This document shows positions 1 to 64,000 of a stretch of 64,000 nt of DNA, one piece after another; within the stretch, counting starts at the first letter, position 1; every line of letters starts with the position of its first letter. The notes below the pieces were generated by a model, which had not been told where the DNA came from, did not search any database, and saw only the letters and a list, made by a program, of their open reading frames with translations. Source of the DNA: Biscogniauxia marginata (lineage: Eukaryota; Ascomycota; Sordariomycetes; Xylariales; Xylariaceae); NCBI GenBank assembly GCA_022695795.1, contig MU404162.1:1-64000 (forward strand), written 5' to 3'. A program made the position numbers and the translations under genes.

Positions 1-126
1 CGGTTCGAATAATAATAATTATTAATTAATTTCAATGCGATATAAATAATTTTTAATAGTTAAAAGTATAATAACTATGAAATTTCGTTCGCGAGCTTGT
101 TTTATTTACTTACTTATATAATATGT
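1..126. mobile_element. 3' end of a TIR element, cut by the window edge
   Basis: Positions about 82-126 match the inverted terminus of the family also seen at 8719 and 1828 (a GAGCTTG core, then a run ending ATGT) and are followed by TA at 127-128. Positions 1-80 match 8590-8670 closely, so this is the right-hand part of a longer element whose left part lies upstream of the window. Confidence 0.5.
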
Positions 127-486
127 TATATATAATTATTATATATTAAAAGTCATTTATTTATATGTTATAACGGTATTTTATAGTTATTATGTTAATA
201 ACTTAAAAAAATTAATAATTTCACTTATAAAAGTGAAATTTAAAGCTTTAATCTTATTATATATAATAACTAGTCCTTTATAACATTATATTTATTAATT
301 AATATAAATATAACTAAATTATACATTTTAATAAAATTTAAAGGTTTAATTTAATTTTAATTAATTTATAAATAATTTAAAATAAGTTAATTAAATATTA
401 TATAAATATTAAAAAACTTTCTTTAAATTTATATTTATATAATAACTCGTTATATATTTATAAAAAACTTAAAATAAAGTTATATA

Positions 487-881
487 ACGTACCACACAAG
501 CTCGTGGACGAAATGGTTTTCCATACAAAGTCGACTTTTTCGAAAATTCATAACTTTACTTATAAAAATCGGAAAAGTCTCGGACCTTTTTTTCTAGTTA
601 TATAATTATATAGTTTAGTTAAAATAAAATAAAAAGTGAAAATATATAAAGAAATACGTAAAAAGGTCCGTGCGTTTTGTTATAATTTTAGTTTTTACGC
701 GTTTTCTTTTTGTGTTTTTTAATATTAATTTTTTGGAATTTTATTTTAATTAAACTATATAGTTATATAACTAGAAAAAAAGGTCCGAGACTTTTCCGAT
801 TTTTATAAGTAAAGTTATGAATTTTCGAAAAAGTCGACTTTGTATGGAAAACCATTTCGTCCACGAGCTTATGTGGTACGC
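487..881. mobile_element. Palindromic MITE-like element, 395 bp, flanked by TA
   Basis: Two arms of about 140 bp (487-630 and 738-881) are inverted copies that differ at only about four places, all transitions. They flank a spacer of about 110 bp. The element starts ACGTACCACA, ends TGTGGTACGC and lies between TA dinucleotides at 485-486 and 882-883. TA target duplication with long inverted repeats and no coding capacity fits a non-autonomous element of the Tc1/mariner-pogo superfamily; this is inference from termini, since no transposase is present. It is the best preserved copy in the window. Confidence 0.7.
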
Positions 882-1196
882 TAATTAAACTTTATAAAAA
901 GATAAATTATATTTTTAAATAAACAAAAGTTATTTTTTATATAAATTTTAATAATAATTCAAATTTAAATTTTATTTAAAGACATTTTATAAAATTTAAG
1001 TATATTAAAAAGAAATATAAAGTTAATAAATAATATTATTATAAAATAATATAATATATAAATAAGTAAATTATTAAAAATTTTATATAAAATTAAACTT
1101 TTTTCTAAAAATTTAATTAATTAATTTATATTTTAAAAATCCGATTTTATATAAAAAATTAAGCACTTTACTTATTTATATAATTAAATTTAAATA

Positions 1197-1828
1197 ATAT
1201 ATTTTATAAGTAAATAAATAAAATAAACTTATAAATGAAATGGGATTTTTTATATAAAATCGACCTTTTTAAAAAAAAATCATAACTTAACACGTAAAAA
1301 TCGGAAAAGTTTAAAACCTTTTTCTTTAATTATATAATTATATATAAATATTTTTCTTTAAAGTAATAACTCGTTAAAACTTTTAATAACTTTTTTAATA
1401 ATTATATTAATAATTAATAACTTAAATTAAATCCGTTAAATGCCTTATATTTATAAATAAGTTTTTTATAAAGTTTTTTATAATTACAATTATAATTATA
1501 ATCGTCGTTAATTATTAACGAAGTTATTAATAGTTTAATAAGTTATTACTTTTTAAAAAGATATTTATAATTTAACTAGAATTTTTTATTTAAAAACATA
1601 AAACAAAAACTTAAAAAAACTAAAAATTAAAAATATATAAACCTTTTTACCTATTTCTTTATATATTTAAGTTTACATTTTTTAATTAAACTATATAATT
1701 AAAGAAAAAAGTCTTATATTTTTCCGATTTTTATATGTTAAATTATAAAAGATTTTTAAAAAATCGATTTTATATAAAAAATTATTTTATTTGCGAGCTT
1801 ATTTCGTTTACTCGCTTATATAATACGT
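1197..1828. mobile_element. Degenerate copy of the palindromic TIR element
   Basis: The left arm (about 1197-1340) and the right arm (about 1690-1828) resemble the arms of the 487-881 element. The spacer motif is present in reverse orientation near 1645-1680, and extra AT-rich sequence separates the arms. The right end reads ATACGT followed by TA at 1829-1830. It is much more AT-biased than the 487-881 copy, so arm limits are approximate. Confidence 0.5.
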
Positions 1829-1839
1829 TAATTTAATTA

Positions 1840-2120
1840 AAAATAAAATAAAAATGTTAAAAAAAACGCGAAAAAAACTTAAAAGCTTAAAAATAAAATA
1901 TATATATTATAATAATATAAACTATTTTACCGTTTTTACGTATTTTTATTTCGATTTTTATTTTATTTTATATTTAATTAAACGAATTAATTATATAATT
2001 ATAAAAACCTTCCGTGATTTTCCGACTTTTATATATTAAGTTATTATTATTAAAAAAAAAAACCCTTGATTTTATATGAAATATTAAGTGTTTTACTTGT
2101 TTAAATAACTTATTAACTTA
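1840..2120. mobile_element. Partial copy of the same TIR element (spacer plus one arm)
   Basis: The segment directly after the 1197-1828 copy carries the spacer signature (an ACGCG-containing stretch, then a TTTTTACGTATTT-like motif) and one diverged arm near 1985-2120. No matching second arm was found. Ends are approximate. Confidence 0.35.
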
Positions 2121-2930
2121 TTATTACAAGGTGACTAGCCACGGGGTGGCTAGCTATATATAATAAGATTAAACCCTTAAATTTCATTTTTATAAGTGAA
2201 TCGTTAACCTTTTAAAGTTATTAGTATAACGGTTTATAAAGCACCGTTATAACACTTATAAATAACGTTACTTTATTTATTTATGTAATATATTATAAAT
2301 ATAATAATTATAAAATTATATTTTATTAAATTAAAAATTCATTTAAAAATTTATATTCTTTTTTAAAATATTTCAATAAAACTTAAGTTTTAAGTTAATT
2401 AATAATTAAAAATATTAAAACTTAAAAACTTAAATTATATTAAAATGTAATTTAATTTAATTTTATAACTTAATAGTTATAAGTTAATTATATATATATA
2501 TATATATTTAATTGTTTTTTATTTCGTTATTTTTTTAATAAATTTTATTTAAAACGTTTAATTTAATTTAATAATAAAAATTAACCTTTTTAATTAATTA
2601 TATAAATATAAAGTTTAATATAATTCAATTTATAAAAAATATAGTTTATAATAAATAAATAAATAATATTAAAAAGTAAAAATTATTTTATTTGAAATAT
2701 TAAATATAAGTTTTTTTATAAACTTTAATTTAAATAATTAATTTAAAATTATAAAGTTTATATAATAATTAAATTAAATTGAAAATTAAAAGGGTTTAAA
2801 TTATTTTAAAGAAAAAAACTTAATAAATCATTAGTTTTTTATATTATTAATTTAAATTAATTAATAATTAAATTATAACCTTGCTTATAATAGTTGTTTT
2901 AAAAATAATAATTATTAAGCTTTATAAACA

Positions 2931-3366
2931 TCATATCCCCGTACCTTTTCCCGCTATGGCAAGCTACATAAAATAGGTCGGGATAGGTCGGGTTGGGCTT
3001 TAATAAGACGGGGCCTGTTTTTACCATTTAAAATCTGTCTTTGTCGTCGTCGAAGCTAAGGATTCCTGCATATCATGTCTAGGCTAATAGCTATCGAGTA
3101 ATTGTAAACTGCTGGCAACTTAGGCTTCTAGAGCTGAAATTAGCAAACCGCGAAAACGGGGTAGCCTAGGATTTTGAACTTGTATGCGAATAAGAACAAT
3201 ATCGATTAAGTAAGGTCCTTTGCTTAAAGGTCCCCTTTCCCGATACACATAGATAAGGCCTAATGGGGTCATCAAAAGCTGGATTCGGCTAACTAATCAC
3301 TCTCAGGTAGGTAGTCTTAGTAGGGGGTCCTAAGTTTCTAATGTCGACACAGGGATAGCAATTATA
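2931..3366. other. Intergenic, normal GC; nothing recognised
   Basis: This is the transition from the AT-rich block to the 3' side of the F-box gene. I see no open frame of note, RNA gene or repeat; it probably includes the 3' UTR of the minus-strand F-box gene. Confidence 0.6.
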
Positions 3367-4365
3367 TTACGGAGTGCTGCCTTGCGTTACCGCCTGCTCA
3401 AGTTTCCGCCGTGTAGCCCACCTTAGCACGAACTCGACATCTTTATCATGCTGTTCAGCAGGCATGTACATCCATTCCTTGAGATCGCTGTTCCAAGATC
3501 TATTCGGGAGCCAGCTTTCCAACATGTAGTAGTTGTCCCTGCGGTAAGGAAAATCATAGGTTGGAGGACCGCTACGGCTCAGCCAGTGATCAGCTCCCGA
3601 GTCCGCATCCTTCTGGGTCATGCGGAAGCGTCGGCGTTGGTTGCCCCTGTTGGCGACATGGCGGCGTATCGATCTGATGGTGGAGTCGAGGTGCATCTCT
3701 AGCAATCGTGAGTGCCAAAGGGGTTTGTACAGCGCCTTGCGCACGAGCGCCGCATTTTTAGCTACCAGGTTTTGGTTCCATTCTGGGAATTTGCCGCGTG
3801 GGATCATAGGTATTGGTTCGCCCGTGTCTAGGTGATCCTGCCAGTAGGCAAAATCCACAATCAGACAGAGTGCCGACCACCGCAGCGTGCACGTGAGACA
3901 GGTGCATATCTCTGCTGGGTCCGGCTGTTGGACATGTTGGTAATATGGCTTTTTGTGAATGGCCAGGAGTTCCTGTCGCTCGGGATTCTGTAGGTGAGGA
4001 CGAGTGGCTAGGTCTATCTCCGAGAGGAGGACGGGAAGCCGAAAGCATTTTTCCAGGCACTCGAATCTGATGAGATTGATGGTCCTGGCAACACTGCCTT
4101 CTTCTTGACCGATGAAAGCTTGGAAAGATTTGCTGACTCGCTGTAGATTGAAGATATCGCTAGGCCTGAGGAAGACAAGAACGTTGAGGAAAAGCTCGTA
4201 CGGGAGGCTTAATAAATCTTGAGAATTCTGGTGGGATTTCCTCTGGGCTTTCCGTGTCTGCCTTTTCCTGATCCTCTCAGTACGCTTTGAATGCAAAGTG
4301 AGCGCTTCTGTCTTGTCTTCTAGCACACCTAGCTCTTCATCCTCGAAAGGTTCCATCTTACCCAT
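3367..4365 (-). CDS. F-box domain protein
   Basis: Single-exon gene for 332 aa. Residues about 50-86 form an F-box (LLSLPYELFLNVLVFLRPSDI, then LQRVSKSFQAFI), the motif that binds Skp1 in SCF ubiquitin ligases. The N-terminus (about 20-45) is strongly basic. The middle has a cysteine cluster (CTCLTC) followed by RWSALCLIVDFAYWQ; I recall similar cysteine/tryptophan blocks in Pezizomycotina F-box proteins, but their role is unknown to me. The likely role is substrate adaptor of an SCF E3 ligase; no WD40 or LRR substrate domain is visible, so the target cannot be predicted. It sits between two AT-rich blocks but is itself intact. Confidence 0.85.
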   Translation of the reverse strand: MGKMEPFEDEELGVLEDKTEALTLHSKRTERIRKRQTRKAQRKSHQNSQDLLSLPYELFLNVLVFLRPSDIFNLQRVSKSFQAFIGQEEGSVARTINLIRFECLEKCFRLPVLLSEIDLATRPHLQNPERQELLAIHKKPYYQHVQQPDPAEICTCLTCTLRWSALCLIVDFAYWQDHLDTGEPIPMIPRGKFPEWNQNLVAKNAALVRKALYKPLWHSRLLEMHLDSTIRSIRRHVANRGNQRRRFRMTQKDADSGADHWLSRSGPPTYDFPYRRDNYYMLESWLPNRSWNSDLKEWMYMPAEQHDKDVEFVLRWATRRKLEQAVTQGSTP

Positions 4366-4721
4366 GGTAGATACCTATTCCAGAAGGGTTGTATTTGCAC
4401 GTGAAGAGTTGGGAAACGAAGTGAAGACGCACCGGAGTTAAGTTATGTCGTTGCCGCGTTCGGTGTTTAGGTAGGCACCAGGTAGGTAAGTAATCAATCA
4501 GCTAACCTGATTAGCTCGAAAATATGGTTTACTGCATGACATTATTGTTTTACTAGGTATGTAATTCTTTATATTCGAGACGACCACCGCCAGTGTTCAC
4601 CTGTGAGGTCATCAATATAAACACGTCTAATTCGCAGGTGACCAGAACCTCCCCAACGGTAGTCAGCAAGAAACAACTATCATTCCTCTGAAGAAAGCCG
4701 CGCAACAAGAACAAAAAAAAG

Positions 4722-5173
4722 ATGGCTATCTACCACATTGTCATTTTCAAGTTCAAATATCTAGTTCCGCCAGAGGAGGTGCAGGCAGTAAGAGCAATAT
4801 CATTAACCTAGAATGTTGGCTGTAGGCTAACTTGACGCAGGCCTGTGATCGCATGTTGGCTTTGGGCCAGAAGTGCACCCACCCCACGACGCAGAAGACT
4901 TACGTGAAAGTGCTAGGTGGTGGGAAGGATAACAGTCCTGAGGGTCGCCAGGTAAGGTTACCGTTAGTACCTACTGCTTGTTATATTAAATTGACCAGTT
5001 GAACTGCTTGTGTATAGAATGGCATGACGCATCCGTTCATCTTCCAGTTCGAGAGTGAAGAGGATAGGAAACACTATCTAGAGAAGGACCCTGCCCATCT
5101 CGAATTCGTGGCTAGCATTCAGGATATCTTAGATGCAGCGCAAGTCGTTGACTTTACACCTGGTGTGTTCTAA
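4722..5173 (+). CDS. Dabb (stress-responsive A/B barrel) domain protein
   Basis: Three exons, 4722-4787, 4841-4951 and 5018-5173, give 110 aa. The short exons hide it from simple ORF searches. Introns have GTAAGA/GTAAGG donors and CAG/TAG acceptors, all phase 0. The start MAIYHIVIFKFK is the classic first beta strand of the Dabb fold. Mid-protein TYVKVLGGGKDNSPEGR and the C-terminal block PFIFQFESEEDRKHYLEKDPAH with LDAAQVVDFTPG match the family. Dabb proteins are small dimeric alpha+beta barrels; some are stress-induced and some are cyclases. The specific role here is unknown. Completeness of fold and splice sites makes the model firm. Confidence 0.88.
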
Positions 5174-5982
5174 AATCGGAGAAACGCGGCGTAGCTACGG
5201 ATTAGGGCTGGGTGAAATATACCTACCTAACATGGGAAGTAATACGTACATAGGTACCGATGTATTTCAATAAACCATGAACCGGTAATAGGTATGTAGG
5301 TAGGTAGATAGCTCATCTCAGGTTAATTGTTTATGCACATGGTCGGTAACATGATATCAACTTTGCGCGGGATATATTTGCAGATGCAAAGGTGTGGAAA
5401 CCCCGGCCGATCAAAGAGCATGGAACTAACCAGGACTGATTTAGTGTAGCTGTAGCCCTACGTCATTCCCCGCGCCGAGCAGGCTCAGAGATGCGGTATC
5501 TACCTACCTCCTAGGCACCTAAAGAACCCACTAGAACTACCTCAGCTAGCACTAACTAAAAGGGAGCCATGGGGGGGGGTTGGGAAGGGGAACAGCCCAA
5601 GTCAAATCAAATTGACCAAATTACGATCTCTCAACTAACCAACCCACACTCACAAACAGGAATACTACATACTACATCTACATACTATTTCATTCCACAC
5701 GTGTGAAATCCGGCAAGCAACCCAACCAGTCCACACCTACAAGCGCGCTCCTGATATTTACCTGCTCTGCCAAGCCTCGACGGATCCAGACACATGTGCG
5801 ATTCCTGATCCTCCTTCTCGTTGCGCCAACCCAACACTTCTTCCACCCCGCCGTCTCCATCACCGCGACCACCTCAAGGCCTCTGCTATAACTTGGCCAT
5901 CGAATCTATCCGACCTTCGGCGTCCCATCGCCATCATCGCTCTCAACCCTCCATTTGTGCCGTGGGGAATTGACTAGTCACC
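5174..5982. other. Intergenic/5' region with ACCT-type repeats
   Basis: Contains short TACCTACCTA/TAGGTAGGTA motifs near 5220-5310 and 5500-5520 and a C/G homopolymer run near 5570-5590. The last 250 bp are pyrimidine-rich, as expected for the promoter and 5' UTR of the next gene. Open frames overlapping 5690-5890 look like chance frames in this leader. Confidence 0.5.
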
Positions 5983-7216
5983 ATGTCGCAAAAGCAGACA
6001 GCCCCGATGCTCATCAACATTCCTCCCCCGCCATCCAACCCGGACACTCCGAGTGACATGCCGTAAGTATTCTGCACGCTTTGTCATGCTGGCCGTTCCC
6101 GCTGACGGATGAATGCTGATGGGTGAATTCCACAGTGGCACCCCGACGAGCACCGCCACCTCGCTCTCCGCGCTCTCCACTACCGCCATCAAAGACGGCC
6201 ACCGCGGCGGCCACGCCCTTCACGGCTTAGGCGGTCCCCGAGGCCATGCCCATCACGGTTCCACTAATAGTCTAGAAGCCGAGCGCGCAGACCGCATCAG
6301 CCGCCTTGCCGGGCTCGAGCGCGTCTCTACTCTGCGCGCACACCAACAACACAGCGCCAATGCCGCCTCCCCGCAGACCACACCCACTTCGACCGGCTTC
6401 CCGCCCCAGAATGCCCCCGCTGCCCTTACGCCCGCCTACTTTGACTCCAATGGCCAGCCCACTGCTGTTACTAAGATGAGCACAGTTGGTACTGCATCCG
6501 CCACGGGTAGCGTCGGTGCGCGGACTACGACCGAAGCCCAGTTCGAGTTGGACGCCGACCTAACCGAAGTGGACGAAGATACTATGAGTACCGATACCAA
6601 CTACCGCACTATGGACGTCGACTCTACCTCAGGCGCCATCGACGCCATGGATGAGGACTTGACCAATCGCTCTGTTGGCGGGTTCGAGGACCGTATGAGT
6701 GATGACGGAACCGCTAGCTTGGTAGGCTTCGGTGAGGGCGCAAACAGTACTGTCAGTGGTCCCATATATCATCGTAGACCTTTACCGGGGAATTCTGGCG
6801 CGTCTGGAAGCTGGGGCTTGGAGAGGAGCAGCTCGGGACTCAGCCAGGAGGCCATGATGAGAAGCCGAGAGATGCGCGAGTTGGCCAGTAACGATACTCC
6901 AATTAGTTCATCGGCCGCTGCTGAGAGACGAGAAGCCAGATACGTCGACGGTGTCGCAGTTGATGGTGGCGGTCATGTCGGTACCACAGACGATGACATG
7001 TTTGTGGATACGACTACCCGTGGGCCCGTCCCTATTCAGCCAGGCCAACCACAGACAAGTGCTCTTAGAGAGGGCGTTGGAGGTCCAGCTACACGCGAGG
7101 CGGCCGAGCGCATTATTCGAGAACGACTTGATGGTGGCGAAGGTCGAGCACCAGTTCTGAGCAATCCGAGTGGCGGTGACAAGCTAGGCAAATTTTATTT
7201 CGAGGAAAAGAAATAG
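5983..7216 (+). CDS. Conserved disordered fungal protein, function unknown
   Basis: Two exons, 5983-6062 and 6136-7216 (GTAAGT donor, CACAG acceptor), encode 386 aa. The upstream exon supplies a start MSQKQTAPMLINIPPPPSNPDTP, in frame with the long exon. The protein is mostly low complexity: a Thr/Ser/Ala-rich region, His/Gly-rich near 50-70, then acidic stretches around 170-225. The segment LEAERADRISRLAGLERVSTLR (about 75-100) is helical, and the C-terminus is LGKFYFEEKK. I recognise no enzymatic or DNA-binding domain; disorder, an acidic centre and a charged tail suggest a regulatory or scaffold role, which is inference only. The two exon ends join without frame conflict. Confidence 0.75.
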
Positions 7217-7552
7217 GATGTTTGCATGGAGCATATGTCAACTCCCTAGTTTGCTGGTCGCTTCTTTTCTTCACTTCTATGAAACTAGGCCTAGCCAGGT
7301 ATTTGGAGTTTGTATTGGCGTTTGGGGGCGGAGGGTGATGTCTTACCTCCATAGGGTGCAAGGATGGCTTCACTATCTCTCCGGATGGGCAGACTAATTT
7401 GGTTTTGGGTTGTTTGTTTTGTTCTGGTCAAAAAAAGGGGGGGAGATTGGTTTCATTCGTTTTACACTACTTTAGCTGTAAGGCTGCTTGTGATCCTATC
7501 TGTTTTTTAAAGCATGTGATTATACCGCAATAGTGATATTATTTTTTCTTTA
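7217..7552. other. 3' flank of the preceding gene; no gene
   Basis: Normal-GC sequence falling towards AT-rich, with a short G run near 7436-7443. It ends exactly at a TA dinucleotide (7551-7552) where the transposon-type terminus begins. Confidence 0.5.
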
Positions 7553-8719
7553 ACGTACTACACAAGCTCGTGAGCCACACAAGCGAGTAGGCCACTTGAT
7601 ATTATAAGTCCTATATATAAAGTGGCCTCGATGATAATGTATTATATATAATTAATAAAAACCTTAATTTTTATATTTATTATTATTATATTAATTTTAA
7701 TAATTATTTCGATTATAAATTTTATTTTATTAAAATTATATATATTTTTCTTTTAAATATTATATTTTATAATCGTATTATATATTAATTTATATTAATT
7801 TTAATATATATTTAAGTTTTTATAAAAAGCTTTTTAATTAATTATTTATTTATTTAAATACGTTTAAAAGGTTTTTTATTATTATATAAAATTAAAAGCT
7901 TAGTTTTATTTAACGCGTTTCGCGTTATAATTATATAATAAAATATTTATTATTTTAATAACGTAATAAAAACGAAAAAGAAATAACTAATTATTTAAAT
8001 TAATAATACGTTAAATAATTATAACTTCTTTATAAAATATAAATTTTCAGAAATTGTTAATAAGTACATATATAAGTAAAAGCAAATAACTAGATAATAA
8101 TATAAAATAATAAGAGGTGAAACAATGTGTATTAGTTGTTTAAAGTGGTAATTATCTACTTAAAGGGATAGGAGATGAGTTAACCCTTATATACACGCGG
8201 GGTTATATCTCTTATAAATTAGTTATATAACCATTAGAAATTTAATATAACAATTAATTACGTAAATATATTTTTAAATCGTCGTTATAATATAATATTA
8301 AGAATATTATAAATTTTTAATAACTAATAAAAATTAATATTTAAATAATATTATTTATAAATAATAATATAATTAATTTAAGTTTTAAATAATATTTTTA
8401 ATTATTAAATTAAATTAATTAATAATAAAAAAACTTAAAAAATAAAAATAAAATATATAATTATAATTTTACACGTTTTAAAAAAATAATAAATTTTTTA
8501 ATTTTTAATTAAATAATATAAATTACGTTTTAAAAAACTAAATACTTAATATAAAAAAAGTATTTAATTTTTAAAGTATAAAACTAAATAAAACGGTTTA
8601 AATAATAATAATTATTAATTAATTTCGATATAACGCAAATGATTTTTAATAATTAAAAGTATAATAACTATAAAATTTCGTTTACGAGCTTGTTTTGTTT
8701 ATTCGCTTATATAATATGT
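7553..8719. mobile_element. Degenerate TIR element, about 1.17 kb
   Basis: The left end at 7553 follows TA and reads ACGTACTACACAAGC. The right end at 8719 precedes TA and is the inverted counterpart, with the same GAGCTTG core as the ends at 126 and 1828. The interior is too AT-mutated to show coding sequence. The termini suggest a Tc1/mariner-pogo-like element, but pairing of these two ends as one insertion is inference. Confidence 0.45.
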
Positions 8720-9150
8720 TATTTTTTATATAAAATATAAAGTTTTAAATATTAAGTTTTATAATTAATTATATAAATATATTATTATTTCGCTTTTATA
8801 ATATTATATAAAAAACTTTATAAAATATTATTAATATATAATAATTAATTTTTAAATAACGATATTTATATTTAATTATATAAATTATTTAAGTTTTTAT
8901 TAATATTATTAGTTTTTAAAATAAATTTAATTTTATGCGTTTTAATAATAATAATAAATATATTATTTTTAAATTAATTAATGTAAATTACACATTAAAA
9001 AACTAAATACTTAATTTAAAAAAGATTTTTAATTTTTAAAATATAAAACTAAATAATATAATTCGAATAATAATAATAATAAATTAATTTTTAATAATTA
9101 AAAATGTAATAATTATGAAAATTAGTTTATTTACTTATATAGTTTTATAA
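8510..9150. repeat. Direct repeat, two copies of about 180-210 bp
   Basis: About 8510-8719 and about 8975-9150 share a series of landmarks in the same order: an AAAAAACTAAATACTTAAT stretch, then AAAACTAAATAA, an (AAT)n run and a TTTTTAATAATTAAAA motif. The same right half recurs at 1-126. This indicates a dispersed family rather than a single tandem duplication. Confidence 0.55.
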
Positions 9151-10140
9151 GGTGGTTTATATATTAAAGGTTTAAATGTAAATTTTTAATAGTTATATTA
9201 AAATTTTAAAACCACGTTTAATATAACTTTTAATCCTTTTTTTAATTTAATTAATTATTTAATTTAATAGTTTATTAATTTATAAGGTACGTTAATAATT
9301 ATTAAAAATTATTAAATTAAATTTAATAAAACCTTTTAATAAACCTTTTTAAAAATTTATATATTTTATTATAAATTTGATTTTCTCGTGTTTTATATAT
9401 ATATTAGTTTTTTATATATTACTATTAAATATAATTAAATTGATTAGTTGTTTAATTTAAAAAAGTCCGGTGTTTTTCTTTATTTATTTATATAAAATGT
9501 TATATATTAAAAATATATTAATAATAAAAGCTTAGTTTATAAAGTTTTAATAAAGCCTTTTTTATAAACTTAATATTTAATAATTATATATAACGTTATA
9601 CTTTTTATTATTTTATATTAATTATATATAAATATTACGATTTAATAATATTAATAATAAAATAATAAAGTTAAAAAATAATAAACCGGAAAACTTATAT
9701 ACATTTAAGTTATATAAATAAGTTTAATAATTATTAAATTTTTTTTCACTTTTAATATTTTTATTAATAAACTAAAAAATTAAACATTATTTTAAATCTT
9801 TTTATATTATTATAATTATAATTATTAAATTTATAAAAAAACTTTAATTAAAACGTATTATTTTATTATATTTTATATATATATTTATATTAATTAATTA
9901 TTTATTTATAAAAACGTTAATTATTAAGTTTTTAATTAAACATTAAAAAATTAAATTAAATTATAATTATAATTTTTATATTAAAAAATAAAATAAAATA
10001 AACATAATATATAGTTATATATATATAATTATAAATACTTATTTATTTATATGAATTTATATGTGTATTTATATAGCAAAACGGTGGACCTTATAAAGCC
10101 GTAATTATAATAAATTTTTAAAGAGGTGTACATAGTAGAC

Positions 10141-10677
10141 TTGCGCCTAGGAGCCTAATTTTGACTGCTACTAGTGACGAGATCAGGGCAAATTAATGCC
10201 TGCTTCTCCAAAGATTCCAACCCACTATTTTCAACTTCATCCGTCTTGCAAATCGCCTTCAGCAGTGCTAAATTTCCTCGAGTTGGTAATTCTATGCACC
10301 TATCGCATCTACTTTATTTTTGGTCTTGATTTTGATTTTTTCTTGTTCTCCCACCTTCCTCGGTGCATCCAAACCTAGAAGCATGCCGTTTCTCCGCCTG
10401 CACATTTCCTGAACAGGATTCCTTGTTCTCTCTCTTGTCTTCTCGTTCCTCGTCGACCTTGCAGCGGCAAAGTCGCGATTGACTTGACTAACGAACGATG
10501 GAAACGTCCCCTGCTAATGCGCCCTAACTAGCAATTTTTTTTTTGCTGACTGCGCTTATCTACTCTGCTGAAATCCCTTTGTCCCTCTACTGTCGTTTAC
10601 AACGACCACGACGACCACGACGACCACGACGACCGCTCCATCCTCTCCACCCTCTCGCGCATACGTCCTTCATCATC
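10141..10677 (+). promoter_or_regulatory. Upstream region of TFIIE-alpha gene with 9-bp repeat
   Basis: Normal-GC sequence between AT-rich block 2 and the TFA1 start. A short tandem repeat of the 9-bp unit ACGACCACG occupies about 10602-10633, followed by a CT-rich leader just before the ATG. The open frame at 10196-10378 looks like a chance frame. No canonical TATA box is obvious. Confidence 0.4.
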
Positions 10678-11990
10678 ATGGATCTAGCCCAGACCCTGGT
10701 GCGTTCCGTCGCGCGTGCTTTCTACGACACGCGCACTATCGATACGAGGCACATACTGATTGTCGATGCTCTTGTCCTCCATTCGACCCTACGCGACGAT
10801 GATCTGTCCTACTTGATGAACATGAACCTCAAGGATCTGCACAAAATATGCGCCAGGCTTCGCGAAGACCGCTTTCTGCAGGTGTACGAACCCCTCTACG
10901 TATTCTGTCACATCGCTGATCAATCTATGTCGCTAATCCCAATTGCTCTAGACATACTCGACCCGAGCTGCGCGAGGGCCAACAGCGCCCTACGAACCGT
11001 ACCTACTACTATATCGACTATCGTCAGGCTATAGATGCCATCAAGTGGCGTATGTATCATCTCGACAAGGCAGTCCAGGGAAACACGAAACCTGCGAGCG
11101 AGAAGAAGGAGTATTTCTGCAAACGCTGCAATGCCGAATGGACCCAGATGGAGGTTTTGGACAAAATGGACCCTATCGCCGGCTTCCTTTGCCATCGCTG
11201 CAATTGCGTCCTAACTTTCGATCCCGATCGCGAAGCCGGTGGCCATGAACAGTCTACCAAGCTGAACAACCAGCTCAAGTTCATCACCGATCTCTTGCCT
11301 CAGCTCGACTCCGTCGTCGTTCCCGACAACACCTTCGAGGTTGCACACGCCTCTGCCCGCCCTGTCATCCGCGATGCCACCAACCAAGTCGCCCCATCTG
11401 TCGTTGTTGAGAGCATCTTGAAACCCACCGCCGTTAAGGGCATGGCAAATACGGGTCCCCAGAGCATCGCTATCAGTATCACCGACTCGGACGGTCCTAC
11501 CGAGGCAGAGAAGGAGGCCGAGCGTCTTCAAAAGGAAAAGATCGCTCAGTCGAACGCCTTACCTTCGTGGCATCTCAACAGTACTGTCACGGGCGCGTCA
11601 TACGGCGCAGATGCGAACCAGCTTCCTACCGCCAAGACCGACGAAGATGACGTCAAGAAGCCTATCGAGCAGGCAGACGACACGTCACACAACGACGAGG
11701 TCAATAACCTGTTTAATATGTTGATGAATCAACAAGAGGAAGCGAGACGTAAGGAGGAAGAGGCGGATCAGGACTCGGACGAGGAGGCAGATGAAGATGA
11801 GGATGAGGAGTTTGAGGAGATCACCAATGTTGCCAGCTCTATAGGCGAAAAGCGCCTTGCATCGAGCGGGACTACCAGCGCCGCTGACACTCCCGCCTCA
11901 GAGGAGAGGCCGCCTAAGAAAGTGAAGGTTGAAGAGCCTCCTGATGATGCGGACAGCGAGGATGACGGCCTTACTTTCGAAGACGTGTAG
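10678..11990 (+). CDS. TFA1: TFIIE alpha subunit (general transcription factor)
   Basis: Two exons, 10678-10883 and 10952-11990, encode 414 aa. The donor is GTACGA at 10884 and the acceptor CTCTAG; the junction reads LQV-HTRPELREG. Residues about 5-100 form the extended winged helix (AQTLVRSVARAFYD, LRDDDLSYLMNMNLKDLHKICARLRED, TYYYIDYRQAIDAIKWRMY). A C4 zinc ribbon uses C125, C128, C149 and C152. The C-terminal half is acidic and Glu/Lys-rich with an EEEADQDSDEEADEDEDEEF run, as in yeast Tfa1. With Tfa2 it forms TFIIE, which recruits TFIIH to the RNA polymerase II pre-initiation complex. The gene ends convergently with SMC1. Confidence 0.93.
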
Positions 11991-12600
11991 AGCTTTGCCG
12001 GATCTATCCCTACTACAAATTTCCCGCAGGCTATAGAGATTTAATGTGCACAAAGCGAGAAGCATTCCTAGGATGGGGAGGGCTGCGCCTTGTGATTATT
12101 GCGATACCCTAGATATTCAACACAGAAACGTGGTTTCTTTTCCAATAGTTTGATTTCCAGATAGACTAGGCAGGCGTCCAAAACGATAGCAACAAGGACA
12201 GCGGGAATTGCATCACATAATTGGCATAGATTACATATACGAACGCTATCGCAAGAAGGGTTGATTGCTCTCACCACGGGGGTTGATATTTACACACTCC
12301 TCAAGTTAATTAAACCATACAAAAAACAAGGGGGACTAGGCTACCTTTGTAAATAAGGGTTGCCCATTTCTTAAGCACGGTTGCCAAAGGTGTATCTTAG
12401 AAAATGGAAGCGCAAGCAAACGACGCGGGGGAGGGAGAAATGGTACTTGTGGGTGGTGCTGAATGACCTCTTCTCGCAGCGGTCATCAGGACTTCCCCAT
12501 CATACATAGCATCATAAACATGAAAACAAAGCCATCCCTCCCAGGGACGTTTCGTACTAGGCAACAAGAGTAAAACGCACCGCCCTTCATTAGCTTCCAA
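11991..12600. other. Convergent 3' intergenic region
   Basis: The 610 bp between the TFA1 and SMC1 stop codons should hold both 3' UTRs and terminators. I see no recognisable gene; the open frames here are short and lack family features. Confidence 0.5.
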
Positions 12601-15600
12601 TCATACATACTTGCGGAGCTGTGTCGCTTGGTGTTAGTGCTTAAATCCTTATGGGCAAGAGAAGTAAATGGACAAACAGGGGGGGACGGCTTACATCAAG
12701 AGTTAATGTCCGCGAGCTGTTTACGTCCTGATCCCTGTATACACCGACTAAGCTCTCGCTGTCCTGGAACAGGCCCGTCTTCAAGCTGATTACGATGAAC
12801 TGCATACCGGGGCCTGCGTGGTCTCGGATGTAATTCTTGATCTTCTCGACGTTGGCGTTGTCCAGGGCGGCGTCGACCTCGTCGAGTACGAAGAAGGGAC
12901 TCGGCTGGTAGCTGTGAATGGCGAAGAGTAGGGCGAGCGCGGCCATGGTCTTCTCGCCACCGGATAGGTGCTCCATGTCACGAAACCGCTTGAGCGGCGG
13001 CATGGCGTGATACTTGATTCCCGAGAGGTACGGCTTGTCGGTGTCCTCCTCGATATCCAGATAGGCCTGGCCGCCGAGAGGATACTGATCCGACCGCGTC
13101 AGATCTTTGTAGACTTGAGAGATCTGTTCCTGGATGTGGCTGAAGGCCTTGTTGAAAAGTTCGAACCGTTGGGCTTTGATTTTGTCGAACTCGTCTTTGG
13201 CCTCCTTAAAGGACATTTTCGAATCTTCAAAATCCTTTTCCGTTGCCTTGAGCCTTGCCTCAACCACCTCGAGACGTTCCATCGCGCGCATGTTCGGATT
13301 TAGTTTCTCTAGTTCAGCTGTGAGAGATGAAATCTTTTCTTGCAGCTGGTCCTCAATGTTTTCGTCCCGGGGCTGATCAAGATTAGCCTTTGCACACACT
13401 AAGTTCAGGATGGACACTTACATGCTTGAGATCATCATCTAACCCATCAAAGTTGACCTCAATGCCGTAGTCGTTGAGAGCATCCTCCATGAGATCAACA
13501 TCATCGCCCTCGTCTACATCCATGGCGTCGGGGTCTTGATGTAAGAGATTATCCTCATTTGGAAGGTTGTCCAAAGATCCGTCTGAAAGCGGGATATTGA
13601 TTTGCTCTAACCGACATCGTCTTAGCAAGGCAAATTTACCAGCGCTGTTTTTCTGAACCTCTGTCTCTAGGGCATTAATGGCTTTTTGGCGGCCTTCAAT
13701 GTCTTTATTCCTCTTCTGAACGTCGGCCTTGGCGTTGTTAACCTTGTCGTTGCTTGCGGCAAGGTCCACCTTCAACTCATCTAGCTGCTCCTGGAGTGCA
13801 GCAAGTGTGTCCTGGTCGTTACCCATGGCTTCTTCAATTTGCCTCTTCTCTCTTTCGTATGACTTGATATCTTTAGACAGCCGCTTCAGCCTATCTTCTA
13901 GGCTGCGAACTCTGCTCTGGGTCTCATTGTGCCTAGATAGTTCCCAGCTTCGATTGCTCTCTAACCTTTGCCTTTGAAGGTCGAATTGTGTACGCTTTTC
14001 TTGCGCCTCCTGTTCCCAGCTGCCTTGTTGAGCTTCGTATGCTCGGATATCAGAATAACCAAGTCGCTTGCAAAAATCGGAGAAAATCTTATCCTCTACC
14101 TTGTCAATTGCAGCCTTGAACTTGTCAACTGACGAACGAGTCTTCTGCAGCTTGCTGTCTTCATCCTTGAACTTAGGCTGCCATTCTTTAAGTTGACGTT
14201 TTATGTGATCCAGCTCCTTCGTCTTACTGGACAAGTTCTGCTCGAAGGCCGCCAATTCGCTTCGCGCATATAATAGACGCTGCTCGAGTCCGGCCAATTC
14301 GTTTTGCAAAGTCTCCTCAGCATGGCCGCGGCGATCTGTCCTTGGCAATTTGTCAATCTCTTCTCCAAACTGATCTGCCATTTTGCGCAGGTTCTGAACG
14401 TCGTGTTCCTCGAAGCGGCGCTTGCCGCCCTTGTGATCGGGGCCGCGACCACCAGTCATAAGACCAGCCTTGTGGATAACAAAACCCTCCAAAGTGACCG
14501 CCTTGACTTGTATTCTGCGTTCGTAAGAGATATGTTTCGCAATGTCGAGGGTATCGCAGACGATCGAACTCCCGCAAGCATACGACATGGCACGCTCGAG
14601 CGTAGAATCAAAGTCGATAGTATCAATAGTCAGTCGCGCGCCAGGTATGCCCTTAACAGCAGTGTTCACAGCATTGACTTTGATGTTGTCTAACGGGATG
14701 AATGTCATTGGCGGAAAGCGCTGGTCCTTGAGATACTGTACACACTCAACACCAGTCTTCTCGCTATCAACAATGACGGAGTCGAAATCACGTCCAAGGG
14801 CAGTAATGACAGCCTCATCGAACTTCTTCTGCTTTGGCTTGCAGAGGTCACCTACGCGACCTTTAACGCCCGGGTAGAAGCGCTTCAAGGAGGTCACCAT
14901 TTCTTTGGTTCTCGCCTCCCTGTCATTCTGGCGCCTTCCGTCGTCGGCTTCGGCCAGTTTCTTCAAGACATCTAGCCGCTTCTCTTCAAGCTCTGTCCGT
15001 CGTTGGTTGGTTCTGACTCTTTCTGACTGGACCTGATTAAACTCCTTTTTCTTGGCGTCGATTTCGGCCGAGATCTGCTTCACCGCGGTCTGGGTACTAT
15101 CCCTTCGCTCCTGGATGGTGGCTAGCTCGGCTTCAAGCTTTTCCACTGCAGCTTGATAACCATCAACTTTGCCCTTGAGGCTGTTAACTGTAACCTCATC
15201 AGTTTTAAGCTGTCGGTTTAGATTGTCTAGTTTTGCCTGGTTCTCAGATGACTTGGCCATTGCCTGTGCTTTTAGGGAGTTGTATTCTTTCCGGTCGGCG
15301 TCACTGAGCTCCTTCCCCTGCTTCTTCATCGTCTCTTTCCATTGGTCCTCAAACTGCTTCTGGGCTTTTTGGACCGTCGCCAGATCTTTCTCGATCTTTG
15401 CAATCAGTTGAGCCTGCTCGTCGCGTTCCTTCTGGACACTGTCGATTCTCTTCCGGATAGCATCAGCCTGGCTAGTCGTTTGCTGTACCTTCTCCTCTAT
15501 CGGGACTAGGCCGTTTTCTTTCTCCTCCAATTCTTTCTCTTGCTGTCTAATTTGCCTCTCAACTCGGTGAACATTCTTTGCTGCCTCGACCTGTTCCTTG

Positions 15601-16632
15601 CGCGCAGCCTCCAGCTTCTTTTCAAAGGACTCGACATTACGACGAAACTCCTTCAGATTCTCCTGATGTTCCTGGATTTTAGCACTAGAATCATCCATTA
15701 CCTGCTGGAAATGGTAAAGTTTCCACAAGACATGTGTGACAATGGCACCGTCACGCTCCTCCGTCTTGCTCTGGAAATTTTCAGCTTCCTTTTTTTGCTC
15801 CTGATACTGCCTGATCTCGGAATTGATGCCGCGACGACGCTGAAGCTGGAAGCTGGTGTTCTCGGCGGCTTGGTCCGCTGCGCTCTGAAGCCTTTCGTAT
15901 TCCGCCTTGTATTCTAAGCTGCCGGATATTTGCTCTATCAAGCGGGTAAGATCTTGAGGAGACTGGGAAGCAATAGCTTCGACATCGCCCTGGAAGACAA
16001 GAAAGTTCCTGGCCTTGATAAGGATATTCTCGGCCTCGAGGGCCTCGTTATACTGTTGGGCGGTAACGACGCGGTCATTGATGCGGTATTCGCTCGAGCC
16101 TTGATTCGTGATGGCGCGCTTCCAGCGATGCTCGTCACCGACATCGTCCTCGTAGACGGCCATGACCCACGCATTCTTGGGATCTCCTCGGTTCGGTCTA
16201 TCTTGATCGTCGCCATTGATATGGTTGTTGGTATGGCCATTAGTGGTGGGGTCGGCGGAGCCATCGTCGTTGATCTTGGAGGTCTTGAGGACACGGCCGC
16301 GGTAGACCAAGTCCTTGAGGTGGGCTGATCGCAGATGCGAGGACTTGATACCTAGGACGAATGAGATAGCATCCATGCTATGCACAAGGGCAGGGGGTTA
16401 GCAAGACTTGTCGCGGGAAGATGGGAGTAGCTGAGACTGCAAGGACATACGAATTGGACTTGCCGGATCCATTGGGGCCGATGATGGAAGTAAAGTAAGA
16501 GTCGCCGAACAAGAGGGTATGGTGGCCCTTGTAGGACTTAAAGTCTAGAAAACGGTCAGTGGGCCTTCAAAAAGAGTTGGGGCTATACCGAATATACATA
16601 CTAAACAGCTCGAGGCGGATTAACTTGCCCAT
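12601..16632 (-). CDS. SMC1: Cohesin subunit SMC1
   Basis: Five exons on the minus strand, 16632-16602, 16544-16451, 16377-13422, 13387-12695 and 12618-12601, give 1263 aa, normal for fungal SMC1. The Walker A motif GPNGSGKS is at about 33-40 and is split from the body by two N-terminal introns. Coiled coils flank the hinge (about 538-690, with GVKGRVGDL, AVITALGRDFDSVIVD and GLMTGGRG). The ABC signature LSGGEKTMAALALL (about 1166) and Walker B FFVLDEVDAALDNANV follow. The last exon is 18 nt, encoding LRKYV after LTLD, the family's usual ending. SMC1 pairs with SMC3 and the kleisin in the cohesin ring that holds sister chromatids. The acidic insert VDEGDDVDLMED (about 1000-1015) is linker. 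Confidence 0.96.
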
Positions 16633-17864
16633 CTTGACCCGGTTGCCTGGGGTCGTTTCTCGAGGGTGAGGAAGAAGGGTGGCCTATTGATGATGGGAAA
16701 CGCGACACGAGAAATTACTGAGAAGTTTGGTTTAGAGGTTGTCGCTAATGCCTGGGGCGCTTGTGTGCGGGTTTCAATTTAGTGCATTTCAACAGTCTCT
16801 TGGGAAGGAGATCAAGAGGATGTATGCGATCAAGACATTTAAAGCATCGCTTGCGCAAACGTAGGGAGGAAACGAGCGGATTTGCAATTCGATTTGCGAA
16901 GACGATTTTACTTTCTAGTTACGCGACTTGAATGGACACGGCGCGGGCGCGGGGGCCCGACAGCTATAAGCAATCCCTAAGCCTCTGAGGAAGTCAACGC
17001 GGGCGCGCCTAGCTTTTTTTTATTCCGGGTCCTACAAGCCGATCCTTAGTCTCAGCTGCTGGCAGCTGGATAAGTATCATACCTGCTGGCATATATACCT
17101 AGGTACCTATGTAGCAAAACCAACTGGAGGTCTGGGTTCCACAGCAGTAGACGTGGCTACGCAGGCATGTGCCAACTGGAGTTTACCTACCTACCTTAGT
17201 TACCTAACCGGTTTATCTTACAGAATGGCGTCATACCTGAAATGCATATATACCTACCTAGGTACCTACCTACATAGGTATGTTATCAGTTATAATGCAT
17301 GTGAGGAACAGGGAATTGCAAGTTTAAAGGTATCAGGTATTACACGTCCTCTTATTTTCAATATTTCGAAGAAGGTAAAGAGTTGATGCTCAAAACTTTA
17401 ACCACTATCTCCGCTACTATCTCTTCTAATCTATTCACACAGTCCTGACTGCCGGGTTGTCTTCTTGTCTTGGCTTGGACTACGGAGTATTTTTTGTGAC
17501 AATAACTCTGTTTTCGTCCAACCACAGCCCGCCATCGAAACACGTCCCTCTTCACAGGGTAAAACCTCCCGACCACACTTCAACCCATCTATACTTTTTC
17601 TGTGTGTCGAGCTTCTCAACCCCCGCCAGTCTAGACCTTATTCTACTGTTAGAGGCTCATTCTCATGTAGTCCAGGTCACACATCCTCCTCCCATATCTG
17701 CATGTCGCTGGTCACGCGCACCTTGCTCGACACCACATACCTTTTCTCGACCCCTCTGTGCTTCATCTTCATTGAACATAGAAAGTCAAGCCGGAAGTGG
17801 TGCTGAAGCGGTAAAGGTAAACTCACTCTAGAAGGACCGTAGCCTACTCTTTTAAAGTATATAG
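16633..17864. promoter_or_regulatory. Divergent SMC1/GPC1 intergenic region
   Basis: About 1.2 kb between oppositely transcribed genes. It contains a dense cluster of TACCTAGGTACCTA-type motifs at about 17085-17285 and a GC-rich stretch at 16935-17010. An ACGCG-type motif occurs in the GC-rich stretch (GTCAACGCGGGCGCGCC, about 16994-17010), which resembles MCB/MluI-like cell-cycle boxes; this is suggestive only. Open frames between 17150 and 17830 are not supported as genes. Confidence 0.4.
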
Positions 17865-19685
17865 ATGGACCCTAAGCACCGCCTTCAAGCCTTCAACCAA
17901 AGCTTCCTGATGGCTGACATTCTGATTCTCAGGGTAGCCGAAGCTCTACAAAGAGTATCCTTTCGCAACGACATCCAGCGATTTCCCATCTGCACTCTAG
18001 CTGAAATGGCTGAACTTGTGACGCAGCCCGCCACCATACCAACTGCCAAGTCTGACGGTACCCAGACTGACGACGAGGCTGCTCTCACGCCAGACGATAC
18101 TGCCACGCCGTCCTTGAGCTCTTCGCCCCTCGAGAATGCCGTGTCCGATACTCCTAGAATGGAAGGTTCTTCCTCCAATGAGCGCCCACTGTCGAGGAAC
18201 CCGTCTTTCTCCAGCAGTAGTTCCTATCACGAAGATTGGGACTCTTTCCCCCCGTTAGACCGCCTCACCATCTTGGACCTACTTGACAACTTTGCCCTGC
18301 CACAGCAATTGGAGAAGATACAAAAAGGCATCTCAGCTCAGACAGAGAGGGTCCGTAGATCACGGGCTGCTCTTAAATCTAGGGGCCAGGAAGCCAGGGA
18401 ACGCATGGTCGAGGAATGGCGACGGCGAGTGCCCTCGGCGGACGAGCAGCTTGAAAGATACCGAAAACGCATGAAGCAGAGCGTTGAGAAACTGGGGACG
18501 CAATGGAACGATGCCAAGGTCATTACCATGCGCGAGAAGATATCTTTCATCTGCGGCGTCATGAACATCTTCATCAGCGGCTACCTGATAGGCGCATACC
18601 CAGAGTGGTTTCATCTCTGGTATACTATCCAACTGGTTTATTTTATGCCTATACGCTACTATACATACCATCGACGGGGTTATCATTATTTCCTGGCGGA
18701 TCTCTGTTATTTTGTCAACTTTTTGCTCTTCCTCAGTCTCTGGATCTTTCCCTCGTCGAAAAGACTGTTTGTTGCTGCTTACTGTCTCGCATTCGGCAAC
18801 AACGCTGTCGCAATCATCATGTGGCGGAACTCGCTCGTATTCCACGACTTCGACAAGGTCACGTCTCTATTTGTCCACATCATGCCGTGCGCTACGTTAC
18901 ATTGTGTGGTCCACCTATTCCCACCTGAGGATCAGCGCGAGCGGTTCCCAGCGCTGTGGACCATCAAGACATCTCCGCCGGGGTCTCCAACTGCATACGC
19001 TAATATTATCTCCATGCTCGCCTGGTCGACGATTCTGTATGCCATCTGGCAGCTTACATACTACTTCTTCATCACTGTCCGCCGGCGTGAGAAGATCGCT
19101 GCTGGCCGGCCCACCTCGTTTACTTGGCTGCGGCGCTCTTACTCGAAGGCTTGGATCGGGAAACTTGTACTTTCCCTACCCGACAGCCTACATGAACCAG
19201 CTTTCATGCTGATCCAGTACCTATATGCCGTACTGACTATGCTCCCGTGTCCGCTCTGGTTTTATAGCCGGTGGCTATCAGCCGGCTTCCTCATCGTGGT
19301 GTTTGCGTGGAGTGTTTACAATGGCTCGACATACTATATAGATGTGTTTGGCAAACGGTTCCAGAAAGAGCTAGAAGCAATGAAAGCCGAAGTAGCCAAG
19401 TGGCAGAGCACCCCCGACCTGATGCTTCATTCTCCTCTGATGACACCTGCACCCGGACCCGAAGGTGAAGGCAAAGAGCGTACGCTAAGTAACGCGGGTG
19501 GTGCAGAGAAGAACGGCCGGGTTGAGGATCCGGTCAGTGCGAGATGCCTAAGCGTGGATGAGATACCGTTACTTCAGGACGATCATTCACCAAGACTCAG
19601 TGACTCCAAGGAAAACGTGACTACTACCAGCGCCGATAGTGGCACGAAGGACGCCGCACGAGAAAGGAGAGCAATACCGGAGTAA
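17865..19685 (+). CDS. GPC1: Glycerophosphocholine acyltransferase (DUF2838 family)
   Basis: Single exon, 606 aa. Residues about 50-125 are a Ser/Thr-rich disordered region, and 150-210 a basic helical region. From about 222 comes the family core, starting REKISFICGVMNIFISGYLIG, with about eight hydrophobic segments to about residue 500. Conserved blocks include WFHLWYTIQLVYFMPIRYYTYHRRGYHYFLADLCYF (about 245-285), CLAFGNNAVAIIMWRNSLVFHD and HIMPCATLHCVVHLFP. This matches yeast Gpc1, an integral membrane enzyme that acylates glycerophosphocholine with acyl-CoA to lysophosphatidylcholine for phosphatidylcholine remodelling. The C-terminal 100 residues are disordered and probably cytosolic. The gene is convergent with CDH1. 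Confidence 0.9.
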   Translation: MDPKHRLQAFNQSFLMADILILRVAEALQRVSFRNDIQRFPICTLAEMAELVTQPATIPTAKSDGTQTDDEAALTPDDTATPSLSSSPLENAVSDTPRMEGSSSNERPLSRNPSFSSSSSYHEDWDSFPPLDRLTILDLLDNFALPQQLEKIQKGISAQTERVRRSRAALKSRGQEARERMVEEWRRRVPSADEQLERYRKRMKQSVEKLGTQWNDAKVITMREKISFICGVMNIFISGYLIGAYPEWFHLWYTIQLVYFMPIRYYTYHRRGYHYFLADLCYFVNFLLFLSLWIFPSSKRLFVAAYCLAFGNNAVAIIMWRNSLVFHDFDKVTSLFVHIMPCATLHCVVHLFPPEDQRERFPALWTIKTSPPGSPTAYANIISMLAWSTILYAIWQLTYYFFITVRRREKIAAGRPTSFTWLRRSYSKAWIGKLVLSLPDSLHEPAFMLIQYLYAVLTMLPCPLWFYSRWLSAGFLIVVFAWSVYNGSTYYIDVFGKRFQKELEAMKAEVAKWQSTPDLMLHSPLMTPAPGPEGEGKERTLSNAGGAEKNGRVEDPVSARCLSVDEIPLLQDDHSPRLSDSKENVTTTSADSGTKDAARERRAIPE

Positions 19686-20966
19686 TCCCCGTCTCTTTTG
19701 CACCCACCGTACAATATGGGGCTTGGAAGGGTATGCTCGGTAACAATATCTTATAGGATATATTACCCTCACCCATAAGCCTGCTTGCTTTGAGGTTTTG
19801 GTCACACCTACTGGGTCTTTATATTGGTTTAGTTAGTCTTTAGATAGATCTCCCCTAAACATACCCCCTTTCCTTTTTTCCCCTCCATGGTTGGAGTTCT
19901 CGAGTGTGGTATCCGGTTTCCGAAGAATAGTATACGGGATAACAAGGTTGATACCCCCTGCCTCTCCCTTATTAGTTATCTACAACGACGTCATGGCTAG
20001 ACGATGGGATATGTATATATAAAAACTAAGGTGGCAAAGCTTGTCCACAGACCGCGGGCGACTATGGGTAGACGTTGCATAATGGTCCTAATGCTGCAGA
20101 ATGCAAGATTCTACTATATTGGTGTTTGTCATAGATGATCCTTTCATGAGCACGTGGATAGACGAGCTTCAATCGATAAGCGTAAATAGGTATTTTTAGC
20201 GTCCTCTAGCTACAGACGAGTACGATGAGCAGGCGTTTTTCGCTTGGGTCGCTCGGGGTATATTAATATTTTTGATCAGCAACGCTGTTGTAGTGATCAT
20301 ATGCCGGCCACTATTTATTACGACACGCCCGTTTCACCCGAAGATCTCGGCCAGTATACCAACATACCTACCGGTTCGAGAATTTGGAAGCTCCTTTACC
20401 CGCCCATTGCTACCGATATTGGGGGGAAAAAACCCTACCTACCCTTTACCCCCAGGTTTAGGTATCAGAAGGGCCCCTACAAATAGTCATATCCCAGTAG
20501 ACAAGCCACATACAACGCCTTGCGATGCGCACAACACCGCCTCCTACGCCTTATTGGAACTTTGAAAACAAATTTCGATGAAAGAAGCCTGCTTGCATAC
20601 AGGCTGTTCTCGCTTAATGACTCGCCGCTGCTCCCTTCCATGCAACGCCTAAGATCGCCACGGCTTTCCATTTCCAGTAGCTAACAGTGTGACCTAGTAA
20701 GACCCCGCAAGCAGAAAATCAATCGTTATTCGAGCGAATCCATCATACATGCAAATAAAAAGAGGCAACCCCCGAAAGAAACAAAATGATAACGCCGGCG
20801 GATGCAAGCAACTGTGTGGGTATTTCGTCCTGAGATGTCGTGATCCTTGCCGATTGCAACGGCCAATGAGTTAGAATGTATCGTCATTAAAAGCACATGG
20901 ATTGAGCCGAGGGTTTTCTCGTAGTGCAAATAGAGTAAAAAGTCGAGATAAGATCGCGGGCGTTCA
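19686..20966. other. Convergent 3' region of GPC1 and CDH1; no gene seen
   Basis: About 1.3 kb without a recognisable gene. Short frames at 20244-20565 and 20726-21079 show no family features. An AT-rich signal region with TATATA near 20010-20025 and G/A runs near 20420 are the only compositional marks. Confidence 0.5.
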
Positions 20967-22993
20967 TCACCGGATGACACCCCAATCTGCCAGTCGTCCC
21001 CCTCCACCGTCACTATCTTCCCTCTGGCCAGGCCGTCGCCCGAAGACAGTCCAAAACCGTAGTGTCTCATCACCAGCACCTGTCACAACCGTTCTACCAT
21101 CAGGACTCATCGCGAGATACAGCACCCGATAAGTGTGCCCCGTGAGACTGACCACTTGCGACATGGAAGGATATTTCCACACGACGATCTGGTTTTGACT
21201 GTACCCGTGGGTTGAGACGATTTCGTTTGAGTTCTTCGACCACGAGATGTTACATACTTGGCTGCCGGTGTCGACTTCGTTGATCACCGTTCCTCGAACC
21301 GTGTCGTGAAATATGATTCTTCTATCAGCAGTTCCGCCACCTGATGCGAGAAGACCGCGCTGGTGTGGAGACCAGGCGATAGCCTTAACAGCAGCAGTAT
21401 GGTCCGAGAATTTCCAGAGTGGAGTTTCTGAAAGTTTGTCCCAGACCATTAATTTGTTGTCATTACCTCCGCTCGCCAACTGACCATCTTCACAGTTCCA
21501 TTTAAGGCCACAGACCTCTTGTTTGTGCCCCATGAGCTTCCGCATCCATTGATCCGGTGCTCTCACGTCGCGATGGTATATCAACCGGTCCCGGGATCCG
21601 GATGTGAGAATGTGGGAGTTCCAGGCCAAAGATCCCACACGGGCCGTATGGCCAGTCATGGTTCTTAACCGCCTGGTTTTCTCGGCATCCCATATCTGCA
21701 CTAGTCCCTTCCCAGTTCCGATGGCTATGTGTGTCCCTTTCTGAATCCAGGATACGCTCGTGACAGTATCATCCTCCAGGGTGCAGAGCTTGTTCACCCG
21801 GCTTGTCTGGGCATTCCACATGTAGACGCTAGAGCCGAGGCCGACACCTAGGACATTGGCGCTGCCCCAGTCTACGAGATTCAAGTAGAAGTCGTCCGCC
21901 AATTCCGGGGCATCCAGCACTTTATATGGTACCTTACTCACAGCTCTAGGTTGCCGTCGGGGACTTAGAAGTAGTTGCTGGCTCCCAAAGCGAACTGGAG
22001 ATAAGCTGTAGATTTCTGATCGGGTGTCCAAATTAGGGCCATGCCGACTCTGTGGCGTCCTCGAAGGCGTTGGATGGCCAGCTACATTTGTATGGTGGCG
22101 TGGTGACATGTAGGAGAAAAGATTTTTATGCGGAGTTGACGGCGTGAAGCTTGAGGGTAAGGAAGGCGGGGGGTTATTTGGTGGCGTGTGTGACCGAGTA
22201 CCATCGTGAGTGCGGGCAGAGTGTGATGATCCTGGAAGGTTGGCATCCGGCGATAATGTAGGTGTTGTGGCTTGCGGTATTGTGTTTTCAAATAATTCGG
22301 CTCTCAGGAGAGTTGAGAAGGTTCGGTTTGCCTCCTCAGCTAGGAATCATTAGCACTCAGAGTAGACATGGATTCTACAATGCACATACTTTTCTGGAAA
22401 TGAAGTTCACCATGGGGCGTACGCTTCTTCTGGCGTGAGGGGGTCGCTGGTGAGCCCTCCTCATGCAACAGACTAAAACTGGCCTGGAGATCTTGGCCAG
22501 ACCGCGAGGGTATGAACCTGGGAAAATTAGTTCTTGTGCGCTATGAAGCTAAAGCAGGCATAGGAACGCTAGAAACGAGTCTGACGGAAGGCCGTCGAGG
22601 AGCCAGGCTGCATCATCCGGCCACCGGGAAGTAGGAATGTGACGGTGCCTCTACTGACCTGTCGCCATTTATCCGCTGCCGCTTCCTGCTCGGGCTGGCA
22701 CCCGGTGTGCTATCCCGCCTATCGGCAGAGAGCTCTCTCGACAAAGCTCGTGACAGGGACTCGGGATCAATGCCCCCGGTACTCGCCCTTTCCATAAAGC
22801 GACCACTATGCTTTGCACCCTTCGTACTGGCATTATCTAGGTTCTGCCTTGCTTGCAATCTACCTCGATCTGATGGTGGTGGTGGTGTGCCTAGCCTTGA
22901 AGGTGTTCGAACAGCGGGGCTTGTCGCATCATGAGCAGCGCGTTTGGTCGGGAGGGGCGCCGCCGCAATCGCGGGCTCCGCCTCTAAAGTCAT
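20967..22993 (-). CDS. CDH1: APC/C co-activator of the Cdh1/Fizzy-related family
   Basis: Three exons on the minus strand, 22993-22659, 22517-22390 and 22339-20967, give 611 aa. The APC/C-binding C-box, DRFIPSR (residues 111-117), is formed across intron 1. The Pro/Ser-rich N-terminal region holds many potential CDK sites (TPSR, SPSR, TPHK, SPRR), as in Cdh1, where phosphorylation blocks APC/C binding. Residues about 265-600 form a seven-bladed WD40 propeller starting VPYKVLDAPELADDFYLNLVDW, with HTARVGSLAWN and GHKQEVCGLKWN repeats. The C-terminal IR tail is GVIR. The Cdh1-type C-box and propeller sequence favour Cdh1 over Cdc20. It directs destruction of mitotic regulators at mitotic exit and in G1. 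Confidence 0.93.
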
Positions 22994-25900
22994 CCTTGTA
23001 GATGGCTACGATCGAGTGGATTCGAAATCTTGTCGGAAATGAGTAGCAGAAATGATAGAACCAGACACAGCGTCGGGGGTGTGATCGCCAACAAAAAAAA
23101 AAAAAAAAGAGAAAAAAAGGTCGTAATCAGATAGAGATCAAGACTGGGTGGCGGGAGCGTAATGCAAGGCCATAAAGTATTCCGCCTGTTCTCCTTTGGA
23201 AGCCCCTTGGGGTGTCGTTGGCTGTTCTATCGCATACTTTAGATGTCGGGTTCAATCAATTGGAGTCAAGTCGAATTCGGCCGGATAAGCGTACAAAGTG
23301 GGAATAATGGCGTAATTGTTCGGTCGCTGTTCAAATAGCTACTTGTGTTATGTTGGTTGGTTGGTTGTTCGTTTGTTTGTTTTCTGCGCAGTTTGAGCGG
23401 AGAGAAGCGATCAATAGGTCAGTCGTAGACGTGGTTGTCGTGGTGATCGTGGTGATCGTGCGGTGAGAGTTGTGGTGGTGATGGCAGCTGGTAGAGGCGG
23501 CGGGTTGATGTGTTAAGGTAGTGAGGTAAAGGTTGGTGGTGGTGATGATGTGGTGGTAGGTTGTCAAGGGAATTGGGGATGGAGGTTGAACGTTGAGCAG
23601 CGAGCGATGAATGAATGGGTCGTGCCTGCAGGTCAAGGTCGCGAGTCTTTGCGTAGGTACTACTATGTCTAAGTTGGGTCCAGTACCTACATGCTTTCTA
23701 CCTCAACTACCTCAATTACAGTGCCCGTGGTTGCTTTGGCAGGGAGCACGGAACTTGTTAAACCCGATTGGGGCTGGCTCAACCCAATGTACCTTAGATG
23801 ACTTGATACGTCCAATGTGTGTATCTCCTAACACTGCATTCCAGGTCAAGAAGGGCATACTATACTTTGCAATTAGGTACCTCGTCATATTTCTTCCCTT
23901 CTGTCCCCCCACCTCGATTTCGCGCTCTTCCTCCATTTCTCTTGAAATCAACATTGAACATCAGAATTAGACTCACTACCTATTGTGCCCTCGTCTTTCC
24001 AACCAGTCTTTCTGATCAATTTAGGTAAACCCTTGCCTGCCTATCTTTCTGTCTCGCCTGCTACAGGTTCATCCGTGTCGAAAATATCTATCAGCATGGA
24101 AGTCCCTTTACCCCTAGCAGTAGTAGTACTTGTTGTTGTTGTACCATAAATGCGTTCGCTGAGGTGGCTGGGAGCGCGTAAACAACTGAGATTTGGTCTC
24201 GTTCTTAATGTTATTGTGGAGGTTGGCACCAGAGGGCGACACGATGCGAATCGTTTAGCCGAGCGGGCACCTCGCCTGAGCAGGTCAATAACATAACATG
24301 TCGCCTCAGACAGACCTTTATTTCCCCTGTAATTAATTCCACACGTCGAGAACTGCGTGGCCATCGCGGCGGCCCAACCCGCGCGACCTCAAGCACAAAA
24401 CATTGCCGCATACTACCTTTCTAGACGGAAGAGGGACGCGACTCTCTTCACCCTAGTGTAGACAAAAGCGGCTGATGACTTACCTGCGTGGTGGGTTGGT
24501 GGGGTATTTCGCTTCATGTTCCTACGCCAGCGCGACCACATTGTTTATTTTGCTACTGCTCTCAGGGAGACGACGCGCCAAGCAGTATTCCGACTGGCTG
24601 TCGGTCGTCCTTTTCAGGGGTTGGCGTTTGGATCAGCCCCGAGATCTCTAGACCTGATAGGACAGGATTGCGTTCAGCGCGCGTCAAGCATGTAAGTTGT
24701 GTATGCACTAGTATGTCCTGAAAGAAAAAGAAAAACAAGAAACGAAAGACATACCGTAAGTATCTCATCCATCAGTTCCATTAGAATCGCGATCAGCCAC
24801 ACTTCATGTTACTACCTAGCCACTTATGAATCGAGGAAGGTTTTAATTCATTAAAGAGCTCTGCATAGGTAATTAGGTATGTACTCTGTATACCAGGAGG
24901 TTAGCAGATGGACGGACCTACCTCACTCTTGCTACAGCCCGGTACCTACCTACTGGCCCGGAGCATTTCTTTCCCACATGGACCATCTATTTTCCTTTCT
25001 CCTTGATTCAAGTTTTCTTTTTCTTCTTGAATTTCTCCCAATTTCTCCCTGTGTCTCATTTTTTCGCCCTAAGTGTCTCAGGGAACTACTGCGTACACGT
25101 ACATACACAATTATCATAGACTACAGTCTCCTATCCTCATATTCGATTTATTGACATGTGGGACTCATACTCTCTATATAATACCCTTCGAACTAATCAT
25201 TTACATGAAGGAAAAAAACACTCAGTGGGACTAACTTCGTGCTCAACTGCCCATCCTCTAATATGTACCAATTGGTGAGTGGTTATAGTTAGATCTGTGC
25301 ATCATGTGTTTCCGTACACGGTTTCCGAACACGGGCTCGATACGCAACTCAACGATATGCACTTGTCGATACACTAAAGAGCCCTAGGGTACCTATGTAC
25401 AGAACCAGCCGGGAGTGTAGGTGATGTCTAAAGTACTAACTTTGACATGAGACAACATATCCACAACATGTAAACTCTCCGACACCGTCATCCATGATAT
25501 TTCTGTTGGAAAGACAATTCCTTGTTCTCGGCCATAGGCAACTTCTCAAACAATTCAGCACCCAAGATAAAAGACAAAGGCGCTCGCGGTCAAGTCAACG
25601 ACATTTGCCGTGTAGTTACAAGCGCGAAGGCATCGTCGGTCTTACAGCAAGGCCTATGATACCCTTAGGCTTCATCGGGAGTAGATCATACATGGATCCG
25701 CGCCGCCCAAGGACGATCGTTATTATGGAGACTTGAACTAAGCATTCAGACCATCGAGTACTAACTAAGATAAAGTTCGATGGTGGCTACGACGAGCTCT
25801 TCCGGAAACTAGATAAAGCCTCTTCAGTCTTAATGTTATCAATTGTTTGATAATCAAGACAGGGTCATCCAGGCGTTCAGTGCATGGTTCCTGTACTGAT

Positions 25901-26693
25901 TCTTTTAATTGGCCACGGCGCCGGAATTTCTTATCAAATAGGATTCTCAGCCTCGGACTTTCCATCGTGTGCCCAATGTCTAAAGGGTGGTAATGTCCCA
26001 TTACGCACGACCTCCTAGGCCCCCTACCTTGTCCTCCGTGATCGTGGGATACCCGAAGACTACTCCATGATCGTCTTTATAGCCCTTCATCGATTCCTCT
26101 CGTCTCCTAATTAGTTTCGATCTTGACTTGCTTGCCGTCTCGTCAACATCGATCCAAGAATATGGCTGCTTGATATCACTAGCCTAATAGCGACTCGAGA
26201 ACACATGGATTGTATTCAGGGGTAAAATGGCACGGCTCTCGTACCTAAGTAATTTATTGGTATGAGGGCGAGCTCTAGTAAACTTTGAAGAGGATCTTAG
26301 CAACGGCTGTGAATAGGGCCAGATTCTAGTCATAAGAAGCTTGCAAGACGGATCATCAATGCGTAGAAAGGTTATAGTCTCCAGTCTAGTTCCTTTGGTC
26401 TCTCTTCCAGTGTCAAGCCATCCATAAAGTGTATCAGGAGAACCAGGCTCCCTTTCCTCTCTTTCTTCCCTCTTTGCTTTCGGGATACTCTTCATAGTTC
26501 TAATCTAGACACCTACCTCTCGTGGCCTTCCCACCAGTACGTCACGATAGTTGATCTAGACACTAGTGCGAATAAGAACCAACTTCGGAGTGCAGCCACC
26601 TCGTGTAAAATACGGACCTCTCGCCCAAAAAGCAAATCACCAGCTAGTCATCAGCTATCACGGACGATCTTTCGTAGGTTCATAAAAAACGCC
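22994..26693. other. 3.7 kb without a recognisable gene
   Basis: The region lies between the divergent CDH1 and RGS-LOV genes. It holds an A-rich run at about 23090-23120, a GTGGT-type low-complexity stretch at about 23430-23560 (minus-strand Thr/His-rich chance frame), a GTA/GTT repeat near 24115-24145, and CT-rich stretches near 25000-25060. Open frames at 24041-24411, 25494-25736 and 26184-26495 show no domain, convincing splice extension or start context. It may contain long 5' UTRs or non-coding transcripts; the sequence alone does not show them. Confidence 0.5.
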
Positions 26694-29056
26694 ATGTCGC
26701 AGGTTTTAGGGATCGCCCGGCCACGTCACGAACGATATCCCTCGCCACAACCCGAGATTCATGGTCGGCATAGCTCAGCGAGCTTTCGCTCACTAACATC
26801 ATTCCAGGGCGGCGCTGAGGACGAAGGCGGTGCTGAAATCCCGGATATTCCCAGAAGGCGGCTACGTATTTCAACAGCAGTTACGGATAATATCGCTCCT
26901 CCCGCAAACTTCAGAAAATTCAGCACAGCAAATACTAAGCTGTCACCCATGGATTACCGAACTGGCGACCACAGGCGCCCAGCAAGGTGAGCTTGGGGGA
27001 AATAATTTCCCTAGAGATACGTCGAAACATCTGACATGCCTAGTAGTGCTCAGAGCCACGTCGAGCATGATGCTTTTATGGCACAACCGGAACCTGAAGA
27101 ACCCCGGGATTTTGAGACAAGATCGCCTTCAACAGGTCCTAGGAGTATCCTGTCCCGGTCGACGAGATCACGAGCAAACTCCTCTACTTCTTCACTCGTG
27201 CCCACGCATGGCAGCGCTCTACCAGCATTGCAGTCAAAAGGTCCTTTAGACCACGATAGTCTCGAGCCCCTAGCTGAAGAAGAGATCGACCCTGCCTCTT
27301 TCGACCTGGTTGCTCCTACGCATGGATCAAGTTCACAGACCTCGCTGGAAACGCAGTCAGAGCTACTATTTTCTATAGACCACCTCAAGGTGATCTTCGA
27401 TGATCCGCTCTTGTTACAAAGATTTGCAAGCTTCCTCTACGCATCAAGACCAAGCTCGGTGCCACTCCTGATATACTACCTCGACGCCTTGAAAGCCCTG
27501 ACAGCAATCCGTTACGCAAACGCAATCTCCGACGGGTTAGTTCCTATCGAAGGACTCAGGTTCAGCGACGAGACGGCTGTCAAGACGGTCAACGAGTCGC
27601 TACTTGACAAGGCAAACCAAGCATTTGAGGCATTAGCCAGAGAGGACTTGCCGGCATACATCACGTATACTTGGATCCAGACGGTCAGCTTGACTGTCAA
27701 GAGGCGGATCGCAGACACCCTGCCAGTTCATCTCAGAGATCTCTCTGAGGGATTGGCAGAAACGTTCTGCCTGACAGACCCTTCAAGGCCAGATAACCCC
27801 ATCGTATTCGCAAGCGAAGGTATCTGTCTCAGCAACCCCGTCACGTGGTCGTCAAAATACTAATGCGTTCGGCAGAATTTCACAAGACGACTCAATATGG
27901 GATGGGATACGTGCTTGGGCGCAACTGTCGCTTCCTCCAAGGGCCGAAGACCAACCGGAATAGCGTAAGAAGGCTTCGAGAGAAGTTGGAAGCCGGCAAG
28001 GAACACTGCGAGACGTTCCTAAATTACCGACGTGACGGTTCGCCGTTTATGAATCTGCTAATGGTCGCGCCCCTTTACGACAGCCGTGGCGTCGTCCGGT
28101 ATCACATCGGCGCCCAGGTTGACGTCTCGGGCTTAGTCAAAGAATGCGCCGGTCTCGAGTCCTTTGGGCGTCTCGTAGCGCAAAGGTTTGCCGGGTTCGA
28201 AAGCGCAGAAGCAGGAGACGAAAGAGAAAAGGGGGAAGGCAGATATAATAAGGAAGAGGCACAAGAGGGAGGAGGAGGATTAAGCAAGAAGAGCGAGTTC
28301 TGCGCGCTCGCAGAGATGTTCAACCTACAGGAGCTTAAGACGGTCCGGCAGTCTGGCGGTGTTCTGTACCGGACGCGGCAGGAGGAGATGGGCGAAACGG
28401 AACACGGCGGCGCTAACTGGCAAAAGCCCCGCCTGGTGATCCGTGACGACGCGGCGACCGAGCGTCGGAAATCGGACCCTACGCTGCACACCGCGACGAT
28501 GTCGTCCGTGGCTGGGGGCCGCCTCAGCGGTGTATACGAGCATTACCTGTTGGTACGACCACACCCAAGCCTACGCATCCTGTTCGCGTCGCCATCACTA
28601 CGGGTGCCGGGGATACTGCAAAGCAGCTTCCTGGCGCGGATCGGTGGATCTCAGGGTGTACGCGAGGCCATCGAACAAGCCTTCGCCGACGGCAACGGCG
28701 TCACGGCCAAGGTACGCTGGATCACGGGGCGGGGGGACGTCGACAGCAACGGCGCCGGTGGTAAGGGTCGGTGGATTCACTGTACTCCCCTTCTGGGCGC
28801 CAACGGGGCCATCGGCGTCTGGATGGTCGTGCTCGTAGACGACGAGACCGAGGCCGCGCACCGGAGGACCCGCAACGCCCCGCCTGTAGAAGCACATATC
28901 GATAGCAGCCGTCGGAGGCAATTCGATGACGACAACATGAGCCTCGCCAGTTTTGCGGCCGCTGCCAATAGGGTGTTCGACGAGATGCCGGCTCCCCCCG
29001 TCCCCGCGCGTATTCGGCCCGCCAAGGCCTCCTATGAGGATACCGAAGTCGATTAG
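26694..29056 (+). CDS. RGS-LOV blue-light photoreceptor (BcLOV4-like)
   Basis: Three exons, 26694-26986, 27044-27819 and 27876-29056, encode 749 aa. The N-terminal 200 residues are Ser/Pro/Arg-rich and disordered. Residues about 205-335 resemble an RGS domain (LKVIFDDPLLLQRFASFLYASRPS, then LLIYYLDALKALTAIRYANAI). Residues about 345-460 are a LOV domain: NPIVFASEEFHKTT, then GRNCRFLQGP with the photoactive flavin-binding cysteine at about C374, and NYRRDGSPFMNLLMVAPLYD and YHIGAQVDVS. Key LOV residues Asn and Gln around the cysteine are present. The C-terminal region (460-749) is fungal-specific. RGS-LOV proteins such as Botrytis BcLOV4 bind anionic membrane lipids under blue light. The likely role is light-gated membrane recruitment acting on G-protein signalling; GAP activity here is unproven. 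Confidence 0.9.
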
Positions 29057-29264
29057 GGGGCAGAGAGCGCTGACTCGGAATTACTGAGTCTGAATTCCCT
29101 CATCCGGGGAAGCGCTGATGCTGTACGGAATATATTATCCCTACTCACCTGGCAAGTCTCAATGCACTATTGTTTCTCGGTGATGTGATCTACAGTACTC
29201 ACTTACTATTTATAACATGTTTTATAGGCGCGTCGCTCATTTTTCCCTAGGCGCTACGCTGTAA
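29057..29264. other. 3' flank of the RGS-LOV gene
   Basis: Short normal-GC 3' region before AT-rich block 3; nothing recognised beyond a likely 3' UTR. Confidence 0.4.
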
Positions 29265-30350
29265 ATATAGTAATTTAATCATAATATAATTAATTAATTA
29301 AATTACTTAGATTTTCTTTAATAAATATATTTATATTATTATTTATTAAAAATGATTTTTAAACCTATATATATAACGTTGTTTATAAGTTAATAAGTTA
29401 TATAAATAAATAAATAAATAAATTTAATTATTAAAAATTAATATGTTTATTATTATTTTTAAAACATGTAAAATTATAATTATATATAACGTACCATATA
29501 AGCGAGTAAACGAAACAAGCTCGCGAACGAAATGGTTTTTTATATAAAATCGACTTTTTCGAAATTTTATAACTTTACTTATAAAAATCGGAAAAATCTC
29601 AAACCATTTGTTCTAGTTATATAACTATATAGTTTAATTAAAATAAAATTCAAAAAATAAAAAGTGAAATATATAAAGAAATACGTAAAAAGGTCCGTGT
29701 ATTTTATTTTAATTTTAGTTTTTTCGCGTTTTTCTCGCGTCTCTTAAAATTAATTTTTTCGATTTTATTTTTAGTTAAACCTTATAATTATATAATTAAT
29801 AAAAAAGATCTAAGATTTTTACGATTTTTACGCGCAAAGTTATGAATTTTTGAAAAAGTCGATTTTATATAAAAAAATCAAGTGGCTCACTCACTTGTGT
29901 AGCCCACTCGCTTATAAGACACGTTATAATGATTTTAATAATATTAATTATTAATTTCATTTTAATATGATATAAATACTTTTTAATAATTAAAAAATTA
30001 ATATTTATAAAAATTTACTTATAAACTTGTTTTATTTACTTATTTATATAATATATTATAATTTTCATTATAAATAACTTTAATTATATATTTAAATATA
30101 TAAAATGATATAAAATGAATAATAAATAAAAAATTATTATTATTTAATTAAAATTAATAATTTTTATTATATTTTTTTAATTTTAAGTTTTTTAATTTTT
30201 CAATTTATATATAATTATAATAAAATATAATAAAATATAAAACTTATTATTTTAATTTCATTATATTATTAAATTAATTAAATCTTATTTAAATAATATA
30301 AGATAAAATAATAGCGTAAGGAGAATGTGCGTTATGCTTATAAAATACGT
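29265..30350. repeat. AT-rich, RIP-like repeat block 3
   Basis: About 1.1 kb of AT-rich DNA containing a TIR element (29489-29934). The right boundary at 30350 coincides with a transposon-type terminus: the inverted end reads ATACGT and is followed by TA at 30351-30352, after which GC returns to normal. No gene is present. Confidence 0.8.
29489..29934. mobile_element. Palindromic MITE-like element, 446 bp, flanked by TA
   Basis: Second good copy of the element at 487-881. The left end ACGTACCATATAAGCGAG follows TA at 29487-29488, and the right end ACGT precedes TA at 29935-29936. Arms of about 140 bp are inverted relative to each other but more diverged than in the 487-881 copy. The spacer shares a GAAATACGTAAAAAGGTCCG motif with that copy. 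Both ends carry an extra GCGAGTAAACGAAA-like segment missing from the first copy, so at least two subtypes exist. Confidence 0.65.
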
Positions 30351-31028
30351 TATATTGAATGCTGTGGGATATGGAAGGACTAGCTAGACTAAATCTATAT
30401 GGCAAATAAATCTTCGGGGTCTGCGTGTTTGTATTGCTGTCTAGTTGATAATATGGGCAGAGGGGGCTTCTTTCCTTTTCAATATATACCCGTCCCATTC
30501 TCGACTTCTGGTGTACTCTCTGTATCGCTGAAGGTTCTGTTGTTTGGGAAGCAATCCGAGGTTGATATTTTATAATAAGTTGTTGGAATCGCCTGCGTAT
30601 TTATCCCTTCTCATAGGCCATCGATGTATAAACACGACACCACTTTGTAAGGCAGGTTTCTACTCGACCGCAGACTTTGAAGTCTTGACTTTAAGTTCCG
30701 AAGAAACGGCAAGTTTCCTAATAAATGTTCCTTCATTGTTGCCTTGAAGTTTATCCCGGTGACTTTGTAAGAGCATGTTCATCATTGTAAACCATCCTCT
30801 TATCCTCTGAACCGAAATGTCTATCCACGGTAAAACCCCAACATTAACGCCATCTAGGCCTGTGGGTAAAACATCCACTGGGATGCGCACATGACGAGGA
30901 AATTTGAGTGTGTTTGGTGCTGTTGCATACACCGTCCACCTAATAACCAGCATCGTATTATGTATGCCCTCAGTCAAAAATTAAGGAAATATGCTTGCTT
31001 CATATGATTCATGCCCAAACCATAGCCA
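30351..31028. other. Intergenic with one unassigned ORF
   Basis: Normal-GC region between AT-rich block 3 and the 3' end of the coiled-coil gene. A 105-aa minus-strand frame at 30660-30977 is listed separately; nothing else is recognised. Confidence 0.4.
30660..30977 (-). CDS. Hypothetical small ORF, uncertain
   Basis: An open frame of 105 codons whose translation has balanced, protein-like composition (for example PRHVRIPVDVLPTGLDG and GVLPWIDISVQRIRGWF), unlike the simple-composition shadow frames nearby. I recognise no family. There is no obvious upstream exon, and it lies next to a transposon-rich block, so it could be a fragment of a decayed gene or chance. It is included for completeness only. 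Confidence 0.2.
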   Translation of the reverse strand: MTEGIHNTMLVIRWTVYATAPNTLKFPRHVRIPVDVLPTGLDGVNVGVLPWIDISVQRIRGWFTMMNMLLQSHRDKLQGNNEGTFIRKLAVSSELKVKTSKSAVE

Positions 31029-32218
31029 TCAGGCCGACTCAGCCTGAGCCAACAGACGTGCTCTCCAGCCATTACACACCTCCTCAAAACCCCCAACAAC
31101 ATCCCTACAAACGCCAGCGCACTCGCGCTCCTTTAACCTCTCACCCCAGTTACCCCTTGTCAGCCATCTCTCCCCTTCTTCCTTCAGCTCTTCCTCGCGT
31201 CTCATCTCAGCCACCATTTCCTTAGCCGTTCTTAACCGCCTCGTAGCAGTAGTAGTAGTTTGTCGTGACATGTGTAGCGTGTCAGAGAGGTAGTTCAGCG
31301 TTTGTATCAGGTCCGACGTCACGGAATGCAACGCGGCTAGTGCGTCGAAGGCCGAAGTTGCAGGTCGTGGCATGTCGTCTGAGATCGATGTGAGTATCGG
31401 TAAAAGAGAATCTATTGTTTCTAGATCGGGAGGCGGAACAAGTGGCGACAGAAGAGGGAACGTGAGGTTGTGTAGTTGCCGTGTCTGATGTGCTAGATGT
31501 GTTGCTAACGCCGAATGGGCAGTGATGAGCCTGGGATTTGGTTAGAAAAGCTCTTATGATAGTACGTATAGACTATCGCTTACCTCGTGGTGCTTCCCTC
31601 CACACCAGACTGAGACCCTAGATCTCTTAATCCTTCTGTCACCCTCTTAAAAACGCCGTCAAGAGGGCTGCCAGTGGCCTCGGTTCCTCTCCTGGCTAGC
31701 GACTCAACCGCATCAATTTTGGCGACTAGGCTTAGCGGCATACCAGGCGACTCAAGATCGGACTCAGACCCGTATTCACTCCCATCATACGCACTTCCGG
31801 TCCGCCGGTGACCTCGGCCATTTGGGGATGGCACGCTTAAACTGGAGGTCTTGGCTGCTCCTTGTTGTTCAAGCTGACTTGTAACATCAACGCCACTGTC
31901 TCTGATTCCATCGATGGCTTCTCGGTCGTTGCCCTGAGCGTCTTCATCTCCATAGTATTCCTCATCTTCGCCAGATCCCGATAGAGCATCGGCCAGTTCG
32001 TCAGCTAAATTCCCTAGACCATTGTCGCCGCCTCCAGCACTGAGCTCGTTAAGCTCAGACTCGTTCATGCTATTACGCAGGGGTGTCAAGGGGTCTTGGA
32101 AAGAAGACTTGGACTGGCGTCTGGCAATGGGAGACACGTTGGGACTCGAATTCTGGTATGATGTGTCGATAGCGGAAGATTGGCGTGAGTGCCGGGGCGT
32201 GTGCGGTGATCTGGACAT
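31029..32218 (-). CDS. Conserved coiled-coil fungal protein, function unknown
   Basis: Two exons on the minus strand, 32218-31584 and 31530-31029 (GTAAGC donor, CCCAG acceptor), encode 378 aa. The start MSRSPHTPRHSRQSS was preferred to an in-frame upstream Met because the upstream residues resemble leader sequence. Residues 1-170 are Ser-rich and acidic (ELADALSGSGEDEEYYGDED). Residues about 185-378 are helical: SLVAKIDAVESLARRG, LITAHSALATHLAHQTRQLHNLTFPLL, then amphipathic helices to the end. This layout is seen in kinetochore, tether and autophagy scaffold proteins, but I cannot name the family. Splice junction and frame are consistent. Confidence 0.75.
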
Positions 32219-33099
32219 GGTTACAACGCTGATGGAACTCGACGCTTTGAGGCGATGTGGCCGGCAAAAGAGGGAAAATTTTGTAGTTCTACCACAAACA
32301 GTCGGGCCACACACCCAAGGTATTCGTACGTAGGATACAAATGGCAGGCATATATCGGAAACGGAAGCTATCAGTCCTATTTTCGGCGGTAGCCTGAATT
32401 GCTTTTGGGTTGATCGAAATGGCCTGTCTTCTTTGTCGTGGTCGGGACAAGGCGATTTTGATTTGGTTGCTATTATGGGGACGAAAGCACAAGGGTGATG
32501 CAGGCTTTTGGCGATGGATCAAAGTGCGGTAAGATACAGTGAAAGATGCAATAAGATAACAAATAATTTGAGCTATAATCCCAGACGACGCAGGCAACCA
32601 ACGAATTCAAAGTCGGAGACGAGATGCAAAGAATGATGGCGGGTAAGAGAGAAGAGGGATCAGATAATACTATTGATCGTCTATCTTTTATGTATGTACA
32701 ATCATCATTGCAGTCCGTGAAAGTTGAGGAGGAAGAGACATCTTGGAAGGTTAAAGTGACTTGAAATTAGGTGGTATATGGGTTGAAAATAATGCACGGC
32801 CTGACCCTGACGATCGCATTATAGCCGCTCTCATTTTTTTAAGGTTAGGGTAGGCATTACGGAGTACCTACGTATCAAAGTTATGTATAAGGTAGGCCGA
32901 CAGAATTATGCACTTACCAGCATAGATACGTAACATGGATTGCAGACCCCACCATTTTTCGCGTTAAAATAACGAGATACAAAATACATTGGAGGGGTAC
33001 AACATTGGGTCTTCACAAGGTAGCCTACGTGACCACCACCACCACCACCACCACTCGTCGATCTGATCCCGAGACGGGAAGAACTAGAATGCAACAGCC
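32219..33099. promoter_or_regulatory. Divergent promoter region, coiled-coil gene / NatB
   Basis: About 880 bp between divergent genes. It contains a short trinucleotide repeat (CCA/CAC)n at about 33030-33052 just upstream of the NatB gene and an ACCT-type motif near 32865. No other gene is seen. Confidence 0.4.
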
Positions 33100-33760
33100 A
33101 TGACTTCCTTTCGAGCCTTCCGTCCGAGCGATCTAGACAGGTTCTCTAAATGCAATCTCGACCCTCTGACAGAGACGTACGATCTGAGTTTCTATCTCCA
33201 GTACTACTCCAAATGGCCCTCGCTATTCCAAGTCGCCGAGGACGAAGAAGGAAACATCATAGGCTATAGTATGTAAGGGTCTACATTCCACCTGCAGGTA
33301 CAGCTCTGGTCTTGTTGAAAGCAACGTGATCTAATAGAACGGTTCCCTTCTCACAGTCATGGGCAAGACGGAGAGTTCTCCTGACTACCTTCAATATTCC
33401 GAGCACGCCCTGCCGTGGCATGCTCACATCACCGCTTTGACTGTCGCTCCCGAGGCCCGTCGCTTAGGAATCGGCAAGGTTCTCACCGAAAAGCTTGAGG
33501 CTAGTGCCGATGCTGCCAACACCTGGTTTGTCGACTTATTCGTACGCAAAAGCAACGATAATGCTATAGGGTTTTACGAGAGCATGGGCTACAGCGTCTA
33601 TCGTGTAGTCAAGGATTACTATGGCGATAACGTTAATGATCCCTCCGCACACGGCGAGGATGCCTACGACATGCGTAAGCCTATGAAGCGAGACAAGACG
33701 CTCAAGCACATTCGGGACGACGGAAGAAAATATGAGGTTCAGCCTAACGACGTTTTCTAA
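33100..33760 (+). CDS. NAA20: NatB N-terminal acetyltransferase catalytic subunit
   Basis: Two exons, 33100-33268 and 33357-33760 (GTATGT donor, CACAG acceptor), encode 190 aa. The start MTSFRAFRPSDLDRFSKCNLDPLTETY and FYLQYYSKWPSLFQVAE are characteristic of Naa20/Nat3. The GNAT acetyl-CoA loop is RRLGIG within LTVAPEARRLGIGKVLTEKLE. The block FVDLFVRKSNDNAIGFYESMGYSVYR and the C-terminal EDAYDMRKPMKRD complete the family pattern. With Naa25 it acetylates nascent proteins starting Met-Asp, Met-Glu, Met-Asn or Met-Gln at the ribosome. Length is normal. Confidence 0.95.
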
Positions 33761-33797
33761 AAGCTTTGGTGGCTTATTGTAGAACTATGCGAACAGT

Positions 33798-34120
33798 TTA
33801 TATGGGCCCATCGACAGAGTACACGCTGCCGCTTACACACTTGTTCTCGGGGCCCAGAAGAAAGGCAATCACATTGCTTTACTCTTCAACACGTTCCCTG
33901 TCGCTGCAAAGCAGCTGTGTCGTCGAAAGGCGCTTCCGATGACCGGTTGTGAATCTTCCAGGCTTTCTCCATCAGGGTTGTAGATGGTTCCGGGGCAACC
34001 GCGTTCAATCGTACTTCTCAAACACCACTCTCTTTAGCTGCGTCCTTGGTCAGACCTATCACACCGTGTTTGCTTGCGTCATAAGCTCCGTGCTTGGCGA
34101 AACCTAACCCGATGGATGGT
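33798..34120 (-). pseudogene. Short-chain dehydrogenase/reductase (SDR) relic
   Basis: The minus strand encodes the C-terminal half of a classical SDR with disabling lesions. Reading from about 34120: GFAKHGAYDASKHGVIGLTK carries the catalytic Tyr-x3-Lys (YDASK). Then AAKESG is followed by an in-frame TGA where the family has arginine-rich residues. The same frame continues RLNAVAP, LMEKAWKIHN, SSEAPFDDTAALQRQGT. The frame then shifts, with a further stop, to IAFLLGPENKCVSGSVYSVDG and a final stop at 33798-33800. The N-terminal Rossmann half with TGxxxGxG is missing; the relic ends near an AT-rich island. CGA-to-TGA-type changes fit RIP-like decay. The substrate is unknown. Confidence 0.8.
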
Positions 34121-34189
34121 CAGCCCTGCCAACTACTAGGAGCCAGTCCTGGCCTGTTAGATACTCTGCAGCTCGTGAATAAAGGAAAT

Positions 34190-34440
34190 ATTAATAATAA
34201 AACCACCGTTAACAGGTTTATAAAGTTTAACTTATAATTAATAATTTTATTATAGTTTTATATATAATAAAAAAGTAAATATAAAAATGAAATTATATAA
34301 ATAAATAAAATTAAAAAAAACTTATTTATTTATATAATTTCATTTTTATATTTACTTTTTTATTATATAAAAAAGTTGAAAATATTAAAATATTAATATT
34401 ATTACCTTAATTTATTACGAGATAACGTAAATCTTTTTAT
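34190..34440. repeat. AT-rich island with perfect palindrome
   Basis: A 250-bp AT-rich insertion in normal-GC DNA. It contains a perfect 48-bp inverted repeat, left arm 34261-34308 and right arm 34322-34369, separated by 13 nt. A single strand could form a 48-bp hairpin. It lies immediately upstream (minus-strand sense) of the truncated SDR relic. Confidence 0.9.
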
Positions 34441-35008
34441 TGCGAAGTTTTTAGTCCGCACCGTGGCCTGCCAGCTGGCCACGGTTACCCTGCTACCCGA
34501 GGTACCTGCATGTACAGCTCCTGACATACATACATAGCTTCGACGCGGTCTACCCCTGTCGCAATGACCCTTTTCTATGGGGGAGATGTCGTCACTGTCA
34601 ATTGGTTCTGTCTCACTCCGTCTCGAAATCTGGGGGAAAGTGGATTTATGTTAACTAGGAACCTAGGTTAATTGATTCATTCCTCCTATCCTCCTCCTCA
34701 CCTCACCTCCCCTCCCCTCAAATCGCTTATTCGTGGTTAACTTCTCTTCAACCCCCCCAAACCCCCTTAAAACAGCAGCTTTTCTTTTATCTCGCGGCAT
34801 CCATTCCGTCCATGTTTATTGTGTATATCCATAGTCCAGCTTCAGGCTAGTTCCAGCTCTCGATATCCATCATTACTCTTCGACTTCGTGGTTCAGGCGT
34901 CGGTTGACTGTGCATCTTTTCCCACTTCATGGTAGCCTCCTTCTCCGCCCTATCTACTTGTCATTCAATGAGCAGCAATTATCTTTGGTTATTTCTCGAG
35001 TTGCAGCC
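34441..35008 (+). promoter_or_regulatory. Upstream region of glutaminase gene
   Basis: Begins with a GC-rich hairpin: ACCGTGGCC at 34460-34468 pairs with GGCCACGGT at 34477-34485 around an 8-nt loop. The rest is CT-rich (CCTCCTCCTCACCTCACC near 34690-34710), typical of a fungal promoter and leader. An in-frame upstream ATG at 34904 exists but precedes the signal-peptide start. Confidence 0.45.
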
Positions 35009-37614
35009 ATGAGACTACTCCTCTGGCCTGCCCTCGTGGCGCTGGCTGCCGCTCTTGTAGATGCCTCGACCTTGACTCCTCCTGTCTTACCGCTGATCGT
35101 CCGAAATCCATATCTGAGTATCTGGTTTTCGCATTCTCGTGATGCCCCTTACGAGAATTGGCCCATGTTTTGGACCGGAACGACGGTTGGCTTTGCCGTT
35201 ATGGCTTCTGTCCCGGAGACCAAAACTGTGTATCCTTTGCTTGGAAGGCCGCAAGATTTTCTGAAGAGAGAAGAGTCAAGGTACGGATGGCCTAGATGGC
35301 AATACACGGGTCCCCCGACTAATTTGCACTTAGCTACAAGATCTCATTTCCCCAGTACCACGGGGCTTCCTTTGACGCCTCCACGACGAACCTCACATAC
35401 ACGATCCAAGGTTCCGACTTGAAAATCGTCCTCTCCTTCTTATCTCCTGTAACCCCCACGTCGACCTTTAGACAGTCATTACCTGCTGGCTATCTTACAT
35501 TCTTTGTCGAGGGTTCGACCGACGTCAGCTTATACATTGACATTAACGGAGAATGGGTGAGCGGCAATCGAGATAATAAGATCCAGTGGCAGCTAGGAAC
35601 GAGAGAGTCTAGCACGGGCTCCGGGACCCATCTCAAGACCTGGAGCATCTCCCGCAGCCATGAGCAACTGCTGACCGAATTCTACGATCATGCCGAATGG
35701 GGAACTATTCATTTCTCTGCACCCGCCGATGTCGACCACCAATCCGGGGAGTCGCATCATCTACGCCATCTATTCGCGGAGTATGGTTCGTTAGAAAATC
35801 AGGTCGACGATGCTTATAGAGGTATATTTGAAGATGAACCCATCTTTGCCTTTTCCAAGACCTTCAAGCTGAGTAATCGAACCACTTCTACTGCGGACAT
35901 CGCCAGTGATAACGTGGTGTTTACCTTCGCCCTTACCCAAAATCCGGTGGTTCAGTTTGCTTCAGCCAGGGGCTTGACGCTGATGCGGCCCTTGTGGGCT
36001 TCATATTTCTTTAATGCTGAAGAGATGCTGCAATACCATTACGATGATTACAACACAGCAGTCTACTTGGCACGGGACTATTCTGCCCAGTTAGCTAAGG
36101 ATGCTTATGCTTCTGGCTCACAAGATTACCAGGATATCGCGGCCCTCTCGGCTCGCCAAGTGCTAGGGGCGACACAGTTCTCTGGGACTCCTGAGAGTCC
36201 GATCTTGTTTCTTAAGGAAATCTCGTCAAACGGCAACTTCCAGACGGTCGATGTCATATTCCCGGCCTTCCCATTCTTCCTGTATACTAACCCGCAGTGG
36301 CTAGCATATCTGCTAGAGCCTCTCCTTGAACACCAGATGAGTGGCCAGTATCCAAATGATTATAGTATGCACGATCTTGGGGCGCACTTCCCGAACGCAA
36401 CTGGACATAATGATGGCAAAGACGAGTATATGCCAGTCGAGGAGTGTGGCGACATGCTGATTATGGGCCTTGCGCTCGTGAACGCCTTGAAGGAAAACAC
36501 ACAGCCCGCGTTTGTCCAAGCTGGGTTACGAGAGACGGTGCCCCTCGGAGTGGGACCCACGAGAAGATCGTATTCTGTTGATGCTTATGGTATGGATCGT
36601 ACATGGGAGGATATCGGAACGACGGGCGAGAAAGCGGCGGTAAGGTGGGTAAACCGGTCGTATAAGCTGTGGAAGAAATGGACGGGATATCTCATACGCG
36701 AATCGCTCATCCCTGCGAACCAGCTGTGCACAGACGACTTCGCTGGTTGGCTAGCTAATCAGACAAACCTAGCACTTAAGGGCATCATTGGCATCAAGGC
36801 TATGAGCGAAATCGCCGACGTTGTTGGCGAGACAGCCGAAGCCAATTGGTACCGTAAGGTGGCAGATGAATTCATCGAAAAATGGCAGGACTTTGGAATC
36901 TCTCGAGACAAGACCCATGCGAAACTAGCTTATACCTGGTATGGGTCTTGGACGACGCTTTACAACTTGTTCGCCGACGCACTACTTTGCTTTCACCTAC
37001 CGGCGGCGAACTCTTCATCGTCCCCGGGGCCGAGTAGATTTTGGGACTCCAAGCAGACACCTCTGAGTGACGGACCAGCACACCTGATCAAATCCAAGAA
37101 CTTCATTCCTGACGAGATCTACCAAATGCAGAGCGATTGGTACCATGCAGTCTTGCAGAGATATGGATTGCCGTTGGATAGCCGTCACCTGTACACAAAG
37201 AGCGACTGGGAATTCTTTGCTGCTGCTGTGGCTAGCCAGAAGGTACGAACGGAGATCCTACAGCACGTGGCGACGTGGGTCAACGAGACGGTCACAGGTA
37301 AGAATACAAAGGCCAATCATGATGCTGAAGAGGAACAATAAGGGCGACTAACTAAACATGTTGGTTCAGATCGACCATTTACGGATTTATATGAAACAGA
37401 AGGTAGGGGAGAATTCCCGGGGGGAATTTACTTCATGGCTCGGCCAGTAGTTGGGGGCCACTTTGCCTTTCTTGCACTGGAAAGGGCTTGTGGAGGCAAG
37501 GCAACAAAGGGACTGAGATTCCTAGATGAAGTAGAGCCGGCAGAGATCAACGTGGAGCAAACCCTAAAGACGGAGCTGATGGAGAATCGGGTGGAGAGGG
37601 AATATGAACTATAA
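35009..37614 (+). CDS. gtaA: Secreted glutaminase A (GtaA family)
   Basis: Three exons, 35009-35280, 35334-37297 and 37370-37614, encode 826 aa. The start at 35009 was chosen because MRLLLWPALVALAAALVDAS is a signal peptide. Family blocks in order: PLIVRNPYLSIWFSHSRDAPYENWPMFWTG; SFPQYHGASFDASTTNLTYTIQGSDLKIVLSFLSP; DYSMHDLGAHFPNATGHNDGKDEYMPVEECGDMLIM; CTDDFAGWLANQTNLALKGIIGIKAM; LAYTWYGSWTTLYNLFADALL; and, after intron 2, FTDLYETEGRGE, MARPVVGGHFAFLAL. These match fungal glutaminase A (DUF4964/5127/4965/1793), which hydrolyses glutamine to glutamate and ammonia outside the cell. Many N-glycosylation sequons are present. If intron 2 were retained the protein would end early at GKNTKANHDAEEEQ. 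Confidence 0.92.
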
Positions 37615-38769
37615 GAGAAATACATGATTACAAAGAGGATGTAGTTGCTTCCTGGTGGAGGAAACGCATAAGAGTGAATATCTAACTTAGACGTAGCATT
37701 ATACGATGATATATACTATTCAAGGTACTTGAAATTAATTAAAACGAAAATAAAAAATATTTTATTTATTTAAATATATATATATTTTTAAAAAATTATA
37801 TAGTTTTTAATTTTAATATTATTTAATATAATTAAAATTATAATATATTTCAAGTTGTTTTAAAGTAGGATATTAAAAAATGAAGATGTAAAAAAAATAC
37901 TTGGGTGCTTTTTTACTTAAAAGTAGGTTCACGTATGTTACACACGGTACCTACTTCGTAACGCGTTATCTTGGCAGCAGGCGGCCTACACGGGATCACG
38001 GCTGAAGGCGCATGACCCCTGCAGTGTTTTTAGCGTTTGAGCGCAGATATGAGTAGGCACAGCAGAAGGCAAAAAAAGCAAAGCGCAAATTTGCCTCCCC
38101 TCCCCGATTTTTCCTTCCCTTTTTCCCTTTTGCCTGCACCCATCTGACCCATTCATCTCTTCACAATTTTTTTTTCTTTCGGTTTTGCAGCTCAGTACCC
38201 ATCTGGACGCAGCCCGGCCTCTCTTGCCAACCTTCACTGAAGACACAAGACATCATCACACGGCATCTGCATCCACACTGTCTTTTCGCGCTAAATCTTT
38301 TTCTCTTCTTCTTTCCACTTTGCCTTTCCCCTTCACGCTCTCATTCTCATTCTCATTCCCGTCCTCGTTCCCTTCACCTTTCACCCTGCAATCCCGTCTT
38401 CGGTCTTTGATCTTCTTAATTCCTCTTCAGCAGACGCGCAGTACTGCGCCTGTATCAACTGGTAATCCTTTCCCTCGAGGTTCCTCTTTTCCCTTCTCCT
38501 TCCGACACCACCGCTTTTCGCAAAAACCGAAGCAGGTCAGTTCAAACCGTCCTTTCCCGTGACCTTCCATTCCCATTGGGTTCCCATGAGAAGCTTTTAC
38601 GGAACAACGGCCTTCCCCGTATTTCATCTCTTTTGCTCTCGCATTGTTTTCTACTTGGCTGCTCTTGGCGCACTTTCGTTCAATTCAACCACCACCCGAC
38701 TCCACTTGACGCGTCGCGACCACAGCCCGCTGACAAGAATTCTCTGATACTAGACCACTTCACTTAATC
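37615..38769. promoter_or_regulatory. Intergenic/leader of the RRM gene, with AT island
   Basis: About 1.15 kb. An AT-rich island at 37727-37856 is bounded by short inverted ends (ACTTGAAAT and ATTTCAAGT), like a tiny MITE remnant. From about 38160 the sequence is strongly CT-rich (38280-38400), as in highly expressed fungal genes, and may hold a 5' UTR intron. Open frames at 38185-38562 and nearby are simple-sequence leader frames. Confidence 0.45.
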
Positions 38770-39997
38770 ATGGCGACTACTGCGATGGACTACGAGACTG
38801 CCAACGGTGATCGCTTTGATGGTCAGTCATATCCCAACTGTCTTTTGGCCTATCTAATTGATCTAACCTGATATGATAGATGATGGCCCTCGTTACGAAC
38901 GTGATCAGCGCAGCGCCTCTCCTCGACCTTCTCGCGACGAGGGAATCGAGAGTGCCCGACGTCGCTCTGCTTCGCCTGGTGCTACTCACGACGACCGGTA
39001 AGTAATCCTCGTAGGAACTCTTGCGTCTCTTGACCAAACGGGCCAAGACCGAGACCGAGACCGAAGATCCGTTTCTGACAGATTCTCTTCTATAGTGCCT
39101 CGAAAGAGGAAAACGGAAATAAGGACGAGGATGGCTCCATTAACCCTGGATCCAATCTCTTCGTGACTGGTATTCATCCCCGACTCACCGAGCCTGAGGT
39201 TACGCGCCTCTTCGAGAAGTATGGGGAGGTCGAGAAATGTCAGATCATGAAGGATCCCCACACAAAGGAATCTCGTGGCTTCGGTTTCGTCAAGATGGTC
39301 ACTTCTGATCAGGCAGATGCTGCCAAGGATGGTCTACAGGGCGAAGTTATAGAAGGCCGAACCCTCAGCATTGAGAAGGCCCGTCGAGCCCGTCCTCGAA
39401 CTCCGACTCCTGGCAAGTACTTCGGTCCGCCTAAGAGAGGTCAGCACCCCATCACCCAAAGAAAAACGTATGATTCTAATTTATCATCTACCGACAGACA
39501 ACCGTTCCTCCCGTTATGATGACCGTCGTCGCGGTGGCGGCTACGGTGGCGGTCATGGCGGTGGCGGCTATGGCGGCGCCGGCGGTGGCTACCGCGATGA
39601 TCCCTACCGTTACCGAGGGTATGATCGCCCACGCTACGAGGAGCGCGGTGACCGTGGCTTCCGTGAGGAACGTGGTTATGACCGTAACTATCGTGATGAA
39701 CGTGGTGGCGGCTATGCTGGCCGAGAGGATCGCGGTTATGAACGTGGGTACGATAGACGCTCAGAGCGTAACACCGAAGAGGGCTACGGCCGAATTGATC
39801 GATATGCGGGCGGCCGAGAGGAACGTGAGCAGCGTTATGGACCTCGAGCTGGTGATGAGCGACGTGCCCCTGGTTACGAGCGTGATCGCTACGATCGCCC
39901 TGATCGTGAGGGTGCCCGAACTCGTGACCCAGCATCCGGTTATGGCGAACCTGCATCTCGACCCGACGCCCGTGAAACCTACGGAGGTGCGCCTTAA
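38770..39997 (+). CDS. RRM and RGG/Gly-Arg-rich RNA-binding protein (Tra2-like)
   Basis: Four exons, 38770-38821, 38880-38997, 39096-39439 and 39498-39997, encode 337 aa. The N-terminus has SR/SP dipeptides (RSASPRPSRD, RRRSASPG). One RRM at about 75-150 has RNP2 LFVTGI and RNP1 RGFGFVKM, with LTEPEVTRLFEKYGEVEKCQIMKD. A short linker RRARPRTPTPGKYFGPPKR resembles the Tra2 linker. The C-terminus (about 173-337) is Gly/Arg/Tyr/Asp-rich (GGGYGGGHGGGGYGG, then many RGY, ERGY and DRY units), a likely phase-separating tail. The probable role is nuclear mRNA splicing or export. The tail could also indicate a glycine-rich hnRNP; the RRM plus linker favours the Tra2/SR group. Confidence 0.88.
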
Positions 39998-40980
39998 TCA
40001 TCAAAACAGCAACAGACCGACCTATCTCGACCGCCGCAGCTAATCAATCATCCAGGGAGTGACCGCCGCACGCGTTAAGTAGCTGTCTCCCGGCGCCAAT
40101 TCATCCACAAGGTTGGATCTGATCTTTGATGAAGACGTCTAGTATCTCCTTCATCTTGTGTTTCTCTTGGGCATGCGAGCACGGATACCATAAAAGCTGC
40201 GACATGGAGTTTCTACACGGCAGGTATACAAGGAAGGGAAAAGGCATCGACCAACCTTTGTTTTCTTTTCTTTTTCTTTTTATCCTTTCCTGGTTTTTTT
40301 TTTTTTGCTTTTTACAACTGTGATCTCGGACGGAGTCTTCAGCATGCAACAGACGGAGACCGGGATTCTTTTAATGTCGTCCTTGTTCTCTGAAGGTATG
40401 GGCGACTTGACGATTTGATGGAGGGTTCATCCTGGCGACGAACTTTGAAAGGGCGGTTTGGCACAACTCTTCCCCTTCATTCGCGCCCACGCTTCCCCTT
40501 GGATCACCCACCCAGCACAGAATCCCTGTGGATGCAACGCCGCCCTTTCCACTTTGCAACTTGTCACTTGTATCATTATGTTTTCACTTCCCGAGGTTTA
40601 TTTTCGAGCTTGACGAGCATGACGACAGAGCAACTTTTCAGCAGCATTTTGCCAGGGCGGATATTCGAGACAGCTCTGCTATGATGGTCCCGCAGAATGC
40701 AACACGTAATTGATCGCAAATTCCCATGAGGTGCAACATTGATCGACTCGACTTTAATTCCGTAAAAGAAAACCATAATATTCGCCATTAAGTCGCTACA
40801 CTCAAACCAGATACCGTCTTTCGGCGTTTGGCGGCACAGTCTTAAAACTGCGTTGACATTCTTCGAAAGTATTAAAATTAGGACTTCTCGTCATTATTCG
40901 CAACAAATCGGTGCTCCGCCCAATATCTACTGCCCCCCGTCTGTTCAACGCGACTTTCGCCCAGCAAACTTGACTGGATA
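39998..40980. other. 3' UTR and intergenic; no gene
   Basis: Contains the 3' region of the RRM gene, a poly-pyrimidine and T-run stretch at about 40257-40310, and no recognisable gene. Frames at 40101-40349 and 40415-40684 are chance frames in skewed sequence. Confidence 0.45.
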
Positions 40981-41188
40981 ATGAGTGTTTCTAGCAATCT
41001 GCCTCTTAAGGTAATGTTCCCTACTAAATGATAACCTGCTGACAAACCATCACTCTCTGCAGCATCTCGGCCAGATTGGAATGCGATGTCTATCAAGACA
41101 TTTATTTACAGGCAAGAGGATCATCCCCGTATCCTCAATCTTTACACTTCGCTTCCTAGATTCTTTAGCGTTGCCTCTATCGTGCTGA
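40981..41188 (+). CDS. Possible small two-exon gene, 51 aa
   Basis: An ATG at 40981 starts MSVSSNLPLK, followed by a well-formed 52-nt intron (41011-41062) with GTAATG donor, CTGAC branch-like motif and CTCTCTGCAG acceptor. It continues in frame with HLGQIGMRCLSRHLFTGKR to a stop at 41186-41188. The sequence is basic and hydrophobic, like a small mitochondrial protein, but I cannot name it. The main evidence is the intron-like structure and frame continuity; length makes this uncertain, and a further downstream exon is possible. Confidence 0.3.
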
Positions 41189-41788
41189 TATAAGTGATGT
41201 CGTGCTTGGCGCTCTTGTCAAATTGACTAGGTACGTAGAAAATATACCAAGTGCAACCTAATAGTATATATGTGGTCCTACAATACGGAGGCATTATTTC
41301 AATACTTTGCACACGTGTCTAGTTTTGCATCATCTACATGTGAAGTGGTAGATGAAGCTGCAGATGAAAACCAAGCTACAAGACAACCTTCTAAAGTGTA
41401 CTTGTAAATATTCCAATTCTCCAGGGCATTGTCCGATTTCATTTGCTGCAATGCTGTTCTCTGGGTGCGGTCTGGAGGGGTTGTCTCAGGCAGGAGAAGA
41501 AAGACGACTGTTGCCGGAAGCGTCAAATTCTGAGTATCAAGACTAAAGACCGAAATGGGAAACTTCAGAACAAAGCTGCGTCGCGTTGCTTCAACGGACA
41601 ATTGAAATGGACTCAGGCATCTTTTACTAGACTAAGACATATCTTTTTTCTTATACCTCCGAATTCTAGTCCAACTTACCTATTGTATTTCGTTTCCGAT
41701 ATATAGCTTATGCGTAGTCTCGAGGGTTTCATTCACCAAAACTGTACTGTTCCGACCCAAGGGCTATCGACAGTCTCAACTCTTCACC
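41189..41788. other. Intergenic; nothing recognised
   Basis: 600 bp upstream of the serine-rich protein. Overlapping frames on both strands (41299-41706) show no family features. TATATA-like sequence occurs near 41265-41270. Confidence 0.4.
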
Positions 41789-44700
41789 ATGGCATCGTTG
41801 GTACCGCGTAAAACCGCCTTCGGCCAGGTCCAGTCCGAATTGGAGAAGACAAAAGATGAATACCGTGAGGCTAAGAAGCAGCTGGCCATAGCCAAGAAGG
41901 ACCTAGAGGAACTGGGCGTCGATGTCGAAGGTGTGTGCGCAGCAAATTCCTCCACTACAACTCGGCCAAAACAATCGACGTGTGACTTAGCCATTACCTT
42001 CCTGTATATCCCCTCGTGGCACGAACCCTAGCTGACAGATTCAATAAACTAGCGTACAAGCAGGAAGGTTGGGTGAGCACGCGTGCGAGGAAGAAGAGAG
42101 AACGGCGCCAGAGGCTTCTTGAACGAGAGGTGGCCGAGGCTCAAGCACGATCGGAGGAGAGACGCCGTATTCGCGGGGAGCTCAAGAACCTGGGCGAGTG
42201 GGTGACCCCGTCACCGACGCATTCCGAGGCTGAGCGTGATAAGGACGCCCGGCTGAAGTCGTACCAGCTGCGTCTCGCGTCCTACAAGGACCGCATCCGG
42301 CGCACGTCAGCCCACTTGCTCATTGCCGCCGCCGTTGGGTACCAATACCGCGAAACAACCGTAGCGATGAAGTCCGGCAAACTGGTCGAGGGTGCTGACC
42401 CGGCGATTCCGCGTCGCTACCGTGCCTTTGAGAACAGGCGCACACCAAGCCTCAGTACTACTGAGTATAGGGCCCGGGCTTTGAAAAATTGGATCAATTA
42501 CGAGAAGGACCTCCGAGGCCGCTCGAGGTCGAGGTCTCCCTCGACCGTTGGTCCAAGTGACACCTCCAGTAGCAGTAGTGGGCAAGGCAGTGGTAGCAGC
42601 GATAGCGACTATGGCCTCGAAACTTTGCTCCAAGTTAAGTCTAGCAGCAGCAGTGATTATGGCCTTGATGAACTTTTTGGAGGCAGCTCTACTAGCAGCA
42701 GCAGTACCAGTAACGGTGGTTATGGCCTTGATACTCTCTTCAGAGGCAGCTCTGTTAGTAGCAGCAGCAGCAGCAGCAGCAATGGTTATGGCCTCGATGC
42801 ATTTTTCGGAACCAGTAGCGATAGTTCTGATTCGTGGTCGGTGGTGGACGCAGACTCCGGGGAGGATGGCGAAGATACCGACGAGACTTTTGATCCTGAG
42901 GAATTCAATGCCCAGACATTGGAAGTCGCCCAAGCCATGATGGCTCAAGCCGCAAGTATGCCGGGTTCAGGCAATTGGATGAGCAAAGTTACAAGCATAC
43001 AACCAGGCGTCGGATCTGGCTTGAACAAACTGCCACCCCTTCCAAAAGGCTTTCAGTTCCAGCTCGCGGCGCATAACCAATACATGCCTCTTCCGGCACC
43101 ACCTGGCTGGGACCCATGCGACAACAAGAAGGGTCCCTCGTCTAATCTACCAAACAAGCCTCCCTGCTCAGATGAAAGTCTCTATAACTCCCAAAAGTGG
43201 GGACATGCCGCAAATTACAACGATCTTGCATATGTACAGCTTGTGTCCGGCAGTGTGCAACCGAAGCCTGGCATCGAGACGGGCTGGCTCACCTGGAAGC
43301 AGGCGGAGAAGGACTTCCCGACTTTTGACAGAGCGCTGCATCTCCACAAGCTGCCGCGCGGAGTGGAGGAGGATAAGGGGGTCTGGGATCCTAATATGAA
43401 GGTAATCCGCGAACGCAAGTTGCCGGCAAATAAGAGGAAGCCTTTGATGCTTGGTGCCATCACCACTCTCTCGCTCGAAATTCGCGACGAATCGAGCCAA
43501 GCCGGAGAGTACTCTCTAGCCCCCCAGGCTCTTCCAGACAAGGTGCCAGACCAGGCCATGAAATTCCCGGGTCCATCGGCCGCCAAGCTACCCTTATTAG
43601 GTCCGAGTGGTTCGTCAAATACCGGGGGGATCTCCGAGAAGATCACATCCAAGGCTCCGTCACTCCCTCAAAAGGAGACGCCGGAGCCGCCGGGTAGCAA
43701 CACAGCCGTTACCTCCCAGATCAAGTTCCCCGCCACCTCGCCTACCACTACAACCTTTAACCAAAAGGGTGTTCCGACGGGTGGGAGTGCCGGAGTTACG
43801 AACCCAAATTCCCCGGATTTCATCTGGAGCGGTTTCACCGGGACCACTCCGACACCTAAGAAGCCACCAACGCTGCATCCAAACAATACCTTCTTCGCAC
43901 CTCCTGGTCCTACGTCTCCTGGTCCTATGCCTCCCGGTCCTGTGCCGCTTAATCCGTTTGCTAGTGGCCTTCCTGGGTTGGCGGGGAATCCATCACTTGG
44001 GGGTGGGCTTCCCCCAATTCCTGCTTCCGCCAAGGCTTCCAAGGCCGTTGCCGGGGACTATGATGGTTTGAGCCCCTCGTCAGAGCCCTCGTCGACAGAG
44101 AGCGGGTCTATTATGGACAGCGATTCGATACAAGAGAGCATGTCTTCGAGCGTAATAAGCCCAGAGGACGTGGCCTCCGACTCGACAAGCATGGGCGAAG
44201 AAGACCAGGATGATGTCCCATTATACGAGACGTTCTCCGCGAGCAACAGAAAGGCTGATATCGTCGACAACAATGGTAAGAGACCCGCGCAGTCCTCACT
44301 GTCAAGTTCCCTAGGCAACAAGAAGCAAAAGACGACCACAGTGACGTCGGGTACCTTCTATTCGAGCAGCAGCAACGCCAGTGACTCAGAGAAGGAGAAC
44401 TACGCAACTATTGCCACTGCTACTACCACTACTACCACCACCACTGCCAGTCACCGTCCTGCTCCGGCGCCATTCACGTCGGCCACTTTGACTCCGAAAC
44501 CGCGACCGCGTCCTCGGCCACGGAACCTAACGCTGCCTCCTCGTGGCGGGCAGCAGGGTGCCTCAGGCCAGGCCTACCAAATCAACATCGAGGTCGCAAG
44601 CGACAAAACCGACGATCAAGAGGAGGAAGAAGAAGAAGAGGAGGAGGACCTACTGCTGACGACCTCACACCCGCGGCTGATCCAGGAATACCGCGCCGCG

Positions 44701-45126
44701 CGCGCGGAGCGCGATCGGCTGCGTAGGCAGGAGGGGCAGCGGCACACGGGGACACCATCGGACGCGTACCAGCAGGCGCAGAGGCGGCTGGCGGAGGTCA
44801 CGTCGGAGATGAAGCGTGTAATCAAGGAGGACACGACGCGCAAGCACGCCGAGGCCGAGGCCGAGGCGGTGGCGGCCGCTGCCGCCACGTCGGCGGATCT
44901 CGAGAACTCAACGGCCTCGAGGCAATACCAGCAGCGACAAGAGCTGCAGCAGCAGCAGAATAATCGTAACCACCCGCATCATCAACATCTTAGGACAAAG
45001 TCTGTCCGGTTTGCGCTTGAGACTGGGCCTAACGACACCATGCGGGATGAGGCGAGACGTGCCCTGAATAGGTACGAGATCACGTCTAGTCGCCGCCGCG
45101 GGGGCTCAGTCGGCCCGTTCCGATAA
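41789..45126 (+). CDS. Large low-complexity protein with YGLD-serine repeats
   Basis: Two exons, 41789-41930 and 42032-45126, encode 1078 aa; the acceptor at 42031 joins VE-ADRFNKLAYKQEGW. Residues 1-110 are a charged coiled coil (SELEKTKDEYREAKKQLAIAKKDLEE, then RARKKRERRQRLLEREVAEAQARSEERRR). Residues about 195-280 hold four units of YGLD/E-x-LF followed by polyserine. Later regions contain a WGHAANYNDLAYVQLVSG block (about 435), Pro/Gly-rich repeats (PPGPTSPGPMPPGPVP), acidic polyglutamate near 900 and a basic Gln-rich end. I recognise no enzyme fold. High simple-sequence content suggests fast evolution and possible lineage restriction. The long open frame and supported intron argue it is real. 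Confidence 0.75.
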
Positions 45127-45645
45127 TAGGATTCTTATATTCATACGCGGGCAGTCTTGTGAAAGAGATATAGCGTAGCTTAGGAATAAAAGAAGGAGAC
45201 GCCAGCGCCATCGGTGGTCTAAGCGTTGATAATAGGAGAGGGCATTTCTTGGACGGGAGGGTAGGGTTTGTATGGATCATTTGGGACGATAGAGACCAAG
45301 ATTTGTCTCCCTTTTTTTCTTCTGTTTACGGGAGCAAGGATCCGTTTTGATCATCGCACTTGGTTTTCTACTTTGAGGTCCTATTGTTTAATAGGGGCAA
45401 CCGTCGTTTAATTTGATCTCTGGCCTAGTTGGATCAGCTTTATTATTTTAATGTCGTAAACGAAGCTGGCTTTGTGCAGTTGCAACAATTGGAATTGAAC
45501 CTGTTTCTCTGATTGGTAAACTGGATATCCTCAACATGAATCTGCCAACGTTGCGGGATGTCGTGGCGGAACCTGAATTTGACCTAGATATATTACCCTA
45601 GGTACGAAGGGAGGACATCTCTTCATGTCGCATCATCCATATTAT
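45127..45645. other. Convergent 3' intergenic region
   Basis: 520 bp between two stop codons facing each other; expected to contain both 3' UTRs. No gene is seen. Confidence 0.5.
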
Positions 45646-48487
45646 TTAATCTCTTTCACTAGTTCTGCCAACTGGTTGAGCACCAATTAACCAGCCTACG
45701 CCAGATGCTAAAGTCCCGACTGCTGCATCTCTTAATTGATCCCTCTTCCTTACCCGCGGTTGGCCTGAACTATCATGTGTCTCTCCTTGCGATTCATCTG
45801 ACCGAGCATGCTCGCTGCGTTGTAGACTTGAAAGAGCTGAGAGGTTCCGCTGTGCTCTAGCCATGCTTGCTCTCGACAGGTCAAAGAGCGACATTGGTGC
45901 CTCGTCGACTTGTCTTGCTGACCTGGCCGTGACATTCCTGACAACACCGACGGGAACGATACTGCTAAAGCCACCCGGCATGGCTTGCATGTCACCTTGC
46001 TCATCCCATGCGGACTCTTGCGCTTCTTCAGCTTGCACGGCAGCATTCAGCTCTTCCTCGCATTTGCGAAAGACGCCCAGAATCTCCGGGAGAGTCGCTG
46101 GAGGAGCAATGCGGAGTGCCGTAGATAGGCACTCCATTCTTTGTTCTAAATGTCGGATATCTGGATTGCCGCTGGCAGTCCCGATGTGCGTAGGCTTAAT
46201 AGTTCGCGCTGTGCGACGATACTTACCTGCCTGAAAAGCAGCTTTCCAGGAATAATTATCAATAACCGACGGGGTGTCCTCTGCAGTGGCAAGTTTGGCA
46301 ACTGAGGCAAGACGGTTGACAACAAAGGAGTAGGCAGTCTCAAAGTCGTCTTCGGTGAGGGCGGCATCAACGCACATAGCCGTGATACGCTTTTCGACGA
46401 CTGAGTGCTGCTCAGAGGCTTGACCCGACATTATCTTTGACTGCCCAGGCCTATCACGGGTGAGGAGGCCAGCATCAACCATGTTAGTCCCTATTTCAAG
46501 GAAGTCTTGAATCTTTGTGTAGCTCCGAGGATTTTGTTCTAACAACTTTCCGATGATAGATATGGGATCGGTATGAACCCTTAGAACTACAGGCGTGAAT
46601 GGCTCCCCCTTTTTCAGCACGAGACGGTATTCGCTCAAGGCGTGTGTCGCCCGCAAGAGAGCCTCAATCCGCCTAGACGCTGGGTGCATTTCCCCCAAAG
46701 TTAGGGGGAACGCATGAATACTGAACGATTGGTCAATGGGTGTTTGTACACGAACGACCATGATACTCACATATCATCACATTTTAGCAAACCACCACGC
46801 CCGCGATGAGGATTGGAAGCATTGTCATAGGCGTTCATCGCCGCGGCAATAATCGTGTCTTGTAGTATGTTGAGATTGAGGGGTTGCTCAGACGAATCTT
46901 CATATACAGACCTCGCAAGGGAATATCCTAGTAGTTTTAGCACGCAAACGCCCACTAGCAATGGTTATCAGACTCACGAGTACTGGAGAGGAAGGCTTTG
47001 AGGCACTCAGTCTCGAGAAACTCCTTGTCGAGCTGACCGAAGACGCCTTGAATTCGGATATCGGAGGAGTCCGACGCTTCTTCAGCGCCCCAATCGCGTA
47101 GCCAAAGAAGCTCGTTGCGAGCTCTTATCCAGTATTTATCATCGTTCTTTGGTCCATTGTTGCTGAGCGAATGAATAAGTTTGACTGCTTCTGCCTTCTG
47201 CTCCCGTCTATCTTGTATGAATGCTAGTTCTCCAGCTCTCCGGACATTGCAGTGTGCCCCTGCTTTTGTTAGGATGAAGGCGCTTAAAGTTAGAACGTGT
47301 AGAAGCTGGGTAGAAGTCTTGTTCGGCGTAGTAAGAGGATTCGAGTCGGCAAGTAAATCATTACGCATATAGGTAGCATTCTTGGGACAGAGGAGGCGCT
47401 CACTATTTGAATCAGTGAAGGGCGGCAGAAGAGAAGAGGCTACTTGTAATGTAGGGCATGGATCCTGATCCAAGAGAGCCATAATCTTTGTAATAATGTT
47501 GTTGACGCCAGCCAGGGCCTCTGCAGAAGCCTCTGGTATCAAGTACGCCGAGGCTAGAGCTGCCCGGGCGTATCTCTGTTCCAGGTGTCCTTGCTCTTCG
47601 TCATCCAGCCACATAGATCCGTATCCACCCAGATCAATATCTCCCGGTCCGTCCCACTGATCAAAGGCTTTGACTGCTACTTTCCAAGACCTCTGCGCTT
47701 GGGTAATCAGCCATTCGAGTACTTGTTCCCAAGCTGGACACAGTACAGAACTCGATAAGTGGTCGGTCTCTGTCAACAGTTCGGTTTTGCTCCCATGCGC
47801 CCATCTTGCTTCATTGTATAGCCATGGGCCTACCAAGCCGCGCATATCTCTTCCGATGAAAGGCATACCATCCTCATGAGCACCAGTTTGCGAGAGTAAT
47901 AGGGCGACGGCAGCGCGGTTACTCATATGTTCAAAGGCGGACAGGGTCTCTGAGACTGGATGATGGGGATAGTACTCGTAGTTCCGTCGCAGTAGAGGTA
48001 GCAGGGCCGAAATAACCCAGGTTCGTATGCAGGGGGCGTGGTCTAGAAAAGGGACAACGAGGTCGGGCAACTGGGTAAGCAAACCAGCCTCTTGGTCAAC
48101 ACGATGCGCACGGTGAATCAAGAACAAAGACACGGGGTCTTGAAGGGCATCGCCTGGGGCATCCGACCAAGCCAAAGGTAACAAATGTAACCTCCTAACT
48201 TTCTTTGTCGCCTCATCGTCGGTTATATCTTGTACAGAGGAGCAGTCGATCTCGCGCAGTTCCACGTCGGCCTCTAAAGTGCCGGACTCGATGCGCTGGA
48301 CGAGTGAGACATATTCGCTGGATTCGAGTGTCTCGGGCAGGCAGGTGAGGAGAATACGAAGGAGTAGTTCATCCCGGAGGACTCTAGGGTGCTGGGCTGC
48401 AAGCGCTGTCAAGCTCTCGATGTCGGATTTGGTGGCTAAATGGACGGCAAGAAGAAGAATGCGCGGAGGGGAGATATTGAGTGTCAT
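45646..48487 (-). CDS. SEC39: Sec39-domain protein (Dsl1 tethering complex)
   Basis: Three exons on the minus strand, 48487-46978, 46927-46771 and 46720-45646, give 913 aa. The start MTLNISPPRILLLAVHLATKSDIESLTALA and the repeated helical hairpins (LRDELLLRILLTCLPETLESSEYVSLVQRI) match the Sec39 domain. Further support: PVSLFLIHRAHRVDQEAGLLTQLPDLVVPFL, QPLNLNILQDTIIAAAMNAYDNASN and SGNPDIRHLEQRMECLSTALRIAPP. Sec39 with Dsl1 and Tip20 tethers COPI vesicles at the ER. The C-terminal 120 residues are disordered and end in a conserved-looking LASGVGWLIGAQP. The segment 46226-46161 could instead be a 66-nt intron, which would give 891 aa. Confidence 0.9.
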
Positions 48488-49093
48488 TGTGGCCCAAGTA
48501 GAGACATATCCCAGCTACTAACTAGGAGTGTAAGGAAATAAGAGGCCCTATGCCGGCGCTCGAAGTTGAGGTTAGAAGCACAACATAAGGTACGTATGCG
48601 TTCTTCAACGTGTTAATGATGGATGAGGATGGCATCACCCAATTGGAACCGACGCTTAAAGAGATCGTCCTTTATACAATACCTATACACAGTACCCGAC
48701 ATACTAGGTACATACATACTTAAAGTTAGTGGGCGGCTTAGCTACAAAGTACCTACATAGATATGTAACTACATAAGGCACTATACCCACCCATGTGGGT
48801 AGGTACCTATCTACCTATCTACCTAAATGCCTTACCTACATGGTACGTACATGTAGGTATACTTACCTGTACTTAGGTATGTTACATACATATCAATGTG
48901 GCTGGAGGATTGAGGCGTCCACTCAGGAATCAGCAATTGTAAGTTTTAGCGGGGCTTGATTGCTGGTACTAGCCCTGGCTTGCTGAGCGGCTTCATTCTA
49001 TCTACCATTGTCGTCTGCCAAACAACCCGCTCCCGGCCCCGTCAACATTGACGTCAATTGAGCAACACCCATTGAAGGAAGATATAGTCCATT
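48488..49093. promoter_or_regulatory. Divergent SEC39/NDUFS5 promoter with dense ACCT repeats
   Basis: A 606-bp divergent intergenic region. From about 48680 to 48895 it consists largely of TACCTA/TAGGTA/TACATA tetramer-based motifs, partly palindromic (for example GTAGGTACCTATCTACC). Shared regulatory DNA for both genes is likely; whether the repeats are functional is unknown. Confidence 0.5.
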
Positions 49094-49362
49094 ATGGCAT
49101 CTGGCTACGGTCTGCACGGAGGTCGGTGTCTCCCAGATCTTATTGCGCCTTGGATCTAACACGATTGGCTAGTAAAGGCCCGTCACGATGCTTTCCATTC
49201 TGGCAGGAGCTCCTAGCTTGCTATGTCGTCAACACCAATGTCGAGGACGACTCGGGAAAGAAAAAGTGTGCGCCCATGTTGGAAGACTACTATGAGTGCC
49301 TACATCACAAGAAGGAGGTCCGCATCGATCCTAGCCATGTGATACCCGAGCCAGCTAGCTAA
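49094..49362 (+). CDS. NDUFS5: Complex I NDUFS5-like subunit (twin Cx9C)
   Basis: Two exons, 49094-49121 and 49178-49362, encode 70 aa: MASGYGLHGG joined to PSRCFPFWQELLACYVVN. The acceptor is the AG at 49176-49177, just after a TAG at 49170-49172; it was chosen because the join gives GGPSRCFPFWQ, as expected for the family. The four cysteines form two Cx9C pairs (C-FPFWQELLA-C and C-APMLEDYYE-C), typical of intermembrane-space proteins imported through Mia40. The HHKKE ending of the second helix fits NDUFS5/15-kDa subunits of NADH:ubiquinone oxidoreductase. It is likely an accessory subunit on the intermembrane side of complex I. Confidence 0.9.
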
Positions 49363-50190
49363 CTCGATGCATTACATGTAGGTCGCGAGAGTGAATGCGT
49401 TGCAAGCTGCATACAGAAAGGCCGAGGCGGCATCAGTGAGAGACGATGCGCCAAGCGCGGGTCAAATAAGAAACCTGGGTCTAATAGACAAGGAGGAGGA
49501 TACGAAGAAGGTCCTAGGCGGCTAATCGGGCCTTCGTTGTCCTCCTCTCCCGTCGGGGGAAGAGAGAGGAGCCGCGTGTATACATAAAGGTATTGATGTT
49601 TCCAGCACAAGTTGGCCAGGTCCCTCTGAACAGACAATGGTAGGGGTGTCAGTCGTAGGAGACAGTCCTCTTGCATGTACGGTATTCACGCAGCTGTCAC
49701 GGGTGTCTCGGGTGTCTCGTCCTGCTTGAAATGTGTGTAAGAATGTATGTATGTTGTCGTTCAACCCAGTCTGGGTAGGCAGGAGAAGTAGGCAAGTTGA
49801 AGTTGCCGTACAGATGCTCCTCGCGAAAAGGTACATGCACCTAATGACCCCCCTAGTTATTATTATTTTCCCCTTATTCCCTCGCATTGGCAACAGCAAC
49901 GCGGGACTCATTCTACTCGGGAAGGCATATCCAACTGTTTGGTTCTTGCCAATGGGCCATCCCAGTTTTCTGTTTCCTTCTCTTCTCCTTTCCCTTCTCT
50001 TTTTCCTTCTCCATTTCTTTTCCCACGCCTACATCCCCCCACCCCCCGGCCATCCACATCGACATACTGGACAAATCTGCTGGTTTATTTGCACCACTCT
50101 ACATGGAGACGTTTATTCTCGGTGCCATGGTATTTTGTAGGTCTACACTACACAAGGAACTTGATCGGTCCAAGCAGGATCCCGTTCAAT
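49363..50190. other. Intergenic/leader region
   Basis: About 830 bp. CT-rich tract at about 49970-50045 (TTCTCTTCTCCTTTCCC-like), followed by the ATG of the next gene at 50191. Open frames at 49359-50140 on either strand are driven by this skewed composition. No other gene is seen. Confidence 0.45.
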
Positions 50191-52076
50191 ATGCCTTACT
50201 TCCGAGGCATCGAAGTCTCCATCATTGCCAGCTACGAGGCGCAAAAGCTGCCTGAATATCCTCATCCCGATGGATCATCGGTCCGCCTCATGAGGACCGG
50301 CGCCGCTCTTGAGGACCTACGAAATCGAGATCACTCAAGTTTATCATCTGCGTCGCCGGGCAGCACCGACGCTGATCCTACCCGCCAGAAGAAGATTAAC
50401 CCCCGAGTGTCTGTCTACATCCCTTCACTGCCTGGTGCGCCTCCCCCTAGTCTTCGCTCCCAGTCGTCCATTCCCTTGCCATTCTGACCTTTTATACAGG
50501 CGAGCAGTTCTGGCTGCGCTACATCGTCAACCAGTCCCCACCCCCTTCAAGATGTATTTTTTTCAAGATGTACATGAACGGCCGTCACATTGTATCGTGG
50601 GGTATTGATACCAATAACCGCTCCACAGGAAGCGTAACCAGAGCTCTCTATGAACCGGGAGACAGATGGGGGGACGCGGCTGGCGGCTTTGAGATGGGAA
50701 CCGTTGGTATAGAAACCAGATATTTTCATTTCATGCTCGGACTCGATAAGAAATCTATTGCCGAAGATGGCGGTCTGATCGAGGTTCAAGTCTTCCGTTG
50801 TAAGGGACGGAAGCGGGTTGCTGCTAAACTTGACGGTTATCGCAACCAAGAACGATACGGCATCGCGTCAGCCGCCTCCTTTTTCTCATTGCCTACTAGT
50901 ATACTTTGGCTAATGCACCATAGCTCACCGAGTGGCGGCCTGGTCGACAACCCTCAAGACGCCACGTACTATGACTTTCACCTAGTCGATGCTAAAGACT
51001 CGCCATATGCTACTTTCTGTTTCCACTACCGGTCCATGAAACACCTCGAACAGCTGAACCTCATTCCGCAGCGCGAATTTGCACCTCCAACTGCATCCAT
51101 GATTCCACGCGGTGTACCAACCACGTATTCCCCGGAAGCCCTTAATGTTGGAAACCCATCCCCCTCTGTCGATAGAAGACAGTTTGCTTTTGGTATCGAG
51201 TCTCTAGACACGGACGTATTTGACGAGGATATGAAAAACACCAGCCTAGCCATGTCGGAGCCATCTGAAGCACCAAAGCTGGAGGAATGTTTTCTCGGGA
51301 GCCCTCCCGAGTTCTCAGCATCTTCATCAGCACGAACCCTAGCTGCGGAGCATAGAAATCCACCAAGAGAAGGGATTACTGCTGAAGCCTTGCAGAGGCC
51401 GTTACCAGAACTCCCTAGGGCTCAGTCGAGGCGATCATCTGTATCGTCCCTTCGATCGAACTGTCCGTCGTTGACTCCTTCGCTAAGGCAATATGTCGAA
51501 AGCGACGATTTCGAAAACGAGGATATTAGGCTGAGCACAGCACAGCCTCTGTTGATCCCCTCTGAATCTATGCAGGCCTTGGAATTAGGCAGCGGCAACA
51601 ACCACGAGGGGGAAGACGCTTCCCTTTCGGACTACGCAACTTCACCCAGCTCTACGGAAGCTTCCCAGTCCCCCCAATTGCCATCTCCAGAGGGATATAT
51701 CCCGACTACTGGCAGCGTGCTCGAGCGACACCTCAATCAATTTGATTCCCCCATAGCCCAGTCTTCGCCTCCAAGAGGCGCTATAAAGATGGAACTTACT
51801 AGGTCAGAGGCGGCCCTCGTCGAGGACGAGATCCAATCCACAACACTCAAGTTGACAGAATCGGAGTGGCTCAGGTATTCGCCTTCGCCATTGCGACGAA
51901 GAAGTAAGAGAGCGCAACGCTTGTGGAGCCTGCGATCAGAAAGGTCAGCTGAGTACTTGTCAGGAAAAGACCGGGAGACAGGGGTGAAGGGTTCGCAGGA
52001 TACTGAATATCAGGACAATTTCTCTAGAGACGGCATTAGCCCAAACAATCAGGTCCCGGATGGCAACTGGATCTAA
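50191..52076 (+). CDS. Conserved fungal protein with N-terminal beta-rich domain
   Basis: Two exons, 50191-50434 and 50500-52076 (GTGCGC donor, TACAG acceptor), encode 606 aa. The start MPYFRGIEVSIIASYEAQKLPEYPHPD begins a predicted beta-sandwich-like domain of about 250 residues: INPRVSVYIPSLPGEQFWLRYIVNQ, CIFFKMYMNGRHIVSWGID, TRYFHFMLGLDKK, GGLIEVQVFRCKGRKR, and YYDFHLVDAKDSPYATFCFHYRSM. Residues 260-606 are Ser/Pro-rich and disordered, with many SP sites and basic patches (LRRRSKRAQRLWSLRSERS). I cannot assign a family name. The domain pattern is coherent across the splice site, so the gene is real; function is unknown. Confidence 0.82.
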
Positions 52077-52542
52077 CAGAAGATCTAGGCTGCCCCAGAC
52101 CTGGTAGGAGAGGACAACGGGCTGTTTCCGTCATGTATGGAAAGGGTTCTGGTAGTAAAATGGCAGTATCAGAATTATGTTGCAAAAAGGTCCGAACAAC
52201 ATGTATTAGTACGTACATGATCCTTGAATGGCTATATACAATTGCATCAATGGTTCGGTGTGTGACGTAGGCTGTATGATGGGCTTACTGTATCGTGTGT
52301 TGAGCAAGGTGATTCGCCTGTTTGAAGCACCAGTTATATTAATGTATTCTCCACCTCCTTGATGGGTGTAAGTTGCTGTCCGATAAATCATCAGCTTTCA
52401 GCAAACAATAACACCGTTTCCGACAGGCTAAATCAAGAAGATTGGACTACCGGGCAGGGTGTAAATGTGACTGGATTTAATTCCAATTGTTCATTGCTAG
52501 TGTGCACAGTCGCTTGCTGTAGCATAATCACCTCGGTAGAAG
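52077..52542. other. Intergenic; nothing recognised
   Basis: 466 bp of 3' and promoter sequence. Short frames only. Confidence 0.4.
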
Positions 52543-53772
52543 ATGGCGTCCGCCGACTCTAAATCAGATCACCTAGAAAGGACTGCCACTGAACCACGAG
52601 ACAAGGTACGCAACGATTGGGAGCTTCATGATGATAGTCAGGCGAATCGCTGATGTATGAGTGGTGGGGAATGACAGTCACTCAATACCGTAGTGCTCAG
52701 ACAGATCAATGAGGTCAACGACACGATCCGGCTCTTTCGTCTCGAGGTGCCAAAAGAGGCGCCTCCTATTCGGGTACGATAATAATGCGTCTTTTTCATA
52801 TCCCCGGGCATTCCCGGACTTCCCCGGCTCAACTTGCTATCCAGCTAAGCGATCGCGTAGTTCCTCCCAGGTCAGTGGCTCGACGTCTTCGTGCCCGGCG
52901 TCGAGGAAGCGGGTGGGTTCACCATCACCTCGACGCCAGCTGAAGCTCGCGGGACCGCCGTGCCCGAGTCGCGTCCTGGTTACCTGGGGCTAGCCGTCCA
53001 GAAGTCACCCGACAATCCGCCCGCCGCCTGGCTGTGGCAGGATGCCGACTCCATCGTCGGCTCGGAGCTCCGGATTCGCGTCGGCGGCAGTTTCGTCTGG
53101 CCGCCGCCCGGAATAAACATACGGTCTCTGAGGAGGGTGGTCTTCATTGCCGGCGGCGTGGGCATCAACCCGCTCAGTGAGCTAATTTCGGAGTTCTTTA
53201 TTGCCCCCTTTAGCCTGTCTCATGAACAAAACTTGCCTATTCTGGCTTGTTGTATGAGCAGCTTTTGCTCCCGAGACATGTTTCACGGGTTAACAACAAT
53301 CTAAATATAGCAATTACTGACTCCTCTTTCTGCAGTGAGCATGCTGGCTAGTCTCGCGAGCGGCGGCGGCGACGGCCACCAATATCCCTTCGAGGTCAAC
53401 TTTCTGTACTCGGTAAAAGACCCCGGCGAGCAGGGGAGGAAGGAGGCGAGCCGCGTGCTGTTTCTAGAGAGGCTCGCCTCCATCTACGGGGAGGGCAAGC
53501 TCAGGGGACAGCTTCGGCTATTCTTGACTGGAGGGAGCGGGAGCGGAGGTCAGGTGGATGGAGTGATATCCTTCCAGGGTGGCGAGGTAGCCTTCTCGGG
53601 CCGGAGGATCACCATAGACGACGTGGCAGCCGCTGCTGGTGATGCTACAGAGAGGAGGTTCGCGGTCGTTTACGCCTGCGGCGTGCCTTCGATGACGGAC
53701 GAGTTCGTCCACAAACTTACCGATGAGCTAGGTATGGAGCCGCATAGAGTCTTATGTGAGAAGTGGTGGTAG
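52543..53772 (+). CDS. OXNAD1-like flavin/NAD oxidoreductase
   Basis: Four exons, 52543-52605, 52678-52773, 52861-53176 and 53336-53772, encode 303 aa. The first half is an FAD-binding barrel (LRQINEVNDTIRLFRLEVPKEAPPIRFLPGQWLDVFVPG, with the LPGQW flavin motif). The second half is a ferredoxin-reductase-type NAD domain: VVFIAGGVGINPL joined across intron 3 to MSMLASL, then FEVNFLYSVKD, VYACGVPSMTDEF and the C-terminal HRVLCEKWW aromatic end. This matches oxidoreductase NAD-binding domain proteins (OXNAD1 in animals), often mitochondrial. A clear presequence is not visible in the first exon. The electron acceptor is unknown. Confidence 0.88.
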
Positions 53773-54678
53773 CGGTAGCACCGGAGGGAACCGTAGATAA
53801 ATATCTACACACCGCTTAGTTACTTGAACAGAAACATATTCCCCTACGCGGCCGAATATTTAGAGAATATCGCCCAAAATTATCAAGGAATATATCAACT
53901 TTAATAGACAGGCAGAACAAGAGAGGATTGGAGAAAGGTCGTCGAATAAAGAGGGACCAGAAGAGCTAGTCCAGGGGGCGACTCCCTTATGGGATCTGCA
54001 TTTAAATACACGCGCATGAAGGCCGTCTTCAACGCTATTATTGAAGTTCTTATCAAGTCTTGACTATACTAGAATGAGATAGTTATATAAAACGCGTAGA
54101 AAGCCTCATGATTAAGTGGCTCCAGTCATACCTATAGTGCAATAGAGATGACCGATGTCAGGTCTATCATGTACGTTTACCCCTTACCAAGATTTTAAAC
54201 CACCTCACTATGTTTAGAACATAACGCATCGGAGAAAGTAGGGATTGCATCTATACTTGAGTAGTACAGATAGAAAATTTGCCTCATGTTGTGTTTATCT
54301 GACCATTTGCATCTACACATGCTAGGCTATCGTATATATCTCGGTAGCTACCTCTTGATAGGATAAATTAGCACCATCATCTCAAATGGTGAATACCTAG
54401 ATAATGGTTCTTGCGTATGCCCGTCAGCGCTACTGAAAATTGTCTGAGACGTTGATGCTATGGGCACGAACTTCGTCCTCGAAGTTTCCAGGTGTTTCTT
54501 GGTGAGATAGGCTAGATATAAACAATCGGCCTAACTCACGCCTTCTGCGACCAAACAAGCATGGCGTATCAAGGCGTAACAATATGTCGGCATTGTGAAC
54601 GTTTCCTCACAGCACAAAAGACTTGAACCTATTGTACACACCGGAACAGCTCAATCATCTTTTATTGTTTCAACGCCT
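53773..54678. other. Convergent 3' intergenic region; no gene
   Basis: About 900 bp of moderately AT-rich sequence between two convergent genes. No repeats, RNA genes or coding frames are recognised. Confidence 0.5.
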
Positions 54679-57455
54679 TCAGGATGGTTCCGTCCACTTT
54701 ACCTGATCCATTACCTGGCCGGCGGAAGGGTGCGTATAACCAATTCTCAACATTAACCGGAGGGGCTATAGTAGATGACCATTAGTACACAAGACAACCT
54801 CGATGAATATCGATAGGATGTACTTACCCCTTTGCTGCCTGTGATTCTCATCATTTGAGTTGCTTCGGCCCCAGATACGATATCCGAATTGGAAATACTC
54901 ATTAGCTGCAACTTCTGGGATTTAGGTACAGCAGCCTGCAAGCCGACATTGGACAGCTGAGACCCAGAAGAATTCCTGAAACGACCGACAACTTGCACGG
55001 CCCCTTCTGCATTTCTCTGTAGCTGGAGAGTAACATTGAGACCATTCGCATCATAACAAGGTATACTAGCGGGCACCGGAGCCGCGGCAGGCTGTTGAGG
55101 AGGCGGTGAGCTGACTGAACCTAAAATATCTAAGCTAGAACTGGTAGGAGCCGGGTTCGGGCCTGAAGGCGGCGGGCCCTGGGAAAAGAGATCCATAATT
55201 GACGCGGTGTTGCTTTGCGAAGACGGAGAGACGGCACCAACAGGCGAGGTGGTGCTACCCCCGAGTATATCGGCAAGAAGGTCGGTATTACTCTGGCTCC
55301 CATTCGTAGGCGACGCTATTGGCGCCGTAGTACTATCTCCCATGAGATCAAGGAGGTCTTGGTCTGTGGTCGGCTTTGCAACAAGTTTTGATCTGCGATT
55401 GGCACCCTTCTTGGTTTTCTTGGTTGCTTCGCCAAGGACCCTAGACTCTTCTTTGATCTGCGGGGGTGGCATCTTTTCAAGGACACCACGTCGAATCTCA
55501 TCGTAGGAGAACAGGTTGCCGTATTCAACCGCTCTCTGTTGGACTTCGACATCTAGGCTGGTCTGGTGAATTTGCAGCAGGCGTTGTATACGTTCAACTT
55601 GGGTCGCATCCGATAACCTGGTGCTAAGCTTGACGAGAGCAGTGACAATGTACTCGGTCGCCACTTGCGTTGCGTAGTTACTATTTAGAATGGTGGTGAA
55701 TAAGTCGATGATTTCGTGCTCCTTGACTTTCTGAACTAACTCCTCCTCTTCGTACTGACCTCCTCTTAGCAAGGAGTCTCCGTACTCCCCGATGCACCAA
55801 GCGCCTGCCTGGGTGAGGCTCTCCTGAGTAATATCTTTCTTCAAGTTTGTGTAAAGTTTCTGGACGGCGTAAGTCTGCAATTCGGCTGTGGTAGCTACAA
55901 GCCGAACGAACGATGCCATAATGGGTTCTTTGACGTAGTTTCCAGCAAGCGTCAGAACCCGCAACATGGTGTCAATATGCCACCGTTTATTGGGGGCATA
56001 TCGATCAGCTGCAATACCGATCTGACTTGTCATGCTGGGTTTAAATTCGTTATCGGCTACTTCCAAGAACGCAAGTAGCTCACGTATGAGCACCCGAACG
56101 TTGCTCTCGTTGATGAGGGTGAAGCTTAGGTCGAGAGCCCGTCTTCTTATGCTGATGTCTGGGTCTCTTAAGCATTCGAGGATCGTGTTTCGATGCCGCT
56201 GAACCGCATTCGGTTCGATGGCAACAACCTGGGTTAGTGTGTTAAGAGCGACGTATCTGATGTTGTTGTCTCGGTTCGTGAGGAACTTTCCGAGTATGTT
56301 CACACCAAGTACTCTCAAACCAGAATCGGCCTCAATGTCAAGAATGGTCCGAACTGCTTCATAAAGGATAGAATTCCCAACATTCTTAGACGAGTCGGTA
56401 TTGGTGGCAACTTGTGCTAGGATATCATTGATCTGTTCAGTCCCACCAGCATCGCCGCGAACAAGGACGCGAAGGAGACGAAGGATTTTGACTTGCAGGA
56501 AGGGATCTGTGATGCCTGTGACATCATGCTCGGGAGCATACCCGGAGGTAGCTAGACCCTTCAGGGTCCTCACGAGCACGGGCACGAACTGCTTGAACTT
56601 GTCGATTATTCCTTCGTCGGTACCCTCCTCTTCTTCTGCCTCGCACATGCTGGTGACCAGGGTTAGACCGCACAGTAATACGCCATGATTCCTATCCGAC
56701 AGTAACTGGGCAGCCTTCTCGACGAAATGCTCCTGTAGATCTGGTACCTTGCGACATATTCGCATAGCACAAAGGGCAGCCTTCCGTCGGATATAGGGAT
56801 TGGCTGTCGATATCAAAGTCTCGATCTCGGGAAACAGGTCTCGGGACATCTCGATGGAAGCAATGTTGCCCAGGGTGCATAGGGCAAGGCCGACGACATA
56901 TTGATTCGAATGGCCCAAGTCACTGTGATAAGACAGGTTATGTTAGTCTCGCGTGACGGAGGCCGAGTGTCAAAGTAGCGAAGCGAACGTACTTCTTGAG
57001 GGAGTTTGTGACTAAGGTCAGCACTTCCTGATTCTCGTCTAACAACAGGCTGGTGGCTAGATGACCGAGTCTCTTGTCAGCGAAGCGCGGAGAGGCCAGG
57101 AGCTTTATGCATTCTATCTGGCCGAAATGTGTTCTCTCTCCTAGAGTGAACAGATATAGGAGCTTGGCGACGTTGTTACGCCTACGAGTGTTGGTCAGCA
57201 TCGGCGGGGCGGGCGACTTCGTGCTTGCTGTCTCTTGCGCACCTCACATCGTGATCTCCGCTCTCTTCCCGGAAACTGGCTCTGATGGCGGCGCTTTCTT
57301 TCTGGATGACGGCTCGTTCGTCGGCGATAGTCTTTGCCGCACGCACATTGCGGATGAATTGTTTTACTACACGAGACTGTTAGTCAAAGGAGGGACAGCA
57401 ATCGGTGAAGACCATTACGAAGATAGGGGGCGCTGCTCGACTTACAAGAACTCAT
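54679..57455 (-). CDS. APL4: AP-1 complex gamma-adaptin
   Basis: Five exons on the minus strand, 57455-57446, 57366-57243, 57181-56993, 56922-54828 and 54765-54679, give 834 aa. Exon 1 is only 10 nt (MSS plus one base), joined to [24 protein letters not shown]. The adaptin trunk (about 1-580) has [60 protein letters not shown] and many HEAT-type helices. The hinge (about 590-720) has LLDLM and DLLADI, which are clathrin-box-like or ear-ligand motifs. The gamma ear begins near 728 ([21 protein letters not shown]) and ends [28 protein letters not shown], supplied by the last exon. AP-1 sorts clathrin cargo between trans-Golgi and endosomes. Confidence 0.95.
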
Positions 57456-59051
57456 AGTGGAAGGTTGGCTTGGGCCCTGGAAGGGCCTATTGACATAATA
57501 TAGCCAGCGTTTGTGAGGAAGAAGCCGAGAACAGTCGGTTCGCTTGTAAATTGAATTCTTGGTTCGCTTCTCCGTTGAAAGTCGATCCGGTGCCAAGTGG
57601 TATACGGAGCTGTCAGGCATTCCCTAGCGGAAGACCGTGGACAGGACCTTTGAACCTCCACCAAGGCAGCAGGTGCAGGTGCAAGGCGCCACCTGCAGGA
57701 TTAGTAGTGCCTAGTGGACCTACTTACTTAGGTACCTAGCGGCCGGAGCTTGATTATCCGGAACGTGGCTTGGATGGACTCAAGTTTGATGTACCTACCT
57801 ATAAGTACCTAATCTGTTACCCGCTTGTATTTCAGGTATGCACAGACCACTTTCGACTCTCCAACCAGACGGGACCTACATAAGGTATCTTTTGAGAGTC
57901 AAGGTTCATGTTACGTCTGCTATTACATATCTGGCCTCGTCTTCTTACGTAGCTTACAGCCTATGTTAAAGAAGATACGCAAACTTCTTCTTCTTCTTCT
58001 TTTTTTAAATGTATGAGGTAGACGTGATATAATGTTAGTGACGATGTTACTACCAGACAATTTGCGAAACTAATCTCCATGCTGCTATTAAGGTTTGAAT
58101 CCTAGGTTTATAAATTATTTGCATTCTATAGATGGCTTAGCAAAGATCGGACTGGAATATCCCCCGGGGGGAAAGAAGATTTAACGAGTTGGAACTCACA
58201 TGAAAAGGCTAAATCATGTTCGTTCTCAAATAATTCCTTTTCTCTTTCCACATGCATGTTTGTTCGTTCTGCCAAGTGATATATATAGGTAGGTACCTTA
58301 TAGTAAGACTTCAGTAAGTCTCGAGTCAATATCACCATTGAAATGCGAGAAGACGGGAAACCCCCTCGAATTTTATTATAGGCCCTAGGTAGGTACCTAT
58401 ATACTAATATTACAACTAGTCAGCTGGGCACGAGAAACGCCCATTGTAGTTTACAATTGGACGGCCGAATTACTAAGATCCCACATGTATTCTCGTTTTC
58501 GGGGAGTTTTCATTCCTCGACTTCTAGGTTCGTTATCAACTATGTGCATACTGGATCCATTTCCCGAACTGTTATTGGTACGACCTCCGTAATCTCTATA
58601 CCTAACTCGCAATAACTTGCCGGCGCTCGGATGGACACTCTGCCCGCCGCCTGAAAAGAGTGTCCGATCGGTGCCTACCTACCTGGAAATATGGTGTGTC
58701 ATGAATTGTTTCGCGTTGGAGTCAAGAGGCCACTTGTAAGAACATTACCTGAGCCTAGGTAAGTATGTAGTTTCTTCTAGAAGCATGTACCTGCCTCGTA
58801 TGCAAGGATACCTACCTATACGTACCTAGGTAGACAGTCGGGAGTGGACTTACATACATCCTTAGGTAGTTTCATAGTACGTGTACTATGTAGTATATCA
58901 ATAGGTACCTATATAAGAGGTCCTGACAGCCGCTCCTCGACTTGCAAACCCAAAACAATACTTTTGTAGCATTGGAACAACATTCAACACGTCACTCAAA
59001 AACAACAACCCCTTGTCTCTAAATCTTTCTCTTGCCCAGATTTAACCTAAT
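57456..59051. promoter_or_regulatory. Divergent APL4/MAPEG intergenic region with ACCT motifs
   Basis: About 1.6 kb without a recognised gene. Clusters of TACCTA/TAGGTA motifs occur near 57715-57835, 58290-58310, 58385-58405, 58675-58690 and 58750-58915. A CTT repeat lies at about 57985-58002. Frames here are short and unsupported. Confidence 0.45.
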
Positions 59052-59629
59052 ATGTCTTACACACTGCAGGTCCCAAGTGAATATGGGTAAGCCGGAACTC
59101 TTGTGTTGCTGTTTGCAGGTGCCTACATACCTACATACATGTACCCTCAATACCAAGCCGCCGAAGATCCTGACCAATCGCACAACTAACCGCTTGCGTG
59201 CTCGAGTTATATAGCTACGTCCTCACCGTCGCCGCCTCGTCGCTCTTTATCAACACCTACCACTTCTTCCTATCGGCCAATGCCCGCAAGAACAGCGGCA
59301 TAGCGTATCCGACGCCGTACGCCACCAAGGAACAGGCCGACAAGGACCCCAAAGCCTATAAATTTAATCTCGCGCAGCGCGCCCACGGCAATTACACCGA
59401 GAACCTGGCCCCTTTTCTGGCCGCCCTTCTGATATCCGGTTTGCACTTCCCCATCGCGAGCGCCGGTCTTGGTGCTGCCTGGGTATTCGCTCGTTTCTGG
59501 TACGCCGCTGGGTACACCGGGTCCGGGCCCCGGGGACGACTGCCGGGCTTTACGATAAGTGCACTCAGCGATCTAGCGTTGAAGGTCATGGCCGTGACCA
59601 CTGGAGTTAAGATGATCCAAAATGCCTAG
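59052..59629 (+). CDS. MAPEG family protein (microsomal GST3-like)
   Basis: Two exons, 59052-59086 and 59215-59629 (GTAAGC donor, TATAG acceptor), encode 149 aa: MSYTLQVPSEYG joined to YVLTVAASSLFINTYHFFLS. Four hydrophobic segments fit the MAPEG fold. The motif FNLAQRAHGNYTENLAPFLAALLISGLHFP corresponds to the family's FN-x-x-QR-x-H-x-N-x-x-E block, which contacts glutathione. Then come FARFWYAAGYTGSGPRGRLPGF and a last membrane helix. This is most like MGST3, with glutathione transferase/peroxidase activity in ER or outer mitochondrial membrane; the precise activity is inferred. A likely partner in lipid peroxide detoxification. Confidence 0.92.
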
Positions 59630-60008
59630 GCAGGAATACATGTACTACAGCCCTCAGTAATCAACGCCGTTGTCAACTCGATTTGTAGTCTCGGATGGAA
59701 GTGGTACCAATAGATATGAATATATAAGAATTCCACATTATCGGACAGGTCGTATCATGCTTTGCCCATACCAGTTCTAAACTCCAATCCTCCACGGAAA
59801 TCCTGGTCCTGACCTTGGTTACACCCAGCAAGGGATCATGTACATAGAAAATAACTGATCCCGGTTAACACATGAATAGAACCACCTTGGCTACAGTCTT
59901 AGCCGTAACGCCAACCGCTGGAGAAACATAATATACAGATATTGCCTCCCTTTCACCGGTATAAAAAAAAAAAAGGGGAGAGGGGGGGGGTGTTCGCGAA
60001 ACCTTTGT
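59630..60008. other. Convergent 3' region with A and G runs
   Basis: Short intergenic region between MAPEG and ECM14 stop codons, with an A run at about 59965-59975 and a G run at about 59983-59991. Nothing else is recognised. Confidence 0.45.
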
Positions 60009-61795
60009 TTAAGCGCATTGAACGCATCTTTTTCGCCTGCGCCTCCGAAGCTCCGCGTTTTCGTCTATTTCATTATACTCTCTGATATCTTGCTCCGCCT
60101 GGTTCTTCATGCTCACAGTTTGGGCCCCTTCGTGGCCATTATTACCTAAAAGATAGTCTCCAAAGTACTTCATAGCCTGAAATACTTCATCTCCAGTAGG
60201 GATAATGTCGTCACTGGGTAGTAGAAAACCATAACTGCCAGTATCTCTCAACTTTATTTGGTAGCTATACCGAGCACCAAAGTCGTGGAAGATGTAGTCG
60301 ATTGCCGAGCCCCCTCCTGCCTCAATTCGAGTCTTCTGCATGTCTGATATTCCGGGCACGGCACCCTCGCACGCCGACGCAACGGTGTAGACCTCGCCGT
60401 TTGATAGCCTCATATGTTTTGCCAGATTCATGGCTACTTCCTCAAGGTTCTCCATGTTGGGAGGTTGGGCGCTACAGGAGTATGCGTAAGGGAATAAAAC
60501 CTGCTGAGAATAGGAGTGCAAATCTAAGTAACCCACGAAATTGGTACCGTTATCCGTCTCATTCTTGGCCCAGTCTGCTAATCGAGCGGCCTCGACAGCC
60601 TGGAAAGGCTCGTCTCCGCCATAGCTTTCCGAACAAGGCTCACTCTGATGTTCGATAGTATCCCATCGGTACCCAAACGCGTGGTCCAAGTCAAATCCTG
60701 GACAGTACTGCATTTTGGTGCGTTGCCGGGTCTTCCGCCAAAGACGGTCAACTTCCCAAGTATATTCATACCCATCCGGGTTCAGAACAGGTATGAAGAC
60801 AAGATCAAAGTGTTGCAAAATCTTGGCTACCATCGGATCCTTATCAATCGATCTGATGAAAGACCATGCTACGTAATTGACAGTGCTCGTGGATATCCAC
60901 TCTCTTGCATGGATACCGCCAGTGATGAGGATCGTGTCTCGACGACCGTGGGGGTTATCTTTCGTGACATCATTGGACTGCATTCCTACCTTCAAGGCCG
61001 GGATATCACGACCTTCGTAGGATTTACCGATGCTAATCATCCGGACAAGCCCTCGCCCTCTGAACATGGAGTCAAGCAATCGCATCCACGTGCTGATGAC
61101 GGAGAGCGGCTGGTAATCGTGGAAGAAGACATCGTCGATACCCTGTCTCTTAGGTAGCGAGATGTCGTGTGCAGGAGTAATGCCTCGACCGTCTGATAGG
61201 GACTGTACCGCGGGATATGGAGGTATGCTAGACGGGTAGGTGGCTGCAATGACGCGAGCAAGATCGGGAATCAAGATGGAGTGATTGTCTCGTAGAGAGG
61301 GGGGCAGGATGCCCAAGAGTGGGCGGATTCGACGACCCTCAAGACGAATATCGGTATAATTGGCAGTAAATTCCCAAACATCGAGCAACATCTATAGGTG
61401 GAATGTTAGGATAGACTGTAGAGTTGTAGGTACAGCTAATTGCTTCAGCCCAAATATAGTTCGCTTCTCACCTGGTCAATAGCCTTCCGCAAGGCGGCTT
61501 CATGTTGGCTCGTTGAGACATTGAATCGGATAACAACTTGGTCTTCGTATGTTCGCAGGTTGTCGACGAGTTTGGGGTGATTCTCGAGCCAGCGATTCAG
61601 GTTCTTGCTGGACTTTCTCGAAGACCAGGTCGACGGAAGATGAAGTAGACGGCCGAAGAATGAGCCTCGACTATCTGGTGGCGGGGATGCGGCTCGCGGG
61701 AGCCTGGTAGCATCGGACGGGGTGAAAACGGTAAGGCAGAGCAAGATGAAGACTAGTAGGAGGTGTTGATGTGAAACGAATGTTGAGGCCATCAT
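60009..61795 (-). CDS. ECM14: Inactive metallocarboxypeptidase ECM14 (M14A pseudoenzyme)
   Basis: Two exons on the minus strand, 61795-61472 and 61391-60009, give 568 aa. The start at 61795 gives a signal peptide (MMASTFVSHQHLLLVFILLCLTVF); an in-frame Met 32 codons upstream is less likely. A propeptide (about 60-160) is followed by the M14 domain. Zinc ligands are retained: GGIHAREW (His-x-x-Glu) and YLDLHSYSQ (third His). The usual catalytic Glu in the ELRD motif is Lys here (IKLRDTGSYGF), the hallmark of fungal ECM14. Other conserved blocks are LNPDGYEYTWEVDRLWRKTR and SEPCSESYGGDEPFQAVEAARLADW. ECM14 is linked genetically to cell wall biogenesis; it is expected to bind zinc without normal peptidase activity. 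A basic tail (ELRRRRRKRC) ends the protein. Confidence 0.94.
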
Positions 61796-62777
61796 AGCGA
61801 GGCTGCCGATGCGGCATTGGGGTTCAATGACATGAAGGGCCAGGAAGATATGTCGGATATCAAATGATGACCACAACTCAAAGGCTCTCATATGCGCGAG
61901 ATGTTAAGTACCACTAAGAGGTAGATAAGAAAAAAAAAGGCTGCCTATTAAGCGTCTTAAAAGGTTAATTTGATAATTAATTATTTAAAACTTCATTTAT
62001 AAGGTTATTTATTTTTATTTATTAATAATTAATATTAAATAAATAAATAAAATCATAATTGTAAAAATAAATTAATATTATATTAATTATAAAGAAAAAA
62101 CGTTAAATATATTATAATATTATATAAGTATTATTTATATATACTTGCGACATAGCTACCTACGTATATACTTGTAAAAAGGATAGGCTGGAGTCAATGC
62201 ATGACTTACAGCGCTCCAAATGCAGGAAACAACTAAATGAGCGAAGTACCTGAAGTAGCTACCTATATACTTGCACAGTACCAAAACATGTGGTAATCCA
62301 CCAGGCTACACAGCACACAACTAATAACATTAGACCCATTCAACCCGATCAAATCGACTCCAGCCTAGTCCATTTTGTACTGTCAATTAAATCCGTTGCC
62401 AATCTGCTGCTGCTACTAACCTACCTTAATACTACTACTACTACTCCTACTACTACACATACATGGTCAGTCGCTATCTTCGAACCCGACACGACGTCTT
62501 TTCGGCTTTGTAATATACCACACTTTATTTTACTGCCTCTAGTGTAGCCTCCCTAGTGGTCTAACTTATCCACCGTCCTCTCTACCTCGTGCGAGTGTCC
62601 CTAGACGCCAGCTACCGACTGATGACAATGGGTCACCGCCGCTGTAGTAGATCCTGACGTGATGACCCATCGGCCGTTGCCTTCTCTCCCTGCTGTTCCT
62701 ATCGCTGTTTGCCAGTCATAGCCCCGAGGCATAGCCCATGTCATTACTAGATCGACGCGACATTCCCGCTCGACATC
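61796..62777. promoter_or_regulatory. Divergent intergenic region with AT island
   Basis: About 980 bp. An AT-rich island at about 61960-62150 resembles a small RIP-bleached insertion and has no clear termini. A CTA trinucleotide repeat lies at about 62430-62458, and TACCTA-type motifs near 62155 and 62265. No gene is seen; the frame at 62290-62547 is low complexity. Confidence 0.45.
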
Positions 62778-64000
62778 ATGCCTTTCCTACGGCGCCGTGG
62801 CGTTATGGCTAGCGAGACCGACATGCGGCGACACACTACCCTAATCGATCCTTCCACACCCATCGCTCCCGATCCCCAACCTCCACGTAAATCGCAAGCC
62901 GAGGCCTTCCTAAGCCCTGACGATGCCGCTGACGATCCGGAGGAGAACGGCGAGGCTAGCAAGCCGTCAGCCGACACCAAGCTGCCGTCCACAACTGAAG
63001 ATCCCTACGATCGTCCGGAATCCCCGCCTATCCAGGAGGAAACACCAAAACATCGCAGATTCAGCATGTTGAGATTTCGCAATGCCTCGGACTCGCAGCT
63101 GTCAGCTAGATTGAAGCAGCAGCAGCAGGCCGAGAAGCCGCCGCCCTTGCCTCAGCGTGCGTGCCCGACTTTTTCTTCATGCTTCCTACAACGTGCTAAC
63201 ATGAAATTATGCCCAGCCCCCTCCATCATCACCACTGCGCCTACCGTCGACGTAAACCCGTCCAAGAAGTCGTCCCGGATGAAAATGCCCATGCGTATTC
63301 GTCGGTCAAGCGATATACCGCGAGGCGATCAAGAACTTTCGTCCAAGCTCGCTTTTTCTCCGGGTAGCAAGGAGAAGGGGAGGAACGCGAATCCACGCAC
63401 CTCGTCTTCGGCCTCAGCCTCGGCCTCTACAAGTAAACAGACGGTCACTTTTGAAGAGCCCCGGAGACCGCACACTTCCATCTCACCCCCTGCCGACCAT
63501 GAGGATCAGGGCCCAGCGCTAGCCCTGCCTGTGAATCGCTTGTCTGAATCGTCTCGATCTGACAGAAGCTCATTTGATATATCTATGCAACCACCGACAG
63601 CTTCCACAAGCAGCTTCTTTCGCCTTCCCCGGCGCAAGCAGAAGCAACCGGAGCCGCTCTTCCCATTAGGACATCTACCCCAGAAGTCTAAGATGCCGGC
63701 ATTGACGATGACAACTTCGAACACACCTTCACTTCCCCGTACCTCCACGTCCACCGGCCAGCCTAACGAGCACTCCCGTCCATCAACAAGTCATGATAGA
63801 TCGACTCCCTTGGCCTCTCCGGGCTACGGCTCTGCCAACTTAGCTAAGTCCTCTGGCTCACCCGCCACAGCTTTATTCAGACCAAACTCTCGAAACTCCG
63901 GTCAGTCTTCTCCAACCAGAGTCCATTTAAACATCAGGGGTAGATCTTCGACGATGAGCTCTGTTGGAGAGGGCTCTGTTGACCACCAGCGTCCAATGGC
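62778..64000 (+). CDS. Disordered fungal protein, 3' end beyond window (partial)
   Basis: Exon 1 62778-63156 and exon 2 from 63217 to beyond 64000 (GTGCGT donor, GCCCAG acceptor), open to the window end: at least 387 aa. The start is MPFLRRRGVMASETDMRRHTTLIDPS. It continues with FSMLRFRNASDSQLSARLKQQQQAEKPPPLPQ, a basic segment (KKSSRMKMPMRIRRSS), TVTFEEPRRPHTS and SSFFRLPRRKQKQ. Long Ser/Pro-rich disorder with short basic/hydrophobic motifs suggests a scaffold or polarity protein, but the folded region, if any, would be downstream. Family unassigned. The exon join is in frame and the frame stays open for more than 780 nt. Confidence 0.72.
   Translation, partial: MPFLRRRGVMASETDMRRHTTLIDPSTPIAPDPQPPRKSQAEAFLSPDDAADDPEENGEASKPSADTKLPSTTEDPYDRPESPPIQEETPKHRRFSMLRFRNASDSQLSARLKQQQQAEKPPPLPQRACPTFSSCFLQRANMKLCPAPSIITTAPTVDVNPSKKSSRMKMPMRIRRSSDIPRGDQELSSKLAFSPGSKEKGRNANPRTSSSASASASTSKQTVTFEEPRRPHTSISPPADHEDQGPALALPVNRLSESSRSDRSSFDISMQPPTASTSSFFRLPRRKQKQPEPLFPLGHLPQKSKMPALTMTTSNTPSLPRTSTSTGQPNEHSRPSTSHDRSTPLASPGYGSANLAKSSGSPATALFRPNSRNSGQSSPTRVHLNIRGRSSTMSSVGEGSVDHQRPM

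What the first reader, a model, noticed from the sequence alone, without database searches (positions are those of the whole stretch)
26694..29056. RGS-LOV photoreceptor with intact photoactive cysteine
One gene combines an RGS-like region (about 205-335) and a LOV domain whose GRNCRFLQGP motif keeps the flavin-reactive cysteine (about C374, codon 27926-27928). Botrytis BcLOV4 is a known RGS-LOV protein that binds anionic membrane lipids on blue light, so this copy is a natural variant of a light-controlled membrane-recruitment protein. Its long fungal-specific C-terminal region, carrying many basic residues, is uncharacterised.
Basis: partly seen in the sequence, partly recalled or inferred. 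Interest (0 to 1): 0.75.

Follow-up and report, generated by a model that had tools for sequence, protein, structure and literature searches.

The report
BcLOV3-type fungal blue-light receptor gene
This fungal gene encodes a blue-light sensor of a widespread but almost unstudied family (the Botrytis BcLOV3 type, probably not the membrane-binding BcLOV4 type), and the parts around its sensor look like a strongly altered G-protein-regulator-like bundle and a second sensor-like fold.

The parts
26694..26986 (+). exon 1: start codon and N-terminal tail (residues 1-98, last codon split)
   Evidence: same start in NCBI protein P0001
26987..27043 (+). intron 1 (57 nt, GT...AG); the NCBI protein implies an end at 27046
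   Evidence: in-frame stop if unspliced
27044..27819 (+). exon 2: rest of N-terminal tail, RGS-like bundle, start of LOV
27342..27743 (+). RGS-like helical bundle (residues 198-331; RGS/RH structural match over 205-311)
   Evidence: no sequence match
27820..27875 (+). intron 2 (56 nt, GT...AG, ACTAATG), splits the LOV domain
27876..29056 (+). exon 3: LOV core, linker, second PAS domain, tail, stop
27756..28144 (+). LOV domain (residues 336-446), interrupted by intron 2
27926..27928 (+). TGT codon of the photoactive cysteine C374 (C373 in the 748-aa form)
28286..28384 (+). conserved linker segment F.eL.eMf...EL.TVR..GG (residues 494-526), net charge +2, predicted helical at low confidence; candidate signal-transmitting or membrane-contact segment
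28526..28861 (+). second PAS/LOV-like domain without photoactive Cys (residues 574-685)

Best explanation
The gene encodes the Biscogniauxia marginata ortholog of BcLOV3 (probably LovA of Fusarium): a three-domain blue-light receptor, RGS-like bundle - LOV - PAS. Shown here: a LOV domain with C374 and the conserved N373, Q378, N406, N416, Q437 (749-aa numbering; that these contact the flavin is recalled LOV knowledge); predicted: an RGS-like fold before it and a PAS fold after it. Inferred: blue light makes the cysteinyl-flavin adduct; the change passes through the conserved linker and alters how the RGS-like bundle and PAS2 pack or bind partners. The RGS-like part probably binds (perhaps a G-alpha or another partner) rather than acting as a GAP, since its contact residues are replaced. 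Like bclov3 and lovA, the gene is probably itself light-induced through the white collar complex, so it would act as a secondary, light-made receptor.
Confidence: 0.7

Rival explanations
1. It is a BcLOV4-like RGS-LOV protein that moves to anionic membrane lipids on blue light.
For: Same domain order (RGS-like before LOV), intact Cys, a conserved segment after LOV. Paralogy with BcLOV4 is plausible.
Against: The named Botrytis match is BcLOV3, a separate gene from BcLOV4; C-terminal region net -3, linker segment net +2 and not polybasic; no lipid data for the BcLOV3 type in the passages seen. BcLOV4 itself was not compared.
Confidence: 0.13
2. The bundle before LOV is a working RGS GAP that turns off a G-alpha under light control.
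For: RGS-like fold; MoRgs5, an RGS-PAS/PAC protein, interacts with MoMagB (PMC3248559, passages) and its mutant has more cAMP according to PMC10056346 (passages).
Against: The equivalent of the Asn in RGS7's SSEN motif (printed) is V/I/L/M in 235 of 238 relatives, and no relative has Asn there or at the next column on either side; the equivalent of the Arg in DSYPR is Y/F in 239 of 239, with no Arg at the neighbouring columns. The model has only a 4-residue helix between the long helices at 45-72 and 93-109. The register comes from the motif, not from a residue-level structural alignment.
Confidence: 0.08
3. The bundle is a family-specific helical dimerisation or cap domain whose likeness to RGS is convergent.
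For: No RGS sequence match; Foldseek E only 0.99; helical bundles give middling Z by chance (note).
Confidence: 0.27

Closest known systems
BcLOV3 of Botrytis cinerea (P0101; Bcin10g03870) and probably LovA of Fusarium fujikuroi
   Same: 60% identity over 93% of the searched region; same blocks in the same order
   Different: Linker 8 residues longer than in BcLOV3 between LES and EF (49 against 41), different tails; LovA's own sequence was not identified among the hits
BcLOV4 / LovB / MoRgs5 (RGS-LOV type)
   Same: An RGS(-like) domain before a LOV domain
   Different: In papers the RGS of this type is recognised by sequence (Zt_LOV1 Pfam 4.2e-8) and BcLOV4 binds membranes; here RGS is not recognised by sequence; the two types are separate genes in Botrytis and Monilinia
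Plant and algal phototropin LOV domains
   Same: LOV domain, 4.2e-22 to a phototropin LOV
   Different: No kinase; one LOV with cysteine followed by a cysteine-less PAS
White Collar-1-like and Vivid-like genes of the same genome (C34, C60; named by eye)
   Same: LOV domain
   Different: LOV 40% and 31% identical; no bundle matched there

Membership tests
LOV blue-light receptors | PAS/LOV domain with the NCRFLQ cysteine and the conserved N, N, Q | tested here: met
   Pfam PAS_9 1.1e-14; C373, N405, N415, Q436 in the 748-aa numbering present and conserved
LOV blue-light receptors | binds flavin and forms the light adduct | not testable with these tools
   needs purified protein
BcLOV3/LovA type | similarity to BcLOV3 over bundle, LOV and C-terminal part | tested here: met
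   P0101 60% over 93% of residues 200-730, E 4.2e-182; P0095 matched to Bclov3 in print
BcLOV4-type RGS-LOV | RGS domain recognised by sequence profile | tested here: not met
   no RGS in P0001 at E<=10; not among the 25 families printed for 119 and 56 relatives
BcLOV4-type RGS-LOV | orthology to BcLOV4 | tested here: inconclusive
   indirect evidence against: the Botrytis match is BcLOV3 and BcLOV4 is a different gene; the BcLOV4 sequence itself was not obtained
BcLOV4-type RGS-LOV | polybasic amphipathic lipid-binding helix after LOV | tested here: inconclusive
   a conserved segment exists, net +2 over 33 residues; its best 18-mer has moment 0.356, the last of the 12 highest printed; BcLOV4's helix was not available
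RGS/RH fold | RGS helical topology | tested here: inconclusive
RGS GAP | G-alpha contact Asn and Arg (recalled as contacts) | tested here: not met
   V/I/L/M in 235 of 238 and Y/F in 239 of 239 at the equivalents, none in the adjacent columns; register inferred from the motif
PAS fold (C-terminal domain) | PAS topology | tested here: met

The most novel reading that the evidence does not exclude
The whole BcLOV3/LovA family, described in print as LOV proteins 'without recognizable domains', is a second, cryptic RGS-LOV class with the order RGS-like - LOV - PAS. It would be a sister of BcLOV4 in which the RGS part has lost its GAP residues and become a light-gated binding module; in some Hypoxylaceae the family has then lost its photoactive cysteine, giving natural light-blind or radical-signalling members.
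Probability: 0.42. Interest if true: 0.6.

Novelty: new member of a known kind. Interest (0 to 1): 0.4.

Why it matters
The BcLOV3/LovA type is common in Ascomycota (the 120 rows listed and the 120 include relatives from several classes) yet the papers I saw give it no output. Naming an RGS-like and a PAS module gives testable domain boundaries, warns against transferring BcLOV4's membrane behaviour to it, and offers natural cysteine-less relatives as controls for whether the photochemistry matters.

Tried and rejected
BcLOV4 sequence: two relative searches (2111 and 6823 hits) list only their best 120 rows each; no listed row is named BcLOV4. What the unlisted rows hold is unknown. The primary BcLOV4 papers asked for are not held. 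The third protein search went to RGS proteins for a profile.

A BcLOV4-type gene in this genome: looked for with PAS_9 (8 places), the protein (5 places, 3 of them this gene), PF00615 (6 places, 5 over the cut-off) and an NCRFLQ DNA pattern (4 places). No RGS place lies beside a LOV; one contig, C60, has both an RGS place and the VVD-like LOV, about 150 kb apart. The four pattern places are this gene, the WC-1-like gene, one zinc-cluster-like protein and one with no LOV context (by eye). The pattern misses the VVD-like gene, whose motif reads NCRFMQ, and the assembly may be incomplete.

PDB profile searches with A1 and A2 were dominated by the LOV columns and say nothing on the flanking domains. 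The slice profiles A6 and A7 found no RGS and no PAS chain, which counts against. Of 14 chosen C-terminal slices three (P0193, P0052, P0079) were dropped from A7 as misaligned or fused; the same three were left out of the profile files used.

An ApoC-I Pfam hit on the bundle (0.06 for P0001, 0.015 for the exon slice) was rejected as below its cut-off. GATC counts upstream (10 in 1 kb; window mean 4.6, maximum 12) were not taken as evidence of white-collar sites. The column-shuffle control also destroys helix periodicity and is therefore lenient.

Full report
What is there. The window lies in contig C108 of a 45.3-Mb genome. Its gene at 26694-29056 translates, after removal of two GT-AG introns of 57 and 56 nt, to 749 aa. 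A search of public proteins returns a 748-aa NCBI protein of Biscogniauxia marginata (F5X99DRAFT_397928, P0001), which equals, letter for letter, the alternative in which intron 1 ends at 27046 instead of 27043. Three exon matches in the genome cover its residues 1-748. The photoactive cysteine is residue 374 (codon 27926-27928), shortly after intron 2, which splits the LOV domain.

LOV domain. Pfam gives PAS_9 at 1.1e-14; four NCBIfam families match over the LOV domain at 3.1e-32 to 6.7e-30, all below their full-length cut-offs; PDB gives a phototropin LOV at 4.2e-22. In 239 collected relatives the cysteine is C in 233, S in 4, G in 1 and A in 1; N372 is N in 238 of 239, Q377 Q in 238 of 239, N405 N in 239 of 239, N415 N in 211 of 212, Q436 Q in 200 of 201 (748-aa numbering). 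The light-sensing part is ordinary and intact.

Which family. The named Botrytis relative is Bclov3 (P0101, 60% identity, 93% coverage of residues 200-730, E 4.2e-182). A Monilinia laxa paper (PMC7827745, passages) matches MlLOV3 = EYC80_002606 to Bcin10g03870 (Bclov3), and this accession is our hit P0095; it lists MlLOV4, 588 aa, 'regulator of G protein', matched to Bcin02g04390. The Fusarium review (PMC10056346, passages) separates LOV proteins with an RGS domain (LovB) from those 'without recognizable domains' (LovA). PMC12941744 (passages) tabulates BcLOV3 as short-LOV and BcLOV4 as RGS, LOV. PMC9512790 (passages) reports a Pfam RGS of 4.2e-8 in Zt_LOV1 and mentions none for Zt_LOV2. PMC7493669 (passages) likewise lists rgs-lov and lov-u as two Verticillium genes. 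That LovA equals the BcLOV3 type is my inference. The window gene thus belongs to the BcLOV3 type; BcLOV4 itself was not compared. No BcLOV4-type gene was found in the genome by four searches, with the limits told under Tried and rejected.

How it probably works. Light makes the flavin adduct at C374 (established LOV chemistry); the change passes through the linker to the flanking RGS-like and PAS2 domains and changes partner binding. This last step is inference. Relatives' genes are themselves light-induced through the white collar protein (bclov3: PMC10218500, passages, and light-induced also in PMC3886904, passages; lovA: PMC10056346), unlike bclov4 and lovB, which suggests a secondary receptor made in the light.

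A side finding. Alignment rows show GRNSRFLQ or GRNSCFLQ in Hypoxylon FL0890, FL0543 and FL1857, GRNSRFLQ in a metagenome protein (P0127), and GRNGRFLQ in Hypomontagnella monticulosa; P0178 (A) looks mis-modelled there. In a 30-row tree the three Ser sequences form one supported clade (100/100), sister to two cysteine-bearing species (98/92), and the Gly sequence branches outside these five (95/94). Without a regain this means two losses; P0127 was not in the tree, and each species rests on one sequence. That these genera are Hypoxylaceae is recalled. The listings (18 papers, 10 of 67 and 10 of 589) showed nothing on it; none of the papers first listed was opened.

Novelty. The gene is a new member of a known, neglected family. 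The architecture RGS-like - LOV - PAS was not described in the passages I saw, but most primary papers are not held, so this is not proof that it is unpublished.

Noticed in passing
P0056, P0078, P0090, P0108 (Hypoxylaceae), P0127 (metagenome): BcLOV3-type proteins that lack the photoactive cysteine (Ser or Gly instead); the tree implies two losses in Hypoxylaceae if the cysteine was not regained.
   Followed up: partly
window 1-3000, 7500-10500, 29200-30400: AT-rich blocks (GC 0.15-0.17) with TpA/ApT 1.08-1.18 and (CpA+TpG)/(ApC+GpT) 0.39-0.65, as after repeat-induced point mutation; the last begins about 150 bases behind the gene.
   Followed up: partly
[quoted passage not shown]
   Followed up: no
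P0062, P0054, P0237, P0057: Misleading database names in this family: 'hisactophilin c49s mutant phototropin phy3 fusion protein', 'Blue-light-activated histidine kinase 1', 'Nitrogen fixation negative regulator NifL', 'Phototropin-2'.
   Followed up: no
P0174, P0184, P0212: Three Xylaria/Nemania proteins form a long-branch group apart (branch 1.21): a second paralog or poor gene models.
   Followed up: no
window 12641-16397 (-), 17865-19685 (+), 20967-22346 (-), 34835-37341 (+), 54753-56942 (-), 60009-61391 (-): Neighbouring ORFs look by eye like SMC1, a GPC1-like membrane acyltransferase, a Cdh1-like WD40 protein, a secreted glutaminase-like protein, AP-1 gamma adaptin and an M14 carboxypeptidase (ORFs; names recalled, no search run).
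   Followed up: no
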